This document shows, piece after piece, positions 1 to 64,000 of a stretch of 64,000 nucleotides of DNA. The stretch is taken from contig JAFUDQ010000012.1 in NCBI GenBank assembly GCA_017459075.1, forward strand, positions 85,910-149,909, read 5' to 3'. A program made the translations under genes and the position numbers. Origin of the DNA: Bacteroidales bacterium. GTDB lineage: Bacteria; Bacteroidota; Bacteroidia; Bacteroidales; UBA932. The notes below the pieces were generated by a model that had not been told where the DNA came from, searched no databases, and saw only the letters and a program-made list of their open reading frames with translations. The first letter of the stretch is position 1. Each line of letters begins with the position of its first letter.

Positions 1-180
1 CACCAGGGCTATTCCCTCCTTCATCATGGCAGGCACCTGGAAACAGACGGACTTTCCTCCGCCTGTAGGCAGAAGGGCCAGAGTGTCCATACCGGCAACA
101 GCTGAATCAATTATTTCCTGCTGCCTGGAGCGGAAACTGTCATAACCCCAATACTCTTTCAATACCTCCAATGCTGTCAT
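1..180 (-). CDS. recQ: ATP-dependent DNA helicase RecQ (N-terminal fragment, cut by window edge)
   Basis: Only the first 60 codons lie in the window; the gene continues past position 1. The N-terminus has the RecQ pattern: a start resembling LKEYWGYDSFRSRQQEII (the Q-motif/motif 0 region that binds adenine), then Walker A as LPTGGGKSVCFQVPA. RecQ is a 3'-5' DNA helicase acting in recombination and repair. The ATG at 178-180 is preceded by an AT-rich leader with a minus-strand promoter candidate at 264-271. The family call is firm because both motifs sit at the expected distance from the start. Nothing can be said about the RQC or HRDC domains. Confidence 0.85.
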   Translation of the reverse strand, partial: MTALEVLKEYWGYDSFRSRQQEIIDSAVAGMDTLALLPTGGGKSVCFQVPAMMKEGIALV

Positions 181-263
181 AATAACAGGGAATCAGTTTT
201 AATTTGTTTTGGTAAAACATTTTACATCCGGCGGCAAACGGACGTGGCAAAAAATTTGCAGTA

Positions 264-271
264 CAAATTTA
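264..271 (-). promoter_or_regulatory. candidate -7 element (TAnnTTTG) for recQ
   Basis: The minus strand reads TAAATTTG here, a match to the Bacteroidetes sigma -7 consensus, about 80 nt upstream of the recQ start. No convincing TTTG -33 box is seen. It is divergent from the pckA element at 304-311. Confidence 0.35.
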
Positions 272-303
272 AGAAAATTACTGTATTAATCAGTGATTTT
301 ATG

Positions 304-311
304 TAAATTTG
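304..311 (+). promoter_or_regulatory. candidate -7 element (TAnnTTTG) for pckA
   Basis: TAAATTTG matches the Bacteroidetes -7 consensus. It predicts a transcription start near 318 and a leader of about 32 nt to the ATG at 350. This argues against the in-frame TTG at 317 as the start codon. No clear -33 TTTG is present. Confidence 0.45.
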
Positions 312-349
312 CATGATTGAAAAGTCAAACTATAAACATTATAAAAACT

Positions 350-1966
350 ATGCCTAAATTCGATTTGAGCAAGTATGGTATCAAAGGTGTAAAGGAAGTT
401 CTTTACAACCCTACATACGAAGTTCTTTACAACGAGGAAACCAAACCCGGACTTGAGGGTTATGACAAAGGTCAGGTTACCGAACTCGGTGCTATCAACG
501 TTATGACCGGTATCTATACCGGACGTTCTCCTAAAGACAAATACATTGTCTATGACAACACTACCAAGGAAGGTAAGCCTGGTGAGATTTGGTGGACAAC
601 AGAAGGTTATCCCAATGACAACCACAAGATGTCTGTAAAGACATGGAATGCTGTAAAGAAGCTTGCTCAGAAGCAGCTCAGCGGCAAACGTCTCTTCGTC
701 GTTGACGGCTTCTGCGGAACTCACGCAGACACCCGCATGAAGGTTCGTTTCATCATGGAGGTAGCATGGCAGGCCCACTTCGTTACCAATATGTTCATCC
801 GTCCCAAGAACCAGAAAGAATTTGACCAGGAGCCTGACTTCGTAGTTTATTGCGCAGCAAAGGCAAAGGTAGACAATTACGAGGAGCTTGGCCTTCGCAG
901 TGAGACTTGCGTTGCCTTCAACGTAACTTCACGTGAGCAGGTTATCCTTAACACCTGGTACGGTGGTGAGATGAAGAAGGGTATGTTCTCTATGATGAAC
1001 TACTATCTTCCCCTTAAGGGCATCGCAGCTATGCACTGCTCTGCCAATACAGACATGAACGGAGAGAATACCGCCATCTTCTTTGGCCTCTCCGGAACAG
1101 GTAAAACCACCCTTTCAACCGACCCTAAGCGTCTCCTTATCGGTGACGATGAGCACGGCTGGGACAACAAGGGCGTCTTCAACTTCGAAGGTGGCTGCTA
1201 CGCCAAGGTTATCAAGCTTGACAAAGAGTCTGAGCCCGATATCTACAACGCTATCCGCCGCGACGCTCTCCTTGAGAACGTAACCGTTGATGCAGAAGGA
1301 AAGATTGACTTCAATGACAAGAGCGTCACAGAGAACACCCGCGTATCTTATCCTATCTATCACATCAACAACATCGTTCGCCCTGACAGCCACGGACCCG
1401 CAGCAAAGCAGGTTATCTTCCTTAGTGCCGATGCATTCGGAGTTCTTCCTCCGGTTTCAATCCTGAATCCTGAGCAGACCAAGTACTACTTCCTCTCCGG
1501 TTTCACCGCAAAACTCGCTGGTACAGAGCGTGGAATTACTGAGCCTACTCCTACCTTCAGCGCATGCTTCGGCCAGGCATTCCTTGAGCTTCATCCTACC
1601 AAGTACGCAGAGGAACTTGTTAAGAAGATGAAGAAGAGCGGTGCAAAGGCATACCTCGTAAACACTGGCTGGAACGGTACCGGCAAACGTATCTCTATTC
1701 GTGACACCCGTGGTATCATCGATGCTATCCTCAACCACAGCATTGACGAGGCTCCTACCAAGGTTATCCCTTATTTCAACTTCACAGTTCCTACCAAACT
1801 TGAGGGTGTAGATACCGGTATCCTTGATCCTCGCGACACCTATGCAGATCCTGCACAGTGGGAAGAGAAGGCAAAAGACCTCGCAAGCCGTTTCATCAAG
1901 AACTTCCACAAGTACGAGTCTAATAAAGCAGGAAAGGCCCTCGTTAAGGCCGGTCCCCAGCTTTAA
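350..1966 (+). CDS. pckA: phosphoenolpyruvate carboxykinase (ATP)
   Basis: Cytosolic enzyme interconverting oxaloacetate + ATP and PEP + CO2. In anaerobic Bacteroidales it usually runs towards oxaloacetate on the fermentative route to succinate and conserves ATP. The 538-residue product has the usual length for the ATP-type family. The P-loop [11 protein letters not shown] lies near residues 246-256, followed by the metal-binding segment [20 protein letters not shown]. Further matches to the family are NMFIRP, the arginine-rich [12 protein letters not shown] and FNFTVP stretches. I start at ATG 350 ([10 protein letters not shown]); an upstream TTG at 317 would add 11 atypical residues and overlaps the promoter candidate. 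The gene stands alone, divergent from recQ and convergent with galM. Codon use is strongly biased, as expected of a highly expressed gene. Confidence 0.97.
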
Positions 1967-1989
1967 TTTTTGTTCTCATAATGCGCTGG

Positions 1990-2068
1990 CAGGTGGGCTT
2001 CACAAGGGCCCACCTGCTATGTTTTTGGCCTGTTTTCTAAACAGGTGGGCTCGGGAAGAGCCCACCTG
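1990..2068. terminator. two tandem hairpins in the pckA/galM convergent gap
   Basis: CAGGTGGGC at 1990-1998 pairs with GCCCACCTG at 2008-2016. CAGGTGGGCTC at 2042-2052 pairs perfectly with GAGCCCACCTG at 2058-2068 across a 5-nt loop. Both are GC-rich and share the same arm. There is no long T tract after either, so they may be bidirectional terminators or a duplicated REP-like palindrome. Confidence 0.6.
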
Positions 2069-2086
2069 ACACGGATATAAGAGGGA

Positions 2087-3214
2087 TTATTCGGTTGCTA
2101 CGCCAAAGTGGTAAATGGCGGTGTGGGAATACTTGTCCCCGGCTTTAAGAAGGGTGGATGGGAAGTTGTCGTGGTTAACGGCATCTGGCCATTTCTGGGT
2201 TTCCAGGGCAAGGGACGAACGGAAGCCGAGAGGTTTTCCTGACTTTCCGCACTCACTACCGTCAAAGAAATTGCCACTGTAGAACTGCAAGCCGGGCTGG
2301 TCTGTAAAAATCTCCACGAAACGCCCAGTAACAGGGTCAGTCACACGGGCGGCAAACTCCAAGTCACAGCCAGTCTTGCGGTCAAGGCACCAGTTATGGT
2401 CGTATCCACGCCCGTTAAGAAGCTGAGGATGAGGCTCACCTATCATCTGGCCGATTGTATGCGCCTTGCGGAAATCAAACGGAGTCCCCTCAACAGGAGC
2501 GATTTCCCCGATAGGAATTGAAAGAGAATCAATTGGGATATAAGCCGACGCGGCAATTTCCATGACATAATCCTCTATGCTCCCCTCTCCTTCACCCCTG
2601 AGGTTAAAGAAAGGATGATGCGCCATGTTCACAGGAGTGTCCTTGTCGGATTCAGCCTCCATGACAACCTTCAGGGAAGCATCGGCAAGTAACTGATACT
2701 CAAGGGTAAAGACAGTATTGCCAGGAAAGCCCTCGTCACCATCGACCCACTTTAAGGAAAGGCGCAGGGTGCTGTCATTGCTTGCCACAACGTTCCATGC
2801 CCGCATGTCTATGCCCTTGAAGCCGCCATGCAAAGTATTGACTCCGTTGTCATTGGCGTCGGTATGATAAACTTCGTCCCCGATTTTATATGTTGCGCCA
2901 CCGATTCGGTTGGCAACGGGGCCCACGGTCGCACCAAGGAAACGCTCCCCAGCGGGAGTCATATACGCACCGATGTTGTCATGTCCCACAACGATATCCG
3001 TAAGGGAACCGTCACTGCCGGGAGTCCAAAGGGAAACCACGCGGCCACCGAAATTGGTTATCTGCGCAGTTATACCGCCGTTTTTAAGGGTGTACAAGGA
3101 CACAGGAACGCCACCATCGGCCTCTGCTTTGAAAGAAGATTCAGGATAAAGGGTTGGCCCTCCGGCTGTACACCCGGCCAGGACAAGGGCTAAAGCAAAA
3201 TATTTAAAGCGCAT
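2087..3214 (-). CDS. galM: aldose 1-epimerase (galactose mutarotase), lipoprotein form
   Basis: Interconverts alpha and beta anomers of galactose-type hexoses. The 375-residue product has the GalM fold markers: NTLHGGFKG, the catalytic-histidine segment MAHHPFFNL near residue 196, GYDHNW near 270 and the catalytic-glutamate segment ALETQKWPD near 340. The N-terminus chosen here is a lipoprotein signal peptide ending in the lipobox LAGC, so the enzyme is probably tethered outside the cytoplasm; this is common for Bacteroidetes GalM. The start ATG (3212-3214) overlaps the last codons of the upstream GH109 gene by 11 nt, showing translational coupling. A start 11 codons further up is possible but would bury the signal peptide. 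It is the last gene of the nahK-GH109-galM operon, so its natural substrate may be GalNAc or galactose freed from host glycans (inference). Confidence 0.9.
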   Translation of the reverse strand: MRFKYFALALVLAGCTAGGPTLYPESSFKAEADGGVPVSLYTLKNGGITAQITNFGGRVVSLWTPGSDGSLTDIVVGHDNIGAYMTPAGERFLGATVGPVANRIGGATYKIGDEVYHTDANDNGVNTLHGGFKGIDMRAWNVVASNDSTLRLSLKWVDGDEGFPGNTVFTLEYQLLADASLKVVMEAESDKDTPVNMAHHPFFNLRGEGEGSIEDYVMEIAASAYIPIDSLSIPIGEIAPVEGTPFDFRKAHTIGQMIGEPHPQLLNGRGYDHNWCLDRKTGCDLEFAARVTDPVTGRFVEIFTDQPGLQFYSGNFFDGSECGKSGKPLGFRSSLALETQKWPDAVNHDNFPSTLLKAGDKYSHTAIYHFGVATE

Positions 3215-4577
3215 AGTTGAAGCCTTTAACAACGTTCCACTCTCCACGGGTGAAATCAGGGATTTCTACCGGTGCACTTCCATTCTCAATGGATATCTTT
3301 GAAAGTTCGCTAATGCAGCACCACTCCGCAAGATCATAAACATCCATATCCAGCGGCAGACCATTCAGGAGACAGTAAACGAGGCGGTAATCCATGATGA
3401 AATCCATTCCGCCATGGCCACCGACCTTCTTGGCAAGAGCCTCAAGCTCCGGAGTAAGAATGGCGGCATTGTACTGAGCCTGAAGAGCCTTGGCTTCTTC
3501 GCCAAGAATAACCTTCTCCTTGCCTACGCCATTGGCCTCAGCAGTAAGCTCTTCACGCAGGCAGAACTGGTTAACAGGATATTTGGCAGCATAGCCATCG
3601 GTTCCAACCAGCTGATACATACGGCTGTACGGCCTTGGAGTAAGGACATCGTGCTCAATAAGGATGGTTTTACCCTTTTCCGTACGGATAAGAGTACAGG
3701 TTTCATCTCCATTCTGGAAATCCTCGCAGGTCTCTCCCCTGCTGGCAACGATTCTGGGGCCATTGAAAGCATCGGTATCCATGGCAACAAGAGTGGTCAT
3801 GCGGTCACCCCTGTGAATATTCAGGGCCTGGCAAACGGGGCCTATACCATGTGTAGGATAGACGTCTCCCCTGTGAGCCTTGTTATATTCAAGCCTCCAT
3901 GAATGCCAATACTCATCCCAGAACGGGTCCAAATTATGATGATATGAGCCCTCTGCATGAACAATCTCTCCGAAAAGACCGCTCTGGGCCATTGCAAGAG
4001 TATTCATCTCAAAGAAATCATAGACGCAGTTCTCCAGCATCATGCAATGCTTGCGGGTGCGCTCCGATGTGTTGATAAGGGCCCAAATTTCATCCATGTT
4101 AAGGGCGGCAGGCACCTCTACAGCGGCATGCTTGCCGTGCTCCATTGCATAAAGGGCGATGTTTGCATGGTTCAGCCAATCAGTACAGATATAAACAAGG
4201 TCTACATCTTCACGCTCGCAAAGGCCCTTCCAGGACTCCTGCTCTCCGCTGAAGCAAGCCGGCTGCTCATGACCGTTTTCTACCAGCCATTTGCAGGTAC
4301 GGTCAGTACGGTCCGGTTCGATATCGCAGATTGCTGTAATCTTTGCACCGGGAACAAAAGTAAGACGATGAGCGGCAAACTCGCCCCTCATTCCAAGGCC
4401 GACTACGCCAATCCTGACAGTCTCCATTGGCTCTGCCTTCAAGCCAATTACACTCTTCTGTCCGGAAGGACGCTCAGGGACAACGGTTTTGATTACGGAC
4501 GGACCCGCGTTTTCATTGCAATTGCATGAAACAACGGCAATTGCAGCCACGATGATGGTTAAAACTTTCAGTCTCAT
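3204..4577 (-). CDS. GH109-type alpha-N-acetylgalactosaminidase (Gfo/Idh/MocA fold, NAD-dependent), lipoprotein
   Basis: Predicted to remove terminal alpha-GalNAc (A antigen, mucin core) by the NAD+-dependent redox mechanism of family GH109. The 457-residue product starts with a lipoprotein signal (lipobox VVSC). A Rossmann NAD site IGVVGLGMRG follows near residues 52-62. Then come segments highly characteristic of GH109: CTDWLNHANIALYAMEHGKH, EVPAALNMDEIWALINTSE, HCMMLENCVYDFFE, the EGSYHHN histidines, HRGDVYPTHGIGP and NIHRGDRM. The start at ATG 4575-4577 was chosen because it opens the signal peptide; the longer TTG-led frame adds 19 residues. The gene begins 10 nt after nahK and overlaps galM, so all three are co-transcribed. 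A generic sugar oxidoreductase is the alternative, but the GH109-specific blocks make that unlikely. Confidence 0.88.
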   Translation of the reverse strand: MRLKVLTIIVAAIAVVSCNCNENAGPSVIKTVVPERPSGQKSVIGLKAEPMETVRIGVVGLGMRGEFAAHRLTFVPGAKITAICDIEPDRTDRTCKWLVENGHEQPACFSGEQESWKGLCEREDVDLVYICTDWLNHANIALYAMEHGKHAAVEVPAALNMDEIWALINTSERTRKHCMMLENCVYDFFEMNTLAMAQSGLFGEIVHAEGSYHHNLDPFWDEYWHSWRLEYNKAHRGDVYPTHGIGPVCQALNIHRGDRMTTLVAMDTDAFNGPRIVASRGETCEDFQNGDETCTLIRTEKGKTILIEHDVLTPRPYSRMYQLVGTDGYAAKYPVNQFCLREELTAEANGVGKEKVILGEEAKALQAQYNAAILTPELEALAKKVGGHGGMDFIMDYRLVYCLLNGLPLDMDVYDLAEWCCISELSKISIENGSAPVEIPDFTRGEWNVVKGFNYAL

Positions 4578-4587
4578 ACTATTAGGA

Positions 4588-5667
4588 TTAAATATTATTC
4601 TGTATGAATGCCGATATCTCCGGAAGGGCCTCATTTACACAATCAAATAGCTTCAACTGGTCAAGAGTACGGACCAGATTATGTTCAGGATATTTTATCT
4701 TGTAATACGTGTCTCCGTTCAGGTAATCAGCAAAGAAACGCACGGCCTGCATATAAGGGAAAAGCTGCACGGCATAAGGGAGATTATCCACTTCTACCTT
4801 TGTAAGGAAGTGAGCCTCAGACAGATAGCCTTTCGCAAAAGCCTTGAACACTTCCATGTTGAAGGAAATCTTTGAAAGGTCCGGTTCGTCTTCTGCGGCA
4901 GTGTTGGCGGCAGTACGTAGGAAGTCGCCGAAATCAGAGAAAACGAAGCTTGGCATCACGGTGTCAAGGTCTATGACACACAGGATATTGCCGTCGGCAT
5001 CAAATAAGACATTATTAACCTTGGTATCGCAGTGGCAGATTCGCTTGGGGAGGACGCCTTCCCTGTGGAGGCGCTCAGCCTTGCACATTTCTTCCGTCCA
5101 TGGGCGAAGCCTGGCCAGAATCTCCTGAACCTCAGGCTTGCTTAAACGTCCTGCCGCATCAGCGGCGACAGCTTCTTCCAGCTGACGGGCCCGCAACTCC
5201 ATATTATGGAAATCCGGAATAGTTTCTCCCAGCTGCCCATGCAAATCTGAAAGCTGATCCTGGAAATTTCCGAATGCCTTTCCTGCGCGGAAAGAATACT
5301 CCGCATTTATAACATCATGGGTAAACGAGTCCTTTATGAACACAGACATCCTCCAATACTTCCCTTCCCCATCCAGGAAATATGTTTTTGCCGATGTTTT
5401 CAGGGATATGAACCTGAGGACGTGGCGGTCTGCATCGGCGCCTGCCAGCAGTTTTTTACGGAGATGGTCTGTTACGGCGACAATATTGGATTGCAGGAGT
5501 TCCACATCCCGGAATATCGCGTTGTTGATGCGTTGCAGTACATAATCCTCCGGGCCGTCGGTTTTTACCCTGAATGTATCATTAATAAGCCCTGAACCCA
5601 ACGGCTCAACGTTCAATATTGTGCCCCTGATGTCAAATTTGTTGACAATGTCGATATGTGTTTTCAT
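4588..5667 (-). CDS. nahK: N-acetylhexosamine 1-kinase (NahK-like, APH family)
   Basis: Cytosolic kinase that phosphorylates GlcNAc/GalNAc at the anomeric carbon, as in the bifidobacterial lacto-N-biose/galacto-N-biose pathway. The 359-residue protein has the aminoglycoside-phosphotransferase fold: GSGLINDTFRV glycine-rich loop near residue 25, the catalytic Brenner motif HCDTKVNN near 210, and the metal-binding VIDLDT near 231 followed by SDFGDFLRTAA. C-terminal blocks FADYLNGDTYY and KYPEHNLVRT are those I recall from NahK rather than antibiotic kinases. The start is ATG 5665-5667 (MKTHIDIVNK). It heads the GalNAc operon, 10 nt from the GH109 gene. A perfect 15-bp hairpin sits 3 nt before the start codon and may control it. 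No UDP-sugar uridylyltransferase or phosphorylase is in the window to complete the route. Confidence 0.85.
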   Translation of the reverse strand: MKTHIDIVNKFDIRGTILNVEPLGSGLINDTFRVKTDGPEDYVLQRINNAIFRDVELLQSNIVAVTDHLRKKLLAGADADRHVLRFISLKTSAKTYFLDGEGKYWRMSVFIKDSFTHDVINAEYSFRAGKAFGNFQDQLSDLHGQLGETIPDFHNMELRARQLEEAVAADAAGRLSKPEVQEILARLRPWTEEMCKAERLHREGVLPKRICHCDTKVNNVLFDADGNILCVIDLDTVMPSFVFSDFGDFLRTAANTAAEDEPDLSKISFNMEVFKAFAKGYLSEAHFLTKVEVDNLPYAVQLFPYMQAVRFFADYLNGDTYYKIKYPEHNLVRTLDQLKLFDCVNEALPEISAFIQNNI

Positions 5668-5670
5668 AAA

Positions 5671-5704
5671 ATATTTGGCGAATACTGTTGTATTCGCCAA
5701 ATAT
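5671..5704 (-). promoter_or_regulatory. perfect 15-bp hairpin directly upstream of nahK start
   Basis: Positions 5671-5685 and 5690-5704 are exact inverted repeats around a 4-nt loop. On the minus strand the hairpin lies 14 nt after the htpG stop and ends 3 nt before the nahK ATG, followed by ATTTT. It could be the htpG terminator, an attenuator of the nahK operon, or a structure that occludes the nahK start. Confidence 0.6.
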
Positions 5705-5718
5705 AATGAAAATAAAAA

Positions 5719-7653
5719 TTATTTCAAATAAGCTTTACCTAAAGCATCACCGCAACGACCAAGGAACTCCGAAAGATCCTTACCCTTAAGGAGACCATTG
5801 GACAGGAGAGCCAAATCAGCAACCAGACGAACCAGATTACTGTTCTTGGCATAATCGGCAACAGCAGACTTACGCTCCTCCTTATCCTCAGGAAGAGTCA
5901 GAGCCTTCTTCTCATCAAAAATCTTGGCAACAAGAGGATGCTCCATATTAACAGTCACATTGTAGCTGGCAGGAGCACTTCCAAAGAAATTCATACCACC
6001 GCCAAGAGCGGACATCTCACGATATCGGCGCATAAACTCATTCTGCGTAAGAAGCACAGGCTCTGCATCCGCACCAAGATTATCGGCCTCCACGGTGTAC
6101 TCAAACTCCTTGGGCAAAACAGCCTTGAAGAGCTCTGTAAAGTCATTTTTATCTTCCTCGGAAAGCTCGGGCTTAACCCTCTCCTCCTTAACAATCAGGC
6201 GGTTGGCAGAATCAGAGTCAACCCTTGCGAAACGAGTCTTCTCCATCTTTGTCTCCAGCAGGTTGACAAAATGAGAATCAAGCTCGCAGTCAAGAAGAAG
6301 GACGCTGTAACCTTTGGCCTTGGCAGCCTCAACAAATGAATACTGTCCCTGGGCATCAGTAGCATAAAGGATAATCACATTGCCGTCCTTATCTGTCTGG
6401 GCATCCTTCACAGCCTCCTTGTATTCATCAAGGCTGAAGAATTTACCGTCAGTATCCTTCACAAGGGCAAACTTCATTGCACGCTCGCCAAACTTCTCGT
6501 CAGAAAGCATACCATACTCAATAAAGAGCTTGATATTGTCCCACTTAGACTCAAGGGCGGCACGGTCCTCCTTGAAAATCTCTTCCAGACGGCCGGCAAC
6601 CTTGCTGGTAATGTAACCGGAAATCTTCTTCACTGCAGCATCGCTCTGAAGATAGCTTCTGGAAACGTTCAGCGGGATGTCAGGTGAATCCAGCACTCCG
6701 TGAAGCAGTGTCAGGAAGTCAGGAACGATATTGTCTACATGGTCTGTTACGAACATCTGGTTACAGAAGAGCTGAATCTTGTTCTTCTCAATCGCCATGC
6801 GCTCCTTAATCTTAGGGAAGTAAAGAATGCCGGTAAGATGGAAAGGAAAATCTACGTTCAGATGAATCCAGAACATAGGGTCCTCATGCATCGGATACAG
6901 CGCTTTATAGAAGTTCAGATAGTCTTCATCCTTAAGTTCCGAAGGCTGGCGAGCCCACAGCGGTTCGATGTTGTTAATTACGTCATCTTCCTCTGTATCA
7001 ACGTATTTGCCGTCTTTCCACTCCTGCTTTTTGCCAAAGACTACAGGCACGGGCATGAAGCGGCAGTACTTCTCAAGGAGCTGGCGGATTTTACCCTTGT
7101 TGCCGAACTCTTCTGCTGCTTCCTTGTCAAGATAAAGGGTGATTGTGGTACCTCTTTCGGCACGCTTGCCTTCTGACATTTCAAATTCCGGACTGCCGTC
7201 GCAGGACCATTTGACAGCCTTTGCCCCATCTTTCCAACTCAGGGTGTCGATGGTGACCTTTTCTGCAACCATGAATGCGGAATAAAAGCCAAGGCCGAAA
7301 TGGCCGATGATGCTGTCCACCTTGTCCTTATACTTCTCCAGAAACTCCCCTGCGGATGAAAATGCTATCTGATTGATGTATTTGTCAACCTCTTCCTCTG
7401 TCATACCGATTCCGTTATCTGAAATCGTGAGGGTTTTGTGTTTTTCATCCAGGCCGATGTTTACTTCCAGTTTACCCAATTCGCCTGTAAAGTCTCCGCT
7501 TGAAGCCAGGGCTTTCATTTTCTGGCTGGCGTCAACTGCATTTGCTACAAGTTCCCTGAGGAATATCTCATGGTCTGAATACAAGAATTGTTTGATTACC
7601 GGAAAAATGTTATCGGTGCTTACGCCGATTGTTCCTTTGTTTGTCTTTGCCAT
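5719..7653 (-). CDS. htpG: Hsp90-family molecular chaperone HtpG
   Basis: Cytosolic ATP-dependent chaperone, 644 residues. The GHKL ATPase domain is complete: NAVDAS (the E/N motif helix, LRELVANAVDA), DNGIGM, the lid and IGHFGLGFYSAFMV, then the GTTITLYL strand. The middle domain shows the family blocks MFVTDHVDNIVPDFL, SPDIPLNVSRSYLQ and YGMLSDEKFG. The C-terminal dimer domain contains MNFFGSAP. The start is the ATG at 7651-7653 (MAKTNKGTIGVSTDNIFPVI); the 50-codon upstream extension runs through a palindromic repeat and is not real. The gene lies upstream of the nahK operon, from which a hairpin separates it. I do not see a TAnnTTTG promoter just upstream, so a heat-shock type signal or a start inside the repeat is possible. 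Confidence 0.97.
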   Translation of the reverse strand: MAKTNKGTIGVSTDNIFPVIKQFLYSDHEIFLRELVANAVDASQKMKALASSGDFTGELGKLEVNIGLDEKHKTLTISDNGIGMTEEEVDKYINQIAFSSAGEFLEKYKDKVDSIIGHFGLGFYSAFMVAEKVTIDTLSWKDGAKAVKWSCDGSPEFEMSEGKRAERGTTITLYLDKEAAEEFGNKGKIRQLLEKYCRFMPVPVVFGKKQEWKDGKYVDTEEDDVINNIEPLWARQPSELKDEDYLNFYKALYPMHEDPMFWIHLNVDFPFHLTGILYFPKIKERMAIEKNKIQLFCNQMFVTDHVDNIVPDFLTLLHGVLDSPDIPLNVSRSYLQSDAAVKKISGYITSKVAGRLEEIFKEDRAALESKWDNIKLFIEYGMLSDEKFGERAMKFALVKDTDGKFFSLDEYKEAVKDAQTDKDGNVIILYATDAQGQYSFVEAAKAKGYSVLLLDCELDSHFVNLLETKMEKTRFARVDSDSANRLIVKEERVKPELSEEDKNDFTELFKAVLPKEFEYTVEADNLGADAEPVLLTQNEFMRRYREMSALGGGMNFFGSAPASYNVTVNMEHPLVAKIFDEKKALTLPEDKEERKSAVADYAKNSNLVRLVADLALLSNGLLKGKDLSEFLGRCGDALGKAYLK

Positions 7654-7682
7654 ATCTGTTGTATTTATATTTTCTATTCCGA

Positions 7683-7775
7683 CACATTGTCCCAAAACCG
7701 TCGCCGGCGAGCGGCGACTCTTCCCACTTACATTGCCGAGGATGGCATGGGTTTTCTGGGCAACGGTCAGAATAG
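7683..7775. repeat. palindromic repeat, family A (diverged copy)
   Basis: Lies between the htpG start and the divergent HAD gene. It has imperfect inverted ends (ATTGTCCCAAAACC near 7686, matched by the reverse of GGTTTTCTGGGCAACG near 7752), an internal hairpin 7700-7706/7712-7718, and the segment CTTACATTGCCGAGG also present at about 19770. Related copies are at 19690, 41950 and 54513. Confidence 0.6.
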
Positions 7776-7822
7776 CTAAAAACAAAATATATTCCAATAG
7801 CATGAAACTGACAAAATGTCAT

Positions 7823-7830
7823 TATATTTG
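7823..7830 (+). promoter_or_regulatory. candidate -7 element (TAnnTTTG) for the HAD gene
   Basis: TATATTTG ends 16 nt before the ATG at 7847, predicting a leader of about 10 nt. No clear -33 box. Confidence 0.45.
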
Positions 7831-7846
7831 CAGCAAATAACTGATT

Positions 7847-8680
7847 ATGAGCAGAAAACCTATAGTAGCCCTCATTTATGACTTTGACGGAACCCTGTCA
7901 CCCGGCAACATGCAGGAATTCGGCTTCATCCAAGCCATTGGCAGCACCCCTGAGGAATTCTGGAGCATGAGCGACGGCATCGCCAAAGGCCAGGACGCCA
8001 GCAACATCCTCGCATACATGAAACTGATGTTCGATGAAGCCCGCAATCATGGAATAAAACTTAGGCGCAGCGAATTCAAGAACTTCGGCAAACACGTCGA
8101 ATTCTTTGAAGGGGTGCGCACCTGGTTCAAGGCTGTCAATGAGTACGGGGAAGCTCATGGAGTACGCATAGAGCACTACATCAACTCATCGGGCCTTAAA
8201 GAAATCATAGAAGGCACGCCCATAGCCCACGAATTCAAGCACATCTTTGCCTGCACCTATTTATATAATGAGGCTGGCGAAGCTGAGTGGCCGGGAATTG
8301 CCGTTGATTACACGGCAAAGACCCAGTTCATGTTCAAAATCAACAAAGGAATCTTCTCTTCAAGGGACTCCAAGCGCGTTAATGAAAGCACTTCAGACGA
8401 GAACAAGAGGATTCCCTTCCCACAGATGATTTATTTCGGCGATGGTGAAACGGATATCCCATGCATGAAAATTGTCACAATGTTCGGTGGCAACTGCATT
8501 GCTGTCTATAATCCTGACAAGCCGGAGAAGCGGCAGATTGCAGAAAAACTCAAAAAGCAGGGCCGCGTTACCTTCACAGCTCCGGCCCGCTACACCACAG
8601 ACAGCAAAGCCTTCCGCATAGTCTGCTCCATCATAGACAAAATCAAGGCGGAAAAAGAACTCAAAAAACTGGCGAAATAA
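7847..8680 (+). CDS. HAD-superfamily hydrolase (haloacid dehalogenase-like phosphatase)
   Basis: 277-residue cytosolic protein of the HAD fold. Motif I is IYDFDGTLSP at residues 9-18, with the nucleophile Asp and the acid/base Asp two residues on. Motif II is probably YINSSG near 106, motif III a lysine in the middle region, and motif IV YFGDGETDIPCM near 199, whose acidic pair binds Mg2+. The roughly 90-residue helical cap between motifs I and II fits a C1 cap. The substrate cannot be read from the sequence. A histidinol- or phosphoserine-phosphatase-like role is possible, but key family blocks are missing. It is a single gene with its own promoter, closed by a strong terminator at 8685. Confidence 0.85.
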   Translation: MSRKPIVALIYDFDGTLSPGNMQEFGFIQAIGSTPEEFWSMSDGIAKGQDASNILAYMKLMFDEARNHGIKLRRSEFKNFGKHVEFFEGVRTWFKAVNEYGEAHGVRIEHYINSSGLKEIIEGTPIAHEFKHIFACTYLYNEAGEAEWPGIAVDYTAKTQFMFKINKGIFSSRDSKRVNESTSDENKRIPFPQMIYFGDGETDIPCMKIVTMFGGNCIAVYNPDKPEKRQIAEKLKKQGRVTFTAPARYTTDSKAFRIVCSIIDKIKAEKELKKLAK

Positions 8681-8684
8681 GCAA

Positions 8685-8718
8685 CAAAAAAACGGGCGGC
8701 GATGCCGTCCGTTTTTTG
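8685..8718. terminator. bidirectional rho-independent terminator
   Basis: ACGGGCGGC (8692-8700) pairs with GCCGTCCGT (8704-8712) with one G-T pair. It is flanked by an A run on the left and a T run on the right, so it can end both the HAD gene (+) and the OmpA-type gene (-). Confidence 0.85.
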
Positions 8719-8736
8719 TTTTGTCTTCTCTTGTTA

Positions 8737-9894
8737 TTACTTGATAACAACGCAGCGGTTGAGCTGGAAAGGAGTGTCGAAGAGGTTATTGTTAGCACCC
8801 TCGTTGACAACCTCGATACGAGACTCATCAATACCCTTGCTTACGAGATAATTCTTAACAGTCTCTGCACGTTTGCCGGCGATTCTGTTGTTGACAGCCT
8901 CGGTACCAGTCTTCTTGTCAGCGTGACCGTAAACGGTAACCTTGTTCTCTGTCTTAGCAAGAATGTTCTCAATGTAGTAGTCAAGGTGAGCCTTCTCACG
9001 AACGCTGAGCTTAGAGCTGTTGCTGTCGAAGTAGAGAGTAGCAGGGCTTGCAACCTGAACGTCCTTGTAAACTACGTCAGGAGTCTTAGCCTTGAGCTCT
9101 GCGATTTCATTCTTAAGAGCAGCATTCTCTGCCTCAAGAGCGTTTACGCGGTCCTGAAGAGCGTTGTACTGATCAAGAGTGAAAGGAAGGGGAACAACAA
9201 CAGGGGTAACTGAGCTGTGACGGTCGAAGTTGGTTCTGCCAAGGTTGAAGATAAGACCAGCGGTAGCAGAAAGAAGACCTGCATACTTCTTGGTATCATT
9301 GATCTTGTAGATAGCCTCACGAGCGATAACTGCGTTAACGTCTACAAAGAGGTCAAGGCGCTCACCAAGACGGAAGGTGTTGAGGAGACCTACACCGGAA
9401 CCGAACTCTTCATCACTTGTGTTGCCAGTAAGATTGAGAACACCGAACTGAGCGTAAGGGATAAGGTTGTAGAAACGGGTCTCTTTGTAACCGTCGATAG
9501 ACTCGAGCATATTCCAAAGAACGTCTGCGTGGAAGTAGTGCTGGTTGAACTCACCATCCTGAATAGCTGTTACATAACCGGTCTTGGGCTCAACAGCGTT
9601 CTTGATACCACGGTAACCAACGCGGAGACCGAGGGTAGGAGTGAACCACTTACCTGCGTTAACATCAACAGCAAGACCACCAAGGTTGAATTTTACATTG
9701 GAACCCATAGTTGCATTGACACCTGCGCCAGCGCCGATGAACCAGTTGTCCCAGAATTTGTTGGTCTCGTAAGAACCGCGAACGACATTGCCGTTCTCGT
9801 CACGATTTCCGTTCTCCTGAGCGGATGCGCTGAAGGAGAAGGTGAAGAGACTTGCTACTGCAAGTGCTCCGAGAATAGTTTTGATACCTTTCAT
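8737..9894 (-). CDS. OmpA-family outer-membrane porin with peptidoglycan-binding C-terminal domain
   Basis: 385-residue outer-membrane protein. Signal peptide at 1-25 ends ASA|QENG. An N-terminal eight-strand beta-barrel-like region covers about 40-235 (alternating aromatic strands, WFIGAGAGVNA, LGLRVGYRG). A coiled-coil linker with the heptads LEAENAALKNEIAELK is near 255-272. The OmpA C-terminal domain follows from about 285 (LYFDSNSSKL, VYGHADKKTG, NRIAGKRAETVKNYL), which anchors the wall through diaminopimelate. It probably helps hold the envelope together and may be a major surface protein; the extreme codon bias, which also creates long open antisense frames, suggests high expression. 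A promoter is seen at 9975-10003 with a long AT-rich leader. Confidence 0.93.
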   Translation of the reverse strand: MKGIKTILGALAVASLFTFSFSASAQENGNRDENGNVVRGSYETNKFWDNWFIGAGAGVNATMGSNVKFNLGGLAVDVNAGKWFTPTLGLRVGYRGIKNAVEPKTGYVTAIQDGEFNQHYFHADVLWNMLESIDGYKETRFYNLIPYAQFGVLNLTGNTSDEEFGSGVGLLNTFRLGERLDLFVDVNAVIAREAIYKINDTKKYAGLLSATAGLIFNLGRTNFDRHSSVTPVVVPLPFTLDQYNALQDRVNALEAENAALKNEIAELKAKTPDVVYKDVQVASPATLYFDSNSSKLSVREKAHLDYYIENILAKTENKVTVYGHADKKTGTEAVNNRIAGKRAETVKNYLVSKGIDESRIEVVNEGANNNLFDTPFQLNRCVVIK

Positions 9895-9974
9895 AATATT
9901 GCAATAATTATTTAAGTTATTGTCAAATAAAATTACGTTTACATTTATATCCGTTTTTCACGGGATATATGTGA

Positions 9975-10003
9975 CAAAGATAGCTATTTTTTGACAAATA
10001 CAA
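9975..10003 (-). promoter_or_regulatory. promoter of the OmpA-type gene; rest of the 9895-10143 gap is empty
   Basis: On the minus strand TTG (10001-10003), 18 bp, TATCTTTG (9975-9982) fits the Bacteroidetes promoter. It predicts an AT-rich leader of about 70 nt. The rest of the gap, up to the uvrB stop at 10144, shows no gene or hairpin. Confidence 0.55.
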
Positions 10004-10143
10004 CAACTTGCAACGCAATTTTGGTCCTCAAAAATGGTCAAAATCGCATCTAAAACCATTTAATAGCGAAATTCTTTTTACTCCTGATAATCTGGGAAGG
10101 CTACTTCTGCTGTTTTATTTTAGTTTCTTCGACTGCATAGTAG

Positions 10144-12273
10144 CTATTCCTTCCAGACTTTGAGGTACTCCTGAAGGGCCCACATTTCGTCGCGTGAAGC
10201 GGCGGCGGTGGCGAAGTCCAGCTCCGCCGCAGCTCGTTGCATCTTGCGCTTGGCTTCGGCCACAGCCTTTTCTACCTGCTCGCGTGTCATTGAGCGGATA
10301 ACCGGATCCTGAAGCACGGCGGCAAGATCCGCCTTGATATGCCCTCCCTCGTAAGCGGAATTGGATTCCCTCTTGGAATCATGCCCAAGGCCCACAGTAA
10401 TGCGGCCTTTTCCAAGTTCCGTAGGACTCGGAATGTAAGTGGGATTGTCGTAGGAATTGGCAGCACTCACCCTGCCTCCTATTTCACCTACCAGGATATT
10501 ATGCTTTGTCTCAACCTGCTTAGGCGTAATATTATGTAACTTGTTGTATTCTATTTGTTTACTGCGACGCCTGTCGGTCTCGTAAATAGTCTCCTGCATG
10601 GAGCCCGTGATGGTATCGGCATACATGATAACAAGACCGTGGACATTGCGGGCAGCGCGGCCGGCAGTCTGCGTAAGCGCGCGGCCGCTGCGCAGGAATC
10701 CCTCTTTGTCTGCATCCAGGATTGCTACAAGGGATACGGCCGGAATGTCAAGTCCCTCGCGCAGCAGGTTAACACCTACAAGCACATCAAACAGCCCGTT
10801 CTTGAAATCTTCTATGATTTCCACCCTCTCTGTAGTGTCGACATCGGAATGAATATAGCGGCAGCGCACTCCAACCTTGGTAAAATAGCCTTCCAGTTCC
10901 TCTGCCATACGCTTTGTCAGGGTTGTCACAAGCACGCGCTCATCCACCTCCGCCCGCTTGCGAATCTCTTCCAGAAGGTCATCAACCTGGTTCTTGATAG
11001 GGCGAACCTCAATCGGCGGGTCCAGAAGCCCGGTGGGACGGACAACCTGCTCTACCATAAGACCCTCCGACTTCTCCAGCTCATAGTCAGCAGGAGTTGC
11101 ACTCACATACACCATCTGGCCCGTTATGGACTCGAACTCGTCAAAAGTCAGCGGTCGGTTGTCGGCCGCGGCCGGAAGGCGGAAGCCGTATTCTACCAGC
11201 ACGCTTTTACGGGAATGGTCACCGCCGTACATAGCGCGAATCTGCGGAAGGGTCACGTGGCTTTCGTCAATGAAGGTTACGAAATCATCCGGGAAGTAAT
11301 CAATCAGGCAGAACGGCCTCTGGCCAGGTTTCCTGCCGTCAAGGTAGCGGGAATAATTCTCAATACCGGGGCAGTAGCCCATCTCCTTAATCATCTCAAG
11401 ATCGTATTCTACCCTCTGTTTCAGGCGTTTAGCCTCCAGTCCTTTGCCGATGCTTTCAAAATATTCCACCTGCTTTACGAGGTCGTCCTGAATCATGCTG
11501 ACGGCACGGATGCTCTGTTCACGAGTGGTGACGAAGTTCTTGGCCGGATATATGGGGACCTCCGGCAAATGTTCGTATGTTGCTCCGGTTACTGGGTCAA
11601 TAAGGGAGATATCATCGACTTCATCGCCAAAGAATTCTATCCTCACGGCTTCATCGGACCCACCCAAAAATACGTCCACCGTATCTCCACGAACGCGGAA
11701 GGTTCCGCGCTTGAAATCCGTCTCCGTGCGGCTGTACAGGCCTTCCACAAGCATGTAGAGCAGGGCAGTCAGGCTTCGCCTTTCTCCTTTCCGGACAATG
11801 ACGGTCTGTGTGTGGAAGTCTTCCGGATTGCCGATTCCGTACAGGCAGCTGACGCTGGATATGACAATGACGTCCCTTCTCCCTGACATAAGTGCCGATG
11901 CAGCACTGAGTCTTAACTTATCTATCTGCTCGTTGATGCTGAGGTCTTTTTCTATATAGGTATCGGTCGTCGGGATGTAAGCCTCCGGCTGATAGTAGTC
12001 ATAATAGGACACAAAATATTCCACGGCATTCTCCGGGAAAAAGGCCTTGAATTCTCCGTAAAGCTGGGCGGCGAGGGTTTTGTTATGGCTTAGGATTAGT
12101 GCCGGTCTCTGTAATTTTTCTATTACGTTAGCCATGGTAAAAGTCTTTCCCGAACCGGTAACTCCAAGAAGGGTCACTGCCGGAGCCCCCTCCCGGATGG
12201 CTTCAGTCAGTCCTTTGATTGCCGTCGGCTGGTCTCCGGACGGCTGATATGGTGCCTGTAGTTTAAATTGCAT
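10144..12273 (-). CDS. uvrB: UvrABC excinuclease subunit B
   Basis: Nucleotide-excision repair: UvrB is loaded by UvrA, verifies the lesion and recruits UvrC. The 709-residue protein starts with [14 protein letters not shown]. It has Walker A GVTGSGKT at about 38-45, the damage-probing beta-hairpin block [12 protein letters not shown] near 92, [11 protein letters not shown] as the DEAD-like motif near 340, the helicase motif [12 protein letters not shown], and [10 protein letters not shown] as motif VI. The C-terminal UVR domain that contacts UvrC is present ([18 protein letters not shown]). The length is slightly above the usual 660-680 because of a longer linker before UVR. It follows relA by 56 nt on the minus strand and has its own promoter candidate (TACCTTTG at 12294-12301). 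The long plus-strand open frame across it is antisense shadow. Confidence 0.97.
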
Positions 12274-12293
12274 CTGGATTTTTCTTTGCAGTA

Positions 12294-12301
12294 CAAAGGT
12301 A
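12294..12301 (-). promoter_or_regulatory. candidate -7 element (TAnnTTTG) for uvrB
   Basis: The minus strand reads TACCTTTG, 20 nt from the uvrB ATG. No -33 TTTG was found at the right distance. uvrB may also be read through from relA. Confidence 0.4.
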
Positions 12302-12329
12302 TTAATAAAATTACTCAGAAGGTGGAGAA

Positions 12330-14459
12330 CTACACTCTGGAGACTTTGACGACGCCGCGGAGGTTGCGGATTTGGGAGACGACCTTGTCAAGTTCAGCTC
12401 CGGTTGGAACAGAAACCTTTATTGTAATATAATAGAGGCCGTCGCGGGGGTTTTCCGTCATATTGAAGGAGCGCAAAGAAGTCTTGAAGGAGCCAAGGAT
12501 ATCCATAATCTGGCCGGTAATTCCAGCCTCGGAAGAAGTAACCACCTTAAGAGCCACCTGGAAGCCGCTTCCGGAAGGAGTCTCCGTCCAACGCACCTTC
12601 TGGATACGATAGGGATACATCTCCATAAGACGGGCGGCATTAGGGCAGGAAATACGGTGAATCTTGATACCGCTGTCCCTTGTCACAAACCCGAAGACAT
12701 CGTCCCCGAATACAGGATTGCAGCATTTGGCCATCTTGTAGTCCAGGCCTTTAAGGCTCTGGGCATTGATAACCAGGATATCATCGGCCCCGGAAGTAGC
12801 AGCCCACTGCTGGGCCTTGTCCTTGCCGGAAGCCTCCGGCACCGGCTCACCACTCCCCCACTCCTGAATGAAAGTCTTGAACTGGTTCACATCCAGGGTA
12901 CCCTCTCCGATGGCAGCATACATCTCCTTGACAGACGGGAAATGATGCTTCTTCATGAACTCACCCCTCATCTCATCCGTCAGTTCCAGCTTCCAGTTCT
13001 TAAGACGCCTGTCAAGCAGTTCCTTGCCGTCTGCCGACAACTTATACTCCTGATCCTTAAGTACTTGCCTAATCTTATTGCGTGCCTTGGATGTTACCAC
13101 GAAGTTCAGCCAGTCCGCCGACGGCTTGCTGTTGCGGCCAGTCAGGATTTCAACCACATCTCCTGTCTGAAGTTTCTCACGGATACTCACGGGCTTGCCC
13201 CCAATAAGAGCTCCGGTGCATTTAATACCCACATTTGAGTGAATATTAAATGCGAAATCCAGCACCGTCGCCCCGGCTGAAAGGATTCTCAGCTCCCCGG
13301 AAGGAGTGAATACGAAAATCTCTTTGGAAGGAGGCAGAGGCAAATCATCCGGGTTCTGCCCGGGGTGTTCAAGGGCATATCGGACAGACGACAGCCATTT
13401 ATCCATCGTGGCCTCGTGGCTTATGCCTTTGTAAGACCAGTGGGCGGCATCGCCGTTCTCTGCGACATCGTCCATCCTCTTGGAACGGATTTGCACCTCA
13501 AGGTAAGCCCCCTCCTTGTTCTTTACAGTGATATGCAGGCACTCATAGCCATTATCCTTGGGCTTTGTAAGCCAGTCGCGAAGCCTCTTGGTATCCGGTT
13601 CATACTCTTCCGTCACATAGGAATAAACATCCCAGCACAGCTTCAGCTCCTTCTCCCGGACAGGCTCGCAATCAACAATGAACCTGATTGCAAAAACATC
13701 AAAGACACCCTCGAACGGCACCTTCTGCTTCTGCATTTTCTTGAAAATAGACCACGCAGTCTTTGTACGAATCTTCAGTTTATAAGAGATGCCGGCATCG
13801 GACAACTTGCGCTTAAGCGGCTCAATAAACTCTGCGGTAAGCTTTTCGCGGTCCTTTTCCGTAGCCTTAAGTTTGTTGGTTATGGTTCGATACTCCTCCG
13901 GATAAGCCTGACGGAAGTAAATATCCTCCATCTCACTTTTAATGTTATAAAGCCCCAGCTGATGAGCAAGAGGAATATATAACATCAAGGTTTCCAGGCA
14001 TTTACGCTCGCGCACACCCTTTGGCATACTGCCAAGGTTACGCATGATTTCCAAGCGGTCGGCAATTTTAATAACCGTTACGCGGGGGTCTTCTGAATAC
14101 CGGACAATGAGCTTTTTGTAATTCTCTGCCTCAAGACGGGTATCCTTGGGATTAATGGTAGAAATCTTGTCCAAACCATCAACAATCTGAAGCACTTCCT
14201 GAGGGAAACCGGCAAGCAGGGGCTTGGACTCCGGAGCCATCCGCGAAGCTTCATGCAGGAAAACAGCCGCAACACAGACCGGTTGCAGGCCAATCTCCCT
14301 GTCTACAATTTTGGCAACTCCCAGCGGGTGCTCCAGAAAAGGAGCTCCACTGTCACGTTTTTTATCTGCCAGAGCCTTCTCTGCTATATCATAAGCCTTT
14401 TGGACAAGGTCCAACTCGGCATCCTCCAAATGAGGGAAAATTTCCTTTACATTTGCCAT
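12330..14459 (-). CDS. relA: RelA/SpoT-family (p)ppGpp synthetase with degenerate hydrolase domain
   Basis: Alarmone synthetase of the stringent response, 709 residues. Domain order: HD hydrolase-like (about 20-190), synthetase (about 230-355), TGS (about 385-445), ACT (C-terminal 75). Synthetase motifs look intact: [34 protein letters not shown] and [21 protein letters not shown]. The hydrolase site does not. The family's LLHDVVED is FLHEASRM here, so the metal-binding HD has become HE and the ED pair is gone, and DRLHNMR is DRLEIMR. I infer a synthetase-only RelA role, with the true SpoT elsewhere. The start is ATG 14457-14459 ([11 protein letters not shown]), 30 nt after mltG; the upstream extension is unlikely. 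It is probably co-transcribed with mltG and the GH73 gene. Confidence 0.93.
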
Positions 14460-14489
14460 AACCAACTGATTTATATGCCGGTACTGCAA

Positions 14490-15554
14490 TTACTTTGCCG
14501 AAGCCTTGGCTGCTTTAGCTTCTTTCTGCTTTACTGTAAGCGCCCGCTGGAAACTTCGGGCATTTTTTAGATGTTCCGTATAAGACGATGCGAAACTGTG
14601 GGTGCCGTCGAAATTTGAATTCGCACAGAAATAAATATATCCGTCTGCGGTATCGGGATTCAGCACTGCTTCAAGACAAGCCTTCGTGGGCACACAGATA
14701 GGTGCCGGCGGCAGTCCTTTGTGCAAATATGTATTGAATGGCGAATCCACGGAAAGATGCTTTTTAAGAATACGATTCAGGGTATAATTATAACAATAGG
14801 CGATGGTAGGGTCAGCCTGAAGCTTCATTCCTTTGCGAAGGCGGTTTAGATAAGCCCCGGCAATCTTCGGCATCTCAGGCTCATAGTTGGTTTCTCCTTT
14901 GACGATGGAAGCGAGGATTGCGACCTCTGCCTGCGTAAGCCCCTGAGTTTCAGCTTTTTTCTTGTTTTCATCGGACCAGAAAGCATCGTAAGCCTTTTTC
15001 TGGCGGGCAAGTATTTCCGGCATCGACTCCGTCCACAGAACCTCATAAGTATCGGGGATGAACAATGAAAACACATTCGCTTTGGTAAAACCGAGTCCTG
15101 CCAGAAGGGCGGAATCGCGAAGGCCCATAATTACGTCGGCCGAATCCAGCATCATCTGGGCCGATATCTTTTTGGCGATGCCGCTTTGCAGGCGCATCGT
15201 CCCGGAAAGAACAAGCTTTACAGGAGTCTGCCAGCCGTGAGAGAGCATCCTTGCCACGGCGGTGGATGTCTGCCCGGCCTCTACCTTGTAATGGCCCGGC
15301 TTCAGGGGGCTGTCTGCAGATACTTCATCTATGCAGCGACGCAGGCTGGCATTCCATCTTACATCGCAACTATCTATAATATAATTTGTTACAGATTCCC
15401 AAGTAGCATCAGGATAGACAAAGAGCTCTGCACTTCGGCCAATATTGGAAGCCTTGCGGTCATAGACCTTACGGCCCACAAACCAGCCTGCCACAAGTAA
15501 AATGGCAAACAACGCTCCAAGTACACTCAAAACTGTTTTTTTCTTCTTTGTCAT
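14490..15554 (-). CDS. mltG: endolytic murein transglycosylase MltG
   Basis: Inner-membrane lytic transglycosylase that cuts nascent glycan strands and so sets their length. The 354-residue protein has a basic start (MTKKKK), one transmembrane helix at about 7-29, a LysM-like small domain, and the YceG/MltG catalytic region. ILASIVKGETNY carries the catalytic Glu near residue 220, followed by AGAYLNRLRKGMKLQADPTI, GLPPAPICVPT and a closing HSFASSYTEH. It starts 13 nt after the GH73/LysM gene and is followed 30 nt later by relA, which makes this a wall-remodelling pair within one transcript. Confidence 0.95.
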   Translation of the reverse strand: MTKKKKTVLSVLGALFAILLVAGWFVGRKVYDRKASNIGRSAELFVYPDATWESVTNYIIDSCDVRWNASLRRCIDEVSADSPLKPGHYKVEAGQTSTAVARMLSHGWQTPVKLVLSGTMRLQSGIAKKISAQMMLDSADVIMGLRDSALLAGLGFTKANVFSLFIPDTYEVLWTESMPEILARQKKAYDAFWSDENKKKAETQGLTQAEVAILASIVKGETNYEPEMPKIAGAYLNRLRKGMKLQADPTIAYCYNYTLNRILKKHLSVDSPFNTYLHKGLPPAPICVPTKACLEAVLNPDTADGYIYFCANSNFDGTHSFASSYTEHLKNARSFQRALTVKQKEAKAAKASAK

Positions 15555-15567
15555 ATCCTGTCTGGAA

Positions 15568-16542
15568 CTAATACAACACTCTCTTCTTTACGCCCTTGCC
15601 ACGGAGGACAAGTTCATCTCCCTCTTTGGTAACATAGTCTTCCGGAAGCTTGTTTTTCTTAAGCAAGGCCGACAACTTGATTCCGAAACGCTGAGATATT
15701 TCCCTGAGACTTTCCCCGTCTTCACCGACGGTGTAAAGGTCTACACCTTTTGCAGCATCTTTCTTCTTGGCCTGGAGATAAACAATCGTGCCAGGTTCAA
15801 GAGGTTCTGCAATCTTAAGGTCGTTATACTTTAATATTTCCTTGCGGAACAAATCATATTCACGGGCGATGTCGTCATAAGTTTCACCCTCAACCGAATA
15901 AAGGAACGGTACGCCGTTCTGGGAATAAAGCTGGCGGGAAAGCGGAAAACTGAAGGTCTGACGAGCATCTCCCGGCTTAATTTCCACAGGGGCTTCAAGT
16001 TTATGGGGCGATGCAGGGATATCTTCTCCGGTATCAAATCTGTAAAGCTGGTAATCTTCTATAAGCTTGACAAGCTTGTTGCCATAACCAGGGTCCGTGG
16101 CATACCCGGCGTCCTTAAGGCCGTAAGCCCAGCTCTTGTAGTCCGTAGGGTCAAGGTCAAAGAGGAATTTATACCTGTCACGGCTCCTGAGGAAAGACGA
16201 ATGGTCCTGGAAGGACTGCTCTGCGTCGTCATAGACGCGGAAACATTCGTTCCTCTTGTCATCATCGACCTTCATGGTTTTTCCCCTCCAGCCATGGCAT
16301 TTGATGCCGAAGTGGTTGTTGCCTTTTGCGGCAAGGTCTGACAGGCCATTGCGGGATTCCAGCATGCCCTGCGCAAGGGTAATGCTGGCAGGAACGCCGC
16401 TGCGGTGCATTTCACGCACAGCCATGTCTTTATATTTGTCTATATACTTTTGCTGTGGTGTATCGCCGGTTGTGGCGGCTCCCAGGCCGACGGCAGCAAC
16501 AAATGCAAATATCAGAGAAGTTAGTTTGTTCCTTAAATTCAT
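15568..16542 (-). CDS. secreted N-acetylglucosaminidase/muramidase (GH73, FlgJ-like) with two LysM domains
   Basis: Predicted periplasmic or outer-membrane peptidoglycan hydrolase. After a signal peptide (about 1-25 from this start) comes the GH73 catalytic domain at roughly 30-165: SGVPASITLAQGMLES with the catalytic Glu, GNNHFGIKCH, FRVYDDAEQSFQDHSSFL, YKSWAYGLKDAGYAT. Two LysM modules follow, near 200-250 (SVEGETYDDIAREYD) and 265-315 (GEDGESLREISQRFG), for wall binding. Three in-frame starts compete: TTG 16563, ATG 16554 and ATG 16542. A TATATTTG promoter element lies at 16561-16568, so the TTG would sit inside it. ATG 16542 (MNLRNKLTS) gives the best signal peptide; ATG 16554 would be leaderless. 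The gene heads the mltG-relA run. Confidence 0.9.
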   Translation of the reverse strand: MNLRNKLTSLIFAFVAAVGLGAATTGDTPQQKYIDKYKDMAVREMHRSGVPASITLAQGMLESRNGLSDLAAKGNNHFGIKCHGWRGKTMKVDDDKRNECFRVYDDAEQSFQDHSSFLRSRDRYKFLFDLDPTDYKSWAYGLKDAGYATDPGYGNKLVKLIEDYQLYRFDTGEDIPASPHKLEAPVEIKPGDARQTFSFPLSRQLYSQNGVPFLYSVEGETYDDIAREYDLFRKEILKYNDLKIAEPLEPGTIVYLQAKKKDAAKGVDLYTVGEDGESLREISQRFGIKLSALLKKNKLPEDYVTKEGDELVLRGKGVKKRVLY

Positions 16543-16560
16543 CTTTAAATCCATTTTCTC

Positions 16561-16568
16561 CAAATATA
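16561..16568 (-). promoter_or_regulatory. -7 element (TAnnTTTG) of the GH73-mltG-relA run
   Basis: The minus strand reads TATATTTG. Transcription would begin at about 16554, on or just before the first ATG, so the message is leaderless or has a leader of about 12 nt. Confidence 0.5.
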
Positions 16569-16604
16569 GTTTCTTTTTTTTAATTTATCAAATATAATGG
16601 TTTC

Positions 16605-16784
16605 CAGGTGCAAGAAGGCCGGTTTTGCACCGCGAGGGCAGAAAAACAGGGCGGCCAGGTGCAAAAGGGGCTGTTTTGCACCGCGAGGACAGAAAAACAG
16701 GGCGGCCAGGTGCAAAAGGGGCTGTTTTGCACCGCGAAGGCAGAAAAACAGGGCGGCCAGGTGCAAAAGGGGCTGTTTTGCACC
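16605..16784. repeat. 51-bp tandem repeat, 3.5 copies, each forming a hairpin
   Basis: Copies start at 16605, 16656, 16707 and 16758; the last stops after 27 bp. Each begins CAGGTGCAAAA and contains GGTGCAAAA, a 7-nt loop, TTTTGCACC. In the last copy the stem grows to 12 bp, perfect. The first copy is the most diverged (GCAAGAAGGCCGG in place of GCAAAAGGGGCTG). The unit is 17 codons, so several frames stay open through it; these reading frames are artefacts. It lies between the rnz stop (16815) and the GH73 promoter, so the hairpins may act as a terminator cluster for rnz. Confidence 0.9.
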
Positions 16785-16814
16785 TGGAGGTGGAGGAAGG
16801 GAATTTAAGAATGG

Positions 16815-17732
16815 CTAGATTTCAAAGGAATCGCCGTCAGAGGCGGCATAAGATTCAGGGAAGATGGTGCGGCACTCTTCCTGATACTGGGTTATGTCTT
16901 TGTTTCGGGAAGAATAGTGGCCGATGATTAATTTGCCAGCACCGGCTTCCTTGGCTACAGATGCGGCCTGGAGAGTTGTGGAGTGGTGACGGAGCGCGGC
17001 CTGGTCTTCCAACTCTGCCAGATAAGTTGCCTCATGATAAAGGGTTGTAACCCCTTTGAGCCAACTGGCTAGCTCCGGGAACGGAGCGGTATCACTTATA
17101 TAGGCATAACCAGCGGGCTCGAAAGGCACATAAGTGCAGCGCTCCACCGTAAGGACAGAGCCATCCGGGCGCGTGACATCCTCTCCCCTTTTCAGGGAGC
17201 CAATCTCCGTCAGGCTGAGCCCGAAGGCCTCAACAGCCCATTTATGAACGTTAAGCATAGGAGTTTTCTCACGGAAAACATAGCCGTAAGTCTCTATGCC
17301 ATGATTCAGCGGCAAGGCCGACACCTCCAGGGTCTTGGTCTCAAGAATGACTTCAGGAGCAGATCCCTTCAAAGGAGTAAACCTGATTTCATAGGCCAGG
17401 CCATCGCCATAATAAGATAGGAAAAACTTGATTATCGGCCCTAAATTGGCAGGACCGAAAATATTCAGCGGCGCTGTACGGCCTTTCATGCCAAGGGTGG
17501 AAAGAAAGCCGAAGAGCCCGAAGACATGGTCTCCGTGGATATGGCTGACGAAGACGGAATCTATCTTCATCATTGGCTCATGGAAGTTCACAAACTGCTG
17601 CTGAACCCCTTCACCGCAATCTATCAGAAAATAGCGCCCGTGTACGGAAAGTACCTGGGCGCTCTGATATCTTCCGGAGACGGGCATGGCCGAAGCCGTG
17701 CCCAGCATCCGTACTGAAAATTCTTTATTCAC
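16815..17732 (-). CDS. rnz: ribonuclease Z
   Basis: Metallo-beta-lactamase-fold endonuclease that trims tRNA 3' ends; needed when CCA is not gene-encoded, as in the tRNA-Ser of this window. 305 residues with the zinc motif SHIHGDHVFGL (HxHxDH) near residue 63, an exosite-like insertion, the GHYSSRNKD block near 265 and matching histidines (LPLNHGIETYGYVF, YHEATYL). I start at GTG 17730-17732 (VNKEFSVRMLGTASAMP), because RNase Z proteins begin with such a strand a few residues from the N-terminus. This start overlaps the rpsA stop by 8 nt, showing coupling. The frame stays open 16 codons further upstream inside rpsA, and an ATG at 17708 would cut into the first strand. Confidence 0.9.
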   Translation of the reverse strand: MNKEFSVRMLGTASAMPVSGRYQSAQVLSVHGRYFLIDCGEGVQQQFVNFHEPMMKIDSVFVSHIHGDHVFGLFGFLSTLGMKGRTAPLNIFGPANLGPIIKFFLSYYGDGLAYEIRFTPLKGSAPEVILETKTLEVSALPLNHGIETYGYVFREKTPMLNVHKWAVEAFGLSLTEIGSLKRGEDVTRPDGSVLTVERCTYVPFEPAGYAYISDTAPFPELASWLKGVTTLYHEATYLAELEDQAALRHHSTTLQAASVAKEAGAGKLIIGHYSSRNKDITQYQEECRTIFPESYAASDGDSFEI

Positions 17733-19512
17733 CTTTCTCAAGTTTGCTCTTGAGGGCTGCAAGCTCAGAGATGTCACCAAGGGTGGTCTTCTCTACGCTG
17801 TTGTTAACCTTCTTGACAGCCTTCTTGGTGTTGTCGGCCTCTGTAGCAACCTTCTCTGCCTTAGCCTCTGCATAAGTGCGGGTGTGGCTGAGAAGAACCC
17901 TGCGGGTGCTGCGACGGAGCTCTACAACCTTGAAAGGAAGAATCTCGCCTACAACTGCGGTCTTACCGTCCTCCTTAACGAGGTCACGGCTGAAGCAGAA
18001 GCACTCTGTACCGTCCTCAAGGGTAATGGTAGCGCCCTTGTCTGTAGTAGCGGTAACCTTGCCCTCTACAGTTGTGCCGGCAGGATATTTAGCCTCAAGC
18101 TGGTCCCAAGGATTAGGGAGAAGCTGCTTGTGGCCAAGGCTGAGCTTATGGTTAGCCTCATCGAAGTCAAGGATAACAACCTCAATCTTGTCACCGGGCT
18201 GTACCATCTCTGAAGGATGTTTGATCTTGTCCCAGCTGAGGTCGCTGATATGAACGAGACCCTCGATACCGTCCTCAAGCTCTGCGAATACACCGAAGGT
18301 GGTGATATTGCGAACAGTTGCAGTCTGCTTGCTGCCAACGGGATAACGCTCGCGGATGTTCTCCCAAGGATTCTCTACAAGCTGCTTCAGGCCAAGGGAC
18401 ATCTTGCGTGCCTCACGGTCAAGGGAGAGAACCTGTGCCTCTACCTCGTCACCAACCTTGAGGAAGTCCTGGGCAATGCGCAGGCGGGGGCTCCAGCTCA
18501 TTTCTGATACGTGGATGAGACCCTCAACACCAGGCATAATCTCTACGAATGCGCCGTAGTCTGCGATGAGAACTACTTTACCCTTTACCTTGTCACCTAC
18601 CTTAAGGTCAGGATTCAGGGCATCCCAAGGATGAGCTGTGAGCTGCTTGAGACCGAGGGCGATCCTCTTCTGCTGCTCATTGAAGTCAAGTACAACAACC
18701 TTGATCTTCTCATCAAGAGAAACGATCTCTTCAGGATTGTTGATACGGCCCCAAGAGAGGTCTGTGATGTGGATGAGACCGTCTACGCCACCAAGGTCAA
18801 CGAATACGCCGTAGTTGGTGATGTTCTTAACGGTACCCTCAAGGATCTGGCCTTTCTCAAGCTTGCTGATGATTTCGCTCTTCTGCTTCTCAAGTTCAGC
18901 CTCAAGAAGTGCCTTGTGGGAAACAACGACATTGCGGAAATCCTGGTTGATCTTGACGATCTTGAAGTCCATGGTCTGGTCTACGAATACATCGTAGTCA
19001 CGGATAGGTTTGATGTCGATCTGGCTGCCGGGGAGGAAGGCCTCGATACCGAATACGTCGACGATCATACCGCCCTTGGTGCGGGTCTTAACATAACCCT
19101 TAACGACTTCACCCTTGTCGAAGGCTGCGTTAACCATATCCCATGAACGGAGCTGGCGAGCCTTTTTATGTGAAAGAAGCAACTGGCCTTTGCGGTCTTC
19201 TGCAGACTCTACGAATACTTCTACCTTGTCACCTACCTTGAGGTCTGGATTGTAACGGAACTCAGGAGCTGCGATTACGCCTTCGCTCTTGTAGCCGATG
19301 TTTACGATAACCTCTCTCTTGGAGATAGCGGTTACTGTACCCTCTACAACGTCGTTTTCTACGACCTTTGAAAGGGTCTGGTCATAAGCTGCCTCGATAG
19401 CGGCTTTGTCTTCTGCGCCGTAGAGGTCTGCTCCGCTCTCAAATGCGTCCCAATCGAATGCCTCAGGGGCGATGGAAGCGTTGAGCTGTGCTTTCTTAAT
19501 TTCTTCTGACAT
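17725..19512 (-). CDS. rpsA: 30S ribosomal protein S1
   Basis: RNA-binding ribosomal protein that recruits mRNA, especially important in Bacteroidetes where Shine-Dalgarno sites are rare. 595 residues with six consecutive S1 (OB-fold) repeats, recognisable from about residue 50 on by recurring blocks such as GTVKNITNYGVFVDLGGVDG, GLIHITDLSW, GLIHVSEMSW and GLVHISDLSW. The C-terminus is a short basic/acidic tail (TEADNTKKAVKKVNNS). The start is ATG 19510-19512 (MSEEIKKAQ); the longer frame adds 30 residues from the leader. A near-perfect promoter lies at 19590-19620 with a leader of about 70 nt. rnz overlaps its 3' end. The strong codon bias fits high expression and produces the long antisense frames seen on the plus strand. 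Confidence 0.97.
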   Translation of the reverse strand: MSEEIKKAQLNASIAPEAFDWDAFESGADLYGAEDKAAIEAAYDQTLSKVVENDVVEGTVTAISKREVIVNIGYKSEGVIAAPEFRYNPDLKVGDKVEVFVESAEDRKGQLLLSHKKARQLRSWDMVNAAFDKGEVVKGYVKTRTKGGMIVDVFGIEAFLPGSQIDIKPIRDYDVFVDQTMDFKIVKINQDFRNVVVSHKALLEAELEKQKSEIISKLEKGQILEGTVKNITNYGVFVDLGGVDGLIHITDLSWGRINNPEEIVSLDEKIKVVVLDFNEQQKRIALGLKQLTAHPWDALNPDLKVGDKVKGKVVLIADYGAFVEIMPGVEGLIHVSEMSWSPRLRIAQDFLKVGDEVEAQVLSLDREARKMSLGLKQLVENPWENIRERYPVGSKQTATVRNITTFGVFAELEDGIEGLVHISDLSWDKIKHPSEMVQPGDKIEVVILDFDEANHKLSLGHKQLLPNPWDQLEAKYPAGTTVEGKVTATTDKGATITLEDGTECFCFSRDLVKEDGKTAVVGEILPFKVVELRRSTRRVLLSHTRTYAEAKAEKVATEADNTKKAVKKVNNSVEKTTLGDISELAALKSKLEKGE

Positions 19513-19589
19513 AGTGTTTAAATAATTAAAAACTAGTTGTTTAACATTATACTTAGTGCTTTGCCCCAAAGCGGGGACCAAAAAGCCTG

Positions 19590-19620
19590 CAAATATAGGC
19601 ACTATTCGTTAAAAAACAAA
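19590..19620 (-). promoter_or_regulatory. rpsA promoter
   Basis: On the minus strand TTTG (19617-19620), 19 bp, TATATTTG (19590-19597) is a textbook Bacteroidetes promoter. The leader holds a small CCCC/GGGG hairpin near 19564-19576, a possible site for S1 autoregulation (inference). Confidence 0.75.
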
Positions 19621-19655
19621 CATTTAGGCCAAATAAAAATTTCTTCAACAAACTC

Positions 19656-19686
19656 TTTGTCCTCTTGTTTCTATTTCGTATCTTTG
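19656..19686 (+). promoter_or_regulatory. promoter of the dipeptide epimerase gene
   Basis: TTTG (19656-19659), 19 bp, TATCTTTG (19679-19686) is a perfect match to the consensus. Transcription would start near 19693, so the whole palindromic element at 19690-19825 becomes the 5' leader of the mRNA. Confidence 0.7.
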
Positions 19687-19689
19687 GTT

Positions 19690-19825
19690 TTTGTAAGTCG
19701 GTGGCGGTATTCCGAAACCGTCGTCACTTCGTTCCGACCCCTCCCATCGCAGGCGATGGGCCCTCCCTCTTACATTGCCGAGGGTGGAATGGGTTTCGGG
19801 ACACCGCCACCGGCCTTACAAGAGA
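19690..19825. repeat. palindromic repeat, family A
   Basis: Outer arms of about 30 nt are inverted copies with a few differences (GTAAGTCGGTGGCGG at the left; the right arm near 19799-19823 is its reverse complement, with CCGAAACC also shared). Inside is the perfect hairpin CCCATCGC (19743-19750) / GCGATGGG (19753-19760), flanked by the ACCCCTCCC/GGGCCCTCCC context common to the other copies. It holds no gene. Together with the two divergent promoters it accounts for the 336-bp gap between rpsA and the epimerase gene. Confidence 0.75.
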
Positions 19826-19848
19826 AAGAATACTAATTATTTATCAAT

Positions 19849-20994
19849 ATGCAAAGGAGAGACTTTCTAAGAACAGCGGCCCTGGCCACAGCCGGAGCTG
19901 CCGTCATGGGCACTGCAGCCGCCTGCGGAAAAACAGACAATTCACCCAAGCCTTACAAGGTAGGCGGAGTTGCAAGAATGAAACTCAGCTGGGAACGCTA
20001 TGAACTCAAGCTGGCCCACGTATTCACAGTTGCATCCTATTCCAGGACAACTACCCCTGACATCCAGGTAAAAATTGAGTACGACGGTTACACAGGATAC
20101 GGAGAGGCATCAATGCCCCCTTACCTTGGACAGACCTACGAAAGCGTAGAGACCTTCCTTGCAAAAGTCAACCTGGAACAGTTCAGCGATCCTTTCCAGA
20201 TTGACGACATCCTGACCTACGTAGACAGCCTTTCCGAAGGCGATGCAGCTGCAAAAGCAGCCGTAGACATCGCTCTTCATGACCTCGTAGGCAAACTCAT
20301 CGGTCTGCCCTGGTGGAGGATCTGGGGACTGAACGCAGCAAAGGCTCCCAATACAACATTCACCATCGGCATTGATACACCGGAGGTTGTGCTTGAGAAG
20401 ACGAAGGAGTGCGCAGACCGCTTCAACATCCTCAAGGTTAAGGTTGGCCTTGACAATGACTACGAGATGATTGAGACCATCCGCAAGGTGACCGACCTTC
20501 CTATCGCCGTTGATGCCAACCAGGGTTGGAAGGACCGCAACAAGGCTCTGGAAGAGATTCACTGGCTCAAGGAGCACGGCATTGTTATGGTTGAGCAGCC
20601 TATGCCCAAGGAGCAGCTTGACGATATCGCATGGCTTACTGAGCGCAGCCCGCTGCCGATTTACGCCGATGAGGGTATCCAGCGTCTTAAGGATATCCCG
20701 CGTATCAAGGGTGCATACAATGGTATCAATATCAAGCTTATGAAGTGTACCGGTATGCGTGAAGCATGGAAGATGGCTAACTATGCTCGTGCAGAGGGTA
20801 TGGATGTTATGGTTGGCTGCATGACTGAAACTTCCTGCGCCGTTACTGCTGCCGCACAGCTTTCTCCGATTGTTGACTTTGCCGATCTTGATGGTAACTT
20901 GCTTATTGCGAATGACCGTTTCAAGGGTATGGTTGTGGAGAAGGGTAAGATTACTTTGCCGGATGCTCCGGGACTTGGCCTGGAGCTACTGTAA
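19849..20994 (+). CDS. L-Ala-D/L-Glu-type dipeptide epimerase (enolase superfamily), Tat-exported lipoprotein
   Basis: Epimerises the second residue of dipeptides such as L-Ala-D-Glu, a murein breakdown product. 381 residues. The N-terminus is a twin-arginine signal (RRDFLRTAALA) ending in AAAC, so the enzyme is predicted to be exported folded and lipid-anchored; family members are typically cytosolic. The enolase-superfamily site is complete: the KVKVG lysine pair near 202, metal ligands in AVDANQGW, VEQP and ADEG, then the second lysine in NIKLMKCTG. The DLDGNLLI block near 350 is the one I associate with dipeptide epimerases. Its promoter (19656) and structured leader lie upstream. The following gene is a transglutaminase-like lipoprotein, possibly also acting on peptides. 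Confidence 0.88.
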   Translation: MQRRDFLRTAALATAGAAVMGTAAACGKTDNSPKPYKVGGVARMKLSWERYELKLAHVFTVASYSRTTTPDIQVKIEYDGYTGYGEASMPPYLGQTYESVETFLAKVNLEQFSDPFQIDDILTYVDSLSEGDAAAKAAVDIALHDLVGKLIGLPWWRIWGLNAAKAPNTTFTIGIDTPEVVLEKTKECADRFNILKVKVGLDNDYEMIETIRKVTDLPIAVDANQGWKDRNKALEEIHWLKEHGIVMVEQPMPKEQLDDIAWLTERSPLPIYADEGIQRLKDIPRIKGAYNGINIKLMKCTGMREAWKMANYARAEGMDVMVGCMTETSCAVTAAAQLSPIVDFADLDGNLLIANDRFKGMVVEKGKITLPDAPGLGLELL

Positions 20995-21000
20995 GCAGAG

Positions 21001-21137
21001 ATGTCTCGACTTCGCTCGACATGACAAGGAATATGGCCCTTCAACTTCGCTCGACATGACAAGGAATAAGGCCCTTCGACTTCGCTCAGGGTGACAAAAC
21101 TTGTCATTTCGACCGACCGAAGGGAGTGGAGAAATCT
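21001..21137. repeat. palindromic repeat, family B, with internal tandem units
   Basis: The left part has three similar units built around CGACTTCGCTCGACATGACA, CAACTTCGCTCGACATGACA and CGACTTCGCTCAGGGTGACA. The right arm (about 21102-21137) is the family-B end TGTCATTTCGACCGACCG ... GTGGAGAAATCT. The right end stops 3 nt before the ATG of the transglutaminase gene, so it forms that gene's leader. The short peptides encoded on either strand of it are repeat artefacts. Confidence 0.8.
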
Positions 21138-21140
21138 ATT

Positions 21141-22547
21141 ATGAAGAAACATTTAATATTTATTCTACTGGCCGTAATATCTTGCGGCCAGCAGCAGTAT
21201 TCATGGGAGGAGGATTTGCAGGAGAGGCTTGCAACGGACTTCTGCAGGACAAGGGAGCAGGTAAAGGAATATATAATAAAGTATATCCCGGATGTAACCG
21301 AGGCCCAGATAGACGCGTGGACGGCCAGCGGCAAACTTGAAAACATGGAGATAGGCGGAAAGACAATGTACTTCCGCAACGCCGCGCCAAACCTCTTCCG
21401 CATAGACAAAGCCTGCAAAGCAATAAAGGACGCCGCTGGAGCAGACGACAGCGCCAGCTACACCCTGTCCGGGAACGCCATGGGCGGGGATGAAAAGGCA
21501 GACATGATAAACCTTCCGGAGATACTGGAGGCGGCAGACCTTGCCGGCGGCAGCACCATCGCCGCACCAAAGAGGATGAGGGTAAAATACACCATCACTG
21601 TTGATGCCGATGCTGTCCCTGATGGAGAGACTGTCCGCTGCTGGCTCCCCTATCCAAGGGCCGATGTTGCAAGGCAGACGGGAGTGGAATTCATCCGCGC
21701 AGGCGCAAAGGCATCATCGGACCACCTGTTCTTTACAGAAACAACTGATTCAGAGCTCATTACATTCGCTCCGAAGGAATATGCGCACAGTACCCTGTAC
21801 ATGGAAATTCCCGCCTGCAAGGGACAGCCGGTTACATTCACGGAAGAGTTTGAATACACCAGCGCCGGAGAGTATTTCAGGGACTTGGAGAACCGCGTAA
21901 AGCCATATGACAAGGAGAGCGCGATTTACAAGACATACACCGCTGAACGGGAGAAACATATCATTTTCACGCCCCGTCTCAAGGAAATTGCGGACTCTCT
22001 TACTGCCGGCATCGACAACCCCTTCCTTCAGGCAAAGGCCATCTTCACTTGGATAGACGCCAACTTCCCCTGGGCATCGGCCCGCGAGTATTCCACCCTT
22101 GAGAATATTCCGGAATATGTGCTTGCAAACGGGCACGGGGACTGCGGCCAGTTAACCCTTACTTTCCTTACGATGTGCCGTTACAAAGGCATCCCTGGGC
22201 ACTTCCAGAGCGGGTTCATGATGCATCCGGATGCATGGAACCTTCACGACTGGGCAGAGCTGTACTTTGAAGGCGTTGGCTGGGTTCCGGTGGACCAGAG
22301 TTTCGGGCGCCCCGTCTATGCAGTGGGAGATTATCTTAAGAAGTATCCCCTCTCTGACTATTTCTTCCTTGGAGGAATCGATTCCTGGAGGATGATTGTG
22401 AACCAGGACTTCGGCATGGAACTCTATCCAGCAAAGACTTATCCGCGAAGCGAGACTGTAGACTTCCAGCGCGGAGAGGTTGAATGGAAGGGTGGCAACC
22501 TGTACTTCCCCAAGTGGGATTATGACATGGAGATAATCTACCTTTAA
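21141..22547 (+). CDS. transglutaminase-like (cysteine-protease fold) lipoprotein
   Basis: 468 residues. A lipoprotein signal (MKKHLIFILLAVISC) places it in the periplasm or on the outer membrane. The N-terminal third (about 20-290) has no domain I can name, though the 150-250 stretch (VRCWLPYPR, FEYTSAGEYF) looks like the beta domain that precedes transglutaminase cores in this group. The core at about 295-400 has the full triad: Cys in GHGDCGQLTLTF, His in NLHDWAELYFEG and Asp in WVPVDQSFG. Peptide cleavage or cross-linking is the family chemistry; the substrate is unknown. I start at ATG 21141, since the GTG at 21126 lies in the repeat. It lies 146 nt after the epimerase, separated by the repeat, so co-transcription is possible but uncertain. 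Confidence 0.85.
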   Translation: MKKHLIFILLAVISCGQQQYSWEEDLQERLATDFCRTREQVKEYIIKYIPDVTEAQIDAWTASGKLENMEIGGKTMYFRNAAPNLFRIDKACKAIKDAAGADDSASYTLSGNAMGGDEKADMINLPEILEAADLAGGSTIAAPKRMRVKYTITVDADAVPDGETVRCWLPYPRADVARQTGVEFIRAGAKASSDHLFFTETTDSELITFAPKEYAHSTLYMEIPACKGQPVTFTEEFEYTSAGEYFRDLENRVKPYDKESAIYKTYTAEREKHIIFTPRLKEIADSLTAGIDNPFLQAKAIFTWIDANFPWASAREYSTLENIPEYVLANGHGDCGQLTLTFLTMCRYKGIPGHFQSGFMMHPDAWNLHDWAELYFEGVGWVPVDQSFGRPVYAVGDYLKKYPLSDYFFLGGIDSWRMIVNQDFGMELYPAKTYPRSETVDFQRGEVEWKGGNLYFPKWDYDMEIIYL

Positions 22548-22617
22548 AAAAGCCATTATTCCACGCAGTATTTCGGATAGTCGGGAGACTATATTATAGA
22601 AAAATATACTAACAAAT

Positions 22618-23256
22618 ATGACACTATTCAAACGAGTGCTCTTTACACTGGCGCTTCTTGCAGCCGGAGCCGCAGCAGCATCGGCCCAGGAAAAAGAGAT
22701 TGATGCGTATGAAGATACCGCAGGATGGGATCTTCCCCTTTACAGGGGCAAACAGATGCCGGAGTATAACTTCCGCTTTAACGGAACATACTATTGGGAC
22801 AATCTGGGATATCGCACGGGAGACATCTGCTACGGAGGAAAAGTCTACAGGAACATCCTGATGAACATTGATGCCAACAGGCAGGCAGTCTATGCCAGGT
22901 TTGCCAACAGGATGCAAATCTGGGAGCTGGACAGGGACCTTATAGAGTGGCTTACGCTGGACAATACCAAATTCCTGAACCTGAGATATTACGGAGTAAA
23001 GAAGGCCCCGGAAGGTTTTTTTGAAGTCCTCAGGGAAGGGCCGGAGGGCTACAACCTCAGGCAGGTAACAAAAAGCTACCGCGAATCCATAGAGATAAAC
23101 GGCTATTACAGAATTGGTTACGAAGACCCTGATTACAACAACAAAATTTTCGTTTTTTTCTCTTTCAAGGAGCAGTTCTTCTTTGTAGACAAGAATTGGA
23201 AACTAGAGAAATTCGGTTCACTGGCGAAGCTTTTCAAGAAACATCCTAATTTTTAG
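22618..23256 (+). CDS. secreted protein of unknown function
   Basis: 212 residues with a clean signal peptide (MTLFKRVLFTLALLAAGAAAASA|QEKE). The mature part is rich in Tyr, Phe and Arg (FNGTYYWDNLGYR, YFNK-like strands, IEINGYYRIGYED) and looks like an all-beta fold. I recognise no family. It starts 70 nt after the transglutaminase gene and ends 6 nt before a TonB-dependent receptor, so it is the first gene of a four-gene outer-membrane operon (22618-28873) and may be a periplasmic or surface partner of that receptor (inference from position). Confidence 0.75.
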   Translation: MTLFKRVLFTLALLAAGAAAASAQEKEIDAYEDTAGWDLPLYRGKQMPEYNFRFNGTYYWDNLGYRTGDICYGGKVYRNILMNIDANRQAVYARFANRMQIWELDRDLIEWLTLDNTKFLNLRYYGVKKAPEGFFEVLREGPEGYNLRQVTKSYRESIEINGYYRIGYEDPDYNNKIFVFFSFKEQFFFVDKNWKLEKFGSLAKLFKKHPNF

Positions 23257-23262
23257 CGCATA

Positions 23263-25902
23263 ATGAGAAAAATAAGCATTACACTTTTTGCCGTTCTGGC
23301 TCTCTCATTCTGCGCCTTTGCACAGGATGAGATTTCCGTGAGGATGGTTTCCGCCGATTCCCTTGTCAGTGTTATCAGGAACCTTAGCGGGAACCGCATC
23401 CATATTGCCGGAGCAGAGAAGGACGACAGTTTCTACAGCCTTGACGCAACGCCGGAAGTATTTGTAGAAAAGGCCCTTGCAAAGTTACGCGAGGGCGGTT
23501 ACACCATTTCTGAATACAACGGAATCCTGTTTGTGGTCAAGGGCCGCAGCATGACTCCGGCCATATCCTCTTCATGGTTCCTGGCAGAAAGCCGTCAGGA
23601 AACCACTTACCATGAAGAAGAGACACAGGCGGCCGTCTACCAGAACAAAACTTACGAGATTGGCCAGGAGAGAAACTACAAGCCAGGCCGCAAGGCTACG
23701 ATTCACGGCTACGTGAAGGACGCTTCCAGCGGAGAACCTGTTGTAGGAATTTCCGTATATGACGGAAATACAAGCACTTACACAATGACCGATGCCTACG
23801 GTTTCTGGAAATTATACATCCCGTCAGGGCGCAACACCCTGAACTTCAGCGGATATCCGATGGAAGACGTCAATCTTGATATCATAGTCTATGAAGAAGG
23901 CGGATTGGATATCACCATGAAGGAGAAGGTTACAACCCTGAAGGCCGCTACCGTAAGCGCAGAGTCCGTTGCCAACCACAGGACCGCCCGTCTTGGTCTG
24001 GAAAAGATTCAGATTGAGCGCATCAAAAAGATACCTACAGCCTTCGGAGAAGGCGATATCCTTAAAGCCGTACTTGCCCTTCCTGGCGTACAGAGCGTTG
24101 GTGAAGCGTCTTCCGGATTCAACGTCCGCGGAGGCTCGGTAGACCAGAATCTGATTCTTTTCAACGAGGGAACAGTTTACAATCCGAACCACCTGTTCGG
24201 CCTTTTCTCCGCCTTCAACTCTGACGTTATTTCCCATGCAGAGCTGTACAAGAGCTCGATTCCGGCAGAATTCGGAGGACGAATTTCTTCCGTTCTTGAC
24301 ATTCACGCACGTGAAGGAAACAAGAACAAGGTCCAGGGTTCGCTTGGCATAGGACTTCTGACAAGCCGCGCAGAGATTGACGGCCCTCTGGGAGAAAAAA
24401 CATCCTTTGTACTTGGCGGCCGTACAACTTACTCCAACTGGATTATGGGCCTGCTGCCGGACGACAGCCACTACCATGACGGAAAGACCCAGTTCATGGA
24501 CCTGAATGCGGGAATCAGCCACCGTTTCAATGAGACGAACACTTTGTATCTGAACGGCTACTGGTCCCATGACAAATTCTCCTTCAGCAACGATACCACC
24601 TTCTCTTACAGCAACCTGAACCTGTCTGCCAAGCTGCGCAGCCTGCTGTCAGTAAAGACAACAATGGAGGTTGCCGCTGGTTTTGACTCCTATACCAGCA
24701 AGGTGGACGGTCATGAAGTCCTGACATTGGATTCCTATAAATACAGCAACGGAATCAACCAGGAATACCTGAAAGTTAAATTCAAACACCTTTATGACGA
24801 GTCCCACACAATGAGCTTCGGCGTAAATGCCCAGTATTACAACCTCCAGCCAGGTACAATGAAGCCCGGAGACGCCGCATCCATGGTTGCGGAAAGAATT
24901 CTGGACAAGATTTCAGCCGTAGAGGCAGCCGCTTACTTTGGAGACAGCTGGACTTTCAGCGAGAAATGGGCTTTCGAAGGCGGAGTACGCCTTGGGGCAT
25001 ACAAGAGTACTGACGGAGGGACGCTACGCGTGATGCCGGAAATCAGGCTTTCTGCAAAGTACTCCTTACTAAGCAACCTTTCTGTAAAGATGGGCATCAA
25101 CACCCTGAGGCAGAACATCCACATGATATCCAACACCTCCACGATTTCCCCGATGGATGCCTGGACCCTGGCGAACAAGAACATCAAGCCGCAGGATGGT
25201 TATCAGGCGGCCGGAGGACTGTACTGGACCAGCGACCAGGGAGTTGACATATCTGTCGAAGGTTACTGGAAGCAGAGCCGGAACAATCTTGACTATCGTT
25301 CCGGAGCGCAGCTCATCATGAATCCGGAGCTGGACAACGACCTTATCCGTACCAGAAGCCGTTCTTTCGGAGCGGAGCTGATGGTTCGCAAGGCCTCCGG
25401 AAAGCTTAACGGATGGGCTTCATACACTTACTCAAGGGCATTCATGCAGCAGATGGAGAACACTGGCACAGGCCTTATCAACGGAGGCCGATGGTATAAG
25501 GCTCCCCACGACAAGCCGCATAACTTCAAGCTTGCAGGAAACTACAAATTCACCCACAGGTACAGCCTGTCCGCCAACATAGATTACTCTACCGGAAGGC
25601 CTATCACTGTGCCGGTAGCAATCTTCTCCTCCGGCGGACGCCGCTATCTTGCATTCTCTGACAGGAACGAATACCGTATTCCGGACTACTTCCGCCTTGA
25701 TCTCGCGATGAACATTGAGCCAAGCCATTACCTGAAGAACCTGATGCATCTTTCTTTCACCGTCGGAGTATACAATGTTACCGGACGGAAGAATGCATAC
25801 TCTGTCTACTACAGCATGAAGGAGACCTACTATCCGCAAGGCTACAAGATTTCCGTATTCGCCTGCCCCATCCCTTACATTAACCTTAATATTAAATTCT
25901 AA
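23263..25902 (+). CDS. TonB-dependent outer-membrane receptor with N-terminal STN-like and carboxypeptidase-regulatory domains
   Basis: 879-residue outer-membrane transporter. Order: signal peptide 1-20; an STN/secretin-TonB-like domain about 22-95, of the sort used in FecA-type signalling; a carboxypeptidase-D regulatory-like beta-sandwich at about 145-225 (IHGYVKDASSGEPVVGISVY); the plug at about 240-350 (LPGVQSVGEASSGFNVRGGS, DQNLILFNEGTVYNPNH, EFGGRISSVLDI); then a 22-strand barrel ending in NLNIKF, with the aromatic C-terminal residue needed for outer-membrane insertion. It is shorter than SusC and paired with a DUF4249 lipoprotein instead of SusD. Its stop and the next ATG overlap by 1 nt (TAATG). 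The substrate is unknown; an STN domain would hint at an anti-sigma partner, but none is in the window. Confidence 0.9.
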   Translation: MRKISITLFAVLALSFCAFAQDEISVRMVSADSLVSVIRNLSGNRIHIAGAEKDDSFYSLDATPEVFVEKALAKLREGGYTISEYNGILFVVKGRSMTPAISSSWFLAESRQETTYHEEETQAAVYQNKTYEIGQERNYKPGRKATIHGYVKDASSGEPVVGISVYDGNTSTYTMTDAYGFWKLYIPSGRNTLNFSGYPMEDVNLDIIVYEEGGLDITMKEKVTTLKAATVSAESVANHRTARLGLEKIQIERIKKIPTAFGEGDILKAVLALPGVQSVGEASSGFNVRGGSVDQNLILFNEGTVYNPNHLFGLFSAFNSDVISHAELYKSSIPAEFGGRISSVLDIHAREGNKNKVQGSLGIGLLTSRAEIDGPLGEKTSFVLGGRTTYSNWIMGLLPDDSHYHDGKTQFMDLNAGISHRFNETNTLYLNGYWSHDKFSFSNDTTFSYSNLNLSAKLRSLLSVKTTMEVAAGFDSYTSKVDGHEVLTLDSYKYSNGINQEYLKVKFKHLYDESHTMSFGVNAQYYNLQPGTMKPGDAASMVAERILDKISAVEAAAYFGDSWTFSEKWAFEGGVRLGAYKSTDGGTLRVMPEIRLSAKYSLLSNLSVKMGINTLRQNIHMISNTSTISPMDAWTLANKNIKPQDGYQAAGGLYWTSDQGVDISVEGYWKQSRNNLDYRSGAQLIMNPELDNDLIRTRSRSFGAELMVRKASGKLNGWASYTYSRAFMQQMENTGTGLINGGRWYKAPHDKPHNFKLAGNYKFTHRYSLSANIDYSTGRPITVPVAIFSSGGRRYLAFSDRNEYRIPDYFRLDLAMNIEPSHYLKNLMHLSFTVGVYNVTGRKNAYSVYYSMKETYYPQGYKISVFACPIPYINLNIKF

Positions 25903-27215
25903 TGAAACGGCTGATATTCAAATACTTATGCACATTATGCGCACTTATGGCGATATCCTGCACTTATGAATATGATGCCGATATCCCAAGCGACACCTCC
26001 ATTATCGTTATAGACGGCCAGATTCTCGCCGGCGGAACTTCATCCGTTAGCGTTTCCAAGGCGACCAGGCTTGACGGAGCAGATGAGAGTGCTCCCCTTT
26101 ATGCCACCGGCATCCTGAGAGGAGAAGACGGGAGCGAGATTCAAGGCACCACCCAGGCCAATGGCTGGTTTGAAGGGACTTCTCCTTTTTCTTCATATTA
26201 TCCGGGAGACTTTAAAGGAGGTTATTCCACCGGCGTATCTATTTCTTTCCCTTCAGAGTACCTGCAGAAAGGCCAGAAATACAAGCTGTTCATAGATGCC
26301 GGGGAAAACGGAAGTTTTGAAAGCGATTGGCTTACAATAAACAAAGCCCCGGTCTTGGACAAACTGGGATATATAGAACATGAGGGAGTTATGTCCGGAA
26401 GCTATTACTCCGGACGTTATGTTGATTTTACGGTATCAGCCCACTCTGACAGTTCACCTTATTTCATGGTATCATTTGAAGAAGCGTGGGAATACACAGC
26501 CCTTGAAAACTCTTCACTTGAATACAATCCGGAAACAAACCAGATAGTGGAAGCCTACAGTTGGCCCCTTGAGCATCCTTATTACAGATGCTGGAGAAGC
26601 AGCGGAATGCTGACATTGGCTATTTCTGCCGCCGGACATACGGAAAAAACAATAAATGACGCGATAGTTACATCTATCAGTGCATATAACGAAAAAATTT
26701 CCGTACTTTACCGTCTTACAGTGAACGTAGGATGCGCCACTAAGGAATACCAGGAATTCTGGGACAACCTGCAGCAGATTTCTTATGCCGATGGTGACCT
26801 GTTCACCCCTATTCCAAGCAACATGGAAGGCAATATCCACCGCACTTCCGGTTCCGGCGTTGTACTGGGCTTTGTAAGTGCCAGCGAAGTTGCGTCCGAT
26901 CATATGTACTACACGGGTAACGGATTCCACAGGACATCTCCGGAAAGGAATACTCTCAGGAGGGAGTTTACATATTTTACCCCCAACTACGATCACCCTG
27001 ACGATTACTTTCAGTATTATCATCCAGATGCCAGTGAATGGCACAGAGCATACATGAACGGAAACGTTCCATGGAGGAACGCTATTGATGCAAACGGAGA
27101 AGAAATTCCCGGGTTATACCTTTGGGCTAATAAGAATTGCCTGGACTGCAGGTTCTTTGGAGGCGACATCACTTTCCCTTCTGACTGGCCGGACCGCAAT
27201 GACCCTAATCTTTAA
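25902..27215 (+). CDS. DUF4249-family lipoprotein
   Basis: 437-residue lipoprotein (signal ending MAISC at about residue 20). Like DUF4249 proteins it opens with a short beta-strand motif (IIVIDGQILAGGTSSVSVSKA) and has an N-terminal beta-sandwich, then a longer domain (TKEYQEFWDNL, SGSGVVLGFVSASEVAS) and two C-terminal Cys in NKNCLDCRFFGG. This family occurs directly downstream of TonB receptors in Bacteroidetes and probably serves as the surface lipoprotein partner. Coupling to the receptor by TAATG overlap supports a stoichiometric pair. The next gene begins 11 nt later. Confidence 0.85.
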   Translation: MKRLIFKYLCTLCALMAISCTYEYDADIPSDTSIIVIDGQILAGGTSSVSVSKATRLDGADESAPLYATGILRGEDGSEIQGTTQANGWFEGTSPFSSYYPGDFKGGYSTGVSISFPSEYLQKGQKYKLFIDAGENGSFESDWLTINKAPVLDKLGYIEHEGVMSGSYYSGRYVDFTVSAHSDSSPYFMVSFEEAWEYTALENSSLEYNPETNQIVEAYSWPLEHPYYRCWRSSGMLTLAISAAGHTEKTINDAIVTSISAYNEKISVLYRLTVNVGCATKEYQEFWDNLQQISYADGDLFTPIPSNMEGNIHRTSGSGVVLGFVSASEVASDHMYYTGNGFHRTSPERNTLRREFTYFTPNYDHPDDYFQYYHPDASEWHRAYMNGNVPWRNAIDANGEEIPGLYLWANKNCLDCRFFGGDITFPSDWPDRNDPNL

Positions 27216-27226
27216 AAGACAATAAG

Positions 27227-28873
27227 ATGAAACTCAGATATTTAGCACTTTCTTTTATTTTTATAGGGGGCTTGGCGGCGGCCCAGACTTCCCTCAGGGA
27301 AAGGACGCTCGTTTCTACGGACAGGAACTATTATGCCGCCGGAGAGAGCATTAAATGCTCTGCCTTCTGCCTTGAATCAGAAGGAGTGTTTTCCAACTTC
27401 AGCGGAGTCGCCTATGTAGAGGTCTACAGCAAGGAGGGAACCGTAGCTACGGGAAAAGTCGCCCTTGTAAAAGGTCGCGGAGGCTGCACCCTTGATATTC
27501 CGTCCGATGTTCCAACCGGCAACTACCGTATTGCAGCCTATACCGCTACCAACAAAAATGAAGAAGGTTATGACTTCAACACATCTTCAAGGGTCATAAC
27601 CATCTACAATACAGCAAGTTCGGTAAGGGTTAAGGACGGCGTGGAAACGGTTCAGGCCCTGTCCGAAGGCGCATCGGCCCCTCATAACAGCAGCGCCGTA
27701 AGAGTTAATGTCGGTAAAGAAGAAGACGGATTCATTCCCGTTAGCATTGCTGCCGACAAGGATGCGACGCTGAGCATTTCCGTATGGAAAGATGAAGGCT
27801 TTGCATCCTATGACAACAACACCCTCTATACCCTGGAAAAATCAGCCTGGAGGCAGCCTACAACGCACAAGAACAATGTTGCTGGAGAGTATGACGGAGA
27901 GGTTATTTATACCAGGATAAACGGACAGATAGACACGTCCGCCACCTTCCTGTCAAGTCCCGGCAGCCATTCGGATATTTACAAAGGGCATCCCCTTGCA
28001 GATGGCAGGACTGCTTTTTTCACTGACAATATCTATGGAAACAAAGATATCGCCATTATTTCCATGTCAAAGGATAAGAACACTTTTGACGTAGAGTTAG
28101 AGAGTCCATTCATAGGTATTAAGGCCGGCTTTATCCCGGTCCTGCAAATTGCTCCTTCAATGAAGAACAGCCTTACGAGCCTGGATGCGGCACTTCGCAT
28201 AAGCAAGACATTTGACGCCGATACCCTTTATGATGCGCTGAATGTCAGGAAATTGGCTCTTCTCGGCCCCTGGCAGAACAGGTACAATCTTGATGACTAC
28301 ACACGCTTTGTGACTATGCGTGAGGTGTTTATAGAATACCTTCACGATATTCATATTGAGCGCAACAAGAATGAGATTGAGATGATTGTAAAAACCATCG
28401 ATGTCAAGGGAGTCATTTCTTTCAGGCATTCCATGCCTTCAATTATCCTGCTGGACGGAGTTCCGGTTACAGACCACAGTATCATTTATGAGATGGATCC
28501 CCACCTTATCAAAAGTGTAGAGATTTATCCAAGCAATTATTCCTTCGGTACGGCGTATTTCTGCGGCGCGGCTAATTTTGTGACATACGGCGGTAATCTG
28601 GCCGGGGCCCAGCTTGGACGCGGCAGCAGAATCCTGTCTTTCAAAGGGGCTTCTGTTCCTATGGTTTATTCCGCGGCTAAAGCTGCTTTTGACCCTAATT
28701 TCCCAGCGATTTCAGAGACGCTTTACTGGCATCCGCTTGCCAAGGTTGAGGCTGGAAATTCATTTGATTTTGATGTCGTCTGCCCGGCGTTCCCCGGACG
28801 GTATGTCATTACCGCTGAGGGGTTCCTTTCCGACGGCACCCCAGTTTATTTCAAAAAGGTATTTCCCCTATAA
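27227..28873 (+). CDS. exported MG2-like protein with a plug-like segment
   Basis: 548 residues with a signal peptide (MKLRYLALSFIFIGGLAAA|QTS). The first module (about 25-125: LVSTDRNYYAAGESIKCSAF, GGCTLDIPSDVPTGNYRIAAY) is of the macroglobulin MG2 type, found at the N-terminus of some very large Bacteroidetes outer-membrane proteins. Near residues 405-435 comes SIILLDGVPVTDHSIIYEMD and VKSVEIYP-like text, closely resembling the plug domain of TonB receptors (DGVPI ... VEVLKG). No barrel follows, so this looks like a receptor-derived protein that kept MG2 and plug but lost the barrel. Last gene of the operon. A palindromic repeat begins at the base after its stop codon, then a terminator. 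Confidence 0.75.
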   Translation: MKLRYLALSFIFIGGLAAAQTSLRERTLVSTDRNYYAAGESIKCSAFCLESEGVFSNFSGVAYVEVYSKEGTVATGKVALVKGRGGCTLDIPSDVPTGNYRIAAYTATNKNEEGYDFNTSSRVITIYNTASSVRVKDGVETVQALSEGASAPHNSSAVRVNVGKEEDGFIPVSIAADKDATLSISVWKDEGFASYDNNTLYTLEKSAWRQPTTHKNNVAGEYDGEVIYTRINGQIDTSATFLSSPGSHSDIYKGHPLADGRTAFFTDNIYGNKDIAIISMSKDKNTFDVELESPFIGIKAGFIPVLQIAPSMKNSLTSLDAALRISKTFDADTLYDALNVRKLALLGPWQNRYNLDDYTRFVTMREVFIEYLHDIHIERNKNEIEMIVKTIDVKGVISFRHSMPSIILLDGVPVTDHSIIYEMDPHLIKSVEIYPSNYSFGTAYFCGAANFVTYGGNLAGAQLGRGSRILSFKGASVPMVYSAAKAAFDPNFPAISETLYWHPLAKVEAGNSFDFDVVCPAFPGRYVITAEGFLSDGTPVYFKKVFPL

Positions 28874-28940
28874 GAGATTTCTCCACTCGCTTCGCTCGGT
28901 CGAAATGACATCTGTCATTCCGAACGAAGTCGAGGAATCT
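28874..28940. repeat. palindromic repeat, family B (compact copy)
   Basis: The left arm GAGATTTCTCCACTCGC...TCGAAATGACA and the right arm TGTCATTCCGAACG...GAGGAATCT are inverted copies with only TC between them, giving one hairpin of about 30 bp. It starts directly after the stop codon (28871-28873). Confidence 0.85.
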
Positions 28941-28984
28941 AATAAATAATAAAGGCGTCCTTTCGGGCGCCTTTATTATTTATT
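28941..28984. terminator. bidirectional rho-independent terminator between convergent operons
   Basis: A 20-nt arm (28941-28960) pairs with 28965-28984, 19 of 20 matching, around a TTTC loop. The GC core GGCGTCC/GGGCGCC is flanked by A/T runs on both sides. It serves the DUF4249 operon (+) and the SusD gene (-). Confidence 0.9.
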
Positions 28985-28998
28985 AGGATATTTGGAGA

Positions 28999-31014
28999 TT
29001 ATTTATCCCAGAATACAGGGATACCCCAAATGTGCTGGTCAAGAGCACTGTCATACCCATACTGTGCATAGATATTAGCAACCTCTGTAGAGTTGTAGTT
29101 GGTCTCGTGAGTAGAGTGCTGCCAACGACGTACGAAGTGGCTCTTGCTTGAAGGATTGGTATCGAAGATACCGTTACCGTTCCTGTAAGCAGGATCCTTC
29201 ATCTCGGTGTAAACACCGTCTGCGTAGTAGTTGTACTTACGCATATCGTTGTAGTTCTGGTAGTTAACACCCATTGCAATGAACTTCTGCATCATGATGT
29301 CAGAAAGGGTGAGGTCACCGGAATTCTGAACAACAGCTGCACTTGCCATGTAAGCGTTGATGTCGGCCTGAGGGATAGGAGAATAAGCGAAGCTTACGTC
29401 GAATCCGCGTGCGGTAGTACCGCAACCGTCAGCAGTCCAGCTTTCAAGCTTGTTGTTCATGAGGCCGAAGCTTGCCTTGATACCATCCTGGTATGCTGTG
29501 AAAGCAGCAGACTTGTTACCCTGGTTGAAATAAATTTCAGCCTTGATGAAGCACATTTCAGGATAGGTAAGGATGTAAGAATCAGAGTCAATTCTTGAAT
29601 AGAAAGCACCTGTTCCCTGTACGAAGCCGAGAGCCCTTGTCTTTGCAGAGTTACCTGAATAGTAGCAGTTCATATCGTTAACTGCAAGACCTGCAGTCTC
29701 GAATACACCGTCAGAACGAAGCTGTACGTATTTGATATCCTCTACATACAGAGGGTTGGTATCGTTAACGTACATTGCACCGGGATGATATACTACGGTA
29801 ACCTTGTCAGCACCGGCAGTAACAGTTACGTTGTCTGCTGAATAGTACTTGTTGATAGCGTTTACAAAACCGGTAATACCGTTGGTGTAATACTTCTCAA
29901 TTTCGTCCTTTGCGTACTCCTTGGAAACATCAGCGGTAGCAATTGTGAGATAACCGTTGAGGTTACCGCCAACGTGACGGGCAACTTTCCAGCCTTCGTC
30001 AGGATCGTAAGCGTCAACACCTTCGTCACGGAGCCACTCGTATGAGCTGATTGCAGAACCATCGGTGTTAAGCTTAACCTTGTACATAGCAGAAGGGAGA
30101 AGCTTGTCAGCACGAGGATCCTCTACGCCTGAGCCCTTGAAGTTGGTAAGGAGGTTAACATACCACCTGGTAAGACGCTGGCCGGTACCCCAAGCCATTG
30201 AATCGTAAGTTACGTTAGGACCGTAAGCATCACCTACGGTGAAGTTGTAACCTGCGGTCTCTACATTGTAATGCTTCATGATGATGTTCTCTGCATTTGA
30301 GGTAGGAGCCTTTGAGATGCAGTCGAGAACTTCCTGAGCATCGAATGTGCTGAGCTTGGACATGTTGTTGAGCCAACGAGCCTTAAGACCGTAGCAAAGC
30401 TTGAGCCACTTGTCAGCATCGCCACCGCACCAAAGGTCACCCTCTGAGAGAGCAACAGCGCCTGTAGGCTGAGGCTGGGAGAAGATTTCAATAGCTTTGT
30501 CAATATCCTCAAGGCAGCCTGCATAGATAACGTCGCCGTTATCATAAGAAGGAGTGAAGTCTGCGGTGATTGCATAGGTGTAAGGCATTTCACCATAAAA
30601 ATCGCACATCATGATGAAACCCATAGCCCTTACAACGCGGCCGGCAGCCTCATAATGAGGGCTGTTGTCCTCATTTGCCTTTGTAATCATATCAGGAATG
30701 TTACAAGCGGCGCCAAGGAACCAGTTCTGGTAAACGGTTGTAGAGATACCCTGTGCAGGGTTCCAGTTAGCCTGAAGACCGATGGCGGCAGTACGGCTGG
30801 TACCGGTAACCATCTGGGCAATAGCGTTTGCCCTGGTGTTAGCAGTACCCCATGCATACATATAGTAGTACTGAATCCACGGCAGACGGTTGTTTACCGT
30901 AGCACTCAGGTTGCTGGGATTATCGGGGTCTGTATTGACATCAAGCCAATCCTTGCAGGAACTCAGCGAAAGGAGAGTTGCAAGACCCAATATAATTGCA
31001 TATAACTTTTTCAT
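28999..31014 (-). CDS. SusD/RagB-family nutrient-binding lipoprotein (SusD-like, long form)
   Basis: 671-residue outer-membrane lipoprotein (lipobox LSSC, mature start CKDWLDVNTDPDNPSN). The DWLDVNTDPDNP opening, the TPR-type helical text (GRVVRAMGFIMMCDFYGEMPY, GLKARWLNNMSKL) and the late SYILTYPEMCFIKAEIYFNQG block place it in the SusD-like group that carries the NPDNP start, distinct from the second SusD here. Such lipoproteins form the lid of the SusC barrel and bind glycan or peptide. At 671 residues it is longer than the usual 500-600, with an insertion around 330-460. It lies 22 nt downstream of its SusC. The ligand cannot be told; no glycosidase or protease neighbours it. Confidence 0.92.
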   Translation of the reverse strand: MKKLYAIILGLATLLSLSSCKDWLDVNTDPDNPSNLSATVNNRLPWIQYYYMYAWGTANTRANAIAQMVTGTSRTAAIGLQANWNPAQGISTTVYQNWFLGAACNIPDMITKANEDNSPHYEAAGRVVRAMGFIMMCDFYGEMPYTYAITADFTPSYDNGDVIYAGCLEDIDKAIEIFSQPQPTGAVALSEGDLWCGGDADKWLKLCYGLKARWLNNMSKLSTFDAQEVLDCISKAPTSNAENIIMKHYNVETAGYNFTVGDAYGPNVTYDSMAWGTGQRLTRWYVNLLTNFKGSGVEDPRADKLLPSAMYKVKLNTDGSAISSYEWLRDEGVDAYDPDEGWKVARHVGGNLNGYLTIATADVSKEYAKDEIEKYYTNGITGFVNAINKYYSADNVTVTAGADKVTVVYHPGAMYVNDTNPLYVEDIKYVQLRSDGVFETAGLAVNDMNCYYSGNSAKTRALGFVQGTGAFYSRIDSDSYILTYPEMCFIKAEIYFNQGNKSAAFTAYQDGIKASFGLMNNKLESWTADGCGTTARGFDVSFAYSPIPQADINAYMASAAVVQNSGDLTLSDIMMQKFIAMGVNYQNYNDMRKYNYYADGVYTEMKDPAYRNGNGIFDTNPSSKSHFVRRWQHSTHETNYNSTEVANIYAQYGYDSALDQHIWGIPVFWDK

Positions 31015-31036
31015 AATCGATAAAGCTTTTGGTTAA

Positions 31037-34000
31037 CTAGAATTTGATATTGACACCGAAGGAGTAAGTTCTCTGAGTAGGAACACCGCAGTATTCAATA
31101 CCTACTGAACCAGAGCCACCGTTTCCAGAGCCGGCTGCAGCAGCCTCAGGATCCATACCGCCCTTGTAGTTGGTGATGGTGAAGAGGTTGGTACCGGTGA
31201 TGGTAGCAGTAAGGCCCTTGATGAAATTCTGACCCTTGATAAGCTTGGAGAAGTCATAAGAGAGGCTCAATGCACGGAGTTTCAGCCAATTGGTCTTGGT
31301 GATGAAGTTGTATGCATTGTTGGAGTAGTTGCTGTAGTAAGACTCAATCATGTAACGACCGTCACGGTTGGAACCGTTTACATTGTAGGTCTGGTCTGCA
31401 TAGTAAGTGATCTCAAGAGGATCGCCTTCTGCATAAGTTACACCGTTGAGGGTACCGTCTGCTGAAGCAACACCGCTAACGGTGATGGCATCACGCTGGA
31501 GGGTAGTCTTTGACTGGCCGTTGGAAACCAGATAATACTGTGTACCGTTGTAGATGTCACCGCCGATACGGAAGTCGAGGAGGAATGAGAGGGTGAGGTC
31601 CTTGTAACGGAAATCGTTGGTAATACCGCCGATAACCTTAGGCTCACGGTTACCTACCACATTGGTAGTTGAACCTTTCATCTTGTAGAGACCGGTTGCA
31701 GGGTCTACCTGATAGCGACCGCCTGCAAGTTCCTGCATCTCAGTAATTTCTACACCGTTGTCATCATATTTACCAGTTCCGACCTCATGCATTTCACGGA
31801 TCCAGTAGTTACCGGTGAGGGCCATGAATGCACCGCCGTTAGGAACGGAAGCAGCCTTAACGCCACCAATCTGGGAATCAGTTACATAGAAGAGGTCTAC
31901 ACCTTCTACGAAGTCACCCAGGGTACCCTTGTTGTGAGAGAGGTTGAGGGTTACATCCCAAGAGAAGTCTTTGGTCTCTACAGGACGGCCGGTAAGCATG
32001 AGCTCGATACCTCTGTTACGTACGGAACCGGAGTTGATGGTAAGGAAGATATAACCTGAAGACTGTGCAAGACGGGGAGCTGCAATCTGGTTCTTGGTCT
32101 TGCTGTCATAGTATGTGAAGTCGAGGCCGAGTCTTCCGCCGAAGAACTTGAGCTCTGTACCAACCTCCCAAGAGGTCTGGATTTCAGGTTTCAGATAAGG
32201 AGAACCACCGGTCCAGCTGTTACCGAGGCCAACGAAACCACCGTTAACATTCTGTGAAGGCCAGAGGTAGGTGTTGGTTGAATAAGCGTCAGCATCCTTA
32301 CCAACCTGTGCCCATGAAGCACGAACCTTACCGAATGAAAGGACATCGTTCTTTTCAAGGAGCTCTGTGAATACGAGGGCGCCACTTACTGAAGGATAGA
32401 AGTAAGAATTGTTGTCCTTAGGAAGAGTAGAAGTCCAGTCGTTACGGCCGGTAACAGTCAAGTAAGCGATGTTCTTGTAAGCGGCACGTAACTCTGCGTA
32501 AACACCAACGAGGCGTTTGAGACCTGTAGACTCTACGAACTTCTTGTTTGCATCAAGAATATTTGCGAAGCTGATGGTACCTGCAGTGATGAAGTCGTAA
32601 CCCCACTGGCTCTGGCGGATTCTCTTGGTCTTCTCTGCAGATGTACCTGCGAGGAGGTTGAAGTCGAAGTCACCGAAAGTCTTGTGTGCATTTACCATGA
32701 AGTTAGAGGTGAGGTAGTTGTAGTATACCTTACTCTTGCTGAGACGACCGTTCTGGTACATTTCCCTTACGGAGCCGCCCGGAGCGATGTATGTGAAAGC
32801 ATCGTTGGTATAGCTATCGATACCGATACGGTAAGTAGCGTTGAGCCATTCTGTAATATCAAGGTTGGCAGCAACTGAACCGGTGATACGCTCATTTCGG
32901 TCAGTCATCTTATTCTTGTTGATAATCCAGTAAGGGTTCTCAATGTCATTCTCAAGAGCAACGCGGTCACCGAACATACGATACTTGGTACCGTCCTCAT
33001 TGAGCCACTGGGACATGTTCTCACTGCGGGACCAGCCATAGAGAGCTGTCATGGTACCGTTACCACCACCTTCGTAAAGGCCGCTGGTTGTGAGGGTCTT
33101 CTTTGTGTTGGCTACTGAGTAAGCAACATTAGAAGTAACGGTAAGGATGCCGTACTTCTGCTCACCGTTGAAACGAACGGTATTCTTCTCATAGTTTGTG
33201 CCGGGAACAACACCTTCCTGCTTGAGGTTGGAACCTGAAAGGAAGTAGTTGCCGTTCTTGTGACCACCAGAGATACTGATGTTGTTATCATAAGAAGAAG
33301 CACCACGGAAGAAGTCTGCTACGTTGTCATAAACAGGACCGTTATTCTCAGCGCCCCAAGAGCTTGTGATTTCGTCAACAACGAGGGCACCGTTTATATC
33401 ATAAGTACCACGACCATACTTTGACTGAATCTCAGGCTTTGCAGCAATCTGTGAATAAGAGTATTTGCTGGAAACGTTTACGGAAACCGTACCATTCTCA
33501 CTACCCTTCTTGGTTGTGATGATAACAACACCGTCTGCAGCACGTGAACCGTAAAGAGCGGCAGCAGCTGCGCCTTTGAGGACAGACATAGTCTCGATAT
33601 CCTCAGGGTTGATATCCATAACACGGTTGGAGAAAGAAGTAGCTGTCCTGGTTACACCGTCGGTACCGGAGTTACCACCGTTGATTGTAGTGTTATCATA
33701 GATGATACCATCTACAACGAACAGAGGCTGGTTGTCACGGGACTCGGAAGCAGAGTTACCACCACGGATAATAATGGTAGAACCTGAACCTGCAGCACCG
33801 GAAGCCTGGGTAACGTTAACACCGGCAACCTTACCAGCGAGTGAGTTGATAACGTTGGCATTCTTGTTCTTGAGGAGTTCCTGTGAATTAACCTCAGTTA
33901 CAGAATAACCAAGAGCCTTTCTGTCTTTCTTAATACCGAGAGCAGTAACGACAGACTCGGTAATAAGCTCGCTGTCCTCTGAGAGAACTACGCGAAGACC

Positions 34001-34330
34001 GTTAGCAGCGACAACCTCTGTATTAAGGTATCCAAGGCAGGAAACCTCCAGGGTAACACCGGGACGAACCTTGATTGTGAAGGAACCGTCAGCATCGGTG
34101 ATAACACCGTTGCGGGTACCTTTCTCAATCACGCTGGCTCCGGGAACACCCTGTCCGTTAGCATCAACAACAACACCAGAAATCTGCTGCTGCTGTTCTG
34201 CTGAAGCAGAATACTGAGCGTTGCCATTAATCATGGAAGCGTTTGCTCCTGCAGTGAATACTACTGCAAGGGCAACACTTGCAAGGATTTTGCCTAAGCA
34301 ATTACCTTTGCGTGAATTAATTTTAACCAT
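31037..34330 (-). CDS. SusC/RagA-family TonB-linked outer-membrane transporter (first pair)
   Basis: 1097-residue outer-membrane transporter. Signal peptide about 1-31; carboxypeptidase-regulatory domain at about 49-120 (ISGVVVDANGQGVPGASVIE, GVITDADGSFTIKV); the SusC signature SVVTALGIKKDRKALGYSV; plug at about 150-275 (VINSLAGKVAGVNVTQASGA, STIIIRGGNSA, QPLFVVDGIIYDN, VLKGAAAAALYGSRAADGVV); then the barrel, ending SFGVNIKF with a terminal Phe. It imports a bound oligomer with energy from TonB-ExbBD. First gene of a two-gene operon with the SusD at 28999, transcribed divergently from the second SusCD pair. Codon bias is strong. No linked sigma/anti-sigma pair or hybrid two-component regulator is in the window. 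Confidence 0.95.
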   Translation of the reverse strand: MVKINSRKGNCLGKILASVALAVVFTAGANASMINGNAQYSASAEQQQQISGVVVDANGQGVPGASVIEKGTRNGVITDADGSFTIKVRPGVTLEVSCLGYLNTEVVAANGLRVVLSEDSELITESVVTALGIKKDRKALGYSVTEVNSQELLKNKNANVINSLAGKVAGVNVTQASGAAGSGSTIIIRGGNSASESRDNQPLFVVDGIIYDNTTINGGNSGTDGVTRTATSFSNRVMDINPEDIETMSVLKGAAAAALYGSRAADGVVIITTKKGSENGTVSVNVSSKYSYSQIAAKPEIQSKYGRGTYDINGALVVDEITSSWGAENNGPVYDNVADFFRGASSYDNNISISGGHKNGNYFLSGSNLKQEGVVPGTNYEKNTVRFNGEQKYGILTVTSNVAYSVANTKKTLTTSGLYEGGGNGTMTALYGWSRSENMSQWLNEDGTKYRMFGDRVALENDIENPYWIINKNKMTDRNERITGSVAANLDITEWLNATYRIGIDSYTNDAFTYIAPGGSVREMYQNGRLSKSKVYYNYLTSNFMVNAHKTFGDFDFNLLAGTSAEKTKRIRQSQWGYDFITAGTISFANILDANKKFVESTGLKRLVGVYAELRAAYKNIAYLTVTGRNDWTSTLPKDNNSYFYPSVSGALVFTELLEKNDVLSFGKVRASWAQVGKDADAYSTNTYLWPSQNVNGGFVGLGNSWTGGSPYLKPEIQTSWEVGTELKFFGGRLGLDFTYYDSKTKNQIAAPRLAQSSGYIFLTINSGSVRNRGIELMLTGRPVETKDFSWDVTLNLSHNKGTLGDFVEGVDLFYVTDSQIGGVKAASVPNGGAFMALTGNYWIREMHEVGTGKYDDNGVEITEMQELAGGRYQVDPATGLYKMKGSTTNVVGNREPKVIGGITNDFRYKDLTLSFLLDFRIGGDIYNGTQYYLVSNGQSKTTLQRDAITVSGVASADGTLNGVTYAEGDPLEITYYADQTYNVNGSNRDGRYMIESYYSNYSNNAYNFITKTNWLKLRALSLSYDFSKLIKGQNFIKGLTATITGTNLFTITNYKGGMDPEAAAAGSGNGGSGSVGIEYCGVPTQRTYSFGVNIKF

Positions 34331-34757
34331 ATACGATAAGTATTTAAGTGAATTAAAATGTTCTTAGTTGTTAACTATAGTTCTTTTTAACCCAAAATTA
34401 CCCTCAAAGTAAACATTTATTTTTTTATTATGCAAGAAAAATTAAACGTTTTATCATATCTACAAATGCATAAATATTTAGGCTGAATATTCAAAAGGCA
34501 ACAAAAACAGGATTTCTGTAAGTGATTAAAGGTTTGCCATTTGGGAATTGTCAAGGACTAATTTAACAACTTAAACCAGATGGTCATGTTTTGAATATTT
34601 TTGTTTTTTCCGGACAAGCGGAGAACAACTTACAAATTCCAAGAATAATGAATATTTACGCAAAAAAGTATAAGAAAAATATTATCTAATTTCTATTTTT
34701 TTTAATCTAAAACTCTTATTTTTGTATGATTTTCCACAAAAAACGGGAAATAGGCAA
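34331..34757. promoter_or_regulatory. AT-rich divergent control region between the two SusCD operons
   Basis: Minus-strand promoter candidates: TAATTTTG at 34393-34400, and TTG (34433-34435), 20 bp, TTACTTTG (34405-34412). Plus-strand candidate: TATTTTTG at 34717-34724, with a start near 34731. The middle (34440-34700) is very AT-rich and contains no gene, hairpin or repeat that I can see. It is long enough for activator sites. Confidence 0.5.
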
Positions 34758-37700
34758 ATGGCAAACATTCAACCACTAATATTAAAATCTATGAATGAAG
34801 TTCATGTAATGAGAGGTACTCGCCTTGGCAAGTACCTGGCATGCGCCTTTGCAGCAGCCGCATTCCTGTGCGTCCCTGCATTCGGTGCTTCCGGCTCTAT
34901 GTCGGATTCAGAAGTTCAGGCACAGCAGCAGCGTAAAGCCGCTACCGGTTTTGTCGTAGACAAGAACGGTGAAAGCATCGTTGGTGCAGGTGTCGTAGTA
35001 AAGGGAACCAATAATGGTGGTGTCACCAATATTGACGGTTCCTTCTCTGTTGCGAACGTTGCAGAGGGAGCAGTTCTCCAGATTTCCTCCATCGGCTACA
35101 AGACCGCCGAGGTAGTTTGGAACGGCCAGCCTGTAAACGTTGTTCTTGAGGATGACTCAACACTGCTTGACGAAGCAGTTGTCGTAGGTTTCGGTACCCA
35201 GAAGAAGGCAAACCTTACAGGTGCCGTTTCTGCTGTTGACGTAGAGAAGACTTTCGCAGGAAAGCCTGTTACTGATGTTGCAAAAGGCCTTCAGGGTGTT
35301 GTTCCCGGTCTCACCATTACTTACAACACCAACGACCTTGACGCATCCCCTACCATGAAGATTCGTGGTACCGGTTCTGTTAACGGTGACAACAAGCCTC
35401 TTATCCTCTTGGACGGCGTTGAAATTCCGGACCTTTCCTTCGTAAACCCGGACAACATCAAGAACATCTCCGTACTTAAGGATGCCGCATCTTCATCAAT
35501 CTACGGTTCACGTGCTGCATGGGGCGTTGTCCTCATCACAACCAAGGACGGTTCCGGCGCAAAAGACCGCGTAAGCATCACCTACTCCAACAACTTCTCC
35601 TGGAACCAGCCTATGGCTCTTCCTAAGTTCATCACCGACGAGAAAGGTATTCTCGCCCAGCTTGAGGAAGGTATTATCGCCCAGAGGAACGTAGACGGTA
35701 CCCGTATCGAAGCCTTCGGTATGTACTATGACACCATTGGCGACGGTATCAAGAATTGGTTTGCAAACTACAAGAGCAATCTCAGCAACCCCGTTTACAC
35801 TTACGGCGAGGACTATGAGTTCATCAACGGTACTCCTTATTATTATAGGGTATCCGATCCTAACAAGGAACTGTTCCAGACCTCTTTCAGCCAGACCCAT
35901 AACATCGGCATCAATGGAAACAGTGGCAAGACCAACTTCAACATCAGCCTTGGCTACACCAAGAACAATGGTACCCTTAAGGCAGCTGAAGTTAATGATG
36001 TTAAGCGTTACAACGTAAACCTTTCCACCAACTCACAGGTTAAAGACTGGCTGAATATTGGTACCAAGGTTATGTACGTAGAAAAAGAGTACAGGTATCC
36101 TTACGGCTACGAGGCCAGTAACGGTGCAATGGGTCTTCTTTATTACACCCAGCGTTTCCCTGCATTCTTCCCCTTCGGTATTTCTGACGGTGGTCCCAAG
36201 GACGCAGCCGGCAATCTTACCGATTCACGCGCTGCAACCGGCGAAGGCCTCTACTTCCGTCACGGTAACGGCTGGCTCGTAGGCGAGGCAATCTGCGGTT
36301 CAAAGGACAAATACATTTCCCTTGGCGGCAACCTCAAGATTAACATCGCCCCCGGCCTCACCTTCTACGGTGACTACACAAGAGGACGCTACGACTACGA
36401 GAACCGTTCTATCCGCCAGCCTGTCTATGTTGCAAACTGGAGCTATCCTTCACGCGCAGCCATGACAACTGCAAACTTCCTTTCAAGGATTTTCGTAAGC
36501 CGTATTACCGACACCTACAATGCATACTTCGACTATCTCTTCGACATAGAGAAAGATCATCACTTTGCAGTTAAGCTTGGTGCCAACGCTGAAAAGCTTC
36601 ACTATGACAACCAGAGCCTGACCACCAACGGTGTTCAGAACACTGACATCCAGACCCTTAACCTTACCGACGGCAAAGATGCAGCTTCTGTAAGCGAGGC
36701 TCTCCGTCACAGATCTACCGCCGGTTTCTTCGGCCGTGTAAACTATAACTACAAGGACAAATATCTCCTTGAGCTCAATGGTCGTTACGATGGTTCCTCA
36801 ACCTTCCGTCCCGGCAAACAGTGGGCATTCTTCGCTTCAGGTTCAGCCGGTTACAAGATTTCCGAAGAGGAATTCTGGGCTCCCATCAAACCTTACGTTC
36901 CTACCTTCAAGCTTCGCGGTTCTTACGGTTCTGTAGGTAACCAGGCTCTTTCAAGCTGGTATCCTTACATCGCTACCATGAGCACCACCACTGTTAACTG
37001 GCAGGGCGCAGACGGCAATAAGAAGAGCTCCGTTACCACTCCGGCCGCAGTCAACTCTAACATGACATGGGAGAAGATTCGTACCCTTGACTTAGGTTTT
37101 GACGCCGGCTTCCTCAACAACGAACTTACCGCAAGCTTCGACTGGTTCAGACGTGAAAACGTTGGTATGCTTGTAGCAGGTAACGAGATTATCCGTTACG
37201 TAGGTATTGCTTCCGCTCCTCTTGAGAACGGTGGTAACATGCGTACAACAGGTTGGGAAATCCAGTTGGACTACAACCACGCATTCAACAAGGATGCTGC
37301 CATCTACGCAACCTTCACCCTTGCAGATTCCCAGAGCAAGATTTCTAAGTGGAACAACACCACCGGTGCTCTCCAGAGCTGGTATGAAGGCAAGATCGTA
37401 GGCGAAATCTGGGGCTTCACCACAGACCGCTATTTCACATCTGCAGACGATGTAAACGCTTCTCCTGACCAGAGCAAACTCGCTACAGGTTCATTCAGGT
37501 ACACCGCAGGTGACATCAAGTATAAAGACCTCAACGGAGACAATGCTATCGACTCCGGTAAGGGTACCATCGATGATCACGGTGACCTCAAGCGTATTGG
37601 TAACGCACTTCCGAGATTTGAGTATTCACTCCGTCTTGGCGGCGTATACAAGGGCTTCGATGCAGAAGTACTCATCCAGGGCGTAGGCAAACGTGACATG

Positions 37701-38165
37701 TGGACAACAAGTACCTTGTTCCTCCCTCATACCGCAGGCGCACAGATGAACATCTTCGAAAACCAGCTTGACTACTGGACAGAGGACAACCAGAACGCTA
37801 AGTTCCCTCGTCCTTACATCAACTCTGCATATGGTTCACTCCCCGGTCTGCCCAGCAACTCCGGCTGCAACAACTTTGCACCTCAGACCAAGTATCTGAA
37901 CAACCTGGCTTACCTCAGGATCAAGAACCTCACTCTTGGTTACACTCTTCCCCAGAACCTTACACAAAAGGTTTCTATCGACAAGGTACGCGTTTACTTC
38001 AGCGTACAGAATCTTCTCACTCTCGACCACATTGATGGCGTAATGGATCCTGAACTGACCGGTGGTTGGTCTTCATCATTCGTTGACGGCGTAGATATGC
38101 GCTATGCCGGTAGGGCCGTACCTTTCAACCGTCAGTGGACCTGTGGTGTGCAAATCTCATTCTAG
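34758..38165 (+). CDS. SusC/RagA-family TonB-linked outer-membrane transporter (second pair)
   Basis: 1135 residues from this start. ATG 34791 (MNEVHVMRG) and ATG 34809 (MRGTRLGKYLACAF) are also possible; the signal peptide is the hydrophobic run CAFAAAAFLCVPAFG either way, and a TTG start at 34722 overlaps the promoter. Carboxypeptidase-regulatory domain (AATGFVVDKNGESIVGAGVV, GVTNIDGSFSV), SusC signature (DEAVVVGFGTQKKANLTGAV), plug (VAKGLQGVVPGLTITYNT, TMKIRGTGSVNGDNKPLILL, VLKDAASSSIYGSRAAWGVV), then the barrel ending TCGVQISF. Being divergent from, and different in sequence to, the other SusC, it likely has a different substrate. It is followed by its SusD and a CotH protein. Confidence 0.95.
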   Translation: MANIQPLILKSMNEVHVMRGTRLGKYLACAFAAAAFLCVPAFGASGSMSDSEVQAQQQRKAATGFVVDKNGESIVGAGVVVKGTNNGGVTNIDGSFSVANVAEGAVLQISSIGYKTAEVVWNGQPVNVVLEDDSTLLDEAVVVGFGTQKKANLTGAVSAVDVEKTFAGKPVTDVAKGLQGVVPGLTITYNTNDLDASPTMKIRGTGSVNGDNKPLILLDGVEIPDLSFVNPDNIKNISVLKDAASSSIYGSRAAWGVVLITTKDGSGAKDRVSITYSNNFSWNQPMALPKFITDEKGILAQLEEGIIAQRNVDGTRIEAFGMYYDTIGDGIKNWFANYKSNLSNPVYTYGEDYEFINGTPYYYRVSDPNKELFQTSFSQTHNIGINGNSGKTNFNISLGYTKNNGTLKAAEVNDVKRYNVNLSTNSQVKDWLNIGTKVMYVEKEYRYPYGYEASNGAMGLLYYTQRFPAFFPFGISDGGPKDAAGNLTDSRAATGEGLYFRHGNGWLVGEAICGSKDKYISLGGNLKINIAPGLTFYGDYTRGRYDYENRSIRQPVYVANWSYPSRAAMTTANFLSRIFVSRITDTYNAYFDYLFDIEKDHHFAVKLGANAEKLHYDNQSLTTNGVQNTDIQTLNLTDGKDAASVSEALRHRSTAGFFGRVNYNYKDKYLLELNGRYDGSSTFRPGKQWAFFASGSAGYKISEEEFWAPIKPYVPTFKLRGSYGSVGNQALSSWYPYIATMSTTTVNWQGADGNKKSSVTTPAAVNSNMTWEKIRTLDLGFDAGFLNNELTASFDWFRRENVGMLVAGNEIIRYVGIASAPLENGGNMRTTGWEIQLDYNHAFNKDAAIYATFTLADSQSKISKWNNTTGALQSWYEGKIVGEIWGFTTDRYFTSADDVNASPDQSKLATGSFRYTAGDIKYKDLNGDNAIDSGKGTIDDHGDLKRIGNALPRFEYSLRLGGVYKGFDAEVLIQGVGKRDMWTTSTLFLPHTAGAQMNIFENQLDYWTEDNQNAKFPRPYINSAYGSLPGLPSNSGCNNFAPQTKYLNNLAYLRIKNLTLGYTLPQNLTQKVSIDKVRVYFSVQNLLTLDHIDGVMDPELTGGWSSSFVDGVDMRYAGRAVPFNRQWTCGVQISF

Positions 38166-38194
38166 TTTAAATGAACAAGATAATTGCAGAAAGT

Positions 38195-39964
38195 ATGAAA
38201 AAGAAATTATACACTCTTGCTATTGCTGCCCTCTCAGTATTCGGTCTTAGCAGCTGCGATGACTTTTTGGATCTGAAACCTATGGACAGCAACTCCGATG
38301 CCACCAACTGGACTTCCGTAGCGTCCCTCGAAACTTACTCTTGGAAGTTTTACGGCTACCTTAGCGAGCTCAGCTACGGCAGCGGTTGGACACGTGGCCA
38401 GTATCATTCAGAAGAGCTGTGCGACGACTATTCTACAGAGACATTCTCTGAATTCACAAAGAATGTTCCCAACTCTTCAGGCGTTTGGAATACCAACTAT
38501 GACAGAATCCGCGAGGCTAACATTCTCCTTAACAGGGTTGACAGGGTTCCCGGAATTTCCGAGGCTGATGCAAACCACTGGAAAGGCGTAGCACGCTTCT
38601 TCCGCGCCCTCTATCATTTCAACCTTGTCAAGACTTACGGCGATGTCGTTTGGATTGACGACGAGATTGATTTCTCCAAAGAGGAGAACGTGAAACGTTC
38701 ACGTGATTCACGTATTACCGTTGTTGACAACATCGTTGCAGACCTCCAGTTTGCAGCCGACAACTGCTATGCTCCCGCAAAGGCTGGCGTCAACACAGTA
38801 AATAACATGGTTGCTAACGCTCTCCTTTCACGCGTAGCCCTCTTTGAGGCTGCATGGGAGAAGTATCACAATGTAAGTGGCGGTCATCCCGAGACCTTCT
38901 ACAACGCTGCAAAGACTGCTGCAAAGAAGGTTATCGACAGCGGCAACTATGAGATTGGCAACGACTACAAGAACATGTACACCTCCCTTTCCCTCGCTGG
39001 CAACAAGGAAGTTCTTCTTTACAAGATTTACACCCTTGCTAACGTAAACGGTGGAAAGATTACTGAGGCTCATGCCCAGTATGGATGGGTTGACTCTTCA
39101 ACTCCTACATGGGGTCTTACCAAGAGCGCAATGGAGAACTATACAAACGCTGACGGTATTCCCGTTCACATGTATGCTTACTCCGATGCAAGCATGAACG
39201 ATGTATTCAGCAACAGGGACGCTCGTCTTACTGCTACTGTTTACGATCAGATTCTCCCTATTTCTGAGACTGCATGGGATTACGGTATCATCTCTACAAC
39301 TGGTTACTGGACATTCAAGTTCCTCCCTCTTGAGAGAAGGGCACAGATGGAGGCCAACAACAGCTGGAACGCTCCTTCAAATGATACTGACGGTCCTATC
39401 TTCCAGTATTCAGAGGTTCTTCTTAACTATGCCGAGGCTTGCGCCGAGCTTGGACAGATTACCCAGAACGATCTTGATTTTTCTGTTAACAAGCTCCGTA
39501 CAAATCACGGACATATTCCTGCTCTTACCCTTGCCGGAACAACAGGTTGCTCTGTTGGCGGAACTACCATTACCAAGGATGCACACGATCCCGCAGCTAA
39601 TGTTCTCCTTCAGGAGATTCGCCGCGAGCGCCGCAGCGAGCTCATGTGCGACGGCTTCCGTCACGCTGACCTCATGAGGTGGGCTCTTGGAAAGAACCTT
39701 GATACCAAGGAGAATCCCGATGGTTATCTTGGTGCTTCTGTAACCGCTCTTCAGGAGTATGCAGGTAAAGTTTCCGCATCTTGGAGCACAGTTCAGAATA
39801 AGAACTTCTTCCTTAATGGCTACAAGTCCCCTTATAACACTTCAGCTGTTAACGCAGGTGGTACTACCGTAGACCGTACATGGAATGACAAGTATTATCT
39901 TGAGCCTATTCCTGCCGGACAGATTCTCCTTGACGAGAACCTTGGCCAGAACCCTGGTTGGTAA
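38195..39964 (+). CDS. SusD/RagB-family nutrient-binding lipoprotein (second pair)
   Basis: 589-residue surface lipoprotein. From ATG 38195 the signal is MKKKLYTLAIAALSVFGLSSC, with Cys at position 21; an upstream in-frame ATG at 38171, 6 nt after the susC stop, would add eight residues and cannot be excluded. Classical SusD blocks: CDDFLDLKP, EANILLNRVDRVPG, WKGVARFFRALYHFNLVKTY, the late YSEVLLNYAEACAELGQIT and LLQEIRRERRSELMCDGFRH, and the C-terminal KYYLEPIPAGQILLDENLGQ. It works as the substrate-capturing lid of the SusC transporter upstream. Closed by a terminator at 39986. Confidence 0.94.
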   Translation: MKKKLYTLAIAALSVFGLSSCDDFLDLKPMDSNSDATNWTSVASLETYSWKFYGYLSELSYGSGWTRGQYHSEELCDDYSTETFSEFTKNVPNSSGVWNTNYDRIREANILLNRVDRVPGISEADANHWKGVARFFRALYHFNLVKTYGDVVWIDDEIDFSKEENVKRSRDSRITVVDNIVADLQFAADNCYAPAKAGVNTVNNMVANALLSRVALFEAAWEKYHNVSGGHPETFYNAAKTAAKKVIDSGNYEIGNDYKNMYTSLSLAGNKEVLLYKIYTLANVNGGKITEAHAQYGWVDSSTPTWGLTKSAMENYTNADGIPVHMYAYSDASMNDVFSNRDARLTATVYDQILPISETAWDYGIISTTGYWTFKFLPLERRAQMEANNSWNAPSNDTDGPIFQYSEVLLNYAEACAELGQITQNDLDFSVNKLRTNHGHIPALTLAGTTGCSVGGTTITKDAHDPAANVLLQEIRRERRSELMCDGFRHADLMRWALGKNLDTKENPDGYLGASVTALQEYAGKVSASWSTVQNKNFFLNGYKSPYNTSAVNAGGTTVDRTWNDKYYLEPIPAGQILLDENLGQNPGW

Positions 39965-39985
39965 TAGTCTTTACTACTGATATTT

Positions 39986-40014
39986 GGCGGCTCCACTACG
40001 GGGCCGCCTTTTTT
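39986..40014 (+). terminator. rho-independent terminator after the second SusCD pair
   Basis: GGCGGCTCC (39986-39994) pairs with GGGGCCGCC (40000-40008), one G-T pair, followed by six T. Confidence 0.85.
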
Positions 40015-40028
40015 GTTATTATTTTTAT

Positions 40029-40036
40029 TATCTTTG
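40029..40036 (+). promoter_or_regulatory. -7 element of the CotH gene (possibly leaderless)
   Basis: TATCTTTG ends 7 nt before the ATG at 40044, so the transcript would begin on or within a base or two of the start codon. Confidence 0.45.
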
Positions 40037-40043
40037 CTGCCCT

Positions 40044-41942
40044 ATGAAGCATCGACATATAATATATGGTATAATGGCGGCGGTGGCAATGGCTCTGCTG
40101 TGGGCCTGCAGCAGCAAAGACGACTCGGAGCCGGAGACGCCCCCGCAACAGGAGCAGCAGACGGAACTGCGGCTTGCCCTTACCGCAAAATATATTTACC
40201 AGGGGCCGTCATGGAACCTTTCCAAGAGCGTAAGGTATTACAGCGGGCCGGGAGTTGGCAGCGTATTGACCTACGGGACTGACGGACGCTACGCTAACGG
40301 CACCATCAAGGAAACCGCGAATGCCAGCCACACCGTTGTATCCCCGGATATACAGGCTAATTACAACGGCTCTTACATTGCCTTTTCTTTCCCGGACAAA
40401 CAGAAGGCCCAGGCGGGAATTGTGCCGAACGATATTGCATTCTCTTTGGGTACGGGAACGGGTAGAAGCGTCATAATGCAGCCCCTTTTCAGCTGCCTGC
40501 TGCTAAACTTTGCAAGGGATGACGTAAAGTCTGTCACCCTTAAGACAGCAGATGGCGAATACATCCACAGCAGGGTTAGATTCTATACCAGCGACCTTCA
40601 TGCAGAAGGGCTGGACACACGCCGTGAAATAAGCATGGAAGCGGCCCAGGGCGGCCTTGAAGCCGGAAAAGACTGGGTAATGGTGCTTCCCCCTGTGAGT
40701 CTTGAAAAAGGCTTCACCCTTACTGTGGTAACGGCTGAAAAGAGCTATGACTTTGTTTATGAAAATGCCCTTAAGCTTGGCATCGGGGAGTTTTTGCGCA
40801 TAACGGTTCCGGATGAGAAAGAAAAGCCGGAGACTCCGGGGACAGGGCTCAGAACCCTTATCATCAACACTCCCGGCGGACGCAGCATCAGCAGTAAAGA
40901 TAACTGGACGGAGAACTGTTCCGTGATGCTGGTTGACGATAAAGGGAAAATCTATTACGAGAATTCTGAAGTAGCGGTAAAAGGCCGTGGAAATTCCACC
41001 TGGAACTATCCCAAGAAGCCTTACACGCTTAAGCTTCCGTCTAAGGCGGACCTGATAGGAACCGGTGAGGACAAACGCTGGGTGCTTCTTGCGAACTGGA
41101 TGGACAGGACCCTGCTCCGTAACGATGTTGCCTTTGAGATTGCCCGCAGGACAAGGCTTTCATGGACTCCGTCAGGGGAATTCGTAGAAGTTTACCTTAA
41201 CGGAAAACACATTGGTAATTACTGGCTCGGGGAAAAGATTAAGACCGGTAAGTCCCGCCTTACGGCTGACTATCTCATAGAGATGGATACTTATTACGAT
41301 GCTTCTTGGCGTTTCTACAGTTCTTACGGCCGCCGTTACAATGACAACAAGACTGGTATGCCCATTGGAGTGAAGGAGCCGGACGATGATGAAATGACCG
41401 ATGCCCAGTTCCAGACTCTGAAAACTCTTGTGAACGATGCAGAGAAGGCATTGTACACCGGCGGAGACTGGAAGAGCAAGATGAACATGGAGTCTTTCAT
41501 TGACTGGTATCTGGTTCATGAGCTTACGGAGAATGCCGAGCCCAACCATCCCAAGAGCTGCTATTTCCACTTCCGTGACGGGGTTATGTACGCCGGACCG
41601 GTATGGGATTTTGACTGGTACACTTTCCAGCAGAATATCACCTGGCTTGTAATTCCAAAGAGCATTTATTACGAACAGTTCATAAAAGATGCGACTTTCA
41701 AGGCTGCTCTTAAGGCCCGATGGAAGGAGCTCAAGCCTCTGGTTTCCAATATTCCGGACTACATAGATGCCAAGGCGAATGAGATTCGGGCGTCTGAAAA
41801 GCTTAACTGGGCCATGTGGCCTTGTACTTCTTCCGGCGTAAACGGGGATGAGTGGCTGAGTTTTGACAGCGCTATTTCCCGGATGAAGACGGCCTTCAGG
41901 AATCGTCTCACCGCAATGGACACTGCCATTTCCGCTTTATAA
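40044..41942 (+). CDS. CotH-kinase-family lipoprotein with fimbrillin-like N-terminal region
   Basis: 632-residue lipoprotein (signal ending LWACSSKDD). The N-terminal part (about 40-250) reads like a fimbrillin/beta-sandwich module (LRLALTAKYIYQGPSW, VVSPDIQANYNGSYIAF). The C-terminal CotH domain (about 270-600) has the family blocks VAVKGRGNSTWNYPKKPYTL, RWVLLANWMDRTLLRNDVAF, VYLNGKHIGNYWLGEKIK, DWYLVHELTEN and the metal-site motif GPVWDFDW near 514. CotH proteins of spore formers are protein kinases; in Bacteroidetes the role of surface CotH lipoproteins is not established. Its position right after SusCD suggests it acts on the same substrate, but a separate terminator and promoter mean it is not strictly in that operon. 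I start at ATG 40044, not the 20-codon extension. Confidence 0.87.
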   Translation: MKHRHIIYGIMAAVAMALLWACSSKDDSEPETPPQQEQQTELRLALTAKYIYQGPSWNLSKSVRYYSGPGVGSVLTYGTDGRYANGTIKETANASHTVVSPDIQANYNGSYIAFSFPDKQKAQAGIVPNDIAFSLGTGTGRSVIMQPLFSCLLLNFARDDVKSVTLKTADGEYIHSRVRFYTSDLHAEGLDTRREISMEAAQGGLEAGKDWVMVLPPVSLEKGFTLTVVTAEKSYDFVYENALKLGIGEFLRITVPDEKEKPETPGTGLRTLIINTPGGRSISSKDNWTENCSVMLVDDKGKIYYENSEVAVKGRGNSTWNYPKKPYTLKLPSKADLIGTGEDKRWVLLANWMDRTLLRNDVAFEIARRTRLSWTPSGEFVEVYLNGKHIGNYWLGEKIKTGKSRLTADYLIEMDTYYDASWRFYSSYGRRYNDNKTGMPIGVKEPDDDEMTDAQFQTLKTLVNDAEKALYTGGDWKSKMNMESFIDWYLVHELTENAEPNHPKSCYFHFRDGVMYAGPVWDFDWYTFQQNITWLVIPKSIYYEQFIKDATFKAALKARWKELKPLVSNIPDYIDAKANEIRASEKLNWAMWPCTSSGVNGDEWLSFDSAISRMKTAFRNRLTAMDTAISAL

Positions 41943-41949
41943 GAAACGA

Positions 41950-42117
41950 TAAAAGAATTACCTACATCACTTTCCCTGCCGTCGCCCTTTGGGCGACCCC
42001 TCCCATCGCAAGCGATGGGCCCCTCCCGAAGCGTTGGGAAACGGGGTCCCTGAAAATTTCTAATTTTTGGGGTGAGTACGAGGGTGGCAAAGGCGATGAA
42101 AGTGATATAGGTAATTC
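41950..42117. repeat. palindromic repeat, family A (longest copy)
   Basis: Outer arms AAAGAATTACCTACATCAC (left, from 41952) and its inverted near-copy (right, about 42093-42117, one difference) enclose two perfect hairpins: GTCGCCC/GGGCGAC at 41981-41997 and CCCATCGC/GCGATGGG at 42002-42019. The text ATCACTTTCCCTGCCGTC at 41966 recurs exactly at 54516. With the promoter at 42145 it fills the gap after the CotH gene; no coding sequence is seen. Confidence 0.8.
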
Positions 42118-42144
42118 TTTACCATTGCAAAATATTCAGAATTA

Positions 42145-42175
42145 TTGTGTTATTATTCATAAAATTGTATATTTG
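42145..42175 (+). promoter_or_regulatory. nhaC promoter
   Basis: TTG (42145-42147), 20 bp, TATATTTG (42168-42175). It predicts a leader of about 35 nt to the ATG at 42217. Confidence 0.6.
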
Positions 42176-42216
42176 CGGCCGAATATGCGTTAATTATTAA
42201 TATTTATACAATTTAT

Positions 42217-43653
42217 ATGCAAGTAACAAACGGAAAGGCAAGAGGGCTTATATCGCTGATTCCAATGATTGCATTGGTGGCGATGCTAGCCCTTAACATA
42301 AATATCTTCGGCAGCGATGCCATTTTGGGAGCCAGCCAAGTAGCTCTTCTGGTGGCAGCCGGCCTTGCCGTATGGCTTAGCATGTGGCTCTTCAAAACGC
42401 CTTGGAAGGCCTTTGAGGACGCGATTAAAGGCAACATCGGCGATGTAACGACAGCCATCGTCATACTTCTTCTGATAGGTGCCATATCGGGCACGTGGAT
42501 GGCCAGCGGCATCGTCCCCACCTTCATCTGCTACGGTATAAAAATCATAAGTCCGAAGTTTTTCCTTCTCACCGCATGTCTGCTTTGCGCCCTCATTTCC
42601 GTAATGATTGGCAGCTCGTGGACGACAATCGCAACCATAGGCGTCGCGCTGATGGGAATCGGCAAGGCTGAGGGTTTCAGCGAAGGCCTAATCGCCGGTG
42701 CAATCATCTCCGGGGCCTATTTCGGGGATAAGATTTCACCGCTGTCAGATACTACCGTCATGGCATCGTCGGTCTGCGGAGTGCCGCTATTCGCCCATAT
42801 CAAGAACCTGATGCGCTCCACCGTGCCTTCAATGGTTGTGGCGCTGATTGCATTTACTGTCCTTGGCTTCACCCAGGGTGGCGGTGCCGATGAAAACATT
42901 GTGGGCTATACCGACGTCCTGCAGTCGAAATTCAATATCACCCCGTGGCTGCTTATTGTGCCGATAGTGACCGGTATCATGATTGCCCGCCGTATGCCTG
43001 CAATCATGGTTCTTGGCCTTTCTACGCTGCTGGCAGGCTTTTTTGCCGTTATTTTCCAGGCCGATATCCTTAGGGAAATTGGAGGGAAGATTTGCGCCGG
43101 GCCGGATAACAAGGTTCTTTTTACCGGTCTTATCGAGTCTATATATAATAGTGTAGGGGTGGCAACCGGCAGCGCAGAGGTTGATTCTCTGGTCGCATCG
43201 CGCGGTATGACTGGAATGCTCAATACCGTGTATCTTATTATCTGCGCGATGTGTTTTGGCGGCTGCATGAGGGCTGGAGGTATGATTAAGGCTCTTACGG
43301 CTTCGCTGGTAAGGAGGCTCCGCCACAAATGGTCCGCTGTGGCCGCCACGGTTACTACCGGTACGGCACTTAACGGCATTGTATCTGACCAGTATCTTGC
43401 AATTTTGCTTACATCAAATATTTACAAGGATGTGTATGAGAGCAACAAACTGGATCCTAAGTTGCTGAGCCGAAGCGTGGAAGACAGCGCCACCGTTACC
43501 TCTCCACTCTTCCCTTGGAGCAGTTGCGGAATGACTCAGGCTACCATTCTTGGAGTGCCTACGCTGATGTACCTGCCGTTCTGCTTTTTCAACTACCTGA
43601 GCCCGTTTATGAGTATAATCGTTTCAATTATCAGCCTGAAAAAGCGAAAATAG
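42217..43653 (+). CDS. nhaC: Na+/H+ antiporter, NhaC family
   Basis: 478-residue inner-membrane protein with about 11-12 hydrophobic helices. The NhaC/ion-transporter blocks are ISVMIGSSWTTIATIGVALM, GAIISGAYFGDKISPLSDTT near 165-185, SVEDSATVTSPLFPWSSCG near 415, and several Gly-rich helices. It exchanges sodium for protons across the membrane. An amino-acid/sodium exchanger of the same superfamily (malate/lactate or arginine/ornithine type) is possible, and its position 45 nt before the histidine-degradation genes raises the thought that it handles histidine or a degradation product; the motifs themselves favour NhaC. Own promoter at 42145. Confidence 0.87.
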   Translation: MQVTNGKARGLISLIPMIALVAMLALNINIFGSDAILGASQVALLVAAGLAVWLSMWLFKTPWKAFEDAIKGNIGDVTTAIVILLLIGAISGTWMASGIVPTFICYGIKIISPKFFLLTACLLCALISVMIGSSWTTIATIGVALMGIGKAEGFSEGLIAGAIISGAYFGDKISPLSDTTVMASSVCGVPLFAHIKNLMRSTVPSMVVALIAFTVLGFTQGGGADENIVGYTDVLQSKFNITPWLLIVPIVTGIMIARRMPAIMVLGLSTLLAGFFAVIFQADILREIGGKICAGPDNKVLFTGLIESIYNSVGVATGSAEVDSLVASRGMTGMLNTVYLIICAMCFGGCMRAGGMIKALTASLVRRLRHKWSAVAATVTTGTALNGIVSDQYLAILLTSNIYKDVYESNKLDPKLLSRSVEDSATVTSPLFPWSSCGMTQATILGVPTLMYLPFCFFNYLSPFMSIIVSIISLKKRK

Positions 43654-43697
43654 ACAAAAAATTGTTATCTTAGGGGTCGCATTAAACTTATTCCATA

Positions 43698-45377
43698 ATG
43701 AAGAGAATCATTGAATGCGTCCCCAACTTCAGCGAGGGCCGCGACCATTCAGTAATAGACGCAATTGTTGCGGCTATAAGCAATACCCAATTTGAAGGAA
43801 AGAGTGTCAAGGTGCTTGACGTAGACCCGGGAGAGGCCACCAACCGTACGGTGGTGACTTTTGTGGGAGAGCCGGATGTTGTCCTGGAGGCAGCTTTCCA
43901 GGGCGCGCGCAAGGCGCAGGAACTCATTGACATGAGGCAGCATCATGGAGCGCACCCGCGAAGCGGCGCTACGGATGTGCTGCCACTTATTCCGGTTGCC
44001 GGGATTACACTTGAAGAGTGTGCCGCTTTGGCCCGCGGGCTGGCGGAGAGGCTTTACAAGGAGCTTGGTATCCCCTGCTATTGCTACGAGGCTGCCGCGC
44101 TTAAGCCGGAGCGCAAAAACCTGGCGGTGTGCCGCGCCGGTGAATATGAGGCCCTGCCCAAGAAGGTTTCAGACCCGGCCCTGGCGCCTGACTTTGGGCC
44201 CGGGGAGTTCAACGAGGTTGTTGCAAAGGCCGGTGCTACGAATGTTGGCGCACGTAATTTCCTTATTGCCGTTAACTATAACCTGAATACTACTTCTACT
44301 CGCCGCGCTATGGCCGTGGCATTTGACGTGCGCGAGAAAGGCCGCAAGGCCCGCGAGGGGGATTATTGGATTCCGGGTACTCTTAAGGGGTGCAAGGCTA
44401 TCGGCTGGTATATTGACGAGTACGGGATTGCCCAGGTTTCGATGAATATTACCGATATTACCGCTGTGCCGCTTCACGTGGCTTATGAGGAGGTTTGTCG
44501 CGCGGCTTCTGCACGTGGGCTGAAGGTTACGGGCGTGGAGATTGTGGGGCTTGTGCCGAAGAGTGTCTTGATTGATGCGGGCAAGTTCTATCTGGAGAGG
44601 CAGCAGCGTTCGCTTGGTATTTCAGAGGATGAAATCATAAAGATTGCCGTGAAGTCCATGAGTCTGGACGATCTTAAGCCGTTTAATCCCAAGGAGAAGG
44701 TGATAGAGTTCCTGATGGAGGACGAGGGGGAAGTGGCAAGGCGCGAGCGCCTTGTGCGGATGACGGTTGCGGGCTTTGCCCGCGAAACGGCATCCGAGTC
44801 CGCCGCTCCCGGCGGCGGCTCCATTTCCGCCAACATGGGTGCCCTTGGCGCCGCCCTGGCTACGATGGTGGCCAATCTTTCCGCACACAAGAGGGGCTGG
44901 GATGACCGCTGGAAGGAGTTTTCTGATGTTGCAGAAAAGGGCCAGGCTGTAATGAATGAGCTACTTGCGCTTATTGATGAGGACACGGCTGCTTTTGACC
45001 GTATCATGGAGGTATTCTCCATGCCGAAGGGTACAGAAGCAGAGAAGGCCGCCCGCGCCGCTGCGCTTGAGGAGGCTACACTTTACGCCGCCCAGGTTCC
45101 GCTAAGGACGATGGAAGCGTCGCTCAAAGCCCTGCCCCTTGCCCTTGAAATGGCCCTCAAGGGGAACCCCGCATCGGCCTCCGACGCAGGTGTAGCCGCT
45201 CTTGCCGCTACCGCGGGCATTCGCGGCGCGGCGCTTAACGTACGTATAAACGCCGCCGGCCTTCAGGACAAGTCCAAGGCCGAACCCCTGCTGCTTCGCG
45301 CCGCTGAAATCGTCAAGGAGGCCCAGGCCCTTGAAGCCCAGGTCCTTGACGCCGTCAACGCCAACATCGGAATATAA
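43698..45377 (+). CDS. ftcD: bifunctional glutamate formimidoyltransferase / formimidoyl-THF cyclodeaminase
   Basis: Last step of histidine breakdown: moves the formimino group of formiminoglutamate to tetrahydrofolate, releasing glutamate, then deaminates it to methenyl-THF. The 559-residue fusion has the transferase at about 1-325 (ECVPNFSEGRDHSVIDAIV, HHGAHPRSGATDVLPLIPVA, NYNLNTTSTRRAMAVAFDVR) and the cyclodeaminase at about 355-559 (ASESAAPGGGSISANMGALG, ALIDEDTAAFDRIMEVF). The fused arrangement is like the mammalian enzyme and common in Bacteroidetes. It is the first gene of the hut cluster; hutU starts 11 nt later, implying co-transcription. GC content and codon use are higher in the second half. 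Confidence 0.95.
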   Translation: MKRIIECVPNFSEGRDHSVIDAIVAAISNTQFEGKSVKVLDVDPGEATNRTVVTFVGEPDVVLEAAFQGARKAQELIDMRQHHGAHPRSGATDVLPLIPVAGITLEECAALARGLAERLYKELGIPCYCYEAAALKPERKNLAVCRAGEYEALPKKVSDPALAPDFGPGEFNEVVAKAGATNVGARNFLIAVNYNLNTTSTRRAMAVAFDVREKGRKAREGDYWIPGTLKGCKAIGWYIDEYGIAQVSMNITDITAVPLHVAYEEVCRAASARGLKVTGVEIVGLVPKSVLIDAGKFYLERQQRSLGISEDEIIKIAVKSMSLDDLKPFNPKEKVIEFLMEDEGEVARRERLVRMTVAGFARETASESAAPGGGSISANMGALGAALATMVANLSAHKRGWDDRWKEFSDVAEKGQAVMNELLALIDEDTAAFDRIMEVFSMPKGTEAEKAARAAALEEATLYAAQVPLRTMEASLKALPLALEMALKGNPASASDAGVAALAATAGIRGAALNVRINAAGLQDKSKAEPLLLRAAEIVKEAQALEAQVLDAVNANIGI

Positions 45378-45388
45378 TTGATAACGCT

Positions 45389-47515
45389 ATGACATTTAAG
45401 GAAGAAATATTGATGGGGATTCCGGAGAGGATTCCGGAGGCAAAACCGTACGATACTACCATCAACCACGCCCCCAAACGCAAGGATATTTTGACAAAGG
45501 AAGAAAAGCGCCTGGCCCTCAGGAACGCCCTCCGCTACTTCCCCGCCAGTCAGCATGCGCAGCTGGCACCGGAATTCGCCAAGGAACTTGAGGACTACGG
45601 CCGCATCTACATGTACCGCTACAGGCCGGACTACGAAATGTACGCCCGCCCCATAGACGAATACCCTGCAAAATCCCGCCAGGCCGCAGCCATAATGGCC
45701 ATGATTCAGAACAACCTGGACCCGCGAGTAGCCCAGCATCCGCACGAGCTCATTATCTACGGAGGCAACGGAGCGATATTCCAGAACTGGGCCCAGTACC
45801 GCCTTGTAATGCAGTATCTGGCCACAATGACGGATGAGCAGACCCTTGCCATGTACTCCGGCCACCCAATGGGCCTCTTCCCCTCCCACAAAGACGCCCC
45901 GCGCGTAGTTGTAACCAACGGAATGGTTATTCCAAACTACTCCAAGCCTGACCACTGGGAGAAGTTCAACGCCCTTGGCGTATCGCAGTACGGCCAGATG
46001 ACAGCCGGCAGTTACATGTATATTGGCCCGCAGGGCATTGTTCACGGGACCACTATTACAGTGCTTAATGCGGCACGGAAGGTGCTGGCAAAGAGATTTC
46101 TCCACTCCGGTCGAAATGACAGTAACTGCACTCAGGATGACAAAAAAAGTGCTCAGGATGACAAAAAAAGTGCTAAGGATGACAAAACTGTCATCTCGAC
46201 CGAGCAAAGCGAGCGGAGAGATCTCAACAGCATCGCCGGGATGCTGTTCGTAACAGCAGGCCTTGGCGGAATGTCAGGCGCCCAGCCAAAAGCCGGAAAC
46301 ATAGCCGGAGTAATCAGCGTAACCGCAGAAATCAACCCCCTGGCAGCAGAGAAACGCTACAATCAGGGCTGGGTAGACGAGCTCCACTACAACCTTGACG
46401 AGCTTCTGGTCCGCATCGGCAAAGCCCGGGAGGCAAAAGAAACCGTCTCCCTCGCATACGTCGGCAACGTAGTAGACCTCTGGGAACGCCTTGCAGACGA
46501 AGGCATCCAGGTAGACCTCGGCAGCGACCAGACCTCTCTACACAACCCTTGGGCCGGCGGATACTACCCCGCAGGCTACTCCCTTGAAGAGTCCAAGAAG
46601 ATGATGGCAGAAGAGCCGGAGCGCTTCAAAGAAGCCGTCCAGGCCTCACTCCGCAGGCATGCAGCAGCCATCGGCCGCCTTGCAGACAGGGGCATGTATT
46701 TCTTTGACTACGGCAACGCCTTCCTGCTGGAGAGCTCCCGCGCCGGCGCAGACATCGTAAAACCGGACGGCACCTTCCGCTACCCTTCATACGTCCAGGA
46801 CATCATGGGCCCCATGTACTTTGACTATGGCTTCGGCCCCTTCCGCTGGGTCTGCATGAGCGAAGATCCGGAAGACCTTGCCAAGTCCGACGCCCTTGCC
46901 GTCAAGGTCCTTAGGGAGATATCTGCCACCGCTCCTGCGGAGATTCAGGGCCAGATGCACGACAACATCCGCTGGATAGAAGAGGCCGGACGAAACAACC
47001 TTGTGGTAGGCTCCCAGGCCAGAATCCTGTATGCCGACTGCGAGGGCCGTACCAAGATTGCCCTTGCCTTCAATGAGGCCATCGCCAGCGGAGAGATTTC
47101 CGGGCCGATAGTGCTTGGTCGCGACCATCACGACGTTTCCGGTACCGACTCCCCCTTCCGAGAGACTTCCAATATTTACGACGGCTCCCAGTTCACTGCC
47201 GACATGGCTGTTCAGAACGTCATTGGCGATGCTTTCCGCGGTGCCACATGGGTATCGATACACAACGGAGGCGGCGTTGGCTGGGGAGAGGTTATCAACG
47301 GCGGCTTTGGTATGGTGATTGATGGTAGCGAAGACAGCGCCCGCCGCATTCGCAATATGCTGTTCTGGGATGTGAACAATGGCATCGCCCGCCGCAGCTG
47401 GGCTCGGAACGATGGTTCCCGTTTTGCCATCCAGCGTGAAATGGACCGCACCCCCGGCCTTCGCGTCACTCTTCCAAACATCGCAGATGACAATTTAATT
47501 AACTCAATCATATAA
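45389..47515 (+). CDS. hutU: urocanate hydratase with an in-frame palindromic-repeat insertion
   Basis: Converts urocanate to imidazolonepropionate with tightly bound NAD+. 708 residues, about 40 more than I expect for the family. Recognisable blocks: LIIYGGNGAIFQNWAQYRL, LAMYSGHPMGLFPSHKDAPR, QMTAGSYMYIGPQGIVHGTT, LFVTAGLGGMSGAQPKAGN (NAD site), SDQTSLHNPWAGGYYPAGY, MYFDYGFGPFRWVCMS. Residues 235-279 do not belong: nt 46093-46225 are a complete family-B palindrome, translated as a low-complexity stretch with three QDDKKSA/KDDKTV-like units, placed just before the NAD-binding segment. The frame is kept, so a protein is still made; whether it is active is an open question. hutH follows after a 227-bp repeat-filled gap. 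Confidence 0.94.
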   Translation: MTFKEEILMGIPERIPEAKPYDTTINHAPKRKDILTKEEKRLALRNALRYFPASQHAQLAPEFAKELEDYGRIYMYRYRPDYEMYARPIDEYPAKSRQAAAIMAMIQNNLDPRVAQHPHELIIYGGNGAIFQNWAQYRLVMQYLATMTDEQTLAMYSGHPMGLFPSHKDAPRVVVTNGMVIPNYSKPDHWEKFNALGVSQYGQMTAGSYMYIGPQGIVHGTTITVLNAARKVLAKRFLHSGRNDSNCTQDDKKSAQDDKKSAKDDKTVISTEQSERRDLNSIAGMLFVTAGLGGMSGAQPKAGNIAGVISVTAEINPLAAEKRYNQGWVDELHYNLDELLVRIGKAREAKETVSLAYVGNVVDLWERLADEGIQVDLGSDQTSLHNPWAGGYYPAGYSLEESKKMMAEEPERFKEAVQASLRRHAAAIGRLADRGMYFFDYGNAFLLESSRAGADIVKPDGTFRYPSYVQDIMGPMYFDYGFGPFRWVCMSEDPEDLAKSDALAVKVLREISATAPAEIQGQMHDNIRWIEEAGRNNLVVGSQARILYADCEGRTKIALAFNEAIASGEISGPIVLGRDHHDVSGTDSPFRETSNIYDGSQFTADMAVQNVIGDAFRGATWVSIHNGGGVGWGEVINGGFGMVIDGSEDSARRIRNMLFWDVNNGIARRSWARNDGSRFAIQREMDRTPGLRVTLPNIADDNLINSII
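46093..46225. repeat. palindromic repeat, family B, inserted in frame inside hutU
   Basis: 133 bp. The left end GAGATTTCTCCACTCCGG ... ATGACA and the right end TGTCATCTCGACCGAGC ... GAGAGATCTC are inverted copies. Between them are three near-identical units built on CTCAGGATGACAAAAAAAG. No stop codon occurs in the hutU frame. Confidence 0.88.
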
Positions 47516-47517
47516 TG

Positions 47518-47731
47518 AGATTTCTCCACTCGCTTCGCTCGGTCGAAATGACAGGAAAGAATCACTCGAAATGACAGGATAATATCGCTCGAAATGACAG
47601 GAAAGAATCGCTCGAAATGACAGGATAATATCGCTCGAAATGATAGGATAATATCGCTCGAAATGATAAATGAGAGGACAATCATTCTGTCATTTCGACC
47701 GAGCCCGGAGGGCGAGCGGAGAAATCTCAAA
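47518..47731. repeat. family-B repeat expanded by a 23-bp tandem array
   Basis: The left arm starts 2 nt after the hutU stop and the right arm (about 47689-47728) ends 14 nt before the hutH ATG, the two being inverted copies. Between them about five tandem 23-bp units alternate AGGAAAGAATC and AGGATAATATC, each followed by RCTCGAAATGAY. The gap between hutU and hutH is therefore entirely repeat. Confidence 0.88.
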
Positions 47732-47742
47732 ACATAAAAATT

Positions 47743-49230
47743 ATGACACACATAATTAGTAAAGAACATCTCTCATTGGAGAGAATCAAGGAAATTATTG
47801 ATAATCACGAAAAACTGGAACTGTCGCAGGAAAGCCAGGCAGCCATCATCAAATGCCGTAAATACCTGGACAGCAAGATGGAAGACATCGGCCGCCCCGT
47901 ATACGGAGTAACCACCGGCTTCGGATCACTGTACAACATAACCATACCAGAAGAAGACCTCAGCCAGCTCCAATACAACCTTGTAGTCTCCCACGCCTGC
48001 GGCACCGGAGAAACAGTCCGCCCGGAAATCGTCAAACTGATGCTGCTTCTGAAGGTACAGAGCCTCTCATACGGCCACAGCGGCTCGCAGCTCATAACCG
48101 TCCAGAGGCTGATGGACATGTTCAACGAAGACATCCTGCCCGTAGTCTACCAGCAGGGCTCGCTCGGCGCCTCCGGCGACCTTGCACCCCTTGCGCACCT
48201 GTCCCTCCCCCTCATCGGCCTTGGAGAAGTGCTATATAAAGGACAGGTCCGCCCTGCCGCCGATGTATGGAAAGAAAAAGGCTGGGAGCCAATCAAACTT
48301 CAGTCCAAGGAAGGTCTGGCCCTGCTCAACGGCACCCAGTTCATGAGCGCACACGCAGTATGGTCACTAATCAAGAGCATCCGCCTTTCAAAGTGGGCCG
48401 ATATCATCGGAGCGATGTCCCTTGAAGCATACGATGGCCGCATAGAACCCTTCTTGCCCCTTACCCACCAGCTTCGCCCCCACAAAGGCCAGATAGCCAC
48501 CGGCAAACGCTTCGTAGAGATTCTGGAGGGCAGCCAGCTCTCATCGCACTACAAAGAGCATGTGCAGGACCCTTATTCCTTCCGCTGCATCCCTCAGGTA
48601 CACGGCGCCGTAAAGGATAACATCAACTATGTGCGTTCCGTAATTGAAAACGAGATTAACAGTGCCACGGACAACCCCAACGTCTTTCCGGACGAGGACA
48701 TGATAATTTCCGCAGGTAACTTCCACGGAGAACCTATCGCCATCCCGATGGACACCCTGGCGATAGCCATGTCAGAGCTTGCAAACATCTCTGAGAGAAG
48801 GATTTTCCGCCTGATTTCCGGCCTTAGAGGCCTGCCCAAGTTCCTTGTGGCGGAGCCCGGCCTTAACAGCGGCTTCATGATTCCTCAGTACACCGCCGCA
48901 TCTATCGTCAGCCAGAACAAAGGCCTATGCTGGCCTGCATCGGCCGATTCCATCCCCTCTTCTCAGGGTCAGGAAGACCATGTGAGCATGGGCTCCAACG
49001 CCGCTACCAAACTGGTCCGCGTAATTGACAATGCAGAGACCGTTCTTGCGATAGAACTTTTCAACGCCGCCCAGGCCCTGGATTTCCGCAGGCCGGAGAA
49101 GTCATCGGCAAAGATTGAAGAGATTTATGAGGATTATCGCAAAGTGGTGCCATTCATTGAAAAAGACACCTACATGCATCCGCTGATTATAAAATCTGTG
49201 GAGTTTATCCGTAACGAGAAATATTTATAG
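47743..49230 (+). CDS. hutH: histidine ammonia-lyase
   Basis: First step of histidine catabolism: non-oxidative deamination of histidine to urocanate, using the self-made MIO cofactor. The 495-residue protein has the MIO triad Ala143-Ser144-Gly145 in GSLGASGDLAPLAHLSLP, plus YGVTTGFGSLYNI with the catalytic Tyr, GLALLNGTQFMSAHAVWSL, QDPYSFRCIPQVHGAVKD, SATDNPNVF and the closing SQGQEDHVSMGSNAATK. The length is normal and no repeat has entered this gene, although both neighbours carry one. hutI begins 3 nt after the stop. The leader is the right arm of the family-B repeat, so a hairpin involving the gap could affect expression. Confidence 0.96.
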   Translation: MTHIISKEHLSLERIKEIIDNHEKLELSQESQAAIIKCRKYLDSKMEDIGRPVYGVTTGFGSLYNITIPEEDLSQLQYNLVVSHACGTGETVRPEIVKLMLLLKVQSLSYGHSGSQLITVQRLMDMFNEDILPVVYQQGSLGASGDLAPLAHLSLPLIGLGEVLYKGQVRPAADVWKEKGWEPIKLQSKEGLALLNGTQFMSAHAVWSLIKSIRLSKWADIIGAMSLEAYDGRIEPFLPLTHQLRPHKGQIATGKRFVEILEGSQLSSHYKEHVQDPYSFRCIPQVHGAVKDNINYVRSVIENEINSATDNPNVFPDEDMIISAGNFHGEPIAIPMDTLAIAMSELANISERRIFRLISGLRGLPKFLVAEPGLNSGFMIPQYTAASIVSQNKGLCWPASADSIPSSQGQEDHVSMGSNAATKLVRVIDNAETVLAIELFNAAQALDFRRPEKSSAKIEEIYEDYRKVVPFIEKDTYMHPLIIKSVEFIRNEKYL

Positions 49231-49233
49231 CCG

Positions 49234-50565
49234 ATGGGGAAAAGAATTCTTATCCGGAATATCGGGGAGCTGGCCGGCATAGTTCCGGCCGGCGTCCTTC
49301 GCAAGTGCGGGGATGAGATGTCCTCTGTAGAGTCTATCAGGAATGCCTGGCTGCTTATTGAGGACGGGCGGATTGCCGGCTTCGGCCAGATGCCCGATCA
49401 GGTCGGGCATGACGGTAAAGGCGTCATTCCCGGCTGCGACCGGGAATCTGCCACCGAGGTTATTGATGCCGATGGTGGCATGGTCCTGCCGGCGTTCTGC
49501 GACAGCCATACCCATATTGTGTACGCCGGTTCCCGCGAGGGCGAATTTCTGGATAAGATTAACGGCCTGAGTTATGAAGAGATAGCTGCCCGTGGCGGAG
49601 GCATTCTGAATTCCGCAGACCTCCTGCACAATACTTCAGAGGAGGAGCTTTACCGTCAGTCCAAGGCCCGTCTGGATGAGATGATTGCCTTTGGCAGCGG
49701 GGCCATTGAGATTAAGTCCGGCTATGGCTTGTCTACAGAAGACGAGCTAAAGATGCTGCGGGTTATCCGCCGTCTTAAGGAGAATTCTCCGGCACTTATC
49801 AAGGCTACTTTCCTTGGCGCCCACGCCGTGGCCCGCGGCATGACCCGTTCAGACTACGTAGACAAAATCTGCAATGAAATGCTCCCGGCAATAGATTCCC
49901 ACGCTTCGCTCGGAATGACAAAAAAAATCAAAGGCTCTGTCATTTCGACCGAGCCCAAGGGGCGAGTGGAGAAATCTTCATTGGCAGATTTTGTGGATGT
50001 ATTCTGTGATGAGGGTTTTTTTACTCCGGAGGATACTGCACGTATTCTGGAAGCTGCTTCCAAATATGGAATAAGGCCAAAGATTCATGCTAATGAACTG
50101 GCAGTCAGCGGCGGAGTACAAGTAGGCGTCAAATACAACGCCCTCTCAGTAGACCACCTGGAACGCACCACAGACGCAGAAATAGAAGCCCTGAAAGGCA
50201 CCGAAACCATGCCCACAATGCTCCCCGGCAGCTCCTTCTTCCTTGGTCTCCCCTATGGCCGCGCCAAAGAATACATCGCCGCCGGCCTGCCCCTTGCCCT
50301 GGCATCGGACTACAATCCAGGTTCTTCGCCCAGCGGGGACATGCGCTTTGTAATGGCCCTCGGCTGCATCAGGATGCGCCTCACCCCGGCTCAGGCCTTC
50401 AATGCCTGCACCCTTAACAGCGCCTACGCCATGGGCGTAAGCCAAGAGGCCGGCTCCATCACCGTAGGCAAACGCGCCAACCTAATCCTCACCCACCCCG
50501 GCTGGAACCTCACCAAAATCCCCTACCACTACCGCACTCCCTTTATCAAAAAGATCATACTATAA
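49234..50565 (+). CDS. hutI: imidazolonepropionase with an in-frame palindromic-repeat insertion
   Basis: Hydrolyses imidazolonepropionate to formiminoglutamate; amidohydrolase fold with one metal. 443 residues. The metal site is CDSHTHIVYAGSREGEF near residue 90; further blocks are SYEEIAARGGGILNS, FGSGAIEIKSGYGLSTEDEL, FLGAHAVARGM, VFCDEGFFTPEDTARIL, PKIHANELAVSGGVQVG, SVDHLERTTDAEI and LASDYNPGSSPSGDM. Residues 221-248 (nt 49893-49977) are a family-B palindrome read through in frame, between CNEMLPAI and ADFVDVFCDEGFF, which are adjacent or nearly so in the family as I recall it. Last gene of the hut run; terminator at 50563. Confidence 0.94.
   Translation: MGKRILIRNIGELAGIVPAGVLRKCGDEMSSVESIRNAWLLIEDGRIAGFGQMPDQVGHDGKGVIPGCDRESATEVIDADGGMVLPAFCDSHTHIVYAGSREGEFLDKINGLSYEEIAARGGGILNSADLLHNTSEEELYRQSKARLDEMIAFGSGAIEIKSGYGLSTEDELKMLRVIRRLKENSPALIKATFLGAHAVARGMTRSDYVDKICNEMLPAIDSHASLGMTKKIKGSVISTEPKGRVEKSSLADFVDVFCDEGFFTPEDTARILEAASKYGIRPKIHANELAVSGGVQVGVKYNALSVDHLERTTDAEIEALKGTETMPTMLPGSSFFLGLPYGRAKEYIAAGLPLALASDYNPGSSPSGDMRFVMALGCIRMRLTPAQAFNACTLNSAYAMGVSQEAGSITVGKRANLILTHPGWNLTKIPYHYRTPFIKKIIL
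49893..49977. repeat. palindromic repeat, family B, inserted in frame inside hutI
   Basis: 85 bp. Left arm AGATTCCCACGCTTCGCTC ... GGAATGACA (49893-49920); right arm TGTCATTTCGACCGAGCC ... GTGGAGAAATCT (49938-49977). An A-rich 17-nt middle separates them. The hutI frame stays open across it. Confidence 0.86.
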
Positions 50566-50593
50566 AAAAAAGCGCCGCTCGGCGCTTTTTTTT
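50563..50593. terminator. bidirectional rho-independent terminator, hutI / mscL
   Basis: AGCGCCG (50571-50577) pairs with CGGCGCT (50580-50586), flanked by eight A and eight T. It overlaps the mscL stop codon. Confidence 0.9.
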
Positions 50594-51023
50594 ACTTCTG
50601 ATTCTTAAGGAGATCACGAATCTCTTCAAGGAGAACAACATCATCCGGCTTCGGAGCGGGAGCCTCAGGCTCTGCAGGAGCTTCCTCTTCTTTCTTCTTA
50701 AGGCTTGAAAGCTTGTTGATGCCCTTGATAACCATGAAGATACAGAAGGCAACAATCAGGAAATCAACAACAACCTGAATGAAGTTACCGTAGCTGAGAT
50801 AAGTAACAACTTCCTCACCAGCCTCGTTAACGGTAGAGCTGAGAGCAAGTTTAAGGTCTGTAAAGTCTGCTTTACCAACAAGACCGCTGATAAGAGGCAT
50901 GAGAAGGTCATTTACAAGAGATGTTACGATTTTGCCGAAAGCACCGCCGATGATAACGCCAACAGCCATGTCTACGACATTACCCCTCATTGCAAACTCC
51001 TTGAATTCTTTAAGCATTCCCAT
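50592..51023 (-). CDS. mscL: large-conductance mechanosensitive channel MscL
   Basis: Inner-membrane homopentameric emergency valve that opens on hypo-osmotic shock. 143 residues: the N-terminal amphipathic helix [22 protein letters not shown]1 with the gate glycine/valine run [20 protein letters not shown], a periplasmic loop that carries a six-residue acidic/glycine stretch ([11 protein letters not shown]), TM2 ([18 protein letters not shown]), and the cytoplasmic helix [10 protein letters not shown]. An Ala/Pro/Glu-rich linker (about 112-128) separates TM2 and the last helix. It could be the last gene of the 52554-50592 minus-strand run; gaps are 37 and 24 nt. Confidence 0.96.
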
Positions 51024-51060
51024 AATAATATAAATTTAAGTGTTAGTGAATAATAGCGAA

Positions 51061-52029
51061 TTAAAGTATTGAAACCCTCTGCAAGGCATTATACAAGGTT
51101 TCAACGGATGAAGCGAATTCCTCGGTGGAAACGCTTACGGAGCGCTCCCCAGTCTCTGTTTCAAAACTGATTTTTGATGCGCCGTGGGCCAGGGCCTTAA
51201 GCTGGTCTACATCCGGGAAGCATACAATCTCTCCCTTTGGAAGATCCTTTTCCTGACGGAGCCTGATAACAGTTCCAGAAGGAGTCGTGAAAGAAACAAC
51301 GGAGCCTCCGGGAATAATACCGGAGTTAACCTTCAGATTAAGGTCATAGCTCTCTGAATTACCATCGGCAGAGTAAAGATATGAGAGTGAAACACTTACA
51401 GACTCTCCAACCTCTATTGCGACGGTTTTTGCCACGCGGTTTCCGGAATAATCGTCAATAGTCTCAAGATGACGGCCAACGGTAACGGCAGCAGCCTTGG
51501 CACCGTCTATCGCATTGTATGCGCGTGAGAGGGCGGCGGAAAAGCCATTGTTCTTGAAAGAAATCTTCAAATGACCATCGGCAGACATACGTACGGTTGC
51601 ATCAAGGTCAGAAACGCCGCCAAGAAGCTTGTCAAGGTCTGACTGCTCAAGATAATACTCCCCGCAGTTGAGCCACAGTGTCCTGCCACCTTTTGAAATA
51701 CCCTTCGGAGCCACCAGGTTAGCATCGTCCTTGGAATTGTTAAGCACCACGCTCCTGCCGTTTGAAAGATTGAAGGTGATGCCGGCCTTCTTTGGCATTT
51801 TCCATGCCGATTCAGATTCAAAATCAATCCTAAGGGTATAAATAGGCTTGCCATCAGGGTAAATAACACGGCCAAGCTTAAGCTGAAGTGCGGGAGAAGA
51901 TGCAACCTCAACACGCTCTGCCCCGGTATAAACAAAGTTGTTGCGTTTGTAATTATATCGCAGCAAATCTTGTCCGAATGCCTGCGCCGCTATCATGAGG
52001 GCAATAATGGAAAATATAATCTTTTTCAT
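51061..52029 (-). CDS. secreted/periplasmic protein of unknown function
   Basis: 322 residues with a signal peptide (MKKIIFSIIALMIAAQAFG|QDLL). I recognise no domain. The mature part alternates beta-strand-like segments (LRIDFESESAWKMPKKAGI, GRSVVLNNSKDD, TVAIEVGESVSVSLSYLYS) with polar loops, and has two or three similar stretches that could be repeated beta-sandwiches. The last 100 residues read VVSFTTPSGTVIRLRQEKD and ISFETETGERSVSVSTEEFA. The start is ATG 52027-52029; the TTG three codons earlier is not needed. It lies between a small membrane protein and mscL, all on the minus strand. No function inferred. Confidence 0.8.
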   Translation of the reverse strand: MKKIIFSIIALMIAAQAFGQDLLRYNYKRNNFVYTGAERVEVASSPALQLKLGRVIYPDGKPIYTLRIDFESESAWKMPKKAGITFNLSNGRSVVLNNSKDDANLVAPKGISKGGRTLWLNCGEYYLEQSDLDKLLGGVSDLDATVRMSADGHLKISFKNNGFSAALSRAYNAIDGAKAAAVTVGRHLETIDDYSGNRVAKTVAIEVGESVSVSLSYLYSADGNSESYDLNLKVNSGIIPGGSVVSFTTPSGTVIRLRQEKDLPKGEIVCFPDVDQLKALAHGASKISFETETGERSVSVSTEEFASSVETLYNALQRVSIL

Positions 52030-52053
52030 ACCAATCAATTGAATTTCAATTAT

Positions 52054-52554
52054 TTATTTCTTATCAAAGCCGATTCCGGACTGAATCTTGTCTTTAAGTA
52101 CGGCAGATTCCCTAACCCCGAACGGCCTTGAGATATATGCACAAATCAGGCCAGCAAGGGCAGCGGCGGCGACCATAAGAATAACATAAAGGGAATCGGG
52201 CTCAGGAACGACAACCTTGGAAAGGCACCACATGAAGCCCACTGCCAGAAGGGCCAGGACAACATCGGCAATATAACCCAACTTCTTGGCAGAGAATATC
52301 TTAACCCTGTAGTTGCGCTTTTCGCCCTCCGGCTGGTCATCCGGGGAAACATCGACGATATCGCAAATAAGATAGCGGGTGCAGAACATATTGGAATAAT
52401 CCAGCCAGAACTGACCGCCTCCGGCCTCTCCCACCTCTTTGGAAGAAGACTTGAAGACATCCCACAACTCACCGCAAACACCGTCCAGGTCCTTTTTGGA
52501 AGAGACATCGGCATTGAGGCGGAAAACCTGTTTTACTTTGGTATCAAATTCCAT
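52054..52554 (-). CDS. membrane protein of unknown function with two transmembrane helices
   Basis: 166 residues. A soluble N-terminal part of about 95 residues (VKQVFRLNADVSSKKDLDG, GGGQFWLDYSNMFCTRYLIC) is followed by two adjacent hydrophobic helices at about 96-114 (YIADVVLALLAVGFMW) and 120-142 (LYVILMVAAAALAGLICAYI) with a short loop, and a basic tail. No signal peptide, so the N-terminus is likely cytoplasmic. No family recognised. First gene of the run leading to the 51061 gene and mscL; promoter at 52594. Confidence 0.78.
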   Translation of the reverse strand: MEFDTKVKQVFRLNADVSSKKDLDGVCGELWDVFKSSSKEVGEAGGGQFWLDYSNMFCTRYLICDIVDVSPDDQPEGEKRNYRVKIFSAKKLGYIADVVLALLAVGFMWCLSKVVVPEPDSLYVILMVAAAALAGLICAYISRPFGVRESAVLKDKIQSGIGFDKK

Positions 52555-52593
52555 ATCCGATTAAAACTCTGACACTTTAGTCCATTGTTACAA

Positions 52594-52601
52594 CAAAAGT
52601 A
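52594..52601 (-). promoter_or_regulatory. candidate -7 element (TAnnTTTG) for the 52554-50592 run
   Basis: The minus strand reads TACTTTTG, about 40 nt from the ATG at 52554. It is back-to-back with the plus-strand element at 52615, so the two promoters overlap and may exclude each other. Confidence 0.5.
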
Positions 52602-52614
52602 ATGATTTTTTTGT

Positions 52615-52622
52615 TATATTTG
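52615..52622 (+). promoter_or_regulatory. candidate -7 element (TAnnTTTG) for the PPC-domain gene
   Basis: TATATTTG, predicting a start near 52629 and a leader of about 22 nt to the ATG at 52651. Confidence 0.5.
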
Positions 52623-52650
52623 GGACAATTATGCAAAAAACTTGAGAGCT

Positions 52651-53079
52651 ATGTATAAATATCGACAGTTCAAAGACAAATTCGTCCTTAGCATTGACAA
52701 CCACCAGAAGATAGCAGCCGCTATCGCAGAATTCTGCAAAGAGAAGAAAATCCTTGCCGGAGCGGTATATGGAATTGGCGCAGTAAATGAGGCCACACTC
52801 CGTTTCCTGGACCCTGCCACCAAGAAGTATGTAGACAAAACCTTTGCAGAGCAGATGGAGATTTGCAACCTCACCGGAAATATTTCCGAGAAGGACGGCC
52901 AGGTATACCTTCACCTGCACGTAACCCTTGGAAGAAGGGATTACACCTGCATAGGAGGCCACCTGCTTGAGGCTACCCTTAACGGCGCCTGCGAACTTGT
53001 TGTAGAGACTCTGGATGGCCCGTCCCTGCCCAGGTATGCAGACCCCGAGACCGGCCTCAACCTGTACGACTTCAGATAA
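52651..53079 (+). CDS. PPC/DUF296-domain protein
   Basis: 142 residues covering a single PPC (plants and prokaryotes conserved, DUF296) domain. The blocks are LSIDNHQKIAAAIAEFCKEK, ILAGAVYGIGAVNEATLRFL and the typical QVYLHLHVTLG ... GGHLLEATLNGACELVVE, in which the histidines probably bind metal. In plants the domain is joined to AT-hook DNA-binding motifs; the stand-alone bacterial form lacks them and its role is not established. I start at ATG 52651; the TTG three codons earlier is the alternative. dcuB follows after 28 nt and may be co-transcribed. Confidence 0.85.
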   Translation: MYKYRQFKDKFVLSIDNHQKIAAAIAEFCKEKKILAGAVYGIGAVNEATLRFLDPATKKYVDKTFAEQMEICNLTGNISEKDGQVYLHLHVTLGRRDYTCIGGHLLEATLNGACELVVETLDGPSLPRYADPETGLNLYDFR

Positions 53080-53107
53080 CCCACGCTAACAAAACAACAC
53101 TTAGGAT

Positions 53108-54490
53108 ATGACTCTTATGATAATCCAGCTGCTCATTGTGCTGGCAGCCCTGTATGTTGGCTCCCGTTACGGCAGCCTTGCGCTTGGCGCAATTTCAGGA
53201 ATTGGCCTGGGAATCCTGGTCTTCGGCTTTGGAATGAAGCCCGGAACTCCCCCTACGGATGTTATTTACATTATCATTGCGGCCGTTACCTGCGCCGGTA
53301 TGCTTCAGGCATCGGGCGGCATGGACTGGATGATACAAATTGCAGAAAAGATGCTCCGCAAGCATCCTGAGCACATTACCTTCCTGGCCCCGATTACAAC
53401 TTTCTTCCTTACGGTTCTGGTTGGAACGGGCCACGTTGTGTACACCCTCATGCCAATTATCTGCGACATCTCCCTAAAGAAGGGCATCCGCCCTGAAAGG
53501 CCCTGCGGCGTTGCCTCAATCGCATCGCAGGTTGGTATAACCTGCTCCCCTATCGCGGCGGCTGTCGTTTCCTTCGTGGCGATTTCCAACGCCAACGGTT
53601 ACAATGTAGCTATTCCTCAGGTGCTTCTGGTCACCATCCCATCATGCCTTATCGGCCTTATGATGGCCGCTATGGCTTCTTACCGCAGGGGCAAAGACCT
53701 TGACAAAGACCCTGAGTTCCTTAAGAGAAAGGCCGATCCTGACCTTAACCGCTACATGTACGGAGAGTCTGCAACTACCCTTGACAAGGTGATTGACGGC
53801 CGTGCAAAGGCATCGGTATTCATCTTCCTTGGAGCACTGCTGGTTATCGTCCTCTTCGCTTGCTGCCAGATGATTAAGGTTGACCAGGGTGGCGAGAGCG
53901 TAGCCCTTGCCCAGGCCATGGGTATTCCCAAGATGAATATCATCATCCAGATTATCATGCTCATGGCGGCAGCGCTGAACATCATTTTCTGCAAAGCGCA
54001 GCCCAAGAAGGCCGTCGCCGGTGCCGTTTGGCAGTCCGGAATGGTGGCAGTAGTTGCGATTTACGGTATTGCATGGCTGGCCGATACCTTCTTTGGCAAT
54101 TATATGGATGAGCTTAAGACGATGCTTACAGACCTTGTTTCCCAGTATCCATGGAGCATCGCCTTTGTCTTCTTCCTTGTTTCCGTGCTTATCAATTCCC
54201 AGGGTGCTGTTGTTGTGGCGATGCTGCCGCTGGCTTACAAACTGGGTATTCCGGGCCCCGTTCTTCTTGGCGTGCTGCCCAGCGTTTACGGTTATTTCTT
54301 TATTCCGAACTATCCTTCGGATATCGCCACTGTGAACTTCGACCGCTCAGGAACGACGGTTATCGGCAAATATCTGCTGAACCACAGTTTCATGATGCCT
54401 GGTATGATTAGCGTCGTTGTTTCCACCATCGTCGCATACCTTATCACCAACGTATTCTTCCACGGCTATTTCGCTTCATTCATTGGATAA
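53108..54490 (+). CDS. dcuB: anaerobic C4-dicarboxylate transporter (DcuA/DcuB family)
   Basis: 460-residue inner-membrane carrier exchanging fumarate, malate or aspartate for succinate; it fits a fumarate-respiring or succinate-forming anaerobe and complements pckA in this window. About 11-12 hydrophobic helices. Dcu blocks seen: GAISGIGLGILVFGFGMKPG, PITTFFLTVLVGTGHVVYTL, IICDISLKKGIRPERPCGVA, SQVGITCSPIAAAVVSFVAI near 140-160, and the C-terminal PNYPSDIATVNFDRSGTT. The GTGHVVYT and RPERP segments are highly typical of the family. DcuA and DcuB cannot be told apart by eye. A family-A repeat starts about 25 nt after the stop. Confidence 0.92.
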   Translation: MTLMIIQLLIVLAALYVGSRYGSLALGAISGIGLGILVFGFGMKPGTPPTDVIYIIIAAVTCAGMLQASGGMDWMIQIAEKMLRKHPEHITFLAPITTFFLTVLVGTGHVVYTLMPIICDISLKKGIRPERPCGVASIASQVGITCSPIAAAVVSFVAISNANGYNVAIPQVLLVTIPSCLIGLMMAAMASYRRGKDLDKDPEFLKRKADPDLNRYMYGESATTLDKVIDGRAKASVFIFLGALLVIVLFACCQMIKVDQGGESVALAQAMGIPKMNIIIQIIMLMAAALNIIFCKAQPKKAVAGAVWQSGMVAVVAIYGIAWLADTFFGNYMDELKTMLTDLVSQYPWSIAFVFFLVSVLINSQGAVVVAMLPLAYKLGIPGPVLLGVLPSVYGYFFIPNYPSDIATVNFDRSGTTVIGKYLLNHSFMMPGMISVVVSTIVAYLITNVFFHGYFASFIG

Positions 54491-54512
54491 CCATAAGGAT
54501 GAAAGACTTCCA

Positions 54513-54625
54513 AGTATCACTTTCCCTGCCGTCTCACTTCGTTCGACCCCTCCCATCGCAAGCGATGGGCCCCTCCCGTTCACGAGACCACGGGCGGCCA
54601 CGGGTTTTGGGGGCAACGCAGGCTA
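54513..54625. repeat. palindromic repeat, family A
   Basis: Contains ATCACTTTCCCTGCCGTC (as at 41966), CTTCGTTCGACCCCTCCC, the perfect hairpin CCCATCGC (54552-54559) / GCGATGGG (54562-54569), and CGTTCACGAGACCACGGG. The right arm is poorly matched. It lies between convergent dcuB and the histidine phosphatase gene. Confidence 0.75.
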
Positions 54626-54632
54626 TACAAAA

Positions 54633-55730
54633 CTAATTGACAAGCAAAAATGAACGTAGCTCCGACCAGTTGTAGTACTGGTCGGAGTTTTTAGTTAATG
54701 CGGGGGTGAGGGCCGGAATGGAAGTCGCCACCTCATTATGAAGAATTTTGACAAGGATGTCGGAAGAGTCGGAATCGGACCGGTAAAAAATAAGCTGGAT
54801 ATTCGCCGCCATCGGCACAATATTACCAATACGGTTATTCCGGCCAAAGCCGTCCAGCCCCATAAGGCAGCCAAGGGGGACGAAGGCGCTGTCATGGCCA
54901 AAACGAAGGTCCGCAGCATACCGCCTTTTACCGGAAAGGGCAGCATCGGCCTTGGAAATGATATCTCTCAAAAGGCCTTTGGCACAAAGGGCTTCCGCCC
55001 GCGATGAGGGCATCAGGCTGTGGCAGAAGGCACTGTCAAGTTCATCCAGCATTTGGCCATGTTCACCTCTTGTGAAATACCTGACTATCAGCATTTTACT
55101 CACCCCGAGACATTCCGCGTTCCACGCATAGGCGGCCAGCGCAAGAAGCTCCGGATGCCCTGAATTGTACTTGCCGTGCTTAACCCCGCGGGAGAATTTC
55201 CGGTAGGTAAGAAGGCTGGCCGACGTGCTTTCTTTTATCCCCGGCGCCGCGGCTTGCATACCTTCAAGAAAACTCCGCATGCTGGCTTTGCAGCGGCCGA
55301 TAACGCTGGAGCGGGCGCGGATTTTAGTCATGCCCGATGTGTCTTGGAGGCTTGTCCCAAAGAGCTCTGGAAGTCTCTTTGCCATCCTCCCCCCTATTCC
55401 CCGCTGCTCACGGGCACCGAGTTCTGAAAGTTCCCCTTCGTGTCCAAGGGTAATCCGTCTTAAGCTGTCAACGGCTTCTTTGACCGCCTGCGGCAGCTCT
55501 GTATTTGACAGGGTTTTATAGGCAGACCTCTCCTCCCGTTTTGTAAGAAATCTGGAGCCATGCCTTCCGAAATGACTCACGTAAACCGCCCTGTAGCCAT
55601 CCGGAGCCACATCAACAGTTGTCGTTGGGGCGGGATACAGAGTATAAACCGCCTGGGCAAAAAGGGCCTCTCCCCCGTTGGCAAGCAGGAAGAGAAGAAC
55701 GCTTAGAATAATTGTTTTAAAAACTTTCAT
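54633..55730 (-). CDS. histidine-type acid phosphatase (branch 2), exported
   Basis: 365 residues with a signal peptide (MKVFKTIILSVLLFLLANGGEALFA|QAV). The catalytic signature SHFGRHGSRFLT, near residues 51-62, carries the nucleophilic His in RHGSR; the usual RHGxRxP proline is replaced. The acid-donor HD motif is in LRFGHDSAFVPLGCLMGLDG near 276. Such periplasmic enzymes hydrolyse phosphomonoesters; the group with this look in gut Bacteroidetes includes inositol-polyphosphate (phytate) phosphatases, which I regard as possible but unproven here. The start is ATG 55728-55730. A TACTTTTG element at 55734-55741 lies too close to be certain which base starts the message. It is convergent with dcuB. 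Confidence 0.87.
   Translation of the reverse strand: MKVFKTIILSVLLFLLANGGEALFAQAVYTLYPAPTTTVDVAPDGYRAVYVSHFGRHGSRFLTKREERSAYKTLSNTELPQAVKEAVDSLRRITLGHEGELSELGAREQRGIGGRMAKRLPELFGTSLQDTSGMTKIRARSSVIGRCKASMRSFLEGMQAAAPGIKESTSASLLTYRKFSRGVKHGKYNSGHPELLALAAYAWNAECLGVSKMLIVRYFTRGEHGQMLDELDSAFCHSLMPSSRAEALCAKGLLRDIISKADAALSGKRRYAADLRFGHDSAFVPLGCLMGLDGFGRNNRIGNIVPMAANIQLIFYRSDSDSSDILVKILHNEVATSIPALTPALTKNSDQYYNWSELRSFLLVN
54660..54692 (+). terminator. terminator-like hairpin inside the 3' end of the convergent phosphatase gene
   Basis: CTCCGACCAGT (54660-54670) pairs perfectly with ACTGGTCGGAG (54677-54687), followed on the plus strand by five T. It is positioned to end dcuB transcription although it is coding on the other strand. 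Confidence 0.6.
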
Positions 55731-55772
55731 GCTCAAAAGTAAAAAAAATTTTCATATTATTCTAAAACTTCT

Positions 55773-55780
55773 TACATTTG
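55773..55780 (+). promoter_or_regulatory. candidate -7 element of the tRNA-Ser gene
   Basis: TACATTTG, 14 nt before the mature tRNA 5' end. Confidence 0.5.
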
Positions 55781-55794
55781 CACCCCAAACCAAA

Positions 55795-55879
55795 GGAGAG
55801 TTGGCCGAGTGGTCGATGGCGGCAGTCTTGAAAACTGTTGAGCTGAAAGGCTCCGGGGGTTCGAATCCCTCACTCTCCG
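55795..55879 (+). tRNA. tRNA-Ser (UGA anticodon)
   Basis: Acceptor stem GGAGAGT (55795-55801) pairs with ACTCTCC (55872-55878), with discriminator G at 55879. The anticodon loop CTTGAAA (55827-55833) gives anticodon TGA at 55829-55831. A long class II variable arm (GAGC ... GGCTC) and the T-loop GGTTCGAATCC are present. CCA is not encoded, so CCA is added after RNase Z trimming. A terminator follows at 55891. Confidence 0.96.
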
Positions 55880-55890
55880 CTAAAGATAGC

Positions 55891-55928
55891 AAAAAACCGC
55901 GTCAAGCTTGCTTGAACGCGGTTTTTTT
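55891..55928 (+). terminator. rho-independent terminator of tRNA-Ser
   Basis: A run of A, then CCGCGTCAAGC paired with GCTTGAACGCGG (one bulged base) and a run of seven T. Confidence 0.85.
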
Positions 55929-56048
55929 GATAGCTTTAGCAATGCCCGCCGCAGGCGGGAGGGATTGTTTCCCATATACAGGGGCGCTTCGCTCCCCCGA
56001 ACCCCCTGGCCTCCAGTGCTTCATTGCATTCCACACCTTCGGCCTGCG

Positions 56049-56096
56049 CCTGTCACAATCGGCAATAATGTCTGGATAGGCGGCAGTGTGACCATC
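56049..56096 (+). pseudogene. remnant of a hexapeptide-repeat acetyltransferase
   Basis: 16 codons read PVTIGNNVWIGGSVTI, the signature of maltose/galactoside O-acetyltransferases (LbH fold). Nothing on either side continues the fold, so this is a scrap of a lost gene. The remaining gap sequence (55930-56173) has one small GC-rich hairpin (CCCGCC/GGCGGG near 55944-55958) and no gene I can support. Confidence 0.6.
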
Positions 56097-56173
56097 TGGG
56101 TGTTTGCCTTTTTTCGGAGACAAAGTTCCAAAACGGGCACCAGAAAAATGGCACATATGGATGCCCATATGTA

Positions 56174-56359
56174 CTACGAAATTATCCTTTGGACTGTCCG
56201 AGTTTGGTGGTGAGCGCCTCCAGATAGGAGGTGGTTGAGAAGGGCCTTTGCCTGAGAGATGAACTCGTTAAGCTGGAAATCCAGCTCGGAAGGGGTGATG
56301 TCCTCGTCGGACATTGTCTGTACCGTTGTAAGAAAACGGCAATTGAGAATTTCATTCAT
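56174..56359 (-). CDS. small protein of unknown function (uncertain gene)
   Basis: 61 residues, no signal peptide, no transmembrane helix. The acidic, amphipathic middle (TMSDEDITPSELDFQLNEFI) suggests a small helical soluble protein. Support: an ATG start and a TATTTTTG -7 element on the same strand at 56406-56413, about 47 nt upstream. Against: it is short, and it sits in a decayed region next to a gene remnant. No family recognised. Confidence 0.4.
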   Translation of the reverse strand: MNEILNCRFLTTVQTMSDEDITPSELDFQLNEFISQAKALLNHLLSGGAHHQTRTVQRIIS

Positions 56360-56405
56360 ACGCTATAGTGTTTGAAAGTTGTGTTGCCTATTTCTTTTCT
56401 CGGAA

Positions 56406-56413
56406 CAAAAATA
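56406..56413 (-). promoter_or_regulatory. candidate -7 element (TAnnTTTG) for the 61-residue ORF
   Basis: The minus strand reads TATTTTTG. The surrounding 56360-56589 gap is AT-rich and otherwise empty except for the plus-strand element at 56548. Confidence 0.35.
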
Positions 56414-56547
56414 AATGTGGGTTGTACCACAATATGAGACAGTTACGAATTATTTTTGTGTTTTTTACCAATTAGAAAGCAATGAGTCAAGTTTTTGTGT
56501 TTGAGCAATTTCACATCATTTTTCAAGGAATGCTGCGAAAAAATGTA

Positions 56548-56555
56548 TATTTTTG
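56548..56555 (+). promoter_or_regulatory. candidate -7 element (TAnnTTTG) of the helicase-methylase operon
   Basis: TATTTTTG, predicting a start near 56562 and a leader of about 28 nt to the ATG at 56590. Confidence 0.5.
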
Positions 56556-56589
56556 TAGTGCAGTAAGATTAATAGCAATACAACCATAA

Positions 56590-59500
56590 ATGAGTGCAAA
56601 ATTCTTTAACAATAACGGAGAGAATACGCTCTTCGCTAAGTTAAAAGGCATTGCTCAGGGGATGGCCAACTTCGACCGTTTCTTGGCAGTTGTCGGTTTT
56701 TTCCGTTCCTCCGGGTATTTTAAGCTCAGAAAGGAATTAGGAGATGTCTCTGAAATAAAGATTCTCGTCGGTATAAATGTCGACGAAATCTTCCGCAGAC
56801 ACAACCAAGCGCTTTTGATGCTTACCGATGAAACGAAGGCTAAGAAAGTTTATAGCGATCAGTTTAAAGAGGATATCCTTAATGCAAAATATAGCAAAGA
56901 CGTTGAGGATGGAATTCTCCAGATGTGTGAAGACTTGACATCTGGACGCCTTCAGATGCGCATTCATGGCTCTAAGAACCTCCATGCCAAGTTCTATCTT
57001 TGCCTCCCGCAGAATCACAACGAGAATTCGGATGGTTGGGTAATCATGGGATCCTCCAACATCTCAGATTCCGGATTAGGCATTTCGGAGCCACCTCGCT
57101 ATGAACTCAACGTCGCCATGAAGGATTTTGATGACGTTGATTATTGTAAGAAAGAATTTGAAACACTCTGGGAAGAAGCCATTCCGCTTACCCTTGATGA
57201 TATCGAACTCAACAAAAAGAAAACATACCTTGGCTATCAACCAACCCCTTACGAGATTTATATCAAGGTTTTGATCGACACCTTTGGCGATCAAGTTGAA
57301 GACGATTTTACCATCCAGCTCCCCGATGGTGTCCTTGACCTAAAATATCAAAAGGACGCTGTAATTCAGGGCTACCAGATGCTCCTTAAGCACAATGGAC
57401 TCTTTCTGGCCGACGTTGTAGGTCTTGGTAAGACAATGATTGCAACAATGATTGCAAAGCGTTTTATCGAGGCAAATGGGAAAAACACGAACATTCTTGT
57501 CATCTACCCGCCTGCGCTTGAGGATAACTGGAAACAGACTTTCAAGCTGTTTGGCATTGAAAGGAAAGCGCAGTTCATTACCAACGGGAGCCTCCATAAA
57601 GTTTTGAGTGGCGAGAATCAATATAAGGAAAAGGAAGAGTTTGATCTTATCATTGTGGATGAAGCGCACGGTTTCCGCAGCGATCAATCCGGCAAATATG
57701 ATGAGCTCCAGAAGATTTGTAAATCCGCATGCACGAATCTTGGACTACTACGCAGTCTCCAGAAAAAGGTAATGCTCCTTTCCGCAACTCCTCTGAACAA
57801 CCGCCCACAGGATTTGTTGAATCAATTACTTCTGTTCCAAAACAGCCAGAGCTGTACAATAGACGGAATTCCTAATTTGAAGGCGTTTTTCTCTCCTTAC
57901 ATTGCAGAGTACTCAAAATTGATGCGTGAGAGGGATCAGAGGGATATTACTGCCGAGGTTGACAAGATTTACGAGGCCATTAGGGAAAAAGTCATTGATA
58001 AAGTGACTGTACGCAGAACTCGCCATAATATTCTCAATGACCCAGATTACCGGAAAGATCTTGAAAAACAGCATATTGTTTTTCCGAATATTCTTGCACC
58101 GAATATTCTTGAATATGTCATGGACGATGATACCAGCGAGCGATTCTATAACACTCTATCATACCTGACGGATCCGGAAAACCCTATGCATCTTGAATAT
58201 GCAAGGTATCGTGCCATTGAATTCCTCAAGCCAGAACTACAAAGTAAATATCAGAATGCCGTCCACCTTGGACAGTCTCTTGCCGGGATTTACAAAGTTC
58301 ATATGGTGAAGAGACTTGAAAGTAGTTTCCACGCGTTCAAGAAATCACTGCGTACCCTTCTCCGTATTACTGACGATATGATCCACATGTTCGAAGATGG
58401 ACGTGTGCTGATTGCCCCTGATCTTAAAATTAAAGACCTTCAAGCCAAGGGGATGGAACTGGATCAAATCATTGAGTACGCTGTGAGCAAGGGATATCTT
58501 GCTGACGAGATTACTTTCTCTCCGGATGATTTTGATCCGCAATTGTTGAAGCTTCTGAAGGATGATAAGGAAGTTCTTGAATACCTGATCGATGACTGGG
58601 ACAAAGAGAATGACGACCAGAAATTCGACAAATTCAAAGAGGTGCTCGCAAATGAGCTCATGCGTCCGGATATCAATAAAGAAGGGAAGCTCGTTGTTTT
58701 CTCTGAAAGCGTTGATACGCTCGAATATCTGTATGAGCGCATGAAGAATGAAACGGGGCGAACGGACATTACCCTGGTCACTTCCCAGAATAGAAACAAG
58801 GTGGTGAAACTGGTTAAGGAGAATTTTGATGCCAACTCCAAAGTCAAGCTCAATTCGGTAAACATCATCCTCACCTCTGATGTTCTTGCTGAAGGTGTTA
58901 ACCTGCACAGATCCAATGTCATTGTCAACTACGATTCTCCTTGGAATGCGACACGGCTTATGCAGCGCATCGGGCGTGTTAATCGAATCGGCTCTGTCGC
59001 AGAGAACATCTATAATTACATGTTCTATCCATCGAAGCAAGGCAATAGCCAAATCCAGCTTTATGAAAACGCTCTCATGAAGTTACAGGGATTCCATTCT
59101 GCTTACGGCGAAGACGCACAGATTTATTCCCGCGAGGAGATTGTGAAGCAGTTTGAGATGTTTGATAGCAACGTGCGCGACGCGGTTGATAAGAAGATTC
59201 AGCTTCTCCGAGAGGTTCGAGAACTATATTCCAAGGACAGAAAGCTTTATAACAAGATAAAGAATCTCCCGATGAAGAGTCGCGTTATGCGAGACACCGG
59301 AAAACATTCTGGATCTTCCATTGTTTTCGTTTCGTCAAACGTAAAGACGGAATTCTACAAGGTCGATTCGAAGATTGTTGAGCCGCTGGATTTCTTGGAG
59401 GCAGTTAAATACCTCAAGGCAAAGCCTGAAGAGCAGCCCGCTCCCTTTGGCGATGATAACACTCACTTCGAGCATGTTAATCGAGCCCTTGACAGCTACT

Positions 59501-59868
59501 CCTATGCTGTCATGGAAGCACGAGATGACAATACCGCCCGCCGGGTTGATTTGGATCAGACATCACTCAGAGCCAACAATTTCCTTAGGACGGTTAAGAG
59601 AATAACTCAGGATTCCGATCTTCAGGCGAAGTGTGATATCCTAATGAATTATATCAATGACGGTGTTTATTCTCAGCTCCCTCGATATTTGAAAGCTCTG
59701 GCCGGGGAATTTCATAACGACAGAGTCCTTATGAAAGAAAAGGAATACTACATTTCCACCAAGATTGATGGCCTAATCCAAACATATCATTCACAGACAA
59801 GAAAGGAAAGGAATAGCCGACAAGAGGTCGAGGATCCTCGTATCATCATATCAGAAACATTCAAATAG
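56590..59868 (+). CDS. SNF2-type DNA helicase with N-terminal phospholipase-D-like nuclease domain (defence system)
   Basis: 1092 residues. N-terminal PLD-like domain (about 1-200) with one half-site: LHAKFYL, giving His132-x-Lys134, then GSSN at 154-157. A single half-site acts as a dimer in other PLD nucleases. The superfamily 2 helicase follows: GLGKT at 278-282, DEAH at 357-360, LLSATPLNNRPQDL near 395, the second RecA lobe with VVFSESVDTLEYL, LTSDVLAEGVNLH, and motif VI QRIGRVNRIGS from residue 792. ATP-driven translocation plus cleavage is inferred. The adenine methylase begins 8 nt after the stop, so the two proteins surely work together. The gene is visibly less GC-rich than the metabolic genes, suggesting acquisition. 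It resembles parts of DISARM and type ISP systems, but no drmA/drmB or BREX gene is in view. The name of the system is left open. Confidence 0.87.
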   Translation: MSAKFFNNNGENTLFAKLKGIAQGMANFDRFLAVVGFFRSSGYFKLRKELGDVSEIKILVGINVDEIFRRHNQALLMLTDETKAKKVYSDQFKEDILNAKYSKDVEDGILQMCEDLTSGRLQMRIHGSKNLHAKFYLCLPQNHNENSDGWVIMGSSNISDSGLGISEPPRYELNVAMKDFDDVDYCKKEFETLWEEAIPLTLDDIELNKKKTYLGYQPTPYEIYIKVLIDTFGDQVEDDFTIQLPDGVLDLKYQKDAVIQGYQMLLKHNGLFLADVVGLGKTMIATMIAKRFIEANGKNTNILVIYPPALEDNWKQTFKLFGIERKAQFITNGSLHKVLSGENQYKEKEEFDLIIVDEAHGFRSDQSGKYDELQKICKSACTNLGLLRSLQKKVMLLSATPLNNRPQDLLNQLLLFQNSQSCTIDGIPNLKAFFSPYIAEYSKLMRERDQRDITAEVDKIYEAIREKVIDKVTVRRTRHNILNDPDYRKDLEKQHIVFPNILAPNILEYVMDDDTSERFYNTLSYLTDPENPMHLEYARYRAIEFLKPELQSKYQNAVHLGQSLAGIYKVHMVKRLESSFHAFKKSLRTLLRITDDMIHMFEDGRVLIAPDLKIKDLQAKGMELDQIIEYAVSKGYLADEITFSPDDFDPQLLKLLKDDKEVLEYLIDDWDKENDDQKFDKFKEVLANELMRPDINKEGKLVVFSESVDTLEYLYERMKNETGRTDITLVTSQNRNKVVKLVKENFDANSKVKLNSVNIILTSDVLAEGVNLHRSNVIVNYDSPWNATRLMQRIGRVNRIGSVAENIYNYMFYPSKQGNSQIQLYENALMKLQGFHSAYGEDAQIYSREEIVKQFEMFDSNVRDAVDKKIQLLREVRELYSKDRKLYNKIKNLPMKSRVMRDTGKHSGSSIVFVSSNVKTEFYKVDSKIVEPLDFLEAVKYLKAKPEEQPAPFGDDNTHFEHVNRALDSYSYAVMEARDDNTARRVDLDQTSLRANNFLRTVKRITQDSDLQAKCDILMNYINDGVYSQLPRYLKALAGEFHNDRVLMKEKEYYISTKIDGLIQTYHSQTRKERNSRQEVEDPRIIISETFK

Positions 59869-59876
59869 CACTAACT

Positions 59877-62800
59877 ATGGCTAAAACATATACCAACGAA
59901 GACCTGAGGGCCGTATTTCAGTCGTCATTCCGGCTTGACACATGGCAGTCCATGCTTAAGGGTCTCTTCCACTCAAAGGAGATAAGAGTGCAGCCAGAGT
60001 TCATTGGTGGCAAGGACAATGAATGCGGCTATTATCTTGGGGCCCTTGATACGGAGGATAATTACCGTGTGGGGCTTTTCTGGTATGAGATAACTAAGGG
60101 ATCCGTTGTACACAAGAAGGTGGGATTACGGCAGCTGGTAAAGTCTTTTATTAACCCCAGCTGGGGCGAATTTGATGCTGCGCTTGCTGTATTCTCTGAG
60201 GGGAGCCATTGGCGTCTTTCCCTTATCTGCGATATCAAGGAAGAGGCCATGTCACCTCGGAGATATACTTATGTCTTTGGGGAGAAGAATAACTATTACA
60301 ACACCCCCGTAGCGAGGTTTGACTTTATTCAGAAAAATGGAGTCACCTTCGAGAGTCTCAAAAACGCCTTCTCGGTAGAGGCCCTGACAAAACAGTTCTA
60401 CAACGAGCTCTTTGATTGGTACCAATGGGCCGTCAAGGACGAAACGGGTGTGACGTTCCCTAACAATACGGCCACCGAAGATGATGACCGCGAGCAGATT
60501 GACACGAAAATTATCCGTCTTATCACCAGATTGATGTTTGTCTGGTTCATCAAGCAGAAAGACCTTGTTCCTTCAGTACTGTTCGATCCAAACCAGATGA
60601 AGGGGGTTATTAAAGACTTTAACCCTCTTAGCAAGACAAGCGGAACATACTATAATGCGATTCTGCAGAATTTGTTCTTCGCAACTCTTAACAGAGCAAT
60701 AGTTGATGAGGAGGGAAACAGACGGTGTTTCGACAAATCCCAGAGAAAGGGTGTAAAGACAACTTATCGCTATTCAGAGCTCTTTTCAATTAGCGAGGAT
60801 GCTGTCATCAAGATGTTTGCAGATGTTCCTTTCCTAAATGGCGGCTTGTTTGAGTGTCTGGATAAAACAAAGACTCTCGATGGCGTAGAAAAAGCATTCA
60901 ATTTTGATGGCTTCAGTCGCAATGATGCCCGGTTTGCCGATGGCCGCTATAAGTATCGTGCTTTCATTCCGAATGTCTTATTCTTTGATCCGGAATACGG
61001 CCTATTCTCCATTTTGAACAGGTATAATTTTACTATTGAAGAGAATACTCCAAACGAGCAGCAGGTCGCCCTGGATCCAGAGTTGCTTGGAAAGGTCTTT
61101 GAGAACCTCCTTGGCGCATACAACCCGGAAACCAAGGAAACTGCCAGAAACCAGAGCGGCTCTTTTTATACGCCACGAGAGGTCGTTAATTACATGGTGG
61201 ATGAAAGCATCATCGCCTACCTTGGGGATTCCGACTTCTCCCGTTCTTTGTTAAGCGACGAATTTACTCCTAATCCCAAAGACAAGGAACAGTATGCAGA
61301 AGTCGCAAAGAAGCTTAAAGAGATAAAGATTCTCGATCCGGCTTGCGGATCCGGAGCATTCCCTATGGGGCTCCTCAACCGTATAGTGGACATTTTGGAG
61401 AAGATCTCCCCGGAAGAGAGCATATATCAATTGAAACTCGCCCTCATCGAGAACTGCATTTACGGTATTGATATCCAAAGCATCGCTGTTCAGATAAGTA
61501 AGCTTCGGTTCTTCATATCACTTATCTGTGATTGCGAAAAGGATCCATCCAAACCGAATTTTGGCATCCCCACCCTTCCTAACCTTGAGACGAAGTTCGT
61601 TTGCGCCAACTCGCTGATCTCTGCCGATATTATCAAGTATGAAGGAGACTGGACAAACAATGCGGATCTTAACGCAATGCAGCAGGAGTTGATAGATATC
61701 CGTCAAAAGCATTTCGGAGCCCGCACTACTGCAGAGAAGAGAAGATATCGTGCCGCTGATGAACGGAAAAGAGAGGATATCCTGCAGCATATTCTTATCG
61801 ACGTGTCGACTCCCGACGAGGAACAAATATCAAGATGGGAATCCGAGATAGAAAGACTGCGTAAAGAGGCCGTTGCATACAAAGAGGAGGTCTGGGTGGA
61901 TGTTACGAAAGAACCAGAGGTCACTTTGTTTGGCGTTGTTGAATCCCCGACCTCAATATTCCGAGAGGATATCAATAAGAAGAAACGCGATGAGATAAAT
62001 GGCAAGATTCGCTTCTTCCAGCAGCAGATCTCTAAGGAAAGAAATAAAGGGAAGCTTCAGGGCTTCGAGGCTGCAGTTAAACAGATTACGGATTGGAATC
62101 CATATGATCAGAATGCGTCATCGGAATTCTTCTCATCCGAATGGATGTTTAATGTTAAGGATGGCTTCGACATTGTTATAGGTAATCCGCCTTACATCCA
62201 GCTCCAGAATAATGGAGGCGAGTTAGGAAAGCTCTATGCTCCTTGCGGATATGAGTCGTTTGCCAGCACTGGAGATATCTACTGCCTGTTTTATGAGCGC
62301 GGTTGGCAATTGCTCAAGAAAGGTGGTCACCTTTGCTACATAACTTCCAACAAATGGATGCGGGCAGGGTATGGCGAGAAACTCAGAACGTTCCTCGCTT
62401 CTCAGACGGATCCGCAGCTCATGATTGATTTTGGCGGTGTCAAGGTATTTGAAAGCGCAACGGTTGATACGAACATTCTGCTCTTTGCCAAAGATGCCAA
62501 TAAGCATAACACCCGCTGTGCTGTAACCAATAAACAGAACAAGGATAGCCTAAAGCAATTGAGCGTTTTCGTACAGCAGCAGGGTACTTTCTGTGACTTC
62601 CCCGGAGGTGACAGCTGGGTGATCCTAGCCCCGATTGAGCAGAGCATCAAGCGCAAGATAGAAGCCGTTGGGACTCCCCTCAAGGATTGGGATATTAATA
62701 TCTATCGTGGCGTCCTTACTGGGTACAACGAAGCATTCATTATTTCTTCTGACAAGAGGAAGGAAATCCTCGACAACTGTAAGACAGAGGATGAGAGAAA

Positions 62801-63446
62801 AAGAACGGAGGAACTTATACGACCGATTCTTCGTGGCCGGGATATTAAACGCTATGGATATGAGTGGGCAAACTTGTGGTTAATTAACACCCACAACGGT
62901 GTAAAAGGTCGAATTCCAAGGATCCGAATCGAGGATTATCCAGCAGTGAAAGCGCATCTTGACCGGTATTGGGATAAAATCAAAGATAGAGCCGATCAAG
63001 GAGACACTCCATACAATCTCAGGAACTGCGCTTATTTGGAGGATTTTAGTCGGCCAAAAGCGATGTGGAAAATAATTGGTTGCAATATCAATTTCTCGTT
63101 TGATTACGAACGTTTTTTATGCAACAACGCTGTCAATATTATCACAGGTAAAGAATCAGTCATTCTCCAATTTGTTGGAATCATGAATAGCAAATTGTTT
63201 GATTGGTATCTGAAACTAACAACTGAAGCAGAAGTCCAAGGGGGCGGGATCCAATTATACGTCACGACGCTTGAGAAAACACAAGTCAAATTAGATTTCC
63301 CGGAACCTTTATCGACGGTAGTTCGTGGCAGAGTCCAGGGAAATCATTCTGATGCTGATGTTGACAAGGCCGTCTTTGATGCTTATGGCCTTTCAAATGA
63401 AGAAAGAGAATACATAATCCAGCACAAGAAGGTAAATCGCAAATAA
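59877..63446 (+). CDS. adenine-N6 DNA methylase of Eco57I/type IIG-ISP type, with switchable C-terminal recognition domain
   Basis: 1189 residues. An N-terminal helical/beta region of about 1-380 has no PD-(D/E)XK nuclease that I can identify. Methylase domain: LDPACGSGAFPMGLLNRI with the SAM-binding Asp at 487, and the catalytic NPPY at 770-773 (IVIGNPPYIQLQNN). The target-recognition region follows from about 880 (LIRPILRGRDIKRYGYEW). The final 135 residues (from EDFSRPK at 1055) are the part that also exists as separate headless copies downstream. The gene ends immediately before the stop codon of the inverted copy (63446/63447, no gap). It probably both protects self DNA and sets the site recognised by the helicase-nuclease partner. 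The type is inferred from motifs alone. Confidence 0.9.
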   Translation: MAKTYTNEDLRAVFQSSFRLDTWQSMLKGLFHSKEIRVQPEFIGGKDNECGYYLGALDTEDNYRVGLFWYEITKGSVVHKKVGLRQLVKSFINPSWGEFDAALAVFSEGSHWRLSLICDIKEEAMSPRRYTYVFGEKNNYYNTPVARFDFIQKNGVTFESLKNAFSVEALTKQFYNELFDWYQWAVKDETGVTFPNNTATEDDDREQIDTKIIRLITRLMFVWFIKQKDLVPSVLFDPNQMKGVIKDFNPLSKTSGTYYNAILQNLFFATLNRAIVDEEGNRRCFDKSQRKGVKTTYRYSELFSISEDAVIKMFADVPFLNGGLFECLDKTKTLDGVEKAFNFDGFSRNDARFADGRYKYRAFIPNVLFFDPEYGLFSILNRYNFTIEENTPNEQQVALDPELLGKVFENLLGAYNPETKETARNQSGSFYTPREVVNYMVDESIIAYLGDSDFSRSLLSDEFTPNPKDKEQYAEVAKKLKEIKILDPACGSGAFPMGLLNRIVDILEKISPEESIYQLKLALIENCIYGIDIQSIAVQISKLRFFISLICDCEKDPSKPNFGIPTLPNLETKFVCANSLISADIIKYEGDWTNNADLNAMQQELIDIRQKHFGARTTAEKRRYRAADERKREDILQHILIDVSTPDEEQISRWESEIERLRKEAVAYKEEVWVDVTKEPEVTLFGVVESPTSIFREDINKKKRDEINGKIRFFQQQISKERNKGKLQGFEAAVKQITDWNPYDQNASSEFFSSEWMFNVKDGFDIVIGNPPYIQLQNNGGELGKLYAPCGYESFASTGDIYCLFYERGWQLLKKGGHLCYITSNKWMRAGYGEKLRTFLASQTDPQLMIDFGGVKVFESATVDTNILLFAKDANKHNTRCAVTNKQNKDSLKQLSVFVQQQGTFCDFPGGDSWVILAPIEQSIKRKIEAVGTPLKDWDINIYRGVLTGYNEAFIISSDKRKEILDNCKTEDERKRTEELIRPILRGRDIKRYGYEWANLWLINTHNGVKGRIPRIRIEDYPAVKAHLDRYWDKIKDRADQGDTPYNLRNCAYLEDFSRPKAMWKIIGCNINFSFDYERFLCNNAVNIITGKESVILQFVGIMNSKLFDWYLKLTTEAEVQGGGIQLYVTTLEKTQVKLDFPEPLSTVVRGRVQGNHSDADVDKAVFDAYGLSNEEREYIIQHKKVNRK
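63038..63058 (+). repeat. inverted-repeat copy 1 (within methylase), proposed recombination site
   Basis: GGAGGATTTTA, then GTCGGCCAAA; 19 of 21 bases match the inverted copy at 63826-63846. It codes for EDFSRPK, the first residues of the exchangeable C-terminal block. Confidence 0.65.
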
Positions 63447-63851
63447 TTATGTTATCTCAATATAACCTATTGCTTGAATATCTTTTTCGTCAAGGTTATA
63501 AGCTCTGAAGATCATCTCATCAATCTGTTTAGCTTTTTCTTGAGAAAAACATCTTTGAATATCTTTTACAACTTGAATAAACGGTGTCTCATCTTCAATA
63601 CGAAGCACTGGAATATTATCAAAAAAGATCTTGCTTAATTCTCGTGTCCCCCCTTGCAGTTCCGGGAATGAATCGCGAAAGCAAAATTTAAATAAGGATG
63701 AGTTCAGGAAGGCCGTTAAGTAAGCGGTGCGCTCTCCTGTAATTATAAAGCATTTCTGGTTTGTAAAATAGTTGCAATCATCGAAACAGAAAGGCATATA
63801 CTTCGTCATATTTGGGTATATAATCTTTGGCTGATTAAAATCCTCCGTCAA
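63447..63851 (-). pseudogene. inverted, headless copy of the methylase C-terminal recognition domain (silent cassette 1)
   Basis: 132 codons from EDFNQPK (63845) to a stop at 63447 align by eye with the last 135 residues of the methylase: EDF..PK, then a FDD/FDY..F..N block, ITGERTAYLTAFLNSSLFKF against ITGKESVILQFVGIMNSKLF, and IFRAYNLDEKD against VFDAYGLSNEE. There is no ATG, only a TTG, and none of the methylase's SAM or NPPY region, so on its own it is not a gene. It lies tail-to-tail with the methylase with no gap. Its head carries GGAGGATTTTA (63836-63846, minus strand), identical to 63038-63048 in the methylase. This is the structure expected of a donor cassette for inversion. Confidence 0.82.
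63826..63846 (-). repeat. inverted-repeat copy 2 (head of silent cassette 1)
   Basis: On the minus strand GGAGGATTTTA, then ATCAGCCAAA, matching 63038-63058 except for two transitions. Inversion between the two would swap 63048-63836 and fuse cassette 1 in frame to the methylase. Confidence 0.65.
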
Positions 63852-63860
63852 AGTATAACG

Positions 63861-64000
63861 GAGGAATTTTCTAAGCCAAAAATCGTCTATATGGAAATCC
63901 AGACAGATAATGCTTCTGAAGGCTATCCCTTTCCCTGTTTTTCATTCGATAACAGAAAATGCATTACTCTTAATACCGCGTATACCATGAGTAGCGAATC
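63861..64000 (+). pseudogene. second headless recognition-domain cassette, plus strand (runs off window)
   Basis: In frame from 63861 the plus strand reads EEFSKPKIVYMEIQTDN, then YPFPCFSFDNRKCITLNTAY, again matching the start of the methylase C-terminal block (EDFSRPK ... NFSFDYERFLCNNAVNI). It has no upstream methylase and no convincing start. It lies head-to-head with cassette 1, separated by 13 nt inside a palindrome (CCTCCGT 63842-63848 / ACGGAGG 63858-63864). The rest is beyond the window. Confidence 0.7.

Follow-up and report, generated by a model that had tools for sequence, protein, structure and literature searches.

A probable shufflon-like specificity switch in a helicase-linked adenine methylase of Bacteroidales

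Among inversion switches of DNA methylation, the best known are Type I restriction-modification (R-M) systems with an inverting HsdS, which also occur in Bacteroides fragilis. In the R64 shufflon, the tyrosine recombinase Rci acts on a pilus gene, and the master DNA invertase Mpi of B. fragilis flips promoters of surface genes. Type II R-M genes were reportedly predicted as inversion targets by Milman, Yelin and Kishony in 2023, with partial validation by long reads. Their set probably includes the methylase family described here; we know of no account in that work of multi-site modular exchange, a shared site motif or an Mpi-family invertase. SpnIII of S. pneumoniae is a case of an inverting HsdS in a Type I R-M system (PMC4190663, PMC4948785); further Type I inversion cases are treated in PMC5903667, and Rci and R64 are named in PMC11852207.

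Prevotella intermedia 17F has a mapped locus homologous to the one studied here. The relevant passages of PMC5608340 report an SNF2 helicase, the methylase Pin17FIII and the complement-strand Pin17FORF9595, with locus coordinates of 22231-25584 and 25608-26525 c. This locus shares with our window the upstream SNF2 helicase, a methylase assigned to type IIG and a complement-strand partner ORF. The pairing of PLD-helicase and methylase, which the initial annotation of the window had taken to be undescribed, was thus already on record, though inversion was not proposed for it. The methylome of 17F held the motifs GGNYAG, CCNYAG and GGYGAB; the cloned gene gave GGYGAB only and the partner ORF gave none. 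Three related, unassigned motifs were given for Rikenella microfusus DSM 15922, which is locus L048 of our set and carries an inverted cassette and a recombinase. The authors interpreted the partner ORF as an additional R-M gene and proposed an interaction with the helicase to explain the 17F motifs. Inversion was treated in these passages for Type I loci only, and the words "recombinase", "invertase" and "resolvase" were absent from the text (PMC5608340). A partial search of the open literature found no description of multi-site exchange in a methylase of the window's type, and the portions covered of PMC5903667, PMC12707154, PMC13076061, PMC11868660, PMC11892184 and PMC10939037 held none either. 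Inversion of R-M specificity genes is already established; its multi-site modular form in a methylase of this type appears to be new.

The window is a stretch of 64,000 nt (G000:C2:85910-149909), and contig C2 stops at the same point as the window. Its relevant features are listed with their coordinates, strand and basis.

56590-59868, + strand: PLD (HKD-type) and SNF2-family helicase, probable restriction/translocation partner (Pfam, PADLOC HKD+Snf2 model)
59877-63446, + strand: adenine methylase, expressed, with Eco57I domain and TaqI_C-like C-terminus, type IIG-like (Pfam, PADLOC REase_MTase_IIG)
62561-62696, + strand: putative crossover site S1, core GAGCGTTTTCGTACAGCA (135/136 nt against the cassette head on contig C33, sharp left edge; family-wide excess identity)
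62820-62848, + strand: putative crossover site S2, CGACCGATTCTTCGTGGCCGGGATATTAA (29/29 nt against the C33 cassette; family-wide excess identity)
63038-63058, + strand: putative crossover site S3 within the expressed gene (inverted-repeat listing, family comparison)
63059-63446, + strand: expressed module C, the last recognition module, with stop (ORF reading)
63447-63851, - strand: silent module C, inverted, start-less, with its own stop (ORF, Pfam, protein alignment)
63826-63846, - strand: putative crossover site S3, inverted silent copy (inverted-repeat listing, sequence comparison)
63860-63881, + strand: putative crossover site S3, direct silent copy GGAGGAATTTTCTAAGCCAAAA (sequence comparison)
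63860-64000, + strand: second silent module C, direct, incomplete at the contig end (sequence comparison)
Stretches between the sites, in methylase residues: module A, about 900-980; module B, 985-1053; module C, 1060 to the end

The methylase (1189 aa) scored 139.9 bits for Eco57I and 36.3 bits for TaqI_C in Pfam. One chain thus holds a methylase and a TaqI/Eco57I-type recognition domain, as in type IIG enzymes, and the PADLOC IIG models gave the same assignment. No nuclease family was among its Pfam matches, and its N-terminal block showed no clear D..ExK motif by eye. The more likely cutter is the PLD domain of the helicase. The helicase comprised PLDc_2 (29.1 bits, cut-off 27), ResIII, SNF2-rel_dom and Helicase_C domains. 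Assignment to DISARM was rejected, with a DrmD helicase score of 142.1 bits versus a curated cut-off of 610, as was BREX PglX with 91.1 bits versus 500. No Rfam model matched at gathering score within 56000-64000.

The methylase and a start-less copy of its C-terminus, inverted beside the expressed gene, meet tail to tail with adjoining stop codons (63444-63446 and 63447-63449), as initially annotated. Counted from TTG, the inverted ORF has 134 aa. It matched TaqI_C with 41.6 bits (E 1.7e-10, cut-off 26.5) and aligned to the methylase C-terminus with 28% identity (E 2.7e-6), so that the homology on which the initial annotation depended was borne out. The further headless copy on the plus strand was likewise found. 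It starts at 63860, 14 nt beyond the repeat, and its frame is open to the window end, reading EEFSKPKIVYMEIQTDN...

The inverted repeat of 21 nt with 19 matches that had been noted at the heads of both halves was recovered as the top pair among those listed for 60000-64000. Taken alone, its significance is borderline: at least 19 of 21 matches were equalled or beaten in 8 of 200 dinucleotide-preserving shuffles of the 1.5 kb at 62500-64000, and it was rejected as standalone proof. The repeat is meaningful because it marks the same codons in both copies and because of the evidence from relatives. Exchange at this point would keep the reading frame, as had been proposed. The initial annotation had a single C-terminal block switched here; the repeat stood as site S3, and S1 and S2 upstream would allow more blocks to be exchanged.

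A DNA search of the source genome with the methylase 3' end gave, besides C2, the last 600 nt of contig C33 as the sole match. At the protein level there was one additional, weaker match on C18, to the catalytic part. C33 carries a full-length serine recombinase ORF (L003 13764-14369) at its end and, 4 nt past the recombinase stop, a headless cassette that is open and in frame with the methylase. The recombinase belongs to the Mpi-family master DNA invertases (NCBIfam NF009949), with 343.8 bits versus a curated cut-off of 272. At S1, cassette and window gene are identical in 135 of 136 nt from 62561, with no base in common leftward. At S2, 29 of 29 nt are identical (62820-62848), and C33 breaks off after the first three nt of the site equivalent to S3. 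We infer that C2 and C33 join, and the likely order, read from these sequences, would be helicase>, methylase>, <module C, module C>, gap, <modules A+B, <invertase. The expected further cassettes and recombinase to the right were thus found on C33 and in relatives, with the join to C2 as the conditional part. McrB/McrC-like genes lie beyond the C33 recombinase. No phmmer homologue of them was found in the flanks of L011-L090, many of which end early at contig ends; McrBC was therefore treated as a mere neighbour and rejected as part of the system.

As in inverting HsdS, silent recognition domains would be exchanged by inversion at inverted repeats. HsdS is a separate subunit, whereas the recognition region here is the C-terminus of the methylase itself. 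In the R64 shufflon, too, a constant gene part is followed by multiple cassettes in either orientation, but here a serine invertase would act on a methylase. With Mpi of B. fragilis the locus shares the recombinase family, above the NF009949 cut-off; in contrast to promoter flipping by Mpi, the relatives here adjoin coding cassettes.

The sites were analysed in an alignment of 63 expressed and 36 silent recognition regions, comparing codon identity within and between loci, the latter from every third of 2234 pairs. In methylase residues, S1 lies at about 895, S2 at about 982 and S3 at about 1055. Identity within loci exceeded that between loci by 0.20 to 0.35 at S1 (894-917), 0.24 to 0.27 at S2 (972-983) and 0.20 at S3 (1056-1061), and repeats at the exchange points are thus kept alike within a locus. 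It dropped to or under the between-locus level at 942-947, 1002-1019 and 1026-1049, and from residue 1062 on it stayed at or under that level, within +0.01. At 948-971 and 984-1001, the excess was still positive (+0.07 to +0.18). Of 1000 permutations that re-paired the silent copies, none attained the observed identity at S1, one did at S2 and none at S3. The variable stretches showed the opposite, with permuted identity equalling or exceeding the observed value in 980 of 1000 (942-950), 1000 of 1000 (1010-1048) and 1000 of 1000 permutations (1066-1160). Alike sites with divergent stretches between them are the trace to be expected of fixed-point exchange with diversifying cargo.

A profile of S1, built without the tested locus, was used to rank about 2,600-3,900 positions per gene. 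It was applied to those expressed genes whose S1 is of the GAGC or GAGT type, 40 out of 63, and of these 40, 36 could be scored for S2 and 30 for S3. S1 ranked first in 40 of 40, partly by this choice of genes. S2 was among the top 5 in 31 of 36 genes (chance about 1.4% per gene). S3 was among the top 20 in all 30 (chance about 5.3% per gene) and among the top 5 in 13, suggesting a weak likeness to S1. Reading frames differ between S1 (GAGCGATTTTGTGCAGCA type) and S2 (GACCGATTTTGCGTGGCA type), and their likeness is therefore not explained by protein conservation. S3 (GGAGGATTTTTCTAAGCCAAAA type) and S1 both hold GATTTT in the same reading frame, so their likeness could partly be protein-driven.

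Modules A, B and C could be compared in 85, 79 and 76 of the 99 sequences, respectively. Modules were called common at 80% nucleotide identity or more and unrelated below 65%, and length differences of more than 35% were scored 0. Among 26 inter-locus pairs with a common B, C was unrelated in 24 and common in none; among six pairs with a common C, B was unrelated in four and common in none. Pairs with a common A had an unrelated C in 14 of 15 scored and a common C in none. Their B was unrelated in 13 and common in 5 of 19. Conversely, A fell below 65% in none of 22 scored pairs with a common B, five of which had A in common, and in none of the six with a common C. Stretch A is thus not clearly independent of B. 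As A is the more conserved stretch, the case for S2 as an exchange point in its own right is weaker than for S1 and S3.

Individual pairs of loci showed block edges at or near S1, S2 or S3. L060 and L063 show 94.2% identity across 9750 nt and diverge just past S2. The expressed S1-S3 stretch of L063 matches the inverted silent copy of L060 (89%), and the expressed module B of L060 matches a silent piece of L063 (91%). The same relation was seen for the expressed S1-S3 stretch of L058 and the inverted silent copy of L055 (87%), and for the stretch from about S2 to S3 in L083 and an inverted silent piece of L082 (92%). In L107, the stretch between two S3 copies matches L030 (90%). L079 and L106, which are 95.8% alike over 8131 nt, were considered as an S1 flip and rejected. 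Their junction, via CGATTTTG, links S1 to S2 of the inverted cassette and breaks the frame; this could reflect either an infrequent product or a mistake in assembly, and the pair was not counted as evidence.

Relatives were the best 80 of 209 methylase loci from one scan of a species-genome collection, a choice that favours contigs reaching far into the methylase gene. The loci are kin, and counts over them are not independent. In 73 of 80 loci a helicase homologue preceded the methylase on the same strand, at a distance of at most 2.5 kb. The contig stopped within the methylase ORF in 29 of 80, and 41 of the other 51 had at least 2.5 kb past its stop. Among these 41, an inverted start-less cassette was present in 26 and a serine recombinase within 5 kb in 28. 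Both occurred together in 25, the recombinase without cassette in three (L046, L068 and L075, a divergent subgroup with repeats present), the cassette without recombinase in one (L063) and neither in 12. Some loci held several silent pieces, and pieces of module C only, like those of the window, were found in L035, L058, L081 and L082. Thirty loci had a recombinase near the methylase. All ten that were scored belonged to the Mpi family (NF009949, 315.6-346.5 bits); they came from Prevotella, Segatella, Porphyromonas, Rikenella and Sphingobacterium and from MAGs labelled Bacillota, Alphaproteobacteria, Helicobacteraceae and Campylobacteraceae.

The locus type was spread across Bacteroidales and MAGs labelled as other phyla. 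In the source genus, 11 of 200 genomes drawn matched the methylase 3' region, the source genome counted. In the source family, 21 of 199 matched the methylase body at E <1e-30, counting the source genome and distant homologues. All 327 records of a plasmid search were below 60% identity; similar Lactococcus matches (H1-H4) were among them. Three loci were on viral contigs, of which L106 and L107 were used in the comparison. The sequence of L105 was identical to that of L029.

Contig ends were considered as signs of mixed populations. By extrapolation, residues 895-1100 hold the end of 25 of the 29 contigs that stop within the methylase. Part of this clustering in the final quarter of the gene results from selection, because the best 80 of 209 favour contigs reaching far; ends at sites are less open to it. 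Seven of the 29 end 10-27 nt past the start of a site (S1 in L034, L036, L052, L059, L069 and L073, S3 in L051), with about 0.4 of 29 expected if ends were spread evenly along the gene. By eye, the contig end of L090 looked similar. The S1 pattern was searched in 11 genomes, namely nine with a contig-truncated methylase, the genome of L067, in which 97 nt separate the end of the methylase ORF from the contig end, and the source genome G000. It was found in seven and the reversed pattern in none; S1 may differ in the other four, as in L036. Besides G000, an S1 copy lay beside a recombinase on another contig in G001, G002, G005, G009 and G010, where methylase and recombinase contigs are separate and meet at or near S1. 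G004 showed the pattern on the methylase side only. In G002, two contigs have exactly their last 23 nt in common, which are the S1 core; in G009, 141 nt are common to two contigs, and in G010 the two ends fall at different points. The methylase contig of G005 overlaps the next by exactly 55 nt and ends where expressed and silent cassettes diverge. Judged from assembler behaviour, with a word size of 55 and a 25-nt repeat, this branch would need reads of both arrangements. The overlap in G002 could come from a small word size and that in G009 from a word-length repeat.

Gene anatomy, site identity, the shared motif, module reassortment and the recombinase family are established at the level of sequence. 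Together they make it very probable that the locus is a shufflon-like specificity switch of a helicase-linked adenine methylase with three crossover sites, of which S2 is the least secure. Exchange could also arise if the repeats undergo gene conversion or recombine by the general homologous pathway, the adjoining recombinase having another role. The S1 repeats, 135/136 nt here and 310 nt at 100% in L048, are long enough for RecA, and spnIII switching in pneumococcus was reported to be independent of every known pneumococcal site-specific recombinase (PMC6620402). The S3 repeats of 21-37 nt in the pairs listed are, however, short for RecA. A motif is common to the sites although S1 and S2 stand in different frames, and an Mpi-type invertase adjoins S1 in the cases examined. 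We consider this explanation unlikely.

That the spare copies are left over from duplication or past horizontal exchange, and that switching has ceased, is in our view quite unlikely. The 12 of 41 relatives missing both cassette and recombinase would fit such a loss. Silent frames are nevertheless open in the window and on C33, the recombinase is full length and above its family cut-off, sites are alike within loci while modules differ, and contigs end at sites. The C33 contig itself might be a contaminant or another locus, which would leave the source genome with exchange at S3 only and no local invertase. The join is absent from the assembly, whose listed contamination is 8.16%. Against this, 135 of 136 nt are common at S1 with a sharp edge, and methylase and recombinase contigs are likewise separate in G001, G002, G005, G009 and G010, making this reading very unlikely.

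In the favoured shufflon-like switch, the Mpi-family invertase would recombine like sites in inverted orientation, acting on S1, S2 and S3 in the source organism. A silent A-B-C, B-C or C piece would come in frame behind the constant methylase body, with its own stop, and the displaced expressed piece would turn silent. Successive inversions would mix modules. Each inversion would shift the specificity of modification and restriction jointly, because the recognition region sets the methylated site and, by association, the target of the PLD-helicase; specificity would thus follow the modules, and the helicase would restrict by the site of the methylase. The outcome would be a mixed population with differing methylomes, which would help against phages and might also affect gene expression.

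On balance, we lean towards a broader reading in which one Mpi-family invertase, three related sites and three modules shuffle to give a dozen or more specificities per locus, resetting methylation and PLD-helicase attack together. For the source genome, at least 2 x 2 x 3 module combinations would be available if C33 belongs to it. The three motifs of 17F would then be module combinations, with CCYGAB as a predicted further one; of the half-motifs, GG/CC would be set by one module choice and NYAG/YGAB by another. Inversion in culture would explain the 17F motifs more simply than an interaction with the helicase, and the locus would thus account for a methylome with three motifs from which the clone yields one. 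The inversion trick would here operate on a single-chain, helicase-tied methylase, through exchange points inside its C-terminal recognition region and a small recombinase whose family is known, and the locus would supply a natural set of interchangeable recognition modules.

A tRNA-Ser gene lies ahead of the helicase gene, and a short interspersed repeat of the GTCATTTCGACCGAA type is scattered further upstream. tRNA genes are a common sort of integration point for defence islands.

55795-55880, tRNA-Ser (tga) gene, ending about 700 nt ahead of the helicase gene
21011-21117, 28895-28928, 46106-46204, 47538-47703 and 49905-49953, short interspersed repeat (GTCATTTCGACCGAA type)

With its variants, GTCATTTCGACCGAA had 17 matches in the window at up to 3 mismatches, compared with 1.7 expected. 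The copies at 46106-46204 and 49905-49953 were located within ORFs that, by reading, look like urocanate hydratase and imidazolonepropionase, and were apparently in-frame insertions.

On contig C33 of the same genome (locus L003), further genes were located directly past the Mpi-family invertase.

L003 10102-13612, genes resembling McrB (AAA_5 plus an EVE domain) and McrC

No homologues of these genes were found in the available flanks of the 80 methylase relatives, the best of 209.

Four of the loci, L046, L068, L075 and L084, formed a divergent subgroup with different inverted repeat pairs within the recognition region, exemplified by CGTCCATTTCTTGAAGAC and TTTAAGGAGGGATTTTGTTGGA in L075. 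An Mpi-family invertase was present in L046 and L068, and enzyme and site may have changed jointly in this subgroup. A junction was observed in L079 (12109-12252) by comparison with L106, a locus from viral contigs. At the contig end, crossover site S1 was fused directly to S2 of the inverted cassette; the fusion ran through the common CGATTTTG and broke the reading frame. If real, this junction would be an off-register product, revealing the crossover core.
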